NCBI GenBank assembly: GCA_025463515.1
Contig: JAODAQ010000007.1
Coordinates: 1 to 41,121, forward strand
Source: Rhodoglobus sp.
Lineage (GTDB): Bacteria; Actinomycetota; Actinomycetes; Actinomycetales; Microbacteriaceae
DNA: 41,121 nucleotides
Direction: 5' to 3'
Part shown: piece by piece, positions 1 through 41,121 of the stretch
Layout of the letters: every line of letters starts with the position of its first letter
Numbering within the stretch: position 1 is the first letter of the stretch
Translations under genes and position numbers: made by a program
Notes under the pieces: model-generated
The model's input: the letters and a program-made list of their open reading frames with translations, nothing else
The model's database searches: none
Told to the model about the DNA's origin: nothing

Positions 1-2377
<2,377 letters not shown>

Positions 2378-2379
2378 CC

Positions 2380-2655
2380 ATGGCCGAGCTCAAGGTCAGT
2401 GCCCTCAAGGTCAGTGTCGTCTCTGCTGACCGCGAGGTCTGGTCGGGCATGGCGAAGCAGATCATCGCCCGCACGACCGAGGGCGAGATCGGCATCCTGC
2501 CCGGCCATGAGCCGATCCTCGCGATCCTCGCGCAGGGCGAAGTGCGCGTGACACCCCTCGACGGCGCCGTCATCACAGCGAACGCCAACGACGGTTTCCT
2601 CTCGGTGGAGCACGATACGGTCACGATCGTCGCGCGCAACGCCGAGCTCGTCTAG
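2380..2655 (+). CDS. atpC: ATP synthase F1 epsilon subunit, short form
   Basis: Epsilon subunit of F1, part of the rotor stalk. I chose the ATG at 2380, just past the atpD stop, because the product then begins MAELKVSALKVSVVSADREVW, the normal first strand of the epsilon beta-sandwich. An upstream in-frame GTG at 2347 lies inside atpD. The 91-residue protein contains the full N-terminal beta-sandwich (GEIGILPGHEP, with VEHDTVTIVARNAELV at the end). It stops where the C-terminal two-helix inhibitory domain of the roughly 135-residue E. coli protein would begin. Short epsilons are known in some actinobacteria, so this is probably native and not a truncation. Confidence 0.95.
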   Translation: MAELKVSALKVSVVSADREVWSGMAKQIIARTTEGEIGILPGHEPILAILAQGEVRVTPLDGAVITANANDGFLSVEHDTVTIVARNAELV

Positions 2656-2665
2656 CGTCGAAGTT

Positions 2666-3184
2666 GTGCTTATCTCCATGGCCGGGCTCCCCGGAGCGGG
2701 GAAGTCCACGATCGGTCAGGTGCTCTCCGGGCGCCTGAACGTTCCCGTGGTCTCCGTCGATCCGATCGAGTCCGCAATCCTCCGTGCCGGCATCGACCGC
2801 GACCAGCCCACCGGTCTGGCCGCGTACCTCGTCGCGCGCATGCAGGCGGCGACCCTGCTCGAGTCGGGCCGCAGCGTGCTCGTCGACGCCGTCAACGCGG
2901 TGAACCCGGCGCGCGAGCAGTGGGTGACCCTGGCCGCCACCCTCGAGGAGCCGCTCAAGTTCATCGAGGTGATCTGCTCAGACCCCGAGCTGCACCGCGA
3001 GCGCATCGAGAGCCGTGAGCGCTCACTGCCCCACCTCGAGGTCACCTGGAACGCCGTCGAGCAGAGCCTCGAGGACTACGCGGAGTGGTCGGGCCCCAGT
3101 GCCGCGATCGCGCGCATCACGCTCGACTCGGTCGAGCCGCTCGGTGTGAACGTCGAGCGGGCGCTCGCCTTCCTCGAGTCGTAG
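2666..3184 (+). CDS. P-loop kinase-like ATP-binding protein
   Basis: Small (172 residues) cytoplasmic protein of the AAA/zeta-toxin/adenylylsulfate-kinase-like group that phosphorylates small molecules or acts on nucleotides; the substrate is unknown. The N-terminus reads MLISMAGLPGAGKSTIGQVL, a perfect Walker A. The middle (SGRSVLVDAVNAVNPAREQW) resembles the Walker B/substrate region of that group, and IESRERSLP could supply a lid arginine. The start is GTG at 2666, 10 bp after atpC, so it may be read through from the ATP synthase operon. The stop overlaps the yaaA start (TAGTG). The P-loop call is firm; the reaction cannot be named. Confidence 0.8.
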   Translation: MLISMAGLPGAGKSTIGQVLSGRLNVPVVSVDPIESAILRAGIDRDQPTGLAAYLVARMQAATLLESGRSVLVDAVNAVNPAREQWVTLAATLEEPLKFIEVICSDPELHRERIESRERSLPHLEVTWNAVEQSLEDYAEWSGPSAAIARITLDSVEPLGVNVERALAFLES

Positions 3185-3921
3185 TGCTGCTGGTCCTGCC
3201 GCCGTCCGAGACCAAGCGGGACGGCGGGGATGCCGCGCCGCTCGATCTCGCCGCACTCTCCTTCCCGGAGCTGGCTCCGCAGCGAAAGGCGGCCCTCGCC
3301 GCCCTGCGCACCCTCTCGCGCTCGGTCAGCGGATCGCTCGCCGCCCTCTCCCTCGGTCCCGCGCTGAGGTCTGAGGTCGACCGCAACCGCGCAGTCCGCA
3401 CCTCCCCGACGATGCCAGCGCTCGAGCGGTTCACGGGCGTGCTGTACGACGGGCTGGACGCGGCGACGCTGTCCGCCGCGGAGCGCGAGTTCGCGGCCGA
3501 GCACATCCTCATCCACTCGGCCCTGTTCGGCCTCGTGCGCGCGGGCGACCCGATCCCGGCGTACCGGTTGTCGCACGACTCCCGCCTGCCGGGACTCTCG
3601 CTGCGCAAGCACTGGCGGGATGCCGTCGCCGCGACCCTCGCCGCGCAGCCCGGGCTCGTGCTGGACCTGCGCTCGGAGTCGTACGCGAACCTCGGACCGG
3701 CGCCGTCGGCCACCTACCTCCGGGTGGTGTCGGAGAACAGCAGCGGACGGCGGGTGGCGCTCAACCACTTCAACAAGAAGGGCAAGGGGGAGTTCGCGCG
3801 CGCCGTGATCGCGGCGGGGATCGACCACGGGACGGTTGAGGAGCTCGTCGCGTGGGCGGGGAGCGCGGGCATCCGGCTGGAGGCGGGCGCCCCCGGCGAG
3901 CTCGTGCTCGTGGTGGACTAG
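3184..3921 (+). CDS. yaaA: YaaA family peroxide-stress protein (UPF0246)
   Basis: Member of the YaaA/DUF328 family; the E. coli protein binds DNA and lowers intracellular free iron during peroxide stress. The product (245 residues, near the usual length) begins VLLVLPPSETKRDGG, the family hallmark, and carries the conserved NHFNKKGKGEFARAV segment near the C-terminus. I chose the GTG at 3184, which shares one base with the preceding stop; the frame remains open upstream but the family N-terminus begins exactly here. The stop overlaps the convergent tag stop (3918-3921). The role in iron or peroxide control here is by family only. Confidence 0.9.
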   Translation: MLLVLPPSETKRDGGDAAPLDLAALSFPELAPQRKAALAALRTLSRSVSGSLAALSLGPALRSEVDRNRAVRTSPTMPALERFTGVLYDGLDAATLSAAEREFAAEHILIHSALFGLVRAGDPIPAYRLSHDSRLPGLSLRKHWRDAVAATLAAQPGLVLDLRSESYANLGPAPSATYLRVVSENSSGRRVALNHFNKKGKGEFARAVIAAGIDHGTVEELVAWAGSAGIRLEAGAPGELVLVVD

Positions 3922-4499
3922 ACCGCCCGCCAGCACCCCGCCAGATGGTCGTCGATCATCCCGGAGGACTGCATGAGCGCATGCATCGTGGTCGGGCCGA
4001 CGAAGCGGTAGCCCCTCGCTTTGAGCGCCTTGCTCAGCGCCGTCGACTCGGGGGTGATGGCCGCGAGGTCGCCGAATGTCGCGGGGCGGGCTCGCGGGGC
4101 GGTGGGGCGGAAGCTCCACATGAACTCGTCGAGCGCCCCTGGATTGCCGCGCGTGAGTTCGAGGGTCGCCCGCGCGTTGCCGATCGTCGCGAGGATCTTG
4201 GCGCGATTGCGGATGATCCGGTCGTCGAGCATGAGCCGCTCGACATCCTCATCGCCGAAGGCCGCGATCGCCTCAGGGTCGAAGTCGTGGAACACGGTGC
4301 GGAAGCCGGGCCGCCGGCGCAGGATGCTGATCCACGACAGCCCCGCCTGGAAGCCCTCTAGCGAGAGCTTCTCGAACAGCGGCCGGTCGCCGTGCAGCGG
4401 CGTGCCCCACTCCTCGTCGTGGTACCGCGCGTACTCGGCATCGGTACCCACCCAGCGGCATCTGGCGCGGCCGTCCGCGCCGACGATGAGGTCGCTCAC
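3918..4499 (-). CDS. tag: DNA-3-methyladenine glycosylase I
   Basis: Base-excision repair enzyme that removes 3-methyladenine from alkylated DNA. The 193-residue product has the Tag zinc-snap ligands: Cys14 and His27 in RCRWVGTDAEYARYHDEEWG, and His185 and Cys189 in DHLAGCW at the C-terminus. GFQAGLSWISILRRRPGFR is the typical helix following the YHDEEWG strand. The GTG start at 4499 overlaps the ogt stop by four bases (GTGA), so it is translationally coupled to ogt. The C-terminal stop overlaps the yaaA stop on the other strand, leaving no room for a terminator between the two operons. Confidence 0.95.
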   Translation of the reverse strand: MSDLIVGADGRARCRWVGTDAEYARYHDEEWGTPLHGDRPLFEKLSLEGFQAGLSWISILRRRPGFRTVFHDFDPEAIAAFGDEDVERLMLDDRIIRNRAKILATIGNARATLELTRGNPGALDEFMWSFRPTAPRARPATFGDLAAITPESTALSKALKARGYRFVGPTTMHALMQSSGMIDDHLAGCWRAV

Positions 4500-5002
4500 T
4501 TGTGCGCGATGCCCTCGTGGTCGAGGAGCCAGACCTTCGTGGGGATGCCGTTGCCGCCGCTGTACCCGGTGATGCGCCCGTCGGACGCGAGTACGCGGTG
4601 GCACGGGACGATGATCGGGATGGGGTTGGCCCCGACGGCGCCGCCCACCGCTCGACCGGCGGTCGCGCGGCCCGTGGCGCTGCCGATCTCGCCGTAGGAG
4701 ACGACACCGCCGAAGGGAAGCTCGACGAGCTCCTGCCAGACGGCCTTCTGGAACTCGGTGCCCGCCAGGGACACGGGCAGGTCGAAATCGGTGCGGGTGC
4801 CGGCGAAGTACTCGTGCAGCTGCTCGACCGCCCGGTCGAGCACGGGGGTGGAGCGCTCGGGGATGCCGTCGAGCGGAAGGGCGCTCGCGCGCTCGATCGA
4901 GAGGGAAGTCACCGACGACCCGTCGCTCGTGACCTCGATGCGGCCGATGGGGGAGTCGATGCGTACCAAGAAGTCTGGGAGGAGTGCCGTGGCTGTGTGC
5001 AT
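4496..5002 (-). CDS. ogt: Methylated-DNA--protein-cysteine methyltransferase
   Basis: Suicide repair protein that transfers alkyl groups from O6-alkylguanine to its own cysteine. The 168-residue product has the active-site motif IVPCHRV (Cys134), the helix-turn-helix region (FGGVVSYGEIGSATGR) and the downstream GYSGGNGIPTKVWLL strand. The start is the ATG at 5002; a TACAGT -10-like element ends 6 nt before it, so the mRNA is probably leaderless. It forms a two-gene alkylation-repair operon with tag. No Ada-type regulator is nearby. Confidence 0.95.
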   Translation of the reverse strand: MHTATALLPDFLVRIDSPIGRIEVTSDGSSVTSLSIERASALPLDGIPERSTPVLDRAVEQLHEYFAGTRTDFDLPVSLAGTEFQKAVWQELVELPFGGVVSYGEIGSATGRATAGRAVGGAVGANPIPIIVPCHRVLASDGRITGYSGGNGIPTKVWLLDHEGIAHK

Positions 5003-5008
5003 GGTTCG

Positions 5009-5014
5009 ACTGTA
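5009..5014 (-). promoter_or_regulatory. -10 element of ogt, leaderless start
   Basis: On the minus strand the hexamer TACAGT (fits actinobacterial TANNNT) lies 6 nt before the ogt ATG, placing the predicted transcription start on the A of the start codon. No clear -35 was found 17-18 nt upstream. Part of a recurring pattern in this window. Confidence 0.5.
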
Positions 5015-5095
5015 GTTGCGGCATCCGACAGCCTTCTGGCACTTTTCAGACATGGGGTGAATCTGGCGCACAGGCGGGTGGGGGAGGATGAGTGT

Positions 5096-6043
5096 ATGGC
5101 GAAGATCGAACACCGCATGCTCGGCAACGACGGCCCGATGGTTTCCACCGTCGGCCTCGGGTGCAACAACTTCGGGCGTCCTGGCACGCTCACCGAGACG
5201 CCGGAGGGCACGAGCGCCGTGATCGACGCGGCCGTCGAGCTGGGCGTCACCCTGCTGGACACGGCGGACATGTACGGCGGTGCTCCCGGCATGAGCGAGA
5301 CGTTCATGGGCAGCGCGCTCAAGGGCAAGCGCGACAGGGTGGTGCTCGCCACCAAGTTCGGGCACAGCGGCTTCGACATGGGGATCCTGCCCGGGGTCCC
5401 GAAGGGGTCGCGCGCGTACATCCGGGAGGCGATCGAGGGCTCGCTCACCCGACTGCAGACCGACCACGTCGACCTCTACCAGCTGCACACCCCCGACGAG
5501 GCGACCCCCATCGAGGAGACGATCGCCGCGCTCGACGAGCTCGTCGCCGAGGGCAAGATCCTGCACTACGGCCACTCGAACTTCTCCGGTGCGCAGATCG
5601 AGGCGGCGGCCGCGGCGGGCGGCCGGTTCGTCTCCGCCCAGAACGAGTACAGCCTGCTCGCGCGCGGAGCGGAGAAGGAGGTGCTGCCGGCGGTGCGCGA
5701 GCACGGGCTCGGCTTCCTGCCGTTCTTCCCGTTGCAGAACGGACTGCTGACCGGCAAGTTCACTCGCACCGAGCGACCGGCCGACACACGGATCATGCGC
5801 CAGCGCCCCTACCTCGTGGAGGACGCGCCCTGGGACGTGCTCGAGGCATACGAGGCGTTCTGCACGGCGCACGGCATCACGATGCTCGAGGCGACGTTCG
5901 GCTGGATGCTCGCCCAGCCCGCCCTCACGAGCGTGATCGCCGGCACGACCAAGCCCGAGCAGCTCGCGCAGAACGCCGCCGCCGCGACCGCGTGGAGCCC
6001 CAGCGAGGACGAGGTGCAGGAGATCTCCGCGATCTTCGCATGA
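5096..6043 (+). CDS. Aldo/keto reductase
   Basis: NADPH-dependent oxidoreductase of the AKR superfamily (TIM barrel), 315 residues; the carbonyl substrate is unknown. The catalytic tetrad is visible: Asp and Tyr in DTADMYGG, Lys in LATKFGH and His in LYQLHTPD. The C-terminal NADP-binding segment reads SVIAGTTKPEQLAQN. The ATG at 5096 is preceded by GGGGGAGGA, one of the strongest ribosome-binding sites in the window, which decides the start although the frame is open far upstream. It is divergent from ogt and ends just before the tetR promoter. A detoxification role beside repair genes is possible but unproven. Confidence 0.92.
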   Translation: MAKIEHRMLGNDGPMVSTVGLGCNNFGRPGTLTETPEGTSAVIDAAVELGVTLLDTADMYGGAPGMSETFMGSALKGKRDRVVLATKFGHSGFDMGILPGVPKGSRAYIREAIEGSLTRLQTDHVDLYQLHTPDEATPIEETIAALDELVAEGKILHYGHSNFSGAQIEAAAAAGGRFVSAQNEYSLLARGAEKEVLPAVREHGLGFLPFFPLQNGLLTGKFTRTERPADTRIMRQRPYLVEDAPWDVLEAYEAFCTAHGITMLEATFGWMLAQPALTSVIAGTTKPEQLAQNAAAATAWSPSEDEVQEISAIFA

Positions 6044-6047
6044 GGAC

Positions 6048-6077
6048 TTGCTGAGTGAGCGCTCACTCAGTTAGCAT
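6048..6077 (+). promoter_or_regulatory. tetR-exporter promoter with embedded palindromic operator
   Basis: A -35-like TTGCTG (6048-6053) and a -10-like TAGCAT (6072-6077) are separated by 18 bp. The perfect 20-bp palindrome CTGAGTGAGCGCTCACTCAG at 6051-6070 overlaps the -35 and fills the spacer. The -10 ends 6 nt before the GTG at 6084, so the transcript is predicted to be leaderless. A TetR dimer bound here would block RNA polymerase, giving autorepression of tetR and the two exporter genes. Palindrome and spacing are seen; the promoter call is inference. Confidence 0.75.
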
Positions 6078-6083
6078 TCGGAT

Positions 6084-6668
6084 GTGACGACCGAGACCAC
6101 CAGACGCGCGACGCCGATGAGCGTCGAGCAGCGCCAGGACATGATCATCGGCGTCGTCATACCGCTCATCCTCGAGCACGGCAAAGACCTCACCTCGAAG
6201 CAGATCGCCGAGGCGTGCGGCATCGCGGAGGGCACGATCTTCCGCGCGTTCGGCGACAAGGACACGCTGATCAACAAGGCGGTCGAGCGCTACCTCGACC
6301 CGCTCGCGCTCCGCACCAGCCTGGGCTCGATCGACCCCGACCTGTCCCTCGACGACAAGCTGCGCGCCATCATGGGCCTGCTGCGCGACCGGTTCAGCGG
6401 CGTCATCCGGATGATGTCGGTGCTCGGCCGGCAGGGGCCGCCCCCGCGCCGGGAGGAGCGCCACGAGTTCGCGACCATCGTCGGCGAGCTGCTCGGCCCG
6501 CATACCGCAGAGCTGCGCATCGCGCCCGAGCAGGTCGCGCAGTTCGCCCGCGTCCTCGCCTTCGCCTCGGCCATCCCGGCCTTCGGCGACAGCATCCCCT
6601 TCACCACCGACGAGCTCCTCGACCTGTTCAAACACGGAGTAGTGCAACCCACCACGAAAGAAGGCTGA
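6084..6668 (+). CDS. TetR family transcriptional regulator
   Basis: Dimeric repressor, 194 residues. The N-terminal helix-turn-helix is SKQIAEACGIAEGTIFRAFGDKDTLINKAVERYL (about residues 38-71), a standard TetR HTH with the FGDKDTL helix-4 signature. The C-terminal ligand domain is not diagnostic. It starts at GTG 6084 directly downstream of a palindrome that is presumably its own operator, and ends 2 bp before the first exporter gene, so it very likely senses a compound exported by that ABC pump. No effector can be read from the sequence. Confidence 0.92.
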   Translation: MTTETTRRATPMSVEQRQDMIIGVVIPLILEHGKDLTSKQIAEACGIAEGTIFRAFGDKDTLINKAVERYLDPLALRTSLGSIDPDLSLDDKLRAIMGLLRDRFSGVIRMMSVLGRQGPPPRREERHEFATIVGELLGPHTAELRIAPEQVAQFARVLAFASAIPAFGDSIPFTTDELLDLFKHGVVQPTTKEG

Positions 6669-6670
6669 GC

Positions 6671-8404
6671 ATGCTGCTCAAGCTCATCGGCCGCTACCTG
6701 CGGCCGCACACGAAGCTCATCGTGGGCGTAGTGATCTTCCAACTCGTCCAGTCGATAGCGTCGCTGTACCTGCCGAGCCTCAACGCCGACATCATCGACA
6801 ACGGCATCGCCAAGGGCGATACGGGGTACATCCTGATGATCGGCGGCGTCATGCTCGGCATCACGCTCGTGCAGGTCGGCGCGGCCGTCGCGGCCGTCTA
6901 CTTCGGCGCGAAGGCGGCGATGGCGTTCGGCCGCGACGTGCGAGAGGCGATCTTCGTGCACGTGGGGGAGTTCTCCGAGCGCGAGGTGTCGCGCTTCGGC
7001 GCGCCGTCGCTCATCACCCGCACCACGAACGACGTGACCCAGGTGCAGATGCTCGTGCTCATGACGTGCACGCTGCTGGTGTCGGCTCCCATCCTCGCGG
7101 TCGGCGGCGTCATCGCGGCCCTGCAGCAGGACGTCGGGCTCTCCTGGATCATGGTCGTCGCCATCCCGGTGATGCTCGTGGTCATCGGCTTCATCGTGAG
7201 CCGCATGGTGCCGCTGTTCCGGCTCATGCAGGCGCGCATCGACACGGTGAACCGGGTGCTGCGCGAGCAGCTGACGGGCATCCGGGTCGTCCGTGCCTTC
7301 GTGCGCGAGGGCCTCGAGGCCGAGCGCTTCGAGAAGGCCAACGCGGATGTCACGCGCACTGCGGTCAGCGCGGGCCGGCTGTTCGCCCTCGTCTTCCCGG
7401 TGGTCATGCTCATCATGAACGTCTCGAGCGTCGCGGTGCTGTGGTTCGGCGCCTACGCCATCGACGAGGGCACGGTCTCGATCGGCGCCCTCACCGCCTT
7501 CCTGAGCTACCTCATCCAGATCCTCATGGCGGTCATGATGGCCACCTTCATGGCGATCATGATCCCGCGCGCGGCAGTGTCGTCCGACCGCATCGCCGAG
7601 GTTCTCAACACCCCGACCTCCGTCGTGCTGCCGGAGCACCCGGTCACCGAGCTGCACGGCTCGGGCCTGATCGAGCTGCGGGATGTCGAGTTCGCCTACC
7701 CCGGTGCCGAGCAGCCCGTCCTGCGCAACCTCAGCTTCGAGGCCAAGCCCGGCCAGACCACGGCGATCATCGGCAGCACGGGCTCGGGCAAGAGCACGCT
7801 CGTGAACCTGTTCCCGCGACTGTTCGACGCGACCGGCGGCACCGTCCTCGTCGACGGCGTCGACGTCCGCGAGCTCGACCCCGACCTGCTGTGGGGCCGC
7901 ATCGGCCTCGTCCCGCAGCGCGCGTACCTGTTCTCGGGCACTGTCGCGAGCAACCTGCGGTACGGCAGCCCGGATGCCACGGACGAGGAGCTCTGGGCTG
8001 CGCTCGAGACCGCCCAGGCCAAGGACTTCGTCTCCGAGATGCCCGAGGGGCTCGAGGCACCGATCGCCCAGGGCGGCACCAATGTCTCCGGCGGCCAGCG
8101 CCAGCGGCTCGCGATCGCGCGGGCCCTCGTGAAGAAGAGCGAGATCTACGTCTTCGACGACTCCTTTTCCGCGCTCGACACCGCGACAGACGCCCGCCTG
8201 CGCCGCGCCCTCGCGAAGTCCGAGAAGGCGGCGACGAAGATCATCGTCGCGCAGCGCGTCTCCACCATCGTGGACGCCGACCAGATCCTCGTGCTGGAGG
8301 ACGGCGAGATCGTCGGCCGCGGCACGCACGACGAGCTGCTCGCGAGCAGTGAGACCTACAAGGAGATCGTGGATAGCCAGCTCCGAGCCGAGGAGGCAGC
8401 ATGA
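6671..8404 (+). CDS. ABC exporter subunit with degenerate catalytic site (TMD-NBD)
   Basis: 577-residue half-transporter: a six-helix transmembrane domain (about 1-310) followed by a nucleotide-binding domain. Walker A is GSTGSGKST (about 366-374), the signature is the canonical VSGGQRQR (about 471), and Walker B reads IYVFDDS, with Asp in place of the catalytic Glu. This pattern is known for the first subunit of heterodimeric multidrug exporters (TM287/288, BmrCD class). The start is ATG 6671, 2 bp after tetR; an in-frame extension runs back through tetR and is ignored. The stop overlaps the next gene by four bases (ATGA), consistent with obligate pairing. Confidence 0.95.
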   Translation: MLLKLIGRYLRPHTKLIVGVVIFQLVQSIASLYLPSLNADIIDNGIAKGDTGYILMIGGVMLGITLVQVGAAVAAVYFGAKAAMAFGRDVREAIFVHVGEFSEREVSRFGAPSLITRTTNDVTQVQMLVLMTCTLLVSAPILAVGGVIAALQQDVGLSWIMVVAIPVMLVVIGFIVSRMVPLFRLMQARIDTVNRVLREQLTGIRVVRAFVREGLEAERFEKANADVTRTAVSAGRLFALVFPVVMLIMNVSSVAVLWFGAYAIDEGTVSIGALTAFLSYLIQILMAVMMATFMAIMIPRAAVSSDRIAEVLNTPTSVVLPEHPVTELHGSGLIELRDVEFAYPGAEQPVLRNLSFEAKPGQTTAIIGSTGSGKSTLVNLFPRLFDATGGTVLVDGVDVRELDPDLLWGRIGLVPQRAYLFSGTVASNLRYGSPDATDEELWAALETAQAKDFVSEMPEGLEAPIAQGGTNVSGGQRQRLAIARALVKKSEIYVFDDSFSALDTATDARLRRALAKSEKAATKIIVAQRVSTIVDADQILVLEDGEIVGRGTHDELLASSETYKEIVDSQLRAEEAA

Positions 8405-10362
8405 GCACGGCAGCCAACCGCCCGCCCGCACGTCGCGGCCCCGGTGGGGGCGGCCCCTTCGGCGGCATGGGGATGCCGGCGGAGAAGTCGATGACCTTCC
8501 TGCCCTCGGCCAAGCGCCTGCTCGGGCGGCTGCGGCCGCACCGGGTCGGAGTCGTCGCCGTCATCCTGCTCTCCGTGGTGAGCGTGACGTTCGCCGTGCT
8601 CGGTCCGAAGCTCCTCGGCCAGGCCACGAACATCATCTTCGAGGGGATCATCTCGAAGACACTGCCGGCCGGGGTCACCCAGCAGCAGGTGATCGACCAG
8701 CTGCGGGCATCCGGCGACAACCAGAAGGCCGACCTGCTCAGCGGCATGACGCTGCACCCCGGGCAGGGCATCGACTTCAGCGCGCTGCAGATGGTGCTCG
8801 GCATCGTGCTGCTCATCTACGTGCTCTCGTCGGTGTTCTCCTGGCTGCAGGGCTTCGTGCTCAATGCCATCGTGCAGAAGACGGTCTACAAGCTCCGCGA
8901 GGATGTCGAGACCAAGGTCAACGCACTGCCGCTGAGCTACTTCGACAAGATGCAGCGCGGCGAGCTGCTCAGCCGCGTGACGAACGACGTGGACAACATC
9001 GGCAAGAGCATGCAGCAGACCCTGTCGCAGCTGGTCAACAGCCTGCTGACGGTCGTCGGCGTGCTCATCATGATGTTCCTCATCTCGCCGATCCTCGCGC
9101 TCATCGCGCTCGTGACGATCCCGCTCACGCTCGTGATCACCTCCGTGATCGCCAAGCGCTCGCAGAAGTTGTTCGTGGCGCAGTGGGCGCACACCGGCGC
9201 GCTCAACGGGCAGGTCGAGGAGGCCTACTCCGGCCACGCGCTGGTGAAGGTGTTCGGCCGCCACCGCGAGGTGGAGCAGCGCTTCCGCGAGAAGAACGGC
9301 GAGCTCTACGAGGCGAGCTTCGGCGCGCAGTTCGTGAGCGGCATCATCATGCCGTCCATGATGTTCGTCGGCAACCTCGTCTATGTCGCGATCGCGGTCG
9401 TCGGCGGCCTGTTCGTGTCGAACGGCTCGCTCTCGCTCGGCGACGTGCAGGCGTTCATCCAGTACTCGCGCCAGTTCACCCAGCCGCTCAGCCAGCTCGG
9501 CTCGATGGCGAACCTCCTGCAGTCCGGGGTGGCCTCGGCCGAGCGCGTGTTCGAGCTGCTGGATGCCGAGGAGCAGCGGCCCGACCCGGTGCCCGCGCAG
9601 GTTCCCGCGACGGCCACCGGCCGGCTCGAATTCGAGAACGTGTCGTTCCGCTATGAGGAGGAGAAGCCGCTCATCACCGACCTCTCGCTCGTCGCGCAGC
9701 CCGGGCAGACCGTCGCGATCGTGGGGCCGACCGGCGCGGGCAAGACGACCCTAGTGAACCTCATGATGCGGTTCTACGAGATCGACTCCGGCCGCATCAC
9801 GCTCGACGGCACCGACATCGGCGAGATGACGCGCGACGAGCTGCGGTCGCGCATGGGCATGGTCCTGCAGGACACCTGGCTGTTCGCCGGCACCATCCGC
9901 GACAACATCGCCTACGGACGGCCGGATGCCACGGAGGAGGAGATCCTCGCGGCAGCCCGTGCCACGTACGTCGACAGGTTCGTGCACTCGCTCCCGGACG
10001 GGTACGACACGCTCCTCGAGGACGAGGGCGGGAACGTGAGCGCGGGGGAGAAGCAGCTTCTCACCATCGCGCGCGCCTTCCTCGCGCGGCCGAGCGTGCT
10101 CATCCTCGACGAGGCGACGAGCTCGGTCGACACGCGCACGGAGGTGCTCGTCCAGCAGGCCATGAAGGCACTGCGACAGGACCGCACGAGCTTCGTCATC
10201 GCGCACCGGCTCTCCACGATCCGGGACGCCGACCTCATCCTCGTGATGGAGAGCGGCGCGATCGTCGAGCAGGGCACGCACTCCGAGCTGCTCGCGAAGG
10301 GCGGCGCGTACTTCACGCTGTACACCTCGCAGTTCGCAGCGCCGGTGGCGGAAGAGGCCTAG
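8401..10362 (+). CDS. ABC exporter subunit with intact catalytic Glu (TMD-NBD)
   Basis: 653-residue partner of the preceding half-transporter. The N-terminus has a Gly/Pro-rich tail (RPPARRGPGGGGPFGGMGM) before the transmembrane domain, which has an extended loop near residues 75-130. The nucleotide-binding domain has Walker A GPTGAGKTT, a degenerate signature VSAGEKQ, and Walker B VLILDEATSSVD with the catalytic Glu. Combined with its partner, one composite site is complete (this Walker A/B plus the partner SGGQ) and one is degenerate. Drug, lipid or peptide export is likely; the substrate is unknown. The stop overlaps the convergent gene at 10359. Confidence 0.95.
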   Translation: MSTAANRPPARRGPGGGGPFGGMGMPAEKSMTFLPSAKRLLGRLRPHRVGVVAVILLSVVSVTFAVLGPKLLGQATNIIFEGIISKTLPAGVTQQQVIDQLRASGDNQKADLLSGMTLHPGQGIDFSALQMVLGIVLLIYVLSSVFSWLQGFVLNAIVQKTVYKLREDVETKVNALPLSYFDKMQRGELLSRVTNDVDNIGKSMQQTLSQLVNSLLTVVGVLIMMFLISPILALIALVTIPLTLVITSVIAKRSQKLFVAQWAHTGALNGQVEEAYSGHALVKVFGRHREVEQRFREKNGELYEASFGAQFVSGIIMPSMMFVGNLVYVAIAVVGGLFVSNGSLSLGDVQAFIQYSRQFTQPLSQLGSMANLLQSGVASAERVFELLDAEEQRPDPVPAQVPATATGRLEFENVSFRYEEEKPLITDLSLVAQPGQTVAIVGPTGAGKTTLVNLMMRFYEIDSGRITLDGTDIGEMTRDELRSRMGMVLQDTWLFAGTIRDNIAYGRPDATEEEILAAARATYVDRFVHSLPDGYDTLLEDEGGNVSAGEKQLLTIARAFLARPSVLILDEATSSVDTRTEVLVQQAMKALRQDRTSFVIAHRLSTIRDADLILVMESGAIVEQGTHSELLAKGGAYFTLYTSQFAAPVAEEA

Positions 10363-11420
10363 CCCGCCGGAGCGGGGTCCCGGGGCTTGATGTTGATGCT
10401 CTGGTTCAGCTCGTCGACCTGCGCGTTGAGGTCGTCGAGCTGGACCAGCAGCGCGTCGTACTGGTTCTTCCGGTCGTTGATGGTCACGTAGAGCGCGTCG
10501 AGGTCGGCCTGGCGGGCGATGAGCGCGTTGCGCTCGCCGTCGAACTGCGCCTGGCTCTGGAAGTCCCCGTTCTGGGCGCGGTCGTTGAAGGCGCCGATGT
10601 CGAGGTTGAGCTGGTCGTAGCCGTCGTTGTAGGTGGCGTAGTCGGCATCCACGCCCGCCTGCAGGGTGTCGAGCTGGGCGACGATGCCGTCGATGGCGTC
10701 CTGCTGCTGCTGGAACACCGCGTGCGAGGCGACGTGCAGCTGCACGAGCGCGGCGCGGTCGGTGAAGTACTCCGCGTAGTGCTTCTCGAGCTGCGGGTCC
10801 AGCTCGCCGAACTCGGTGCCGATGATCGAGTGCAGTTCGTTGAGGCGCTCGCCCGGCTCCGCCTTGGCGTAGTACTCGAGGGTCGTGGCGAAGTCGGGGT
10901 CGTCGGCCTTCGTCTCGGCGGCGGCCTCGAGCAGGGGGGCGAGCGCGGCGCGCTCGTCGTCGCTCATCCGGTCCCAGGCCGCGTGCAGCATCTCGTGGGC
11001 CGCGACGACCTCCTCGATACCGTCCAGCCGGTCGTCGGTGACGTCGTAGAGGTAGATGCGCTTGTCGGCGTGGAGGAAGCAGCCCAGGATGCCGACGTCC
11101 TCGACCTGGCTCGAGCAGTGCGAGTCGAACTCGCCCTCCGGCGAGACCTCGGGCTTGCTCGCATAGAAGAGGAACCGGCCCTCGTCGGTCATCGTCGCGC
11201 GGTCGGCGTAGCCGGTGATCGTGGAGTCGGCGGTGAAGTTCCACACTGTGAACTGGTCGGTGATGCGCTGCGGGTGGGTGAGCACCCAGGTACCCGCCGC
11301 ACCGAGCGCGATAACCGCGAGACCGCCCACCACCAGGCCGACGATCCGCCCGGGACCGAGACGGGCCCGCTCGCGCCGCGGTCGCAGCAGGGCGGGCTCG
11401 TCGAGTTCGGGAATCGCCAC
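10359..11420 (-). CDS. Membrane-anchored HExxH protein with C-terminal coiled coil
   Basis: 353 residues, not assigned to a named family. In order: a basic cytoplasmic N-terminus, one transmembrane helix (about 25-48), an external domain with a Cys pair (C102, C114), the zinc-protease-like motif AAHEMLHAAWD (His142, Glu143, His146), then a long Gln/Asp-rich helical region (about 225-345) with heptad-like spacing. A possible third ligand is Glu195 in NELHSIIGTE. This is suggestive of a membrane-tethered zinc metallopeptidase acting outside the cell. The start is GTG 11420, with TAGGAT on the minus strand ending 7 nt before it (leaderless). The stop overlaps the exporter stop. Confidence 0.7.
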   Translation of the reverse strand: MAIPELDEPALLRPRRERARLGPGRIVGLVVGGLAVIALGAAGTWVLTHPQRITDQFTVWNFTADSTITGYADRATMTDEGRFLFYASKPEVSPEGEFDSHCSSQVEDVGILGCFLHADKRIYLYDVTDDRLDGIEEVVAAHEMLHAAWDRMSDDERAALAPLLEAAAETKADDPDFATTLEYYAKAEPGERLNELHSIIGTEFGELDPQLEKHYAEYFTDRAALVQLHVASHAVFQQQQDAIDGIVAQLDTLQAGVDADYATYNDGYDQLNLDIGAFNDRAQNGDFQSQAQFDGERNALIARQADLDALYVTINDRKNQYDALLVQLDDLNAQVDELNQSINIKPRDPAPAG

Positions 11421-11427
11421 GGCGAGA

Positions 11428-11433
11428 ATCCTA
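11428..11433 (-). promoter_or_regulatory. -10 element of the HExxH gene, leaderless start
   Basis: The minus-strand hexamer TAGGAT ends 7 nt before the GTG start at 11420, so transcription is predicted to begin at the start codon. No convincing -35 is seen; read-through from the lipoprotein gene 48 bp upstream is also possible. Confidence 0.4.
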
Positions 11434-11468
11434 CCGGGGCGCTGCTGGGCGGCTCCTGCGGGCAGCGG

Positions 11469-11879
11469 TCACGGCTGCCGGACGAGGCGGCCGCAGGAGT
11501 AGACGAAATCGGTGCCGTAGCGGATGAAGCAGTAGGCGAGGGTCTTCGGATCGACGATGTGCACCTCGATCGAGGCATCCTCGCCGATCTCGGCGACGAG
11601 GTGCCCGTGCGGGGTCATCTCCGCGTGAACGTCCTCGGTGCTCTCCGCACCGTCGGCGTGGAAGGTGAGCTCGCCGTCGAAGTCGTTGCCGTCGCCCGCC
11701 GCAGCGGTGACCGTCATGTCGGTCACCCCGTCGCCGCGCTCGTCGACGGCCCCCGTCCAGTCACCGACGAGCTGCAGTTCTGCGTGGCCGACGGGCGGGG
11801 TCGCCGCGAGCGTGGGCGCGGCGGCGCATCCGGCCAGCAGTGCCGGGCAGAGCACGGCCATGACGAGCGCCGCGCGCAC
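11469..11879 (-). CDS. Small secreted lipoprotein of unknown function
   Basis: 136 residues. The N-terminus is a clear lipoprotein signal: short basic start, hydrophobic stretch, then the lipobox LLAGC with the lipidated Cys18. The mature part is a small, acidic, probably all-beta domain (LQLVGDWTGAVDERGDGVTDM, then GELTFHADG) with two further cysteines near the C-terminus (CFIRYGTDFVYSC) that could form a disulfide. The GTG start at 11879 lies 4 bp after the stop of the CMD gene, so it may ride on that operon's transcript. No function can be assigned; an envelope role is likely from the signal alone. Confidence 0.75.
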   Translation of the reverse strand: MRAALVMAVLCPALLAGCAAAPTLAATPPVGHAELQLVGDWTGAVDERGDGVTDMTVTAAAGDGNDFDGELTFHADGAESTEDVHAEMTPHGHLVAEIGEDASIEVHIVDPKTLAYCFIRYGTDFVYSCGRLVRQP

Positions 11880-11883
11880 GGCG

Positions 11884-12636
11884 TCAGCCCTCCGGCGCGA
11901 GTTCGCGCAGGATCGGCGCGCCGACGGTCACGGTGTGGATGCCGATGACGCTCGCGATCTCCATCACCTCGAGGATCTCCTGCGGCGTCGCCCCGTAGCC
12001 GAGCGCGTTCTCGATGTGCAGCTTGAGCCCGACGCGGTACAGGTGGGTCGACGAGGTGTCGAACGCGATGTAGACGAACTCCCGCAGCTTCGGGCTCAGG
12101 GTGCCGTGCAGCCAGGGGTGCGACGAGAACGCGGTGTACGCCTCGAACAGCTGCGGGGTGAGCTCGAGCATCTCGTCCCAGGTCGGGTTCCAGTAGCCGC
12201 GGTCGCGCGTGAACGCCGCCTTGATGCGCTCCTGCTCGGCGTCGAGAGGGGCGGGCGCGGTGCGCAGGCCGCGCTCGGCGAGCACCTCGACCAGGACCGG
12301 CACACCGACGTTCATGGCGTGGATGCCCAGGGTCGCCGTGCACTCGAGGACCTCCATCACCTCGCCCGTGGTGGCCCCTGCCGCAAGGGCCGCGGCAACG
12401 TGGTGACGGATGCCCGCCGCGTGCAGGTGGGTGGTCGCCGCATCCACGGCCAGGCCGACGAAGGCCCGGGTCTTGGCGTCGAGGTGCTGCTGCCGCGCCG
12501 GGACGGCCTCGAAGCCGAGGTAGGCGTGCAGGAACTCCGGGTCCAGCTCGAGGATGCTCTGCCAGCCGTCGTGCCAGCTGCCGTGCACCTCGAGGAACGC
12601 GGCCTTGATCTCCTCCTGGCGGGGCGTGAGGGTCAT
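11884..12636 (-). CDS. Two-domain carboxymuconolactone-decarboxylase-like protein
   Basis: 250 residues containing two CMD/AhpD-fold repeats (about 40-125 and 165-245). The repeats share the patterns THLHAAGIRHHVAAALAAGAT and THLYRVGLKLHIENALGYGAT, each followed by EVMEVLE/EVMEIA and a GIH helix. Neither repeat has the CxxC of AhpD peroxidases, so peroxidase activity is unlikely; the conserved His residues fit the PcaC-like branch. It lies 8 bp downstream of the MBL hydrolase and is presumably cotranscribed from the GntR-controlled promoter at about 13500. It is clearly paralogous to the protein at 23502-24266, which closes the other end of the locus. Reaction unknown. Confidence 0.88.
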   Translation of the reverse strand: MTLTPRQEEIKAAFLEVHGSWHDGWQSILELDPEFLHAYLGFEAVPARQQHLDAKTRAFVGLAVDAATTHLHAAGIRHHVAAALAAGATTGEVMEVLECTATLGIHAMNVGVPVLVEVLAERGLRTAPAPLDAEQERIKAAFTRDRGYWNPTWDEMLELTPQLFEAYTAFSSHPWLHGTLSPKLREFVYIAFDTSSTHLYRVGLKLHIENALGYGATPQEILEVMEIASVIGIHTVTVGAPILRELAPEG

Positions 12637-12644
12637 CGTCGCGC

Positions 12645-13439
12645 CTAGGCGAGGACGGTGGCGATCTCACCGGCGGCGCCGGGAGCCGCGGGGAAGCGGT
12701 CGCGGGTGCGCCCGTCGTGGCCGGGCACGACTGTCGCGCCGGTCTCCTTAGCGAGCTTCGTGATGAACGCGAGGCCCGCCTTCATCTCGTCGAGGTCCGT
12801 GTAGGCGAAGAACGGCCACTCGTGCTCGACCTGCTCGTAGAAGTGGGCGGCGTCGACGCTCAGGATGAGGCCGCCCGACGCGGTCTCGACCCGGGTGAGC
12901 AGCTCGCCCGGGCAGTGCCCGCCGATGGGATAGACGTGTATCCCGGGGTAGACCTCGGTCTCCGTGTCGATGAGCACGAGCCGTCCCTCGTCCTCGGCGC
13001 GGTGCACGGGGGCGAGGTCGTCGACCGTCGAGAACTCGCCGTCCAACTGGCCGGCGGCCTCCTTGCCGAACCAGTAGTCGCGCTCGGCGCGGCCGGAGAC
13101 GACCTTCGCGTTCGTGAACAGTCCGAGGAAGCCGATGTGGTCGTAGTGGTAGTGGCTCGTGATGACCATGCTGACGTCGGCGGGGTCGATCCCCAGGATC
13201 TCGAGGCCGCGCGGAGTGGGGGTGACACTGATCTCGCCGAGCCAGTCGAACTTGGGGATGTCGTAGCCGGTGTCGACGAGGATGATCGTCCCGCCGTCGC
13301 GGACCACCCAGAAGTTGTAGTCCATGTCGAGGTCGCCGTCCGGGAGGCCGTACTGGGCGTACTCGTGGAACACGTCGCTCTTGCGCACTACGCGCTCGCC
13401 GTACTTCACAGACCAGACCGAGAGTGCACCGTCGGACAT
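12645..13439 (-). CDS. MBL-fold metallo-hydrolase, AHL-lactonase-like
   Basis: 264-residue metallo-beta-lactamase-fold enzyme with the dinuclear zinc motif HYHYDH (His96-x-His98-x-Asp100-His101), a third His in PIGGHCPGE, the bridging Asp in LSVDAAH and a late His in VVPGHD. Its N-terminal region (NFWVVRDGGTIILVDTGYD) and size resemble N-acyl-homoserine lactonases, so it may open a lactone or hydrolyse an ester or thioester. The start is ATG 13439, preceded on the minus strand by GGAG, with the frame otherwise open far upstream. It is driven leftward from the divergent GntR-box promoter. A related enzyme lies at 18429-19256. No cysteine-type or glyoxalase II signature was noted. Confidence 0.88.
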   Translation of the reverse strand: MSDGALSVWSVKYGERVVRKSDVFHEYAQYGLPDGDLDMDYNFWVVRDGGTIILVDTGYDIPKFDWLGEISVTPTPRGLEILGIDPADVSMVITSHYHYDHIGFLGLFTNAKVVSGRAERDYWFGKEAAGQLDGEFSTVDDLAPVHRAEDEGRLVLIDTETEVYPGIHVYPIGGHCPGELLTRVETASGGLILSVDAAHFYEQVEHEWPFFAYTDLDEMKAGLAFITKLAKETGATVVPGHDGRTRDRFPAAPGAAGEIATVLA

Positions 13440-13499
13440 AGAAACTCCTTTGTTGTCTACTGGACCGTCGCCGACCTCTCGATCGCTTCGGTTGGCACG

Positions 13500-13529
13500 A
13501 CTATATGATTGTCGGACAATGTGCGTCAA
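13500..13529 (-). promoter_or_regulatory. Leftward promoter of MBL-CMD operon with GntR-type operator
   Basis: On the minus strand TTGACG (13529-13524) and TATAGT (13505-13500) are separated by 18 bp, a near-consensus promoter. The spacer contains the 13-bp palindrome ATTGTCGGACAAT at 13508-13520 (plus-strand reading). This ATTGTC-N-GACAAT form is typical of FCD-subfamily GntR operators, and its position predicts repression when bound. The leader to the ATG at 13439 is about 55 nt and has a GGAG ribosome-binding site. Confidence 0.85.
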
Positions 13530-13581
13530 GTCCGTGCCGCGCTGAGATTCGAGTGATTTCGCCCCAGTTCTGGCGCGGCGG

Positions 13582-13613
13582 TTGACACGGCGAGGCTCTC
13601 CGTGCACTCTTAT
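13582..13613 (+). promoter_or_regulatory. Rightward promoter of the import/catabolic operon
   Basis: A perfect -35 TTGACA lies at 13582-13587. The -10 is less clear: CACTCT (13605-13610, 17-bp spacer) or TCTTAT (13608-13613, 20-bp spacer). The second operator copy follows immediately at 13618-13632, over the expected transcription start, which predicts repression. Confidence 0.65.
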
Positions 13614-13617
13614 CCCA

Positions 13618-13632
13618 GATTGTCCGACAATC
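13618..13632. promoter_or_regulatory. Second GntR-type operator
   Basis: The 15-bp palindrome GATTGTCCGACAATC has the same ATTGTC-N-GACAAT core as the copy at 13508-13520, with the centre base complemented. It sits just downstream of the rightward promoter. The likely ligand is the FCD-GntR protein encoded at 22745-23446 in the same locus. I found no third full copy in the window. Confidence 0.85.
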
Positions 13633-13703
13633 AGACAGTAACTTCGAATGGCAATGCGGGACGGCAACGATGTCGCTCCGACAACAACAGCAAGGGGTTT
13701 GCA

Positions 13704-14891
13704 ATGAAGCGAATCATCCCAGTCGTCACCGCGATCGCTGCGGTCACGGCTCTCGCGCTCGCCGGATGCACCGGCGGAGGCGGCGGCGGCACGACTGACG
13801 ACACCATCGTCATCGGCGGTATCGCCGGCACGACCGGTGCGTACGGCGCGGTCGGCATCGCGGTCATCAACGGCAGCCAGATGGCCGTCGACGAGATCAA
13901 CGAGGCCGGCGGCATCGACGGCCGCCAGATCGAGTTCACGTGGGACGACGACGCGGCCGACGCGACGAAGTCCTCGCAGCTCTTCCAGCAGTTCGTGAGC
14001 GACGGCGCGGTGGCCATCCTCGGCTCGCCCGACACCGGCCCCACGACGGCCGCCCTCGGCGACCAGATGCAGATCCCCGTGCTCGGCGCCGTCGACGACG
14101 GCGGCCTCACGGTCTACCCGAACGGCCCGGACGAGGACCCCTTCGCCTGGACGTTCAGCACCTCGCTCAACACCTTCGCCTGGGGCGGCAAGCTCGCCGA
14201 GTGGTCGATCGACAACTGCCCGAACGGCCTGGCCATGCTCCACGACCCGACCACCTACGGACTCGGCGGCCTCGCCGGCTTCGAGCAGGTGTTCAAGGAG
14301 ACCGGCCACGACTTCGTCTACGTCGAGTCGATCACCGAGAACTGGGGAAGCGGCGCGACGGTCAACCTCGACGCCGAGATCCAGAAGATCGTCGACTCCG
14401 GCGCGAGCTGTGTCGACGTCTGGCTGACCCCCGGTGACGAGGCGACCTTCGTCCAGGAGATCGCGTCGCTCGGCATCACCGACCTCAAGGTGCTCGGCAA
14501 CGACGTCACCAACGCCGACGCGACGTTCACCGACCTCGCCGGCCCGGAGGGCGACGGAGTCATCTCCGCGCTGCTCACCTCCGACGTGCACCCGAACGAC
14601 CGCCTGCTCGAGTGGCAGGGCCAGTACCGCGACAAGTTCGACGGCCTCGAGCCGGGCCCGTTCGCGGAGCTCAGCTACGACGCGGTGTACATCCTCAAGC
14701 AGGTCATCGAGGATGCCGACGGCGCCACCGACCCGGAGTCGATCCGTGCGGGCCTCAACAAGCTGACCGACTTCGAGGGCCTCACCGGCAGCCTGTCGTT
14801 CACCGAGCAGGTGCACACGACCATCAACAAGGAGCAGCTCACGATGGTCGCGTGGAACCTCGCGAACAAGAAGTGGGAACCGATCGAGTAG
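13704..14891 (+). CDS. ABC transporter substrate-binding lipoprotein, Liv/amide type
   Basis: 395-residue extracytoplasmic solute receptor of the branched-chain-amino-acid family (periplasmic-binding fold type I). The lipobox is LALAGC with Cys22, followed by a Gly-rich linker. The mature protein begins IVIGGIAGTTGAYGAVGIAVINGSQMAVDEINEAGGIDG, the family hallmark. It is the first gene of the rightward operon and precedes the two permease genes. This family binds amino acids but also aromatic acids, amides and other organic acids, so the fold does not reveal the ligand. The ATG at 13704 follows AAGGGG. Confidence 0.93.
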   Translation: MKRIIPVVTAIAAVTALALAGCTGGGGGGTTDDTIVIGGIAGTTGAYGAVGIAVINGSQMAVDEINEAGGIDGRQIEFTWDDDAADATKSSQLFQQFVSDGAVAILGSPDTGPTTAALGDQMQIPVLGAVDDGGLTVYPNGPDEDPFAWTFSTSLNTFAWGGKLAEWSIDNCPNGLAMLHDPTTYGLGGLAGFEQVFKETGHDFVYVESITENWGSGATVNLDAEIQKIVDSGASCVDVWLTPGDEATFVQEIASLGITDLKVLGNDVTNADATFTDLAGPEGDGVISALLTSDVHPNDRLLEWQGQYRDKFDGLEPGPFAELSYDAVYILKQVIEDADGATDPESIRAGLNKLTDFEGLTGSLSFTEQVHTTINKEQLTMVAWNLANKKWEPIE

Positions 14892-14908
14892 CACGCACGT
14901 CCTCGCAG

Positions 14909-14939
14909 TCCCCGGCAGGCGGATCCGTCCTGCCGGGGG
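14909..14939 (+). other. Intercistronic hairpin between receptor and permease genes
   Basis: A perfect 10-bp stem, CCCCGGCAGG (14910-14919) with CCTGCCGGGG (14929-14938), encloses a 9-nt loop whose core CGGATCCG is itself palindromic. No T-tract follows. Its place between the receptor gene and the permease genes suggests an RNA-stabilising or partial-termination element that keeps receptor levels above permease levels, as known for other ABC importer operons. Confidence 0.7.
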
Positions 14940-14981
14940 CTGCCGCCCCACCACCCTCCAGAAACATCCGAAGAGGATCTG

Positions 14982-15893
14982 ATGCTCCAAGTGCTGCTCT
15001 CCGGCCTCACGGTCGGGACCATCTACGGCCTCGTCGCCATGGCGTTCGCCGTGGTGTTCTACGTGACCAAGGTCGTCAACTTCGCCACCGGCCAACTGCT
15101 GATGGTGTCCATCCTGCTTACCGCGGGCCTGGTCAGGCTCGGCCTGCCCGACTGGCTCGGCGTGGGCATCGCGCTCATCGCCTCGACGGTGCTCGGCGTC
15201 ATCATCTACTTCGTGGCCGTGCGCCCCGTGCTGAAGTTCGACAGGTTCAGCTTCGCCTGGCTCGTCAGCACCCTCGGCATCGCCATCGTCATCCAGGCCA
15301 CCTTCGCCATCATCTTCGGCCCGGCCTCGCAGCCCTTCCCGCGCGGCCTGCACCAGATCCCCGTGCACCTGCCCGGCGCGACCCTCACCGTGCAGGAGAT
15401 CCTGACCCTCGTGGTCGGCGCGCTCGCCGTGCTCGGCTGGGAGCTCGTGCGGCGCAAGACCCTCGTCGGCAAGCTCGGCATGGCCATCTCCACCGATCCG
15501 GAGATCGCCTCGACCTTCGGCGCCAACGTGACCGCGTACGCGGTCGGCGCCTTCGCGATCGGCGGGTTCCTCGCGGGCCTCGCCGGCATCCTCGTCGGCC
15601 CGATCACGTACGGCAACCCGTACCTCGGCGACACCTACGGCATCTCCGGATTCATCGCGCTCATGATCGGCGGGATCCAGCGCCCGGCCGCGGCCATGGG
15701 CGGCGGGCTGATCCTCGGCGTGCTCTCGATCGCCGCGAACTCCTACATCGGCGCGCAGGCCTCGGACTGGTTCCCGTTCGTCCTCGTGCTGCTCGTGCTG
15801 CTGCTCGCCCCGAACGGCGTGTTCGCCTCGGGCGACTCGCTGCGGAAGCTGTTCCGCCGCCGGAGCTCCCTCACGGTCGGAGGCCGGGCATGA
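14982..15893 (+). CDS. ABC importer permease, LivH type
   Basis: 303-residue integral membrane permease of the branched-chain-amino-acid importer family. It starts MLQVLLSGLTVGTIYGLVAMAFAVVFYVTKVVNFATG, the LivH N-terminal signature, and has several further hydrophobic segments. The GGFLAGLAGILVG motif near residue 205 lies in the loop region that contacts the ATPases. The start is ATG 14982 with GAAGAGGATCTG upstream. The stop overlaps the next gene (ATGA), so the permeases are coupled. Substrate unknown, set by the receptor. Confidence 0.93.
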   Translation: MLQVLLSGLTVGTIYGLVAMAFAVVFYVTKVVNFATGQLLMVSILLTAGLVRLGLPDWLGVGIALIASTVLGVIIYFVAVRPVLKFDRFSFAWLVSTLGIAIVIQATFAIIFGPASQPFPRGLHQIPVHLPGATLTVQEILTLVVGALAVLGWELVRRKTLVGKLGMAISTDPEIASTFGANVTAYAVGAFAIGGFLAGLAGILVGPITYGNPYLGDTYGISGFIALMIGGIQRPAAAMGGGLILGVLSIAANSYIGAQASDWFPFVLVLLVLLLAPNGVFASGDSLRKLFRRRSSLTVGGRA

Positions 15894-17695
15894 TCGCCGC
15901 ACTGCGCAAGCGGAGCTGGATCACCACGGTCATCCTGCTCGTGGCGTTCGCCGCCGCCACCCTGTTCGCCGCCAAGGCGAACTTCGGCCTGCAGAGCGTC
16001 ATCACGGTCACCGCGATCTTCGTTGTGCTCGCCCTGAGCCTCGACCTCGTCGCCGGGGTCGTGGGGCTCTACTCGCTCGGCCACGCCGGCCTCTTCGCGA
16101 TCGGCGCCTACGGCACGACGCTGCTGGCGCGCGACCTGCACCTGAACGTGTTCCTGCTGCTGCCGATCGTGATCATCGCGGCGGCGCTCGTGGGTGCGCT
16201 GCTGGGCGCGCTGTCCTTGCGCGTGAGCGGCCTCTACTTCGCGATGACGACGTTCATCTTCACGATCATCGTCTACGTCACGCTGAGCAACTCGGCCTGG
16301 ACGATGGGCCTGCAGGGGCTGCCCGGTCCGCTGTTCCCGAACTTCCCGCGGGATGTCCAGGACATCTTTGGGCGCTCGGTGATCTGGGCAGTCGCCGCGG
16401 TGGTGCTCATCACGATCGTCATCGTGTGGAGCATCCGTCGCTCGGCGTTCTACCCCGTGCTGCTCGCGGTGCGCGACGCGGAGCCGTACGCCAGGGCGAA
16501 CGGCGTGCGCACCTCGCTCGTGAAGGTGGGCATCTTCGCACTCTCCGCCGGGCTCGCGGGCATGGCCGGCTGGGCGTTCTCGTTCCTCGTGTACCAGTCC
16601 CCGGGCCAGTTCGGCTGGGTGCAGTCGGTGAACCTGCTCGTCATGGTGATCATCGGCGGCATGAACACCCGCCTCGGCCCGATCCTCGGCGCCGTGCTCG
16701 TCGGCATCTTCCCGTTCGTCGTGAAGATCGACCCGTTCCTGCAGGAGGTGGTCTTCGGCGCGGTGTTCGTCATCGTCGTGGTCTTCTTCCCGCGCGGGAT
16801 CATCGGCCTGGTCGACCTCGTGGTCCGCAAGATCCGGTCGGCGATGGGCCGCGGCACGACTGCGGTTCCGACCGTCGAGCCCGTAGCGGTCGCGCCCGCA
16901 GCTTCGGCGGCGACGACCCGCGGCGGAGACATCGCGCTCTCGGCGAAGGGCATCGGCTTCAGCTACGTGCCCGGTGTGCCGGTGCTGCGCGACATCGACA
17001 TGGTCGTGCGCCGCGGCACCATCCACGGGCTGATCGGCCCGAACGGCTCTGGCAAGTCGACGCTCGTCAACCTCATCTCCGGCGAGCTGCGGCCCGTCCA
17101 GGGCGAGATCGAGCTCAACGGCGACCGGGTCGAGCAGCTGTCCGCGCCGTCCCGCCCCGCCCACGGCCTCATGCGCACCTTCCAGAGCGCGGTGCTCGTG
17201 CGCGAGCTGTCGATCCTCGAGAACACGACAGTCGGGCTCTACAGCACGGTCAAGCGCATCGCCGCCCGCTCCGTGATCTGGCCGCTGCTGCCGAGCGCGC
17301 GCCGCGACTCCCGGATGCTCCGCGAGAAGGCCGGAGCGGCGCTGGAGTCGGTCGGGCTGCAGAAGAGCTGGCACGGCACGCAGCTGCGAGACGTGCCGCA
17401 CGGCGTCGAGCAGCTCACGCAGCTCGCGTCGTCGATCGTGTCCGACCCCTCGGTGCTCGTGCTCGACGAGCCGCTCGCGGGGCTGTCGGGGGCCGAGGTG
17501 ACGCACGTCGCGGAGATCCTGCACAGGCTGCGGGAGCGCGGGGTCACGGTGATCGTCATCGAGCACCAGACCCGCTTCATCTTCGACAACTGCGACGACG
17601 TCACGGTACTGGCCGCCGGGGAGCTCGTCACGAGCGGTCCCGCCGCCGAGGTCAGAGCCAACGCTCGCGTACGAGAGGTCTACCTGGGGCAATGA
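15890..17695 (+). CDS. Fused ABC importer permease-ATPase (LivM-LivG)
   Basis: 601-residue fusion. Residues 1-317 are a LivM-type permease (SLDLVAGVVGLYSLGHAGLFAIGAYG is the family signature). An Ala/Pro/Thr-rich linker spans about 318-345. Residues 346-601 are a LivG-type ATPase with Walker A GPNGSGKST, Walker B VLVLDEP, and the H-loop IVIEHQ. The ABC signature is unusual: where LivG proteins have a Y-G-Q-Q-R-type segment, this reads VPHGVEQLTQLASS, lacking the usual Gln/Arg. Permease-ATPase fusions of this family occur elsewhere. Start ATG 15890 overlaps the LivH-type stop; the stop overlaps the next ATPase. Confidence 0.92.
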   Translation: MIAALRKRSWITTVILLVAFAAATLFAAKANFGLQSVITVTAIFVVLALSLDLVAGVVGLYSLGHAGLFAIGAYGTTLLARDLHLNVFLLLPIVIIAAALVGALLGALSLRVSGLYFAMTTFIFTIIVYVTLSNSAWTMGLQGLPGPLFPNFPRDVQDIFGRSVIWAVAAVVLITIVIVWSIRRSAFYPVLLAVRDAEPYARANGVRTSLVKVGIFALSAGLAGMAGWAFSFLVYQSPGQFGWVQSVNLLVMVIIGGMNTRLGPILGAVLVGIFPFVVKIDPFLQEVVFGAVFVIVVVFFPRGIIGLVDLVVRKIRSAMGRGTTAVPTVEPVAVAPAASAATTRGGDIALSAKGIGFSYVPGVPVLRDIDMVVRRGTIHGLIGPNGSGKSTLVNLISGELRPVQGEIELNGDRVEQLSAPSRPAHGLMRTFQSAVLVRELSILENTTVGLYSTVKRIAARSVIWPLLPSARRDSRMLREKAGAALESVGLQKSWHGTQLRDVPHGVEQLTQLASSIVSDPSVLVLDEPLAGLSGAEVTHVAEILHRLRERGVTVIVIEHQTRFIFDNCDDVTVLAAGELVTSGPAAEVRANARVREVYLGQ

Positions 17696-18420
17696 GCAAC
17701 ACCATCGACAACACCCTCGTCGTCGAGGGGCTGAGCGGCGGCTACGACCGCTTCGACGTCATCCACGACATCGCGTTCCGGGTCGGCCGGGGCGAGGCCG
17801 TGGCGCTGCTCGGGCCGAACGGCGCGGGCAAGTCCACGGTGCTGCGCGCCATCACGGGGCTGCTGAAGCACCGCCGCGGCACCGTGACGATCGACGGCAC
17901 CAACGTCGTGGGGATGGGCCCTCACCAGATCTCGCGCGGGCTCGCCGCGATGGTCCCCGAGGGGCGCCGGCTGTTCGTCGGCCAGTCCGTCGAGGACAAC
18001 CTGCGGCTCGGCGGCATGCGCCTGCGCAAGGACCGTGCCCGCACCGACCAGCTCCTCCAGAGCGTGTACGACCTGTTCCCCGTCGTCGAGCGGTACAAGG
18101 CGCGCGAGGCGACGGCGCTGAGCGGCGGCGAGCAGCAGATGGTGGCCATCGGCCGGATGATGATGAGCGACCCGTCGCTCATGCTCCTCGACGAGCCGTC
18201 CCTCGGCCTTGCGCCCCTGGCCATCGCCGACCTCATCACGGCGCTGCAGCAGCTGAGGGAGCGCAAGAGCTCGATCCTGCTCGTCGAGCAGCGCGTGGAC
18301 ATCGCGCTCGAGGTCTGCGATCGCATCTACGTGCTCAGTGAGGGCAGGATCGTCGATGAGGGTCGCGCGTCGGACATCGGTACCGAGGGACGGGCACTCA
18401 TCGATGCCTACCTGGGATGA
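17692..18420 (+). CDS. ABC importer ATPase, LivF type
   Basis: 242-residue second ATPase of the importer. Motifs are complete: Walker A GPNGAGKST, signature ALSGGEQQMVAIGRMMM, Walker B LMLLDEPSLGLAP and the H-loop LLVEQ. VPEGRRLFVGQSVEDNL is the LivF-specific Q-loop region. With the LivG half of the fusion it should form a heterodimeric motor in which this subunit supplies the canonical signature. The ATG at 17692 overlaps the preceding stop, and the stop overlaps a possible upstream start of the next gene. Confidence 0.94.
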   Translation: MSNTIDNTLVVEGLSGGYDRFDVIHDIAFRVGRGEAVALLGPNGAGKSTVLRAITGLLKHRRGTVTIDGTNVVGMGPHQISRGLAAMVPEGRRLFVGQSVEDNLRLGGMRLRKDRARTDQLLQSVYDLFPVVERYKAREATALSGGEQQMVAIGRMMMSDPSLMLLDEPSLGLAPLAIADLITALQQLRERKSSILLVEQRVDIALEVCDRIYVLSEGRIVDEGRASDIGTEGRALIDAYLG

Positions 18421-18428
18421 GGACTGAC

Positions 18429-19256
18429 ATGACCGGCTCAGCAGACGACACCTACGAGATCGTGATCGTGAAGTTCGGCACGCGCCAGACCGTGCGCAGC
18501 GAGGTGTACCTCAACTACCAGCTCTACCACGAGGACGACGGGCCGATCGGCATGGACTACTTCATGTGGATCATCCGTAACGAATCGCGGACCATCCTCG
18601 TCGACACCGGCTTCTCGGCGGCCGGCGGTGATGCGCGCAAGCGCACGACGCTCGTCCCGCCGATGGAGGCGTACGCGGCCCTCGGCATCCTCCCGGAGTC
18701 GGCCCCGCCCATCGTGATCACCCACGCGCACTACGACCACACCGGCCACCTGTCGCAGTTCCCGGCGTCCGAGATCGTGATCGCCCGCGCAGAGCTCGAC
18801 TTCTGGTCGGGCCCGCAAGCGCACCAGAAGCAGTTCCACCACTCGGTCGAGGACGACGACCTCGCCGTGCTCTGGGCGGCCGAGACCGCGGGCCGGGTCA
18901 CCTCCTTCACCGGCAGCCACAGGCTCGCGCCCGGCGTCGAGGTGATCCAGGTCGGCGGCCACACGCCGGGCCAGAGCATCGTCCGCGTCCAGACCCGCGC
19001 GGGCTCCGTGCTCCTGGCCTCGGACGCCGTGCACTACTACGAGGAGCTCGAGCGGGAGATGCCGTTCATGTCGGTTGCCGACCTCGTGGCGATGTACGAC
19101 AGCTTCGACACGATCCAGGGGATGCTCGCCGACGGCACCGTGACCACGGTCGTCTCTGGTCACGACCCGGACACGCTGCGCCGCTTCACCCCGCTCGACG
19201 GGCCGCTCGACGGACCTCTCGCGGGTCTCGCCGCCGTGGTCGGGGGTGCGTCGTGA
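18429..19256 (+). CDS. Second MBL-fold metallo-hydrolase
   Basis: 275-residue MBL-fold hydrolase with the zinc motif HAHYDH (His99, His101, Asp103, His104), a further His in GGHTPGQ, Asp in LASDAVHYYEE and His in VSGHD. It resembles the enzyme at 12645-13439 along its length (VKFG at the start, then MDYxxWIIRNE and ILVDTGF) but is clearly diverged. I prefer the ATG at 18429 because GAGGA lies 5 nt upstream; an ATG at 18417 overlapping the livF-type stop would add four residues without a good ribosome-binding site. Lactone or ester hydrolysis is plausible. Its stop overlaps the SDR start (GTGA). Confidence 0.88.
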   Translation: MTGSADDTYEIVIVKFGTRQTVRSEVYLNYQLYHEDDGPIGMDYFMWIIRNESRTILVDTGFSAAGGDARKRTTLVPPMEAYAALGILPESAPPIVITHAHYDHTGHLSQFPASEIVIARAELDFWSGPQAHQKQFHHSVEDDDLAVLWAAETAGRVTSFTGSHRLAPGVEVIQVGGHTPGQSIVRVQTRAGSVLLASDAVHYYEELEREMPFMSVADLVAMYDSFDTIQGMLADGTVTTVVSGHDPDTLRRFTPLDGPLDGPLAGLAAVVGGAS

Positions 19257-20110
19257 GGGGCCGCTTCGAGGGCAGGGTCGCACTCGTCACGGGCGCTGCG
19301 GGCGGCCTCGGCCGCGCCTCGGCCGAGCGGCTCTCCGCCGAGGGCGCATCCGTCGTGCTCGTCGACCTCGATGTCGCGAAGGCGGAGGCGGTGGCCGCGG
19401 GCCTGGCGGGGGAGAGCCTCGTCATCGGGGCGGACATCTCGGACGAGGCATCCGTCGCCGCCGTCATCGAGGGCGCCGTGGCACGCTTCGGCCGCATCGA
19501 CCACCACCACCTCAACGCCGGGATCTTCGGCAGCTTCGTGGCCCTGCCCGACCTTGGCGTGGACGAGTTCGAGCGGGTGATGGCGGTCAACGTGCGCGGG
19601 ACGTTCCTCGGGGTGCGCGCCGCGTTCCGCCAGTTCAGCGCGCAGGGCACGGCCGGCTCGATAGTCGTCACGGCGTCGATCGCGAGCCTCACCGGCGCGG
19701 CCGACCTGCTGCCGTACCACACGTCCAAGCACGCGGTGGTGGGGCTCGTGCACGGAGCCGCGGTATACGGCGGGCCGCTCGGCATCCGGGTGAACGGCGT
19801 CGCGCCGGGCATCGTGCCGACCGACCTGTTCGCCGCAGCCGCGACGACCGCGGGCGGCAAGAACGACATGGAGCAGCGCGCGTCGACCACGCCGCTGCGC
19901 CGCGCGGGCTCGCCCGCCGAGATCGCGGGGGTGTCGGCGTTCCTCCTGAGCGACGACGCCTCCTACGTCACGGGCCAGATCGTGAGCGCCGACGGCGGCG
20001 CCACCATCGTCAACACGGTCCGCCCCTCCGGCGGAGCGGGAGCCTGGGACACGCGGGTCGTCGACGACCCGATGTACAGCACTAGCGGGAACTGGAGCAC
20101 TGGACAATGA
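19253..20110 (+). CDS. Short-chain dehydrogenase/reductase
   Basis: 285-residue SDR using NAD(P)(H) to interconvert an alcohol and a carbonyl. Motifs are the nucleotide-binding TGAAGGLG, the LNAGI variant of NNAG, the catalytic Ser in TASIAS, and the active-site YHTSK (Tyr-x3-Lys). Asp in VDLDV at the end of beta-2 favours NAD over NADP. The C-terminal tail after GGATIVNTV is about 25 residues longer than usual. GTG start at 19253 overlaps the previous stop; the stop overlaps the next gene (ATGA). Probably acts on the imported compound or its hydrolysis product. Confidence 0.92.
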   Translation: MRGRFEGRVALVTGAAGGLGRASAERLSAEGASVVLVDLDVAKAEAVAAGLAGESLVIGADISDEASVAAVIEGAVARFGRIDHHHLNAGIFGSFVALPDLGVDEFERVMAVNVRGTFLGVRAAFRQFSAQGTAGSIVVTASIASLTGAADLLPYHTSKHAVVGLVHGAAVYGGPLGIRVNGVAPGIVPTDLFAAAATTAGGKNDMEQRASTTPLRRAGSPAEIAGVSAFLLSDDASYVTGQIVSADGGATIVNTVRPSGGAGAWDTRVVDDPMYSTSGNWSTGQ

Positions 20111-21009
20111 CCACGACCATCGGGTTCATCGGACTCGGCAATATGGGCGGCCGGATGACCCGCCGCCTCGTCGACTCGGGGCTGGAGGTTCTGGGCTTCG
20201 ACGCGAAGAGCGAGAACATCGGCGCCGCGGGTGCCTCGCCCGCCGCCTCGGCGGCGGAGCTCGCGGCGACGAGCGACATCGTGTTCCTCTCGCTGCCCGA
20301 CAGCCGCGTCGTGGAGGCGGTAGTGCTGGGCGACGACGGCATCGCCGCGCACGTGCGGCCGGGCACCATCGTCGTAGACCTCAGCACCTCCGCCCCGGCC
20401 TCGACCCGGGCCATCCACGGCGTGCTCAGCGCGAAGGGCGCCGCGTACCTCGACGCGGGCATCTCCGGAGGAGCCGCCGCGGCCGAGGCGGGAACGCTCA
20501 CGCTCATGGTCGGCGGCGAGGCCGAGGCGCTCGCGACAGTGCAGCCCTTCCTCGCGCCCTTCGCGACCAACGTCTTCCACGTCGGGTCCTCCGGCGCGGG
20601 CCACGTCACGAAGCTGCTCAACAACTTCCTGAACGCCGTCGCACTGTCGGCCACCGCCGAGGTCATGGTCGCGGGGAAGAAGGCCGGCCTCGACCTGGCG
20701 GTGCTCCTCGACGTGTTCAACAAGAGCTCGGGCGTGAACTTCGCGACCCTCAACCGCTTCCCGAAGATCATCACGGGCGACTACCTCAAGGGCGGCCTCA
20801 CCAACACGCTCATGCTCAAGGACGTCGTGCTCTACACCGAGCTGCTCGCCGAGCTCGGCGTCGCGGGGCTCAACGCCCCCGGCCCCCTCGCGGCCTTCGG
20901 CCTGGCGCGCCAGCTCGGCTACGCCGACGAGATCAGCAACACCGTGGTCGACGCCATCGGAGACATCTCCGGCGGCGTGCGGCTGCACGACGCAGGAGGC
21001 ACGGAATGA
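20107..21009 (+). CDS. NAD-binding beta-hydroxyacid dehydrogenase (HIBADH family), copy 1
   Basis: 300-residue member of the 3-hydroxyisobutyrate / tartronate-semialdehyde reductase family. The N-terminal Rossmann motif is GFIGLGNMGGRM, the substrate-binding segment is DAGISGGAAAAEAGTLTLMVGG, and the catalytic Lys lies in GHVTKLLNNFLN. Members oxidise or reduce beta-hydroxyacids. It is a paralogue of the protein at 21804-22694. ATG 20107 overlaps the SDR stop, and the stop overlaps the cupin start. Exact substrate not readable. Confidence 0.9.
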   Translation: MTTTIGFIGLGNMGGRMTRRLVDSGLEVLGFDAKSENIGAAGASPAASAAELAATSDIVFLSLPDSRVVEAVVLGDDGIAAHVRPGTIVVDLSTSAPASTRAIHGVLSAKGAAYLDAGISGGAAAAEAGTLTLMVGGEAEALATVQPFLAPFATNVFHVGSSGAGHVTKLLNNFLNAVALSATAEVMVAGKKAGLDLAVLLDVFNKSSGVNFATLNRFPKIITGDYLKGGLTNTLMLKDVVLYTELLAELGVAGLNAPGPLAAFGLARQLGYADEISNTVVDAIGDISGGVRLHDAGGTE

Positions 21010-21413
21010 TCATCCGCCACGCGAACACCGAGCACGCGGCCCCGGCCAAGCCCTCGCAGTTCACCGGCCGCGCCGTCGGCGACTCGATCCTGCCCGCGAC
21101 CGACGGGGTCATCATCAACACGATGACGTTCGAGCCGGGCGCGCGCACCCACTGGCACACCCACGAGCACGGCCAGATCCTCTCCGTGGTCACCGGGTAC
21201 GGGCTCATCTGCACCGCGGGGGAGGCGCCAGAGGCGCTGCGGCCCGGTGACTGGGTCTGGATCCCGCCGGGCGAGCGCCACTGGCACGGGGCCGGCCCCG
21301 ACACCTTCCTCACCCACACCGCAATCTCCCTCGGCGCCACGCAGTGGTCGGACGAGGTCAGTGCAGAGGAATACGCCTCAGCACCCCACACAGTTGAAGG
21401 GGAATCCGAATGA
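21006..21413 (+). CDS. Cupin domain protein
   Basis: 135-residue single-domain cupin. The metal-binding motifs are HWHTHEHGQ in the first cupin motif and ERHWHG in the second, with WIPPG between, so a metal site (Fe, Mn or Zn) is likely. Cupins next to or fused with CMD domains are a known combination, and here the next overlapping gene is a CMD, which supports a joint function. It could be an isomerase, a dioxygenase-like enzyme or a small-molecule sensor; the sequence does not decide. ATG 21006 and the stop both form four-base overlaps with neighbours. Confidence 0.88.
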   Translation: MIIRHANTEHAAPAKPSQFTGRAVGDSILPATDGVIINTMTFEPGARTHWHTHEHGQILSVVTGYGLICTAGEAPEALRPGDWVWIPPGERHWHGAGPDTFLTHTAISLGATQWSDEVSAEEYASAPHTVEGESE

Positions 21414-21817
21414 CCAGCGACGGCACCCACCGTGACAGCTTCGACACCGGGATGAAGGTGCGCCGCGAAGTGCTCGGCGATGCGCACGTCGACCGGTCGC
21501 TCGCCCAGGTGAGCGACTTCGCCCGGCCGATCCAGGAGCTCGTGACCGAGTACTGCTGGGGCGAGGTGTGGTCGCGCGACGGACTGCCGCGCGCCACCCG
21601 CAGCCTCATCAACATCGCCATGCTCACCGCGCTCAACCGCGGCCACGAGCTCGGCGTGCACGTGCGCGGAGCGATCAACAACGGGGTGACCGAGACCGAG
21701 ATCCAGGAGGTGCTCCTGCAGACTGCGATCTACGTCGGGGTTCCCGCATCGCTCGAGTCGTTCCGCATCGCGGAGAAGGTGCTCACCGAGATGAAGGCAG
21801 CCAATGCCGCAGAATGA
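21410..21817 (+). CDS. Gamma-carboxymuconolactone-decarboxylase-like (PcaC-type) protein
   Basis: 135-residue single CMD domain, the size of PcaC, which decarboxylates 4-carboxymuconolactone. It contains the PcaC-style segments TRSLINIAMLTALNR, GHELGVHVRGAINNGVTETEIQEVLLQTAIYVGVP and the final SFRIAEKVL. It lacks a CxxC motif, so it is not an AhpD peroxidase. The ATG at 21410 overlaps the cupin stop; its 3' end overlaps the next gene by 14 bp. No ring-cleavage dioxygenase or PcaB is nearby, so true protocatechuate degradation is not supported and the substrate is probably different. Confidence 0.9.
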   Translation: MTSDGTHRDSFDTGMKVRREVLGDAHVDRSLAQVSDFARPIQELVTEYCWGEVWSRDGLPRATRSLINIAMLTALNRGHELGVHVRGAINNGVTETEIQEVLLQTAIYVGVPASLESFRIAEKVLTEMKAANAAE

Positions 21818-22694
21818 CCTCCCCGTGATCGGCTTCGTCGGCCTCGGGAACATGGGGATGCCCATGGCGACGCGTCTCGTCGGGGCCGGCTACGCCGTGC
21901 TCGGGTTCGACGTCGCCGAGCCCGTGCGCGCGGCGTTCGCCTCCGCAGGCGGCTCCTCGGTGGACACGCTCGGCGCTGTCGTCGCGGGCGTCGACGTGCT
22001 CATCCTCATGCTGCCCGACTCGAAGGTCGTCAACGCCGTGCTCGGCGACGCCGGCCTGCAGGAGGGCCTGCGCGCCGGCACGATCGTCATCGACATGTCG
22101 TCGTCGGAGCCGATCAAGACGCGCGCGCTGGCCGCCGACCTCGACGGCCGCGGCATCGTGCTGATCGACGCCCCGGTCTCGGGCGGCGTGAAGGGCGCGG
22201 TCAACGGCGCGCTGACGATCATGGTCGGCGGGCCGGCTGCGACGGTCGCCGAGGCGATCCCCGTGTTGGAGCAGCTCGGCAGGCCGGTCCATGCCGGCCC
22301 GGTCGGCTCCGGCCACGCGATCAAGGCGCTCAACAACCTGCTCTCGGCAACACACCTGCTCGCGACATCCGAGGCGATGCTCGCCGGCAAGCGCTTCGGG
22401 CTCGACCCCGAGGTCATGCTGTCGATCTTCAACAGCTCGAGCGGCAAGAGCGGCTCGACGGAGAACAAGTGGCCGAACTTCATCCTGCCGGGCGGCTACA
22501 ACTCGGGCTTCGGGCTGCGGCTCATGCTCAAGGACATGCGCACCGCGACCGATCTCGCCGAGCAGCTCGACGTGCCCGACGAGCTCGGCAGGGCCGCCGT
22601 CGACCTGTGGGCGCGCGCCGCCGCCGACTTGGAGCCGACCGCCGACCACACCGAGATCGCCAAATGGCTCGCGCAGCGAGAGGTGGGCCTATGA
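21804..22694 (+). CDS. NAD-binding beta-hydroxyacid dehydrogenase (HIBADH family), copy 2
   Basis: 296-residue paralogue of the dehydrogenase at 20107-21009. It has the Rossmann motif GFVGLGNMGMPMATRL, the DAPVSGGVKGAVNGALTIMVGG substrate segment (closer to the family consensus than copy 1) and the catalytic Lys in GHAIKALNNLL. The ATG at 21804 lies 14 bp inside the preceding CMD gene. Having two diverged copies in one operon suggests two separate redox steps or two stereoisomers. The regulator gene begins 50 bp downstream. Confidence 0.92.
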   Translation: MPQNDLPVIGFVGLGNMGMPMATRLVGAGYAVLGFDVAEPVRAAFASAGGSSVDTLGAVVAGVDVLILMLPDSKVVNAVLGDAGLQEGLRAGTIVIDMSSSEPIKTRALAADLDGRGIVLIDAPVSGGVKGAVNGALTIMVGGPAATVAEAIPVLEQLGRPVHAGPVGSGHAIKALNNLLSATHLLATSEAMLAGKRFGLDPEVMLSIFNSSSGKSGSTENKWPNFILPGGYNSGFGLRLMLKDMRTATDLAEQLDVPDELGRAAVDLWARAAADLEPTADHTEIAKWLAQREVGL

Positions 22695-22744
22695 TGACGA
22701 CGTAAGCCCACATCGTATGACGAACGTACTAAAAGAGCGAAGGC

Positions 22745-23446
22745 ATGGCACGCGCAAACTCTCTCGCGGAATCCTGGAACGCAGAACCCATGGGCCGGAT
22801 TGCCGCGCCCCTGAGGGAGCAGGTCATCGCGGCCCTCCGCCAGGCCATCCTCGACTTCCACCTCAAGCCCGGCCAGCGGCTCGTCGAGCGTGAGCTCATC
22901 GAGCAGCTCGGCGTCTCCCGCACCACCGTGCGCGAGGCGCTGCGCGAGCTGACCTCCGAGGGCCTCGTGACCGTCGTCCCGCAGAAGGGCGCGGTGGTCG
23001 CGACACCGACCCTCGAGGACGCCATCGACCTGTACGAGGTGCGCGGCGCGCTCGAGTCCCTCGTCGTGCAGCGCTTCGTCGAACGGGCCTCAGACTCCCA
23101 GGTCGAGCGACTCGAAGCGGCCGTGGAGCGGTTCCACGACGCGACGATCCGCACGGCCGACATCCGCCAGATCCTCGCGGCCAAGAACCTGTTCTACGTG
23201 GTGCTCATCGAGGGTGCCGCAAGCAGTGCACTGCAGCAGCTCCTGGAGGGCATCCAGGCCCGCGTGCAGGTGCTGCGGGCGACCTCGCTCTCCGAGGAGG
23301 GCAGGACCTTCGCCGCCGTCCGCGAGCTCAGGGCCGTCGTCGCGGCCGTTCGCGCGCGGGACTCCGCGCTCGCCGCGCGGCTGACCGCCGAGCACATCCG
23401 GGCAGCCTCGGAGACCGCGCTCCTCCACATGCGCTCGGGCGACTGA
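22745..23446 (+). CDS. GntR family regulator, FCD subfamily
   Basis: 233-residue regulator. The winged helix-turn-helix is LVERELIEQLGVSRTTVREALRELTSEGLVTVVPQKGAVV (about residues 44-83). The rest is an all-helical FCD effector domain. The His residues that bind metal in many FCD domains look partly replaced (KNLFYVVL and VRELRAVV where FH and EH are usual; AEHI is kept), so effector binding may be metal-independent. It probably binds the ATTGTC-N-GACAAT boxes at 13508 and 13618. The 50-bp upstream gap has no such box, so autoregulation is not evident. Start ATG 22745; a later ATG (MGRIAAP) is possible. Confidence 0.92.
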   Translation: MARANSLAESWNAEPMGRIAAPLREQVIAALRQAILDFHLKPGQRLVERELIEQLGVSRTTVREALRELTSEGLVTVVPQKGAVVATPTLEDAIDLYEVRGALESLVVQRFVERASDSQVERLEAAVERFHDATIRTADIRQILAAKNLFYVVLIEGAASSALQQLLEGIQARVQVLRATSLSEEGRTFAAVRELRAVVAAVRARDSALAARLTAEHIRAASETALLHMRSGD

Positions 23447-23468
23447 GCCGCTACCGCTACTCCCGCTA

Positions 23469-23483
23469 CGCCGAGCTTCGGCG
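23469..23483 (+). other. Small hairpin after the GntR gene
   Basis: A 6-bp stem CGCCGA/TCGGCG with a 3-nt loop lies in the 55-bp gap before the last gene of the locus, just after three copies of CCGCTAC (23448-23469). No T-tract follows. It could weaken read-through or protect RNA ends. Confidence 0.35.
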
Positions 23484-23501
23484 ACCCACAAAGGACCGAC
23501 A

Positions 23502-24266
23502 ATGCAGTTGACCGCACGCCAGCAGGAGATCAAAGACTCGTACATCGCCGCACGCGGCGGCTGGGGCGAGCCGTGGGAGACGGTCCTCGCCGTCGACCCC
23601 GAGTTCGTCGCCGCCTACCTCGGGCTGTACCAGGTGCCCTGGGAGAAGAACGAGCTGAGCGACAAGTTCAAGGAGCTCTGCTACATCTCGATCAACGCCG
23701 CAGCGACGCACCTGCATGTGCCGGGCATCCGGCCGCACATCAAGCGGGCCCTCGAGTTCGGGGCGACCGCCCACGAGATCATCGAGGTGCTCGAGCTCGC
23801 GTCGACGCTCGGCATCCACACCATGAACATCGGCGTGCCGCTGCTGGTCGAGGTGCTCGAGGAGCGCGGACGCACCGAGGCTGCTCCGTTGAACGAGTAC
23901 CAGGAGCGGCTGAAGGCGCAGTTCACCGAGACGCGCGGCTACTGGCACGACTTCTGGAACGAGATGCTCGAGCTCGACCCCGAGATGTTCGCCGCGTACA
24001 CCGAGTTCTCCTCGGTGCCCTGGCGCACCGGCACGCTCACTCCGGCCGAGAAGGAGCTGATCTACATCTCCTACGACATCGCGGCGACGCACCTCTACGT
24101 GCCCGGCACCAAGCTCCACATCCGCAACGCGCTGAACCACGGTGCGACGGTCGGGCAGATCCTCGAGGTCATGGAGATCTCGAGTGTGATCGGCATCCAC
24201 GCGGTGACGACGGCGGTGCCGATCCTCGTCGAGGAGCTCGCCGCGGCGGGCAAGCCCCTCGACTGA
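23502..24266 (+). CDS. Two-domain CMD-like protein, right-end paralogue
   Basis: 254 residues with two CMD/AhpD-fold repeats, closely related to the protein at 11884-12636 (both share, for example, EVLE-x-A/T-TLGIH-x-MN-x-GVP-x-LVEVL-x-ERG). The conserved pattern THLHVPGIRPHIKRALEFGAT lacks catalytic cysteines. The ATG at 23502 has AAAGGA upstream. It is the last gene of the rightward operon, while its paralogue is in the leftward operon, so the regulon has one two-domain CMD in each arm. Function unknown; decarboxylation, isomerisation or a structural role are all possible. Confidence 0.88.
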   Translation: MQLTARQQEIKDSYIAARGGWGEPWETVLAVDPEFVAAYLGLYQVPWEKNELSDKFKELCYISINAAATHLHVPGIRPHIKRALEFGATAHEIIEVLELASTLGIHTMNIGVPLLVEVLEERGRTEAAPLNEYQERLKAQFTETRGYWHDFWNEMLELDPEMFAAYTEFSSVPWRTGTLTPAEKELIYISYDIAATHLYVPGTKLHIRNALNHGATVGQILEVMEISSVIGIHAVTTAVPILVEELAAAGKPLD

Positions 24267-24276
24267 GGGCGGGCTA

Positions 24277-24840
24277 CTACTTCTGGAGGATGACCTCGAG
24301 GTCGATGGAGATCGTGACCTCGTCGCCGAGGGTCACGCCGCCGGCCTCGAGGGCCGAGTTCCAGTTGACGCCGAAGTCGAGGCGGTTGATCTTCGTGGTC
24401 GCCGTCGCGCCCGCGCGGGTGTTGCCGTAGGAGTCGGTGATGATGCCGCCGAACTCGCCCTTGAGGGTCACGGGCTGGGTGACGCCGCGCAGGGTCAGGT
24501 CGCCGGAGAGGGTGAAGTCGCCGGAGGCGATGTCGCCGCCGAAGCCGGTCGACGTGAAGGTCATGGTGGGGTGCTGCTCGACGAGGAAGAAGTCGCTCGA
24601 GCGCAGGTGGTTGTCGCGCGCCTCGACCTTGGTGTTGACGGAGGCGACGTCGATGGTCGCGGTGACCGTCGAGTCCTTCGGGTCCTCAGCGGTGACGATC
24701 GTGACGTCGAACGTCTCGAACGTGCCGCGCACCTTCGTGATCATGAGGTGCTTGACCGAGAACGCGATCTCGGAATGGGTGGGGTCGAGGGTCCAGGTGC
24801 CGACGAGGTAGTCGGGGTGGATGTCTGTTGCATTGGTCAT
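24277..24840 (-). CDS. YceI family lipocalin-like protein
   Basis: 187-residue YceI-domain protein; the family binds amphiphiles or isoprenoids in a lipocalin-like barrel. It begins WTLDPTHSEIAFSVKHLMITKVRGTFETFD, the family hallmark, and ends with the typical RLDFGVNWNSALEAGGVTLGDEVTISIDLE. No signal peptide is present, so it is probably cytoplasmic. I chose ATG 24840; ATG 24849 and GTG 24861 are in frame, but a TAGTAT element ends 7 nt before 24840, suggesting a leaderless start there, and GTG 24861 would lie inside an operator-like repeat. Convergent with the preceding CMD gene with only 10 bp between. Confidence 0.9.
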   Translation of the reverse strand: MTNATDIHPDYLVGTWTLDPTHSEIAFSVKHLMITKVRGTFETFDVTIVTAEDPKDSTVTATIDVASVNTKVEARDNHLRSSDFFLVEQHPTMTFTSTGFGGDIASGDFTLSGDLTLRGVTQPVTLKGEFGGIITDSYGNTRAGATATTKINRLDFGVNWNSALEAGGVTLGDEVTISIDLEVILQK

Positions 24841-24855
24841 GCGGCCCATACTAGT

Positions 24856-24886
24856 TGACACGTCACTGTTTTATGTTGACGTGTCA
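24856..24886. promoter_or_regulatory. Double TGAC-NN-GTCA element upstream of yceI-like gene
   Basis: TGACACGTCA (24856-24865) and TGACGTGTCA (24877-24886) are exact inverted repeats of each other, and each is itself a TGAC-NN-GTCA palindrome. Their centres are 21 bp apart, two helical turns, so two dimers could bind on one face. They lie just upstream of, and partly overlapping, the promoter region of the yceI-like gene. The binding regulator is not in the window as far as I can tell. Confidence 0.7.
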
Positions 24887-24893
24887 CGAAAAG

Positions 24894-26228
24894 TTATTGA
24901 CCGGTGAGCGGGCCCATCAGCCTTGCTGCGATCGAGGGCCGTTTCGTCACCCGCTCCTCGGCATCCGCAACTGTCATGGCCGCGAGGCCGGCGTTCGCGC
25001 CGAGGAAGCGCAGCGGCTCGGGCTCCCACGACGGGGAGCGGTGGTTCACCCAGGGGAGGCGCGCGAGCTCCGAGTCCGTGCCGGTCATCAGGTCGGCGAG
25101 GGTGCGGCCGGCGAGGTTCGTCGTGCTCAGGCCGTCGCCCACGTAGCCGCCCGCCCAGGCCATCCCCTTCGCGGCGTCGAAGCTCGCCGTCGCATGCCAG
25201 TCGCGCGGCACGCCCAGCGGCCCGCCCCACCGGTGGGTCACGGCGGCGTCTCCGATGGCCGGGAAGAACTCGCCGAGGGTGCGGCGCAGGTGCTCGAACA
25301 CGGCGGGAACCCGGTCGTACCCGGGCCGGATCGCGCTGCCCCAGTGGTAGCGGGCGCCGCGTCCGCCGAACGCGAACCGGTTGTCGGCGGTGCGCTGGCC
25401 GTAGACCAAGAGGTGCCGGTAGTCGGTGAAGGTCTGCCCGTGCTCGATGCCCAGCTCCTGCCACGTGGCATCCGGTAGCGGCTCGGTGGCGATCATCAGG
25501 GAGTACAGCGGCAGCACGCGGCGGCGGGTGGCGCGCAGCGTGGCGCCGTAGCCCTCGGTCGCGATCACGACGTGGTTCGCGCGCACGGTGCCTTGTGTCG
25601 TGCTCACTTCGTGCGGGCGGTAGTCGAGCACCTCGGTGCCCTCGTAGATCGTGGCGCCCCTGGCCTCGACCGCGCGGGCGAGCCCGCGGACGAGCTTGGC
25701 CGGATGCACGCGCGCGCAGTTCGGGTCGAAGCTCGCGCCGCCCCGCATCACAATGGGGTCGACGCCGTAGCTCGCGGCCTCGGCGACCTCGGCCTCCGCC
25801 GCGCGCAACTGGACCGCCGAGCGCGCGAACGCGAGGGTGCCGCCCTTCGCGTAGTCGATGTCGAGGCCGAGGGATGCCGCGACCCGGCCCACCTCGTCCA
25901 CGGTGCCGATCATCGCCCGCCGCATGGCGAGTGCGGCATCCCGCCCGTGTGCGCGCTCGAGCGACGCCGTCGAGCGGGGGAACAGCGCGCTCAGCCAGCC
26001 ACCGTTGCGCCCGGAGGCGCCGAAGCCCGCGATCTCCTTCTCGAGCACCACGATCCGCAGCGCCGGATCGCGCTCGAGCAGGTACCACGCGGTCCAGAGA
26101 CCGGTGAGCCCTCCGCCCACGATCGCCACGTCGGCATCCGTGTCGCCCGGCAGTGCCGCGCGCGGCGTGAGGTCGTCGGGCACGGTCTCGTGCCAGAAGC
26201 TCACCTCCCGGTAGCGTTCCTCGGTCAT
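24894..26228 (-). CDS. FAD-dependent amine oxidoreductase, PuuB-like
   Basis: 444-residue DAO-fold flavoprotein resembling gamma-glutamylputrescine oxidase and related amine/amino-acid oxidases. The dinucleotide-binding motif DVAIVGGGLTGLWTAWYLLE (about residue 33 on) and GFGASGRNGGWLS mark the FAD site; the C-terminal GGYVGDGLSTTNLAGRTLADL closes it. It likely oxidises an amine to an imine/aldehyde. The ATG at 26228 follows GGAGGAGAGG. It lies 170 bp downstream of the aminotransferase on the same strand. No glutamylputrescine synthetase is nearby, so the substrate may be an unconjugated amine. Confidence 0.88.
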   Translation of the reverse strand: MTEERYREVSFWHETVPDDLTPRAALPGDTDADVAIVGGGLTGLWTAWYLLERDPALRIVVLEKEIAGFGASGRNGGWLSALFPRSTASLERAHGRDAALAMRRAMIGTVDEVGRVAASLGLDIDYAKGGTLAFARSAVQLRAAEAEVAEAASYGVDPIVMRGGASFDPNCARVHPAKLVRGLARAVEARGATIYEGTEVLDYRPHEVSTTQGTVRANHVVIATEGYGATLRATRRRVLPLYSLMIATEPLPDATWQELGIEHGQTFTDYRHLLVYGQRTADNRFAFGGRGARYHWGSAIRPGYDRVPAVFEHLRRTLGEFFPAIGDAAVTHRWGGPLGVPRDWHATASFDAAKGMAWAGGYVGDGLSTTNLAGRTLADLMTGTDSELARLPWVNHRSPSWEPEPLRFLGANAGLAAMTVADAEERVTKRPSIAARLMGPLTGQ

Positions 26229-26398
26229 CGTGCCTCTCCTCCCGCCCGCAACTCAGGACTCGGTGTGGGCGCCGTGGCGTGCGTCAACTGCCGAGGGAGC
26301 AGCAGCACCATGTGTCACTCCCGCCGCACGACATCCTGAGTTGGAGCCGGCCGCGGGCGGGGAGCCGGCCGCGGACGGGGAGGCCGAGGCGCGGTAGC
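26229..26398. other. 170-bp gap with tandem and inverted repeats
   Basis: Between the aminotransferase stop and the FAD gene start. It holds a tandem 18-bp repeat, GGAGCCGGCCGCGGGCGG then GGAGCCGGCCGCGGACGG (26343-26378, one mismatch), and a 10-bp inverted repeat CAACTCAGGA/TCCTGAGTTG (26249-26258 and 26334-26343) spanning a 75-bp loop. The GC-rich repeat can fold strongly. I see no coding sequence with support here. Confidence 0.6.
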
Positions 26399-27781
26399 TC
26401 AGAGCTTCGTCCACGCCTCGGTGAGCACCCCGCGGAGGATGCCCTCGATCTCGTCGAACTCGGCCGGGCCGATGGTCAGCGGCGGGGCGAGCTGGATCAC
26501 GGGGTCGCCGCGGTCGTCGGCGCGGCAGTACAGGCCCGCGTCGTAGAGCGCCTTCGACAGGAAGCCGCGCAGCAGCCGCTCGCTCTCGTCGTCGGTGAAG
26601 GTCTCGCGGGTGGCCTTGTCCTTCACGAGCTCGATGCCGAAGAAGTACCCGTCGCCGCGCACGTCGCCGACGATCGGCAGGTCCTTGAGCTTCTCGAGCG
26701 TCTGCCGGAAGACCGGCGAGTTCTCCCGCACGTTCGCGTTGAGCTTCTCCTCCTCGAAGATGTCGAGGTTGGCGAGGGCCACGGCAGACGAGACCGGATG
26801 CCCGCCGAACGTGTACCCGTGGTAGAACGCCGTCGTGCCGTGCTTGAAGGGCTCGTACACCTTCTCGGAGACGATCGTCGCGCCGATGGGGGAGTACCCG
26901 GAGGTCATGCCCTTCGCGCACGTGATCATGTCGGGCTCGAAGCCGTACGTCGTCGAGGCGAACATGTTGCCGATGCGGCCGAAGCCCGTGATGACCTCGT
27001 CGGCGACGAGCAGCACGTCGTACTGGTCGCAGATCTCGCGCACCCGCTGGAAGTAGCCGGGGGGAGGCGGGAAGCAGCCGCCGGAGTTCTGCACCGGCTC
27101 GAGGAAGACCGCCGCGACGGTCTCGGGGCCCTCGAACAGGATCATCTCCTCGATGCGGTTCGCCGCCCAGAGGCCGAAGGCCTCGATGGTGCCGTCGAAC
27201 CCCATCTCCTTCGCGCGGTAGTAGTTCGTGTTCGGCACCCGGAAGCCGCCCGGCGTGACGGGCTCGAACATCTCCTTCATGGCCGGGATGCCCGTGATCG
27301 CGAGCGCCCCCTGCGGGGTGCCGTGGTACGCCACCGCGCGCGAGATGACCTTGTGCTTGGTGGGCCGCCCCTGCAGCTTCCAGTAGTACTTCGCGAGCTT
27401 GAAGGCGGTCTCGACAGCCTCGCCGCCGCCGGTGGAGAAGAACACGCGGTTGAGGTCGCCGGGCGCGTAGCCGGCGAGGCGGTCGGCGAGCTCGATGGCA
27501 TTGGGATGCGCGTACGACCAGATCGGGAAGAACGCGAGCTCCTCGGCCTGCTTGGCGGCAACCTCGGCCAAGCGACGACGCCCGTGGCCCGCGTTGACGA
27601 CGAACAGGCCGCTCAGGCCGTCGAAGTACTGCTTGCCCTTGCTGTCCCAGATGTGGTGGCCCTTGCCCTTGACGATGATGGGCACGCCGTGGCCGTCCTC
27701 CATCACCGACTGGCGGGCGAAGTGCATCCAGAGGTGGTCTTTGGCCTTCTTCTGGAGGTCGGCTTCGTTGTAGGTGGTCAT
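26399..27781 (-). CDS. Class-III aminotransferase, putrescine/omega-amine type
   Basis: 460-residue PLP enzyme of the omega-amine:pyruvate / putrescine aminotransferase group. Seen: GHHIWDSKGKQYFDGLSGLFVVNAGHG near the start, VFFSTGGGEAVETAFKLAK, the PLP-phosphate/ring region AVAYHGTPQGAL, and the VLLVADEVITGFGRIG motif whose Asp binds the pyridine nitrogen; the Schiff-base Lys lies in ITCAKGMTSGYSPIGA. It probably converts putrescine or a similar amine to an aminoaldehyde, which the divergent aldehyde dehydrogenase would oxidise. ATG 27781 lies 3 bp after the AsnC-type regulator stop, so both are cotranscribed. Confidence 0.9.
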   Translation of the reverse strand: MTTYNEADLQKKAKDHLWMHFARQSVMEDGHGVPIIVKGKGHHIWDSKGKQYFDGLSGLFVVNAGHGRRRLAEVAAKQAEELAFFPIWSYAHPNAIELADRLAGYAPGDLNRVFFSTGGGEAVETAFKLAKYYWKLQGRPTKHKVISRAVAYHGTPQGALAITGIPAMKEMFEPVTPGGFRVPNTNYYRAKEMGFDGTIEAFGLWAANRIEEMILFEGPETVAAVFLEPVQNSGGCFPPPPGYFQRVREICDQYDVLLVADEVITGFGRIGNMFASTTYGFEPDMITCAKGMTSGYSPIGATIVSEKVYEPFKHGTTAFYHGYTFGGHPVSSAVALANLDIFEEEKLNANVRENSPVFRQTLEKLKDLPIVGDVRGDGYFFGIELVKDKATRETFTDDESERLLRGFLSKALYDAGLYCRADDRGDPVIQLAPPLTIGPAEFDEIEGILRGVLTEAWTKL

Positions 27782-27784
27782 TTC

Positions 27785-28267
27785 TTACCTTGTTCCCCAG
27801 TTGTAGAACTGCTTGTGGAGCTTCAAATAGACGAATGTCTCGGTCGACTGCACGCCGTCGATACCGCGGATCTGCTTGTTGAGCAGGTCGATGAGGTCCT
27901 CGTCGTTCTCGCACACGACCTCCGCGAGGATGTCGAAGCTGCCGGCGGTGAGCACGACGTAGTCGACGGCGGGAAGGCGGCCGAGCTTCTCGGCGACCAC
28001 TGTCGTGTCGCCGGTGACTCTGATGCCGATCATCGCCTGGCGGTAGAAGCCGAGCTGCATCGGGTCGGTGACGGCGACGACCTGCATGACGCCCGAGTCG
28101 GTGAGCTTCTGCACCCGCTGGCGCACGGCGGCCTCGCTCAGGCCCACCGCCTTGCCGATCTCGGCGTAGGAGCGGCGGCCGTCTCCCTGCAGCTGCTCGA
28201 TGATCTTCTTGGAGACGTCGTCGAGCTGGATCGGCTTGGAGCCCGGAGGCCGAGAGGAAGGGCTCAT
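27785..28267 (-). CDS. Lrp/AsnC family transcriptional regulator
   Basis: 160 residues: an N-terminal AsnC helix-turn-helix (SYAEIGKAVGLSEAAVRQRVQKL, about residues 33-55) and a C-terminal RAM/AsnC effector domain (ITGDTTVVAEKLGRLPAVDYVVLTAGSFDILAEVVC-type; here beginning IRVTGD). I chose the ATG at 28267, reading MSPSSRPPG, over an upstream GTG at 28300, because a promoter (TTGTGA-17 bp-CACAAT) ends 6 nt before it, predicting a leaderless mRNA. It leads the aminotransferase operon and is divergent from the aldehyde dehydrogenase, so it probably senses the amine, GABA or an amino acid and controls both directions. Confidence 0.92.
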   Translation of the reverse strand: MSPSSRPPGSKPIQLDDVSKKIIEQLQGDGRRSYAEIGKAVGLSEAAVRQRVQKLTDSGVMQVVAVTDPMQLGFYRQAMIGIRVTGDTTVVAEKLGRLPAVDYVVLTAGSFDILAEVVCENDEDLIDLLNKQIRGIDGVQSTETFVYLKLHKQFYNWGTR

Positions 28268-28273
28268 GGGTCG

Positions 28274-28302
28274 ATTGTGGCAGTGTCGGGCCACCGTCAC
28301 AA
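28274..28302 (-). promoter_or_regulatory. Promoter of the asnC-aminotransferase operon
   Basis: On the minus strand TTGTGA (28302-28297) and CACAAT (28279-28274) are separated by 17 bp, four of six matches in each hexamer. The -10 ends 6 nt before the ATG at 28267, so the transcript should be leaderless. Confidence 0.6.
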
Positions 28303-28326
28303 GCGAATCCGTACCGTGGCGGCACC

Positions 28327-28356
28327 TTGGCGACGGAATCGGTAGTGGATTAGGTT
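28327..28356 (+). promoter_or_regulatory. Promoter of the aldehyde dehydrogenase gene
   Basis: TTGGCG (28327-28332) and TAGGTT (28351-28356) are separated by 18 bp. The -10 ends 7 nt before the ATG at 28364, predicting a leaderless transcript. The AGGA between them is too close to the ATG to act as a normal ribosome-binding site. No clear Lrp-type operator was recognised in the 96-bp divergent region. Confidence 0.55.
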
Positions 28357-28363
28357 AGGAGCC

Positions 28364-29794
28364 ATGGCGACCAACGAGATCCGCAACTTCATCAACGGCG
28401 AGTACGTGGCGGCGAAGGCAGAGTCGGGCTTCGACGTGATCGATCCGTCGACGGAGGAGGCCTACGCCTCTTCTCCCGTCTCGGGCGCTGCCGATGTGAA
28501 CTCGGCCTTCGAGGCCGCGGCTGCCGCGTTCGAGGAGTGGGGCGAGACCACTCCCGCCGAGCGGCAGCTCGCGCTGTTCCGCATCGCCGACGCGATGGAG
28601 GCGCGCGCCGAGGAGTTCGCCGACCTCGAGTCGAAGGACACGGGCAAGCCCCGGGCATCCCTCGTCGACGACGAGATCATGCTGTCGGTCGACCAGATCC
28701 GCTTCTTCGCGGGCGAGGCGCGCCACCTCAGCGGCATGGCGACCGGTGAGTACCTGAAGGACCACACCTCGTCGATCCGCCGCGAGCCCATCGGAGTCAT
28801 CGGCCAGGTCACGCCGTGGAACTACCCGCTCAACATGGCGGTGTGGAAGATCGCGCCCGCGATCGCGGCGGGCAACACGACGGTGCTCAAGCCCTCGGAC
28901 ACGACGCCGAGCTCCACCCTGCTGCTCGCCGAGGTCGCCGCGGAGTTCCTGCCGAAGGGCGTGCTGAACGTCATCACGGGCGACCGCACCACCGGCGGCC
29001 TCATGATCGACAACCGCATCCCGCAGATGGTGTCGATCACCGGCTCCGTCCGCGCGGGCATGGAGGTCGCGAAGGCCGCGGCCAACGACCTCAAGCGCGT
29101 GCACCTCGAGCTCGGCGGCAAGGCCCCCGTGATCGTGTTCGACGACGCCGACATCGAGGCGGCCGCCGAGGGCATCGGCGGCGCCGGCTACTTCAACGCG
29201 GGCCAGGACTGCACGGCGGCGACCCGGGTGCTCGTGCACACGAGCGTCCACGACGAGTTCGTCGCGGCGCTCACCGCGTGGGCCAGGGCCAACGCCGCCA
29301 CGGGCGCGCCCGACAGCGGCTCGTACTTCGGCCCGGTCAACAACGCCAACCAGCTCGAGCGCGTGACCGGGATCATCGAGTCGCTCCCGTCGAACGCGCA
29401 CGTCGAACTGGGCGGCGCGCGCCAGGGCACGAAGGGCTACTTCTACCCGGCCACGATCGTGACGGGCCTCAAGCAGACGGATGACGCGATCCAGAACGAG
29501 ATCTTCGGCCCGGTCATCAACGTGCAGAGCTTCACCGACGAGAAGCAGGCCCTCGAGTGGGCCAACGGCGTGCAGTACGGGCTCTCGTCGAGCGTGTGGA
29601 CGAAGGACCACTCGCGCGCGATGCGCTTCGCCAAGCACCTCGACTTCGGCTGCGTGTGGATCAACACGCACATCCCGCTCGTCGCCGAGATGCCGCACGG
29701 CGGCTTCAAGCACTCCGGCTACGGCAAGGACCTGTCGAGCTACGGCTTCGAGGACTACACGCGCGTCAAGCACGTCATGTCGTACATCGGCTGA
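28364..29794 (+). CDS. Gamma-aminobutyraldehyde-type aldehyde dehydrogenase
   Basis: 476-residue NAD(P)-dependent aldehyde dehydrogenase closest in appearance to aminobutyraldehyde dehydrogenases (PatD/PuuC group), converting 4-aminobutyraldehyde to GABA. Motifs: GQVTPWNYPLNM, the nucleotide-binding SITGSVRAG, catalytic Glu in HLELGGKAP and catalytic Cys in FNAGQDCTAATR. It is divergent from the AsnC-aminotransferase operon, which would supply the aldehyde. Start ATG 28364 from a predicted leaderless promoter. The 3' end forms half of a strong hairpin (29776-29824). No GABA transaminase or succinic semialdehyde dehydrogenase pair follows in the window. Confidence 0.92.
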   Translation: MATNEIRNFINGEYVAAKAESGFDVIDPSTEEAYASSPVSGAADVNSAFEAAAAAFEEWGETTPAERQLALFRIADAMEARAEEFADLESKDTGKPRASLVDDEIMLSVDQIRFFAGEARHLSGMATGEYLKDHTSSIRREPIGVIGQVTPWNYPLNMAVWKIAPAIAAGNTTVLKPSDTTPSSTLLLAEVAAEFLPKGVLNVITGDRTTGGLMIDNRIPQMVSITGSVRAGMEVAKAAANDLKRVHLELGGKAPVIVFDDADIEAAAEGIGGAGYFNAGQDCTAATRVLVHTSVHDEFVAALTAWARANAATGAPDSGSYFGPVNNANQLERVTGIIESLPSNAHVELGGARQGTKGYFYPATIVTGLKQTDDAIQNEIFGPVINVQSFTDEKQALEWANGVQYGLSSSVWTKDHSRAMRFAKHLDFGCVWINTHIPLVAEMPHGGFKHSGYGKDLSSYGFEDYTRVKHVMSYIG

Positions 29795-29824
29795 CGGGTC
29801 CTTTTCCAGCCGTCGTACGACATG
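29776..29824 (+). terminator. Two-part hairpin overlapping the aldehyde dehydrogenase stop
   Basis: CATGTCGTAC (29776-29785) pairs with GTACGACATG (29815-29824), and inside it CGGCTG (29788-29793) pairs with CAGCCG (29807-29812), with a 2x2 internal loop and a 13-nt apical loop containing TTTT. The total is 16 base pairs, starting inside the coding end. No T-tract follows, so it is a non-canonical terminator or RNA-end protector between this gene and the FHA operon. Confidence 0.65.
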
Positions 29825-29864
29825 CCCAGAAGGCACAGGATGCGGTTGGGAAAGCCAGCCGGGG

Positions 29865-29870
29865 TACAGT
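29865..29870 (+). promoter_or_regulatory. -10 element of the FHA operon, leaderless start
   Basis: TACAGT ends 7 nt before the GTG at 29878, the same hexamer and layout as for ogt. The -35 is weak. This predicts a leaderless FHA-PP2C transcript. Confidence 0.5.
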
Positions 29871-29877
29871 CCTAGGT

Positions 29878-30399
29878 GTGAGCAACGACACGGGGGACAC
29901 GGTCGTCGGGCGCACGCCCCGCCTGCCGCACGCTCCCGTGGACCCGAACGCCGACACGGTCCTTCCCGGTGCCCCGGTCAAGGCCCCGGAGACTCGGCGC
30001 ACCGAGGCCCGCACGAAGGCTCCCCGTCCCGCGACCAGCATCCCCGTGTACAGCTTCCGCATCGGCGGCCTCAAGCTGCCGATCGGCCTCGACCGCCCGG
30101 CCCGGATCGGCCGCAGGCCGAGCGCCCCGCGCATCCTCGTCGGCCCCGCTCCCCGCCTGGTGCGGGTCGAGTCGCCGCAGCGCGAAGTCTCGGCGACCCA
30201 TCTCGAACTGCGCCAGACGGGCACGACCGTCGTCGTCACCGACCTGAGCAGCACCAACGGAACCACGGTGCTCGTGCCCGGATCCACCCCACGGAAACTG
30301 CGCCAGGGTGAGTCGGTCGTCGTCTCACCGGGCACGCTGGTGGATATTGGTGACGAGAACATTCTCCAGATCCTCCCTCTAGACCGAAGGCCATCGTGA
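29878..30399 (+). CDS. FHA-domain protein
   Basis: 173 residues. The N-terminal 50 are Pro/Ala/Thr-rich and probably disordered, containing Thr residues (NDTGDTVVGRTP, NADTVLPG) that could be phosphorylated by the kinase downstream. The C-terminal forkhead-associated domain (about 60-170) binds phosphothreonine: GR in ARIGRRPSAP, Ser and His in REVSATHLEL and Asn in SSTNGTTV are the usual recognition residues. No membrane helix or signal peptide. The GTG at 29878 was chosen because the -10 lies 7 nt upstream. The stop overlaps the phosphatase start (GTGA). Likely the reader of the kinase system. Confidence 0.9.
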   Translation: MSNDTGDTVVGRTPRLPHAPVDPNADTVLPGAPVKAPETRRTEARTKAPRPATSIPVYSFRIGGLKLPIGLDRPARIGRRPSAPRILVGPAPRLVRVESPQREVSATHLELRQTGTTVVVTDLSSTNGTTVLVPGSTPRKLRQGESVVVSPGTLVDIGDENILQILPLDRRPS

Positions 30400-31250
30400 C
30401 CGAAATCGGCGGCAGCAATGCCGGCCTCGCCATCCCGATCCCGGGCCGGCCGGACGCGGTCGTCACCATCGCGTGGGCGGCGGCCACCGACACCGGCAAG
30501 CGCCGCTCGGCCAACGAGGACAGCTACGTGGCGAAGTCGCCCCTGTTCGCGGTCGCGGACGGCATGGGCGGGCACTCCGCGGGAGACCTGGCGAGCGCCG
30601 CGGTCGTGGAGCGGCTTGCCGAGGTCGTCGGCTCCGACTTCCTCGCGCCGCGCACCATCGAGCGCGCCCTCGAGCGCGCGACCGCCGACATCACGACGAT
30701 CGCGGGGGACAGCGAGCTGGGCGTCGGCACTACCGTGACGGGCGCAGCCCTCACCCTCCAGGAAAAGGACGCGTACTTCGCCGTCTTCAACATCGGCGAC
30801 AGCCGCGTGTACGCGTTCGAGGCCAACGAGCTCGTGCAGGTGACCGTCGACCACTCCGTCGTGCAGGAGCTCGTGGAATCCGGCGCCCTCACCCGCGACG
30901 AGGCGGAGCACCACCCGGACAGCAACATCATCACGCGTGCAGTGGGGTTCAACGCGAAGCCGTACGCAGACTTCTGGATGCTCCCCGCGCGCACCGGCCT
31001 GCGCCTGCTCCTGTGCTCGGACGGGCTGACCAAGGAGGTCTCCGACGACCGCATCCACCTGCACATGGCGGCGGGGCTCAATCCGGTCGAGACGGCGGGC
31101 GCCCTCATCGACGCCGCGCTCGCCTCGGGCGGCCGGGACAACGTGACCGCGATCATCGTCGACGTTCTCGACGCGCCGGAGATCAAGGTCGTCGACTCGC
31201 CCGGGACCCTCGATCTCGAGGACACCGCACCGCGCTCGAAGGGGCATTAG
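30396..31250 (+). CDS. PP2C-type serine/threonine protein phosphatase
   Basis: 284-residue metal-dependent (Mn/Mg) phosphatase that should reverse phosphorylation by the downstream kinase. Conserved motifs: RRSANEDSYVAKSPLFAVADGMGGHSAGD (metal-binding Asp residues and the Gly pair), GVGTTVTGAAL, FNIGDSRVYAF, LLLCSDGLTKEV and GGRDNVTAIIV. It has no transmembrane segment, unlike the PstP type, and ends in a short acidic tail. GTG 30396 overlaps the FHA stop. It is separated from the kinase by 123 bp carrying a structured region and a possible promoter. Confidence 0.95.
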   Translation: MTEIGGSNAGLAIPIPGRPDAVVTIAWAAATDTGKRRSANEDSYVAKSPLFAVADGMGGHSAGDLASAAVVERLAEVVGSDFLAPRTIERALERATADITTIAGDSELGVGTTVTGAALTLQEKDAYFAVFNIGDSRVYAFEANELVQVTVDHSVVQELVESGALTRDEAEHHPDSNIITRAVGFNAKPYADFWMLPARTGLRLLLCSDGLTKEVSDDRIHLHMAAGLNPVETAGALIDAALASGGRDNVTAIIVDVLDAPEIKVVDSPGTLDLEDTAPRSKGH

Positions 31251-31261
31251 CACGTTTCTGT

Positions 31262-31313
31262 ACCCCTGTGAATGGGGGTTCGAGTCATGGCCCCCATTGG
31301 GGGGATAACAGGG
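31262..31313 (+). other. Structured intergenic region with alternative hairpins
   Basis: Four segments can pair in mutually exclusive ways: ACCCC (31262-31266) with GGGGT (31275-31279); AATGGGGG (31271-31278) with CCCCCATT (31291-31298); CCCCC (31291-31295) with GGGGG (31299-31303). An outer stem CCCTGT (31264-31269)/ACAGGG (31308-31313) can enclose the middle hairpin. There is no T-tract. It may terminate the FHA-PP2C transcript or act as an attenuator before the kinase gene. Confidence 0.5.
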
Positions 31314-31335
31314 CGGTCGCGCGCAGGCGCCTGCC

Positions 31336-31341
31336 TACAAT
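31336..31341 (+). promoter_or_regulatory. Possible kinase promoter -10
   Basis: TACAAT (five of six to consensus) lies 32 bp before the GTG at 31374. The leader would be about 25 nt and includes AAAGGGG, a reasonable ribosome-binding site. No strong -35 is visible at 17-18 bp. Confidence 0.5.
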
Positions 31342-31373
31342 AGGGAATCCGTCGACTGGGCAAAGGGGTAATC

Positions 31374-32789
31374 GTGGCGCGTCGCTTGCCATCAGCGCCA
31401 CCCAACCTGCCCGGATTCGCGCACGTCCACGTGCTCGGCTCTGGCGGCTTCGCCGACGTGTTCCTGTACGAGCAGAACATGCCCCGCCGCCAGGTCGCGG
31501 TGAAGGTCATGCTGAGCGAGGTCGTCAACGACCAGGTGCGCCAGATGTTCCAGGCCGAGGCCAACCTCATGGCCCAGTTGAGCGCGCACCCCGCCATCCT
31601 CACCGTCTACCAGGCCAGCATCTCCGCCGACGGGCGCCCCTACCTCGTAATGGAGCTGTGCTCCTCGGCGCTCAGCCAGCGCTACCGCACCGAGCGCATC
31701 CCGGTGCCCGAGGTGCTGCGGGTCGCGGTCAAGATCGGCAGCGCGATCGAGACGGCGCACCGCGCGGGCGTGCTGCACCGCGATATCAAGCCCTCGAACA
31801 TCCTGCTCACCGCGTACGGCCACCCGGTGCTCTCCGACTTCGGCATCGCGGCGACGCTGGGCGAGTCGGAGAACCTCGAGGCCGTGGGCATGTCGATCCC
31901 GTGGTCGGCCCCGGAAGTCCTCATGGATGAGACCGCGGGCACTATCGAGTCGGAGATCTGGTCGTTCGCCGCCACCGTCTACTCCCTCCTCGCGGGCCGC
32001 TCGCCCTTCGAGCAGCCGGGGGAGTCGAACAAGTCGAGCGACCTGATCTCCCGGATCAACCGCGCCAAGCCGGGCCCGATCGGCCGCGGCGACGTCCCGC
32101 CCTCGCTCGAGCGCGCGCTGGCCCGGGCGATGTCCCGCAAGCCCGAGAACCGGCATGAGAGCGTGCTCGAGCTCGTGCGCGAGCTGCAGGCCGTCGAGAC
32201 CGAGCTGGGCGTGCCGCAGACCGCGATCGAGGTCGTTATGGACGACTGGGCGCTCGCGACCACATCGAACCTCGAGGACCGCACCCGCATCAAGGGCGGG
32301 CACGACGCCGTCTCGTCCGTCGCGCAGCGCCGTCGGCGCCGTCGCGGTGAGGACGCCGGCCCGTACAGCGCGGTGGGCACCGTGGTTCGCGAGACGGGCA
32401 GCAAGACGAACGCCACCAACGCGACCGCGAGCCGCGGCATCCGGGCCTTCGCCTGGGTGCTCGTCGCCGCCGCGGTGCTCGTGCTCGCACTCGGGACCAT
32501 CGCCACGCTCGTGCTGGTGCGCGCCACGAGCACGGACATCCCGACCGTCGTCGACGTGCAGGCCACGACCAAGGACGGCACCGTCGCGTTCTCGTGGGCA
32601 GACCCGGGCATCAAGGGCGACGACTCGTACCAGATCAGCACGAACACGGGGGAGTCGAGCATCCAGCGCAGCCCCGCCTTCACCGTGGACGCCGAGCCCG
32701 GCGACCGCGTCTGCCTCACGGTGACCGTCAACCGCGACGGCAAGACCGGCAGCCCGAGCAGCGAGAAGTGCGTGGACGTCCCGCAGTGA
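31374..32789 (+). CDS. Transmembrane Ser/Thr protein kinase with external FN3-like domain
   Basis: 471 residues. The N-terminal cytoplasmic kinase domain (about 14-285) is complete: Gly loop VLGSGGFADVFLY, ATP Lys in VAVKVM, HRDIKPSN catalytic loop, DFGIA, and SIPWSAPEV in the P+1 loop. A basic juxtamembrane stretch (QRRRRRRGED) precedes one transmembrane helix (about 358-384). The external part (388-471) looks like one fibronectin-III domain (VQATTKDGTVAFSWADPG) with two cysteines (VCLTV, SEKCV). It lacks PASTA repeats, unlike PknB. The giant surface protein begins 10 bp later and also carries FN3 domains, so the two may contact each other outside the cell. Confidence 0.95.
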   Translation: MARRLPSAPPNLPGFAHVHVLGSGGFADVFLYEQNMPRRQVAVKVMLSEVVNDQVRQMFQAEANLMAQLSAHPAILTVYQASISADGRPYLVMELCSSALSQRYRTERIPVPEVLRVAVKIGSAIETAHRAGVLHRDIKPSNILLTAYGHPVLSDFGIAATLGESENLEAVGMSIPWSAPEVLMDETAGTIESEIWSFAATVYSLLAGRSPFEQPGESNKSSDLISRINRAKPGPIGRGDVPPSLERALARAMSRKPENRHESVLELVRELQAVETELGVPQTAIEVVMDDWALATTSNLEDRTRIKGGHDAVSSVAQRRRRRRGEDAGPYSAVGTVVRETGSKTNATNATASRGIRAFAWVLVAAAVLVLALGTIATLVLVRATSTDIPTVVDVQATTKDGTVAFSWADPGIKGDDSYQISTNTGESSIQRSPAFTVDAEPGDRVCLTVTVNRDGKTGSPSSEKCVDVPQ

Positions 32790-32799
32790 TGGGCCCCCG

Positions 32800-35700
32800 G
32801 TGTTGAGGAAGTGGCTGCGGAGCCACCTCTCGCTCGTGGCAAGCGCGACGAGCGGGGTGGTCATCGCTGCGCTCGTGGCGACGGTGGCCATCGTCTCGAC
32901 GGGCTACACCGCGCAGCGGGTCGACCTCGGCGACGGCGCCGTGTGGGTGGCGAACAGCCAGCAGCAGGCCATTGGCCGGGCGAACACCGAGGTGCTCGAG
33001 CTCAACACGGTTGTCGCGACGACGAGCGACGACGTCGACGTCCTGCAGGCCGGCGAGGTGGTGCTGCTCTTCGACCGCACCGGGAACAAGGTCGACATTG
33101 TGGATGCCGCGACCTCCGAGGTCACGGACAGCGTCCCGCTTCCCCCCGCCCGGCCCGAGGTCTACCTCGCCGGCACGAACGTCGTCGTCTTCGAGGCCGG
33201 AACCGGCGAGCTGTGGATCGTGCCGTGGAACGACTTCGCGCACTTCGACGCCGAGTCCGACTCCACCCTGAGCCTCGGCTCTGGCGCCGTGGTGAGCGTC
33301 GACCCGGCCGGCCTGCTCTTCGCGTACTCGCCCTCGACCGGGCAGGTCCTGCGAGTCGACGCCGCGGTCTCCGTCGATGTCAGCGGCACCGAGTCGGTGA
33401 GCATCCCGGATGGCGGCGACCTCTCGATCACGTCGGCGGCGGGCCGCTGGGCAGTGCTCGATGCGGACTCCGACACCGTCTACCTCGCCGGCCGCACCGT
33501 CGAGCTCGCGCCGCTCATCGGCGGCGGCACGTCGACAGTCCTGCAGTGGGCCTCCGCCGCCGGCGATCGCGTGCTCGTCGCGTACAGCGCGGGGCTCATC
33601 AGCGTGCCGCTCAGCGGCGCGAGCGCCGTGGCGCTGGCCGACGGGGAGTCCGGTACTCCCGCCCGCCCCCTCGTGGTCGACGGCTGCGAGTTCGCCGCCT
33701 GGACGAACGGCGACAACTGGCGCCGCTGCCAGTCCGACGGCGGGTCGGGAACGACGCTCGCGCTCGACGGCATGGCGGGCACCGCGCGCCTCTCCTTCGT
33801 GAGCAACGGGGACCGCGCCGTGCTGAACGACCGGCGCTCCGGCCAGACCTGGGCCGTGCAGCGCGAGGGCGAGCTCATCGACAACTGGGACGACCTGATC
33901 GTCAAGGACGACCAGCCGCCGCAGGAGCAGCAGAACGACGAGGACGTCCCGCCCGAGGTGGAGAAGGTGCAGGAGCCGCCGGTCGCCATCAACGACTCCT
34001 TCGGCGCGCGCCCCGGCCGCGCGACCGTCCTGCCGGTGCTGCTCAACGACTTCGACCCGAACGGCGACGTCCTCGTGGTCAGCGCCGTGAGCCCGATCGA
34101 CGAGAAGGTCGGCCACCTCGACCTCATCAACGAGCAGCAGCAGATCCAGCTCACCCTCGCGGGCACGGCGACCGGCACGGTGGACTTCACGTACACGATC
34201 ACCGACGGCCGCGGTGGCAGCGCGAGCGCGACCGTCACGGTGGCGGTTCGCACTCCGGCCCAGAACTCGCCGCCCGTGCAGGTGCGCTCGACGAAGACCG
34301 TCGTCCAGGTCGGCGGCCGCGTCACGAGCCAGGTGCTCGGCGACTGGGTAGACCCGGACGGCGACGCGTTCTACCTCACGAGCGCCTCGGTGGCGGAGCC
34401 CGACTCGGTGTCCTGGAAGCCCGGCGGCGCGGTCGTCTACTCCGACGCGGGCACCGGCGCCGACCTCAAGCTCGTGAGCCTCGTCGTGTCCGACGGCACC
34501 GCCGAGAGCTCGGGCAGCCTCTCCGTGGCCGTCAAGCCCGCTGGCGAGGTCGAGATCATCGCCGATCCCTTCGTCGTGCTCGCCTCGGCGGGGGAGGAGG
34601 AGACGATCTCGCCGCTCGACCACGTGCGCGGCGGCTCGGGGACGATCCGCCTGAACAGCGTCCCCGCCAAGGCGGATGTCACGATCACGCCGAGCTACGA
34701 GACCGGCACGTTCAAGTTCGAGAGCGACCAGATCCGCAGCCACTACCTCGAGTACGTCGTGACCGACGGCAACCAGACGGTCACGGGCCTCGTCCGCGTC
34801 GACGTCAGCGCGCCGCCGGACCCGAACACCAAGCCGGTCACGGTGCCCAAGACCGTGTTCGTCAAGACGCTGCGCAACGAGCGCGTCGACGTCGCGGGAA
34901 CCGACTTCGACCCGGCGGGCGGCGTGCTGCTCGTGACCGGGCTGATGAACCTCCCGAGCGATTCTGGCGTGCGCGCCGAGGTGCTCGACCAGCGGCTCGT
35001 GCGCGTGAGCCTCACCGGGCCGCTCGACGACGGGCCGGTCACGTTCAACTACCGCATCACGAACGGACTCGCCGACGCCGAGGGCGTGATCACGGTCGTG
35101 GAGATCCCCACGCCCGCGCGGGTGCAGGCCCCGATCGCCAACGACGACTCCGTGACGGTGCGGGTCGGCGAGGCCATCGACATCCCCGTGCTCGACAACG
35201 ACGAGCACCCCGACGGCCTCCCGCTCACTCTGCAGCCCAGGCTCGACCAGGACCTGCCGGACGGCTCGGGCCTGCTGTTCGCGTCGGGCACGGTGCTGCG
35301 CTATCTCGCCCCCGACAAGACGGGCAACTTCACCGCCGCGTACCAGGTCACCGGGCCCGACGGCCAGGCCGCGACCGCGCTCGTGCGCATCGCCGTGCGC
35401 GAGGCCGACCCCGCGACGAACAACCCGCCCGTGCCCGACACGGTGACCGCCCGGGTCATCGCGGGGGAGACCGTGCGGGTGCGCATCCCCCTCAGCGGCA
35501 TCGACCCGGACGGCGACTCCGTGCAGCTGCTCGGGCAGGCGACCAACCCCGAGAAGGGCGCCGTGACGGACGTCGAGTCCGACACGATCGTGTACCAGGC
35601 CGGCGACTACTCGGCGGGCACCGACACCTTCACCTACACGGTGATCGACTCGCTCGGCGCCCGTGCCACCGGCACCGTCCGCGTGGGCATCAGCCCGCGC

Positions 35701-38694
35701 CTCGAGGGCGCGCGCAACCCGGTGGCCGTGGTCGACGAGGTGACGGTGCGCCCCGGCTTCACGGTCTCGGTGCAGGCGCTTGCCAACGACTCCGACCCCG
35801 ACGGGAGCCCGCTCTCTATCACCTCGGCAACGCCCGCGGACCCCGCGACCCAGATCACCGCCAAGCTCGTCGGCACGGACGTCGTGGACATCACGCCGCC
35901 TCGCGCCGAGGGCACGTACGCGGTCATCTACCAGATCGAGAATGCGCGCGGCGGCACCAGCCAGAACTTCATCCGGGTGACCGTCGACGCGGATGCCCCC
36001 CTCTCGTACCCGGTGGCCACCGACAGCGTGCTCACCCTCTCCGACGTGCTCGACCGCGACCGGGTGACCGTCGACGTGCTCGCGAACGTGTTCTTCGCGG
36101 ACGGCGATGCCCGATCGCTCGGGCTCTCCGTGTACCAGGGCTACGGCAGCGCGGCACGGGTCACCAACGACAAGAAGATCGAGGTGACGATCGGCGACCG
36201 CAGCCAGATCATCCCCTTCAAGGTCACCCACCCGGAGGACCCGACGGTCTTCAGCTACGCGTTCATCCGCGTGCCGGGCTTCGACGACGCCCTGCCCCAG
36301 CTCGACCGGCGGGCTCCTGCGCTGCGTGTCAACAGCGAGGACCAGCTCACCATCGACCTCAACGACTACGTGATCGCGGTCGGGGGCAAGCAGGTGCGGC
36401 TCACCGACTCGAGCACGGTCCAGGCCACCCACGCGAACGGCGACGACCTGGTGGTCGACCAGGACACGCTCGTCTACACCTCCGCCGACAAGTACTTCGG
36501 CCCGGCCTCCATCTCGTTCGAGGTGACGGACGGCACCTCGGCGAGCGACCCGGCGGGCCGCACCGCGATCATCGTGCTGCCGATCACGGTCCTACCCCGC
36601 GACAACCAGCCGCCGGACTTCGGCGGCGCCGTGATCGACTTCGAGCCGGGCCAGGAGAAGGAGATCGACCTCCTCAAGCTCACCACCTACCCGTACCCCG
36701 ACGACCTCGACGAGCTCGTGTACTCGGTGCTCGCGCCGAACCCCGAGGCCTTCGAGTACGCGCTCAACGGCAACATGCTCACCCTCCGCGCGACGGAGAA
36801 GGCGGCGAACGGCTCGGTCACCAACATCACCCTCGGCGTGCGCGACGACCTGAGCGAGGGCGGCGCCGGCCGCATCGAGCTGCACGTCGTGCCCTCGACC
36901 AGGCCGCTTCTCATCCCCGCCTCCGACACCGCGGTAGCACCGCGGGGCGGCACGACGAGCGTGGACGTGCTCCAGAACGACCAGGCGACGAACCCGTTCC
37001 CCGGCAAGCCGCTGCAGGTGCTCGCGATCCGCGGCCTCGAGGGCGCGGCCGTGCCTCCGGGCATCGACATCGTCCCCAGCGCGGACAACAGCACGCTCGC
37101 GGTCACGGTGGCGAGCACGGCCGCGCCGGTCGACGTGACGCTGCAGTACCAGGTCGCCGACGCGACCAACGACCCGAGCCGCTACGTGTGGGGCACCATC
37201 ACGGTCTCCGTGCAGGACCGCCCGGACCCGATCGCCAACCTCGCGCCGAGCGGCTTCTCCGACGGCCAGATCACGATGCGCTGGAACGCGGGCTCGTTCA
37301 ACAACTCGCCGATCACGAACTACAAGGTCACGAGCACGCAGGGCTCGACGGTCGTGAACGTGACGGACTGCACGGGCACCACCTGCGCGATCCCGACACC
37401 GGGCAACGGACCGGCCAATGCCGTCACGGTGACCGTCATCGCCACCAACTCGATCGGCGACTCCGACCCCGTGACGCTCGCCGACCAGGTCTGGTCGGAC
37501 ATCATCCCGCCCGCGCCCACCGTCCTGAGCTCGTCGCCCATCGACCACGGGCTCGTGATCAGCTGGAACGAGGTCGCCACGCCCTCCGGCGGCTCGGCGG
37601 TCGACCGCTACCACCTCGCGGTCGGCGGCTTCTCCGGCGACGTGAGCCCCTCGCAGTGCTCCGGCGGCACCTGCACCGTGAACACCGGCGCCCTCGGGTG
37701 GAGCTTCGACAACGGGGTGGCAGTGACGTACACGGTGAGCGCGCGGAATGCCGCCCTGACGGCGCTCTCGGTGTGGAACACGAGCGAGCCGGCATCCGGC
37801 GTGCCTGCTGGTCCGCCGATCGCGGTCGGGTCGATCAGCGCCACTGTTCAGAGCGACACCTCGATCGCGCTGAGCTGGGGCGGGGTGTTCAGCGACAACG
37901 GCCGCGCCATCTCGGCCTACACCGCGGCCGCGTACACCGGTGCTGCGCCGACCTGTGCCCCCAACGGCGCGATCGCCTCGAACGGCGCCGCGATCGCCGC
38001 CGCCGGCACGGGCACCTCGACGGTGTTCTCCGGCCTCTCCGCCAACGCGACCTACACGCTCGTCGTCTTCGCCTACAACGGCCAGGGCTGCACGGTCAGC
38101 TCGGCAGTCGTCGCGCACACGCCCCCGCCCGTGATCACCAGCCTCCAGGTCGCCGGCCCCTCGCTCAACGGCTCGGTGTACGACTTCGTGCTCACCGGCG
38201 GGAACGCGGGCGGCACGACGCTCGGCAGCGCGGACTCGATCTTCTTCCGCCTCAATGGCGGCACCGAGTACGGCCCCGTGGGCCTGAACGGGTTCCTCGC
38301 GGCGGAGGCCGGCCAGTTCGGCCAGCAGGTGTCCATCACGGCCCGCGCGTGCCGCACCTACGACGGCGTCGCGGTCTGCCAGACCGCCGCCTCCGCACCC
38401 CAGTTCCTGGGCACGCCCGTGGACCCGCGGCTCGCCGGCCTCACGTTCACCTCCGACGGCAACGTCCTGTCGCCCTACAGCGGCACCTTCAACTGGCTGG
38501 GCCTGCCCACCGGCCCCGGCTACACGTCGGTCGAGTACGCGTGCGGCACCGACCCGAACGGCCCCTTCAGCCCCGCTTCGGGCGTGAGCTCGTGCCATGT
38601 GGATGCCGGACTGCTCGGCGACTCGTACCTGACAATCCGGGTCGGGGCCAACGGCACCACTTACCCTGTGACCTACCGCGGAAGCCAACTGTGA
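32800..38694 (+). CDS. Giant membrane-anchored Ig-like/FN3 surface protein
   Basis: 1964 residues. Order: short basic N-terminus, one transmembrane helix (about 13-35), a roughly 340-residue beta-rich region resembling a beta-propeller (repeated strands such as DGAVWVANSQQ, GEVVLLFDRTGNKV, GELWIVPWN), a charged Gln/Glu-rich linker (about 365-388), then about nine cadherin/Ig-like repeats of roughly 90-110 residues with NDxDPDGD-type motifs (about 390-1470), and four or five FN3-like domains (from about 1474, 1569, 1671, 1774 and 1876). Several FN3 domains have a short Cys loop (DCTGTTC, QCSGGTC). No LPXTG or C-terminal helix is seen. GTG 32800 (TTG 32803 possible), 10 bp after the kinase. Function unknown: adhesin, wall scaffold or kinase ligand. 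Confidence 0.88.
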   Translation: MLRKWLRSHLSLVASATSGVVIAALVATVAIVSTGYTAQRVDLGDGAVWVANSQQQAIGRANTEVLELNTVVATTSDDVDVLQAGEVVLLFDRTGNKVDIVDAATSEVTDSVPLPPARPEVYLAGTNVVVFEAGTGELWIVPWNDFAHFDAESDSTLSLGSGAVVSVDPAGLLFAYSPSTGQVLRVDAAVSVDVSGTESVSIPDGGDLSITSAAGRWAVLDADSDTVYLAGRTVELAPLIGGGTSTVLQWASAAGDRVLVAYSAGLISVPLSGASAVALADGESGTPARPLVVDGCEFAAWTNGDNWRRCQSDGGSGTTLALDGMAGTARLSFVSNGDRAVLNDRRSGQTWAVQREGELIDNWDDLIVKDDQPPQEQQNDEDVPPEVEKVQEPPVAINDSFGARPGRATVLPVLLNDFDPNGDVLVVSAVSPIDEKVGHLDLINEQQQIQLTLAGTATGTVDFTYTITDGRGGSASATVTVAVRTPAQNSPPVQVRSTKTVVQVGGRVTSQVLGDWVDPDGDAFYLTSASVAEPDSVSWKPGGAVVYSDAGTGADLKLVSLVVSDGTAESSGSLSVAVKPAGEVEIIADPFVVLASAGEEETISPLDHVRGGSGTIRLNSVPAKADVTITPSYETGTFKFESDQIRSHYLEYVVTDGNQTVTGLVRVDVSAPPDPNTKPVTVPKTVFVKTLRNERVDVAGTDFDPAGGVLLVTGLMNLPSDSGVRAEVLDQRLVRVSLTGPLDDGPVTFNYRITNGLADAEGVITVVEIPTPARVQAPIANDDSVTVRVGEAIDIPVLDNDEHPDGLPLTLQPRLDQDLPDGSGLLFASGTVLRYLAPDKTGNFTAAYQVTGPDGQAATALVRIAVREADPATNNPPVPDTVTARVIAGETVRVRIPLSGIDPDGDSVQLLGQATNPEKGAVTDVESDTIVYQAGDYSAGTDTFTYTVIDSLGARATGTVRVGISPRLEGARNPVAVVDEVTVRPGFTVSVQALANDSDPDGSPLSITSATPADPATQITAKLVGTDVVDITPPRAEGTYAVIYQIENARGGTSQNFIRVTVDADAPLSYPVATDSVLTLSDVLDRDRVTVDVLANVFFADGDARSLGLSVYQGYGSAARVTNDKKIEVTIGDRSQIIPFKVTHPEDPTVFSYAFIRVPGFDDALPQLDRRAPALRVNSEDQLTIDLNDYVIAVGGKQVRLTDSSTVQATHANGDDLVVDQDTLVYTSADKYFGPASISFEVTDGTSASDPAGRTAIIVLPITVLPRDNQPPDFGGAVIDFEPGQEKEIDLLKLTTYPYPDDLDELVYSVLAPNPEAFEYALNGNMLTLRATEKAANGSVTNITLGVRDDLSEGGAGRIELHVVPSTRPLLIPASDTAVAPRGGTTSVDVLQNDQATNPFPGKPLQVLAIRGLEGAAVPPGIDIVPSADNSTLAVTVASTAAPVDVTLQYQVADATNDPSRYVWGTITVSVQDRPDPIANLAPSGFSDGQITMRWNAGSFNNSPITNYKVTSTQGSTVVNVTDCTGTTCAIPTPGNGPANAVTVTVIATNSIGDSDPVTLADQVWSDIIPPAPTVLSSSPIDHGLVISWNEVATPSGGSAVDRYHLAVGGFSGDVSPSQCSGGTCTVNTGALGWSFDNGVAVTYTVSARNAALTALSVWNTSEPASGVPAGPPIAVGSISATVQSDTSIALSWGGVFSDNGRAISAYTAAAYTGAAPTCAPNGAIASNGAAIAAAGTGTSTVFSGLSANATYTLVVFAYNGQGCTVSSAVVAHTPPPVITSLQVAGPSLNGSVYDFVLTGGNAGGTTLGSADSIFFRLNGGTEYGPVGLNGFLAAEAGQFGQQVSITARACRTYDGVAVCQTAASAPQFLGTPVDPRLAGLTFTSDGNVLSPYSGTFNWLGLPTGPGYTSVEYACGTDPNGPFSPASGVSSCHVDAGLLGDSYLTIRVGANGTTYPVTYRGSQL

Positions 38695-38704
38695 AAGAGA
38701 TCTC

Positions 38705-39676
38705 ATGACCATGACACCCGAGCAGGCCACCTGGTTCTCGGACATCTTCAACCGGCTCGTGGCGAACGTCGACCAGGTGCTCCTGGGGAAGACGTTCGTG
38801 ATCCGGCTGGGATTCACCGCGCTCCTGAGCGACGGCCACCTGCTTCTCGAGGACTTCCCGGGCACCGGCAAGACCTCGTTCGCGCGCGCCATGGCGCAGA
38901 GCGTCGCGGGCACGAGCAGCCGCATCCAGTTCACCCCGGACCTCCTCCCCGGCGACATCACGGGCGTGAGCATCTACAACCAGGGCGGCGCGGAGTTCGA
39001 ATTCCACCCGGGCCCGATCTTCGCGAACATCGTCCTCGCCGACGAGATCAACCGGGCGAGCCCGAAGACCCAGTCCGCCCTCCTGGAGGTCATGGAGGAG
39101 GCGACCGTCACGGTCGACGGCGTGAGCCACCCGGTCGGCGCCCCGTTCATGGTCATCGCCACCCAGAACCCCATCGAGCAGGCGGGCACCTACCGCCTCC
39201 CCGAGGCGCAGCTCGACCGCTTCCTCATGAAGACGTCGATCGGATACCCCGACCACTCGTCGACCGTGCGCATCCTCGAGGGCGCGGGCGTCAAGGCGCA
39301 CGAGACCATCGTGCCGCCGATCGTCACCGCCGACGTCGTCGTCGAGATGGCGCAGCTCGCCCGCACCGTGCACGTCGACCCGACCATCAACGACTACGTG
39401 AGCCGCATCGTGGAGTCCACCCGCACCGCCACCGAGGTCCGCCTCGGTGCGAGTGTGCGCGGTGCCCTCGCTCTCGTGCGCACTGCCAAGACCCTCGCCG
39501 CGGCGAGCGGCCGCCACTACGTCATCCCGGACGACGTCAAGGCGCTGGCGGAGCCCGTGCTCGCCCACCGCCTCGTGATCGACGCGGAGGCCGAGTTCGA
39601 CGGCGTCACCGCACCGAGCATCATGAGCCAGATCCTGATCGAGACGCCGCCGCCGAGCGAGCGCCAAGCCGTGTAA
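38705..39676 (+). CDS. MoxR family AAA+ ATPase
   Basis: 323-residue MoxR-type AAA+ chaperone-like ATPase. Walker A is EDFPGTGKTSFARAMA (about 49-64), Walker B IVLADEINRASPKTQSALLEVMEE, sensor 1 VIATQNPIEQAGTYRLPEAQLDRF; the lid domain follows. MoxR proteins commonly act with DUF58/VWA partners to assemble or activate other proteins, and the next overlapping gene is a DUF58 protein. The ATG at 38705 is preceded by GAAAGAGA and lies 10 bp after the giant protein. The stop overlaps the next start (TAATG). Confidence 0.95.
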   Translation: MTMTPEQATWFSDIFNRLVANVDQVLLGKTFVIRLGFTALLSDGHLLLEDFPGTGKTSFARAMAQSVAGTSSRIQFTPDLLPGDITGVSIYNQGGAEFEFHPGPIFANIVLADEINRASPKTQSALLEVMEEATVTVDGVSHPVGAPFMVIATQNPIEQAGTYRLPEAQLDRFLMKTSIGYPDHSSTVRILEGAGVKAHETIVPPIVTADVVVEMAQLARTVHVDPTINDYVSRIVESTRTATEVRLGASVRGALALVRTAKTLAAASGRHYVIPDDVKALAEPVLAHRLVIDAEAEFDGVTAPSIMSQILIETPPPSERQAV

Positions 39677-41079
39677 TGGCAGCAGGCACCGCGAAGAAGG
39701 CGCCCCCCGCCCAGGTCGTGACGGGAGCGCGTATCGACTCGCACTTCACGACCACGGGCACGCAGGGGCTCACGAACGCGCGCACGCGCATCGTGGGCGA
39801 CCGCACGGGCTTCCTCGCGGACGCCGTCATCGCGACAGTGCGCTTCTTCACCGCCGTCCGGGGCCTCGTCGCCCGGGTGTTCGGCAGGCTCGCGGGCGTC
39901 ATCACGCCGCTCGGCTGGTCGATCCTCGCGGCGGTGCCCGTCACGCTCGGGCTCGGCTACGCGCTCGGCTGGGTCGAGCTCGTCGTCGTCGGGTTCGCCC
40001 TCGTCGCCCTCATCGTCATCGCCTTCGTCTACCTCGTCGGCCGCAGCGCCATCACGATCGAGCTGCGCGTGCCGCACAGCCGGGTCGTCGCGGGGGAGCG
40101 CGCGGTCGGCGACGTCGTCGTGAGCAACCCCGGCCGCAGGCGCACCTTCGGCGTGACTGTCGAGGTCCCGGTCGGCACCGGCCTCGCCGAGGCCGCCCTG
40201 CCCGGGCTCGCCCGCGGCGCCACCTTCAGCCACGAGTTCGCGATCCCCACGCTGCGCCGCGGAGTGGTGCCGGTGGGCCCGGTCCGGACGGTGCGCGCCG
40301 ACCCGATCGGCATCGTGCGGCGGGAGCTGGTGTGGACCGACCTCGAGCAGGTGTTCGTGCATCCGCGCACCATCAGCATCCCGAGCATGAGCACGGGGTT
40401 CATCCGCGACCTCGAGGGCAACCCCACTCGCGACCTGTCGAACAACGACGTGTCGTTCCACGCCCTGCGCGAGTACCTCCCGGGCGACGAGCGGCGCTAC
40501 ATCCCCTGGAAGTCGACAGCGCGCACGGGCACGTACATGGTCCGCCAGTTCGAGGAGACCCGCCGCAGCCACCTCGTCATCGCGCTGAGCCTCGCGACGA
40601 GCGACTACGCGAGCGACGAGGAGTTCGAGATGGCGGTGAGCGTCGCGGGCTCGCTCGGGGCGCGCGCCATCCGGGACGCCCGCACGGTCACTGTCGTCGC
40701 GAGCGAGATCACGCCGCAGTTCGCCAAGCGCAAGGTCTTCGCCGTCAAACTGCTCTCCACCCTGACCCGCACGAGGCTGCTGGATGACCTCGCGATAGTC
40801 GAGCGGGAGGACACCGCCCTCGCCATAACCGACGTCGCCAGGGTCACGGGCGAGCAGGCGAGCGGAGTGTCCGTCGCGTTCCTCGTCTGCGGCTCGGGGG
40901 CGACCCCGCAGGAGCTGCGCGCGGCGTCGACGAAGTTCCCGGCCGACGTCGAGGTCGTCGCGGTGGTGTGCAACCCCGACCGCCCGCCGGGGCTGCGCCG
41001 CGTCGCGGGCCTGAGCGTGCTCTCGATCGGCTTCCTCGAAGACCTGCAGAAGTCCCTCGCGCGATCGGCCGCCGCGTGA
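39676..41079 (+). CDS. DUF58 membrane protein, VWA-like
   Basis: 467 residues. An N-terminal cytoplasmic segment is followed by two close transmembrane helices (about 75-118), then a beta-rich part (VPHSRVVAGERAVGDVVVSNPG) and the DUF58 core with its hallmark LREYLPGDERRYIPWKSTARTG (about 263-284), ending in a Rossmann/VWA-like region. DUF58 proteins are the typical partners of MoxR ATPases. The usual third member is a transglutaminase-like membrane protein, which the next gene may be. Its stop overlaps a GTG of that gene. Confidence 0.93.
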   Translation: MAAGTAKKAPPAQVVTGARIDSHFTTTGTQGLTNARTRIVGDRTGFLADAVIATVRFFTAVRGLVARVFGRLAGVITPLGWSILAAVPVTLGLGYALGWVELVVVGFALVALIVIAFVYLVGRSAITIELRVPHSRVVAGERAVGDVVVSNPGRRRTFGVTVEVPVGTGLAEAALPGLARGATFSHEFAIPTLRRGVVPVGPVRTVRADPIGIVRRELVWTDLEQVFVHPRTISIPSMSTGFIRDLEGNPTRDLSNNDVSFHALREYLPGDERRYIPWKSTARTGTYMVRQFEETRRSHLVIALSLATSDYASDEEFEMAVSVAGSLGARAIRDARTVTVVASEITPQFAKRKVFAVKLLSTLTRTRLLDDLAIVEREDTALAITDVARVTGEQASGVSVAFLVCGSGATPQELRAASTKFPADVEVVAVVCNPDRPPGLRRVAGLSVLSIGFLEDLQKSLARSAAA

Positions 41080-41121
41080 GCGCGCCCGCCGCGGTCGGCA
41101 CCGCCGCGAAGCGGTCGCGCG
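41076..41121 (+). CDS. Start of the next gene (3' partial), possibly transglutaminase-like
   Basis: A GTG overlapping the DUF58 stop (GTGA) opens a frame reading VSAPAAVGTAAKRSR up to the window edge. Only 15 codons are visible, so no domain can be seen. MoxR-DUF58 pairs are often followed by a TgpA/transglutaminase-core membrane protein, which is the best guess from context only. Confidence 0.4.
   Translation, partial: MSAPAAVGTAAKRSR

Follow-up and report, generated by a model that had tools for sequence, protein, structure and literature searches.

The window analysed here, a 41,121-nucleotide stretch of DNA from the 3.32-Mb genome of a Rhodoglobus sp., contains between positions 11884 and 24266 a set of 14 reading frames, all of them open and complete at the positions listed in Table 1. 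We refer to its MBL-fold hydrolases as MBL1 and MBL2, to its HIBADH-type dehydrogenases as HIB1 and HIB2, and to its carboxymuconolactone-decarboxylase-fold (CMD) proteins as CMDa and CMDb (two-domain) and CMDs (single-domain), with CMD2 denoting the two-domain CMD family across loci. An earlier note on this DNA had recognized two MBL, two HIBADH and three CMD proteins, two of the latter two-domain, together with an SDR, a cupin, a Liv importer and an FCD-GntR regulator; Pfam agrees with these assignments and finds two CMD stretches in each of CMDa and CMDb. The gene list itself required one correction, in that LivM and LivG are not separate genes but a single fused frame. The proposed two divergent operons with four-base overlaps are also seen, with seven such overlaps (LivH/LivMG, LivMG/LivF, LivF/MBL2, MBL2/SDR, SDR/HIB1, HIB1/cupin, and cupin/CMDs), a 14-base overlap between CMDs and HIB2, and a gap of 8 bases between MBL1 and CMDa. 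The stretch 14889-14985, containing the intercistronic hairpin, folds at -44.5 kcal/mol (z -3.6). As previously claimed, the 30 window proteins run against Pfam, a subset of the window ORFs, include no ring-cleavage dioxygenase, no PcaB and no CoA ligase.

Table 1. Genes and predicted features of the cassette and its island in the window.
Feature	Position	Strand	Basis or remark
CMDa, two-domain carboxymuconolactone-decarboxylase-fold protein	11884..12636	-	Pfam CMD x2
MBL1, AHL-lactonase-like metallo-beta-lactamase-fold hydrolase, HxHxDH intact	12645..13439	-	Lactamase_B
Operator 1 (predicted), ATTGTCGGACAAT	13508..13520	.	between minus-strand -35-like and -10-like boxes
Operator 2 (predicted), ATTGTCCGACAAT	13619..13631	.	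upstream of plus arm
Liv-type (HAAT) substrate-binding lipoprotein	13704..14891	+	Peripla_BP_6
Intercistronic hairpin, binding-protein gene/permease gene	14892..14981	+	folding
LivH-type permease	14982..15893	+	BPD_transp_2
LivM-LivG fusion, permease and ATPase, 601 aa	15890..17695	+	BPD_transp_2 and ABC_tran in one frame
LivF-type ATPase	17692..18420	+	ABC_tran
MBL2, AHL-lactonase-like hydrolase	18417..19256	+	Lactamase_B
SDR oxidoreductase, GTG start	19253..20110	+	adh_short_C2
HIB1, beta-hydroxyacid dehydrogenase	20107..21009	+	NAD_binding_2 and NAD_binding_11
Small cupin, GtHNL type	21006..21413	+	Cupin_2
CMDs, single-domain CMD	21410..21817	+	Pfam CMD; above PcaC model
HIB2, beta-hydroxyacid dehydrogenase	21804..22694	+	NAD_binding_2 and NAD_binding_11
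FCD-GntR regulator of cassette (predicted)	22745..23446	+	GntR and FCD
CMDb, two-domain CMD paralogue	23502..24266	+	Pfam CMD x2
Accessory island, 12.85 kb	11422..24275	.	empty-site comparison
Small gene inside island	11469-11879		

This gene set recurs as a cassette. Loci were collected with a profile built from cassette members, which biases the set to close relatives, and the best 80 of 153 (79 of the 80 from Actinomycetota) were scored for eight families: AHL-lactonase-like MBL, SDR, HIBADH-1, GtHNL-like cupin, small CMD, HIBADH-2, FCD-GntR, and two-domain CMD. All eight are present in 37 of these best 80 loci, seven in 21 and six in 11, so that 69 of the 80 hold at least six; nine hold just two or three, and CMD2 alone is therefore no marker of the cassette. 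By family, MBL2 and HIB1 each occur in 73 of the best 80 loci, HIB2 in 71, the SDR in 63, GntR in 51 and MBL1 in 22, with HIB1 and HIB2 together in 71. Within the same best 80 of 153, HIB1 and the cupin are adjacent 71 times versus 7.0 under shuffled gene order, all 71 cupins detected lying directly downstream of HIB1; adjacency likewise exceeds shuffled order for CMDs-HIB2 (51 versus 5.4), HIB2-CMD2 (47 versus 7.2) and MBL2-SDR (45 versus 5.8). The cassette is also found on plasmids of Acidiphilium, Sodalis and Paraburkholderia: HIB1, used as a second anchor at E ≤ 1e-70, matches 10 plasmid records, eight of them Paraburkholderia, and these coincide with the 10 top-ranking records for CMD2. 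Cupin matches occur in 379 plasmid records, and the cupin-HIB1 pairing is not universal, as the Marinobacter cupin follows a CMD and that of Tateyamaria adjoins neither HIB1 nor a CMD.

The search for co-occurrence in other genomes that the earlier note proposed had included the Liv importer; the eight families do recur together, but the importer type differs between loci (MHS, PotD-, Rbs- or Liv-like), with LivH in five of the best 80, and Liv is therefore not a defining part of the cassette. Nor is the two-armed layout general among relatives: in Agreia (L014) and others a single operon carries MBL1 and MBL2 in tandem, and the two are adjacent nine times in the best 80 loci. An HpaI-type aldolase lies by the cassette in seven of these 80.

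The two arms have an operator in common, and the cassette encodes a regulator of matching type. Only two copies of a FadR-type palindrome, ATTGTCSGACAAT, exist in the genome, and the divergent promoter of the cassette contains both; TTGTCNGACAA likewise occurs twice in 3.32 Mb, both inside 13509-13630. The palindrome fits the FadR-subfamily GntR consensus TNGTNNNACNA as given in PMC9145765. The regulator has an FCD domain above cut-off, and the promoter of the gene cluster to which it belongs carries a site of the TNGTNNNACNA type. In the best 80 of 153 loci there are 15 exact ATTGTCNGACAAT sites versus none in three Markov runs and 29 one-mismatch sites versus 1.0 expected; in 46 of these loci no site with one mismatch or fewer lies within the stretch examined per locus. 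The operator also precedes the cassettes in Acidiphilium and two Paraburkholderia, and a search for it at the Sodalis cassette found none. Because the only two genomic copies of ATTGTCSGACAAT lie in the divergent promoter, the FCD-GntR regulator encoded in the cassette probably controls both arms, which makes a single co-regulated import and catabolism unit, as had been proposed, probable on the strength of this predicted twin operator.

Comparison with congeners indicates that the cassette is an accessory island, since three of them have an empty site (seen from directly adjoining flanks in G601 and G606, from gene positions in G603) and a two-domain CMD is found in only two of 27 genomes of the genus, its own included. 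G591, to which locus L010 belongs, carries the island in collinear form. We hold the recurrence of the cassette as a unit, its common operator and its island status with high confidence.

Both MBLs find their best NCBIfam matches in AHL-lactonase models (AiiA/AttM/AidB) and resemble these enzymes and 4-pyridoxolactonase in fold and in the HxHxDH motif, the H, H, D and H residues of which are conserved at 95% or more among 75 MBL2 sequences and likewise among 23 MBL1 sequences. They differ in lying inside a catabolic cassette and far under the curated cut-offs: against equivalog cut-offs of 360-390 bits MBL1 reaches at most 60.9 and MBL2 at most 71.1, the closest approach to any being 71.1 versus 375. 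A quorum-quenching and signal-consuming locus, in which N-acyl-homoserine lactones would be opened and then used as food, although suggested by the best-matching families, is very improbable given scores of 52-71 bits, the absence of any acylase or amidase from the cassette, and the lack of an evident role in it for the two HIBADHs, the three CMDs and the cupin. Vitamin B6 (pyridoxine) degradation is not matched either, as MBL1 and MBL2 score 51.2 and 32.2 bits against the 4-pyridoxolactonase model and the SDR 167.9 against pyridoxal 4-dehydrogenase, each with a cut-off of 325.

HIB1 and HIB2 have the domains of the beta-hydroxyacid dehydrogenase superfamily, like the 3-hydroxyisobutyrate, tartronate-semialdehyde and 2-hydroxymethylglutarate dehydrogenases, and keep, as read from the sequence, the lysine of GxGxxxK, which we take to be a motif of this family. 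Their best PDB matches are 3obb for HIB1 and 3cky (2-hydroxymethylglutarate dehydrogenase) for HIB2, enzymes presumed to use substrates whose hydroxyl is beta to a carboxylate. They differ from the named enzymes in scoring below the listed equivalog cut-offs (192.2 and 200.9 bits versus 291.6 for TIGR01692, 3-hydroxyisobutyrate dehydrogenase) and in their setting, which in the best 80 loci is mostly HIB1 followed by the cupin and a small CMD before HIB2. The MBL fold also includes esterases, thioesterases and glyoxalases, and the best solved relative of MBL2, 8x78, is named only as a glyoxylase/beta-lactamase superfamily II protein. It is conceivable, if rather unlikely, that the substrate is a beta-hydroxyacid or branched hydroxymethyl acid and that the MBLs are of one of these other kinds, a reading consistent with HIB1 and HIB2 being as constant as MBL2 (73, 71 and 73 of the best 80 loci); in NCBIfam, however, both MBLs match lactonases first, and the cassette has no CoA ligase or CoA transferase for thioester formation.

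The paralogues are 55% (CMDa/CMDb), 36% (MBL1/MBL2) and 46% (HIB1/HIB2) identical over their aligned parts. The suggestion that the duplicates serve two stereoisomers or two successive cycles is not upheld: because each MBL and each HIBADH has its own counterparts in other loci, they fall into separate orthologous groups and look like distinct enzymes of one route. The two-domain CMDs, judged from a quick tree, are likewise two lines, each common to other Microbacteriaceae loci: CMDa, on a long end branch, clusters with CMDa of four of these loci (SH-aLRT 99), and the CMDb clade comprises six Microbacteriaceae rows (SH-aLRT 100). CMDb matches 2q0t at 4e-82 over nearly its full length, but this protein is named a putative gamma-carboxymuconolactone decarboxylase subunit and so gives no mechanism.

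CMDs passes the PcaC model TIGR02425 (169.2 bits, cut-off 155.7), far above CMDa and CMDb (33 and 31 bits), and a lactone is also an intermediate of the protocatechuate branch of the beta-ketoadipate pathway. A fragment of that pathway with CMDs acting as PcaC is nevertheless hardly credible. The cassette has HIBADHs, an SDR, a cupin and MBLs in place of linked pcaB, pcaD and pcaHG, and the small CMD adjoins HIB2 or the cupin in 51 of 58 loci among the best 80 of 153. Because contig C12 of the genome carries pcaHGBDC separately, including a PcaC of its own, the cassette is not the protocatechuate pathway, in agreement with the earlier note.

The cupin resembles the Granulicella tundricola cupin hydroxynitrile lyase (4bif, 1.6e-24) and has HxHxxxQ and a downstream His, presumably metal ligands, which are conserved at 95% or more among 76 aligned cupins. 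It differs in falling below the NF049940 cut-off (120.5 versus 140 bits) and in its place behind HIB1 in a catabolic operon. The best solved relatives of the binding lipoprotein are amino-acid-type binders (best E 1e-19).

A flavin monooxygenase, which we read as of Baeyer-Villiger type, accompanies the cassette in five of the best 80 loci, directly next to MBL2 in L021 and nearby in L052, L060, L069 and L072; one of the five has an FMO-like Pfam match. Together with the extra SDR beside Rbs-type importers in G041 and Agreia, this would suit a cassette that forms the lower section of a pathway for cyclic ketones or terpenoids, with the lactone made by a monooxygenase encoded elsewhere. That reading is improbable, with a monooxygenase in so few loci, none in the window's cassette, and no match at 1e-10 to the L052 enzyme in the window's own genome (one query, without positive control).

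We favor, at a probability of roughly 55%, a catabolic cassette that is induced by its substrate, has spread horizontally and serves a small lactone or hydroxycarboxylate. The family assignments bear out enzymes of lactone and hydroxyacid type, and a lactone or beta-hydroxyacid is a plausible substrate; the lactonase-model matches of both MBLs, the monooxygenase and the HpaI-type aldolase beside a few cassettes, and the solved relatives of HIB1 and HIB2 speak for it. The FCD-GntR protein would repress both arms via the twin ATTGTCSGACAAT sites and come off on binding a ligand from the pathway, and the Liv importer would take up the acid or lactone. MBL1 and MBL2 may then open the lactone, a step we slightly favor, or hydrolyse an ester, to a hydroxyacid, the hydroxyls of which would be oxidised by the SDR, HIB1 and HIB2, with the HIBADHs acting at the carbon beta to the carboxylate. 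The resulting beta-oxo or formyl acids could be decarboxylated or isomerised by the CMD proteins, with CMDs paired with HIB2 and the roles of CMDa and CMDb less clear, while the metal cupin might be a C-C lyase or isomerase on the HIB1 product; this exact division of labour is tentative. An aldehyde dehydrogenase, clustered with the cassette in some relatives, may perform the final step. More speculatively, the cassette could represent a widespread unnamed pathway in Actinomycetota and Proteobacteria with its own conserved operator, swappable importers and a dedicated partner for each HIBADH (HIB1-cupin and HIB2-CMDs), the CMD proteins being beta-oxo-acid decarboxylases and the cupin a C-C lyase.

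Although dozens of genomes have this gene set, our literature search found no characterised homologous cluster, no paper on the gene set, and no pathway role for GtHNL-type cupins or two-domain CMDs. Automatic annotation may label CMDs as 4-carboxymuconolactone decarboxylase because of its PcaC-model score, even though the pca set of this genome lies elsewhere, and so lead to false pathway calls. The predicted twin operator offers a direct handle for finding the inducer. The frequent HIB1-cupin and CMDs-HIB2 pairs provide a defined, testable way to learn what GtHNL-type cupins and two-domain CMDs do in nature; both kinds of protein would gain a natural role if the dedicated-partner reading is true.

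The 14 genes that the earlier note had described as a two-armed catabolic locus are all present. Pfam assigns a CMD domain to three cassette proteins, two of which carry two CMD stretches (CMDa and CMDb, together the CMD2 family; the small single-domain protein is CMDs), and also identifies two Lactamase_B hydrolases (MBL1 and MBL2), two HIBADH-type dehydrogenases (HIB1 and HIB2), and one each of SDR, Cupin_2, and GntR-FCD regulator. The importer is Liv-type, with its LivM permease and LivG ATPase fused into one frame. CMDa and MBL1 form the minus arm, while neighboring genes of the plus arm overlap by 4 bases at seven junctions and by 14 bases at one. A strong intercistronic hairpin (-44.5 kcal/mol, z -3.6) lies between the binding-protein and permease genes, in line with the uneven expression expected of a binding protein.

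Features of the cassette, the island, and their surroundings (window coordinates)
Feature	Position	Remark
Left flanking gene	10359-11420	
Island	11422-24275	12.85-kb insertion
Small gene in island	11469-11879	no Pfam match; lipoprotein-like start
Cassette	11884-24266	14 genes, two divergent arms
Palindrome	13508	ATTGTCGGACAAT
Palindrome	13619	ATTGTCCGACAAT
Intercistronic hairpin	14889-14985	binding-protein gene to permease gene
LivM-LivG fusion	15890-17695	601 aa
GntR regulator gene	22745	
YceI gene (right flank)	24277-24861	
Gene set outside island	24894-29794	FAD oxidoreductase (DAO), class-III aminotransferase, Lrp/AsnC regulator, aldehyde dehydrogenase
Second gene set outside island	30396-41079	PP2C phosphatase, protein kinase, AAA_3 ATPase, DUF58 gene
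Large frame in second set	32800-38694	1964 codons

A search of 84,980 species genomes with a two-domain CMD profile gave 253 pattern matches, of which 153 were confirmed; the best 80 of these, a sample biased by its CMD2 anchor, each with at most 20 kb of surroundings and several on contigs that end early, were scored for the cassette families, by tblastn with fixed score limits unless stated. All but one are labeled Actinomycetota (79/80), the exception (L041, Rhodococcus) probably being labeled wrongly. MBL2 and HIB1 were each detected in 73 loci, HIB2 and the cupin in 71 each, SDR in 63, the small CMD in 58, GntR in 51, and MBL1 in 22. With MBL1 tallied apart, 37 loci possess all eight families, 21 possess seven, 11 six, two five, six three, and three two. 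Gene order in the 80 loci is far from random: the cupin lies directly downstream of HIB1 in 71 of 71 detected copies (7.0 expected under shuffled order), and adjacency, defined as same strand with a gap under 400 bases, was likewise observed for CMDs-HIB2 (51 vs 5.4), MBL2-SDR (45 vs 5.8), and HIB2-CMD2 (47 vs 7.2). Counting the window's own genome, the two-domain CMD is found in 2 of 27 genomes of the genus, 14 of 199 of the family, and at least 2 of 396 in a phylum sample, a lower bound as at most six candidates were scored per genome. A gene resembling thiamin-diphosphate-dependent enzymes, a family assigned by sequence only, is near the cassette in 10/80 loci (L023, L024, L025, L029, L034, L050, L060, L062, L069, and L070), and the Glaciibacter superstes cassette (L044) includes a type II dehydroquinase-like gene at 12732-13259.

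Plasmid-borne cassettes occur in Acidiphilium cryptum, Sodalis praecaptivus, and Paraburkholderia, all three with NIPSNAP, the latter two with an aldehyde dehydrogenase (ALDH), and Paraburkholderia with MmgE/PrpD. The ten plasmid records matched by HIB1 at 1e-70 are also the top ten for CMD2; the cupin family is broader than the cassette, with matches in 379 plasmid records. A Marinobacter plasmid carries a short form comprising ALDH, HIBADH, CMD, cupin, TRAP importer, and GntR, in which the cupin follows the CMD. The Sodalis cassette had no match in E. coli genomes.

The duplicated enzymes differ in their depth of divergence, with identities of 55% for CMDa/CMDb, 46% for HIB1/HIB2, and 36% for MBL1/MBL2. 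Both HIBADHs are present in 71/80 loci, and both MBLs in 19, with MBL2 alone in 54 and MBL1 alone in three. As each has separate counterparts elsewhere, the members of the MBL and HIB pairs look like different enzymes rather than recent copies. CMDa forms a clade with sequences from four further Microbacteriaceae loci (SH-aLRT 99), and CMDb belongs to a clade of six rows (SH-aLRT 100); in this quick tree, where long branches were flagged, the two clades are not each other's nearest kin, and the pair would stem either from an ancient duplication or from a second, separate acquisition. The two-armed form is common to the window, G041 (a genome of the same family), and G591 (Salinibacterium metalliresistens), and is one layout among several, since Agreia (L014, to whose contig L116 appears identical) has MBL1 and MBL2 in tandem within a single operon. 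MBL1 with a two-domain CMD but without the rest of the cassette, matching the window's minus arm, is seen in L026, L028, and L029, the first and last being short contigs. This pairing is only a hint, as MBL1-CMD2 adjacency over all loci (4 observed vs 2.9 expected) hardly exceeds expectation.

In the congeners G601, G606, and G603, matches to the two flanking genes are 21, 34, and 53 bases apart, respectively; in G601 the match extends to window position 11421 and, after 13 bases, resumes at 24276. The intervening segment is thus an insertion, and the atp genes are about 9 kb away. The same island is found at the same place in G591 (L010), collinear over 12.8 kb and 80.4% identical. In the remaining congeners compared, the flanking genes are apart, on different contigs, or one or both have no match. 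Base composition of the island (0.692) is the same as that of its flanks (0.682 and 0.699), and no integrase-like gene is among its genes. The 20 largest repeat families, out of at least 60, included no direct repeats flanking its ends, and we therefore claim no mechanism of insertion. The small gene at the island's left end is missing from the empty sites and collinear in G591. Beyond the island, the first set of genes (table) looks like one for amine/GABA catabolism, and the large frame lies beside the genes of the second.

The divergent promoter contains two perfect palindromes, and TTGTCNGACAA is absent from the rest of the 3.32-Mb assembly. Exact sites number 15 in 12 of the 80 loci, vs none in three Markov runs, and sites with at most one mismatch number 44 in 34 loci, vs 1.0; the other 46 have no such site in the stretch examined. 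The palindrome is also upstream of cassette genes in Acidiphilium and two Paraburkholderia, and not in Sodalis. It agrees with the FadR-subfamily consensus TNGTNNNACNA given in PMC9145765. Location, recurrence, and consensus fit make it a well-supported prediction that both arms answer to the cassette's GntR. The palindrome at 13508 sits between minus-strand -35- and -10-like boxes, a position that would suit repression.

At strict score limits, LivH and an Rbs-type binding protein were each detected in five of the 80 loci, a PotD-type binding protein in 14, and an MHS symporter in 18 (31 with looser clustering), and 38 match none of these four. In G041, an Rbs-type importer and an SDR separate the two arms of a Liv-type cassette. 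The importer is therefore exchangeable, with Liv as the window's version among several options. Reading the substrate from the binding protein was not successful: its best solved relatives are amino-acid-type binders, and four alignments do not fix the ligand.

The earlier note's statement that the locus matches no pathway it could name also holds. Our literature searches gave no characterized homologous cluster. The protocatechuate pathway, for which CMDs scores over the PcaC model (169.2 vs 155.7 bits), was rejected; contig C12 of the same genome carries its own pca genes in a row, with PcaH, PcaG, and PcaC over cut-off and PcaB (best match) and PcaD (among the best two) under it. Behind this set (L115, 7885-13454) are homoprotocatechuate (hpa)-like genes, read from translations. 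Vitamin B6 degradation and AHL consumption were rejected on profile scores far under cut-offs, with the pyridoxolactonase and AHL-lactonase equivalogs missed; the cupin also missed the hydroxynitrile-lyase cut-off. The valine/3-hydroxyisobutyrate pathway was rejected because the HIBADH cut-off was missed and three ALDHs of relatives (L086, L003, and L002) have their top-scoring models among betaine-aldehyde, HpaE, and similar families without passing any cut-off, their scores for the CoA-acylating MMSDH being lower. Chemistry of the tropate type, with HIBADH, formyl-acid decarboxylation, and ALDH steps, is compatible in principle; nothing was found for it in the literature, and it is not claimed. 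A Cronobacter CMD beside monoamine oxidase genes, described in PMC3680222, was judged unrelated.

The first NCBIfam matches of both MBLs are lactonases, and the solved structures nearest to HIB1 and HIB2 are enzymes whose target is a hydroxyl group beta to a carboxylate. A flavin monooxygenase (FMO-like by Pfam) adjoins the cassette in 5/80 loci, one of which (L021) has the single run DUF6282-HpaI-monooxygenase-MBL2-SDR-HIB1-cupin-CMDs-HIB2-GntR-CMD2; the monooxygenase of another of the five (L052) has no match at 1e-10 in the window's own genome. We take the enzyme to be of the Baeyer-Villiger type, which converts ketones to lactones. These findings suggest an order in which import would be followed by ring opening; the SDR and HIBADHs would then carry out oxidation, and the CMDs and cupin would act last, in decarboxylation or C-C cleavage. 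The ALDH clustered with the cassette in some relatives (8/80 loci by tblastn, 9/80 by looser clustering) may also be part of this route. Taken together, the locus is best regarded as one representative of a widespread, uncharacterized catabolic cassette, here divergent in layout, equipped with a Liv importer, and inserted in this lineage.
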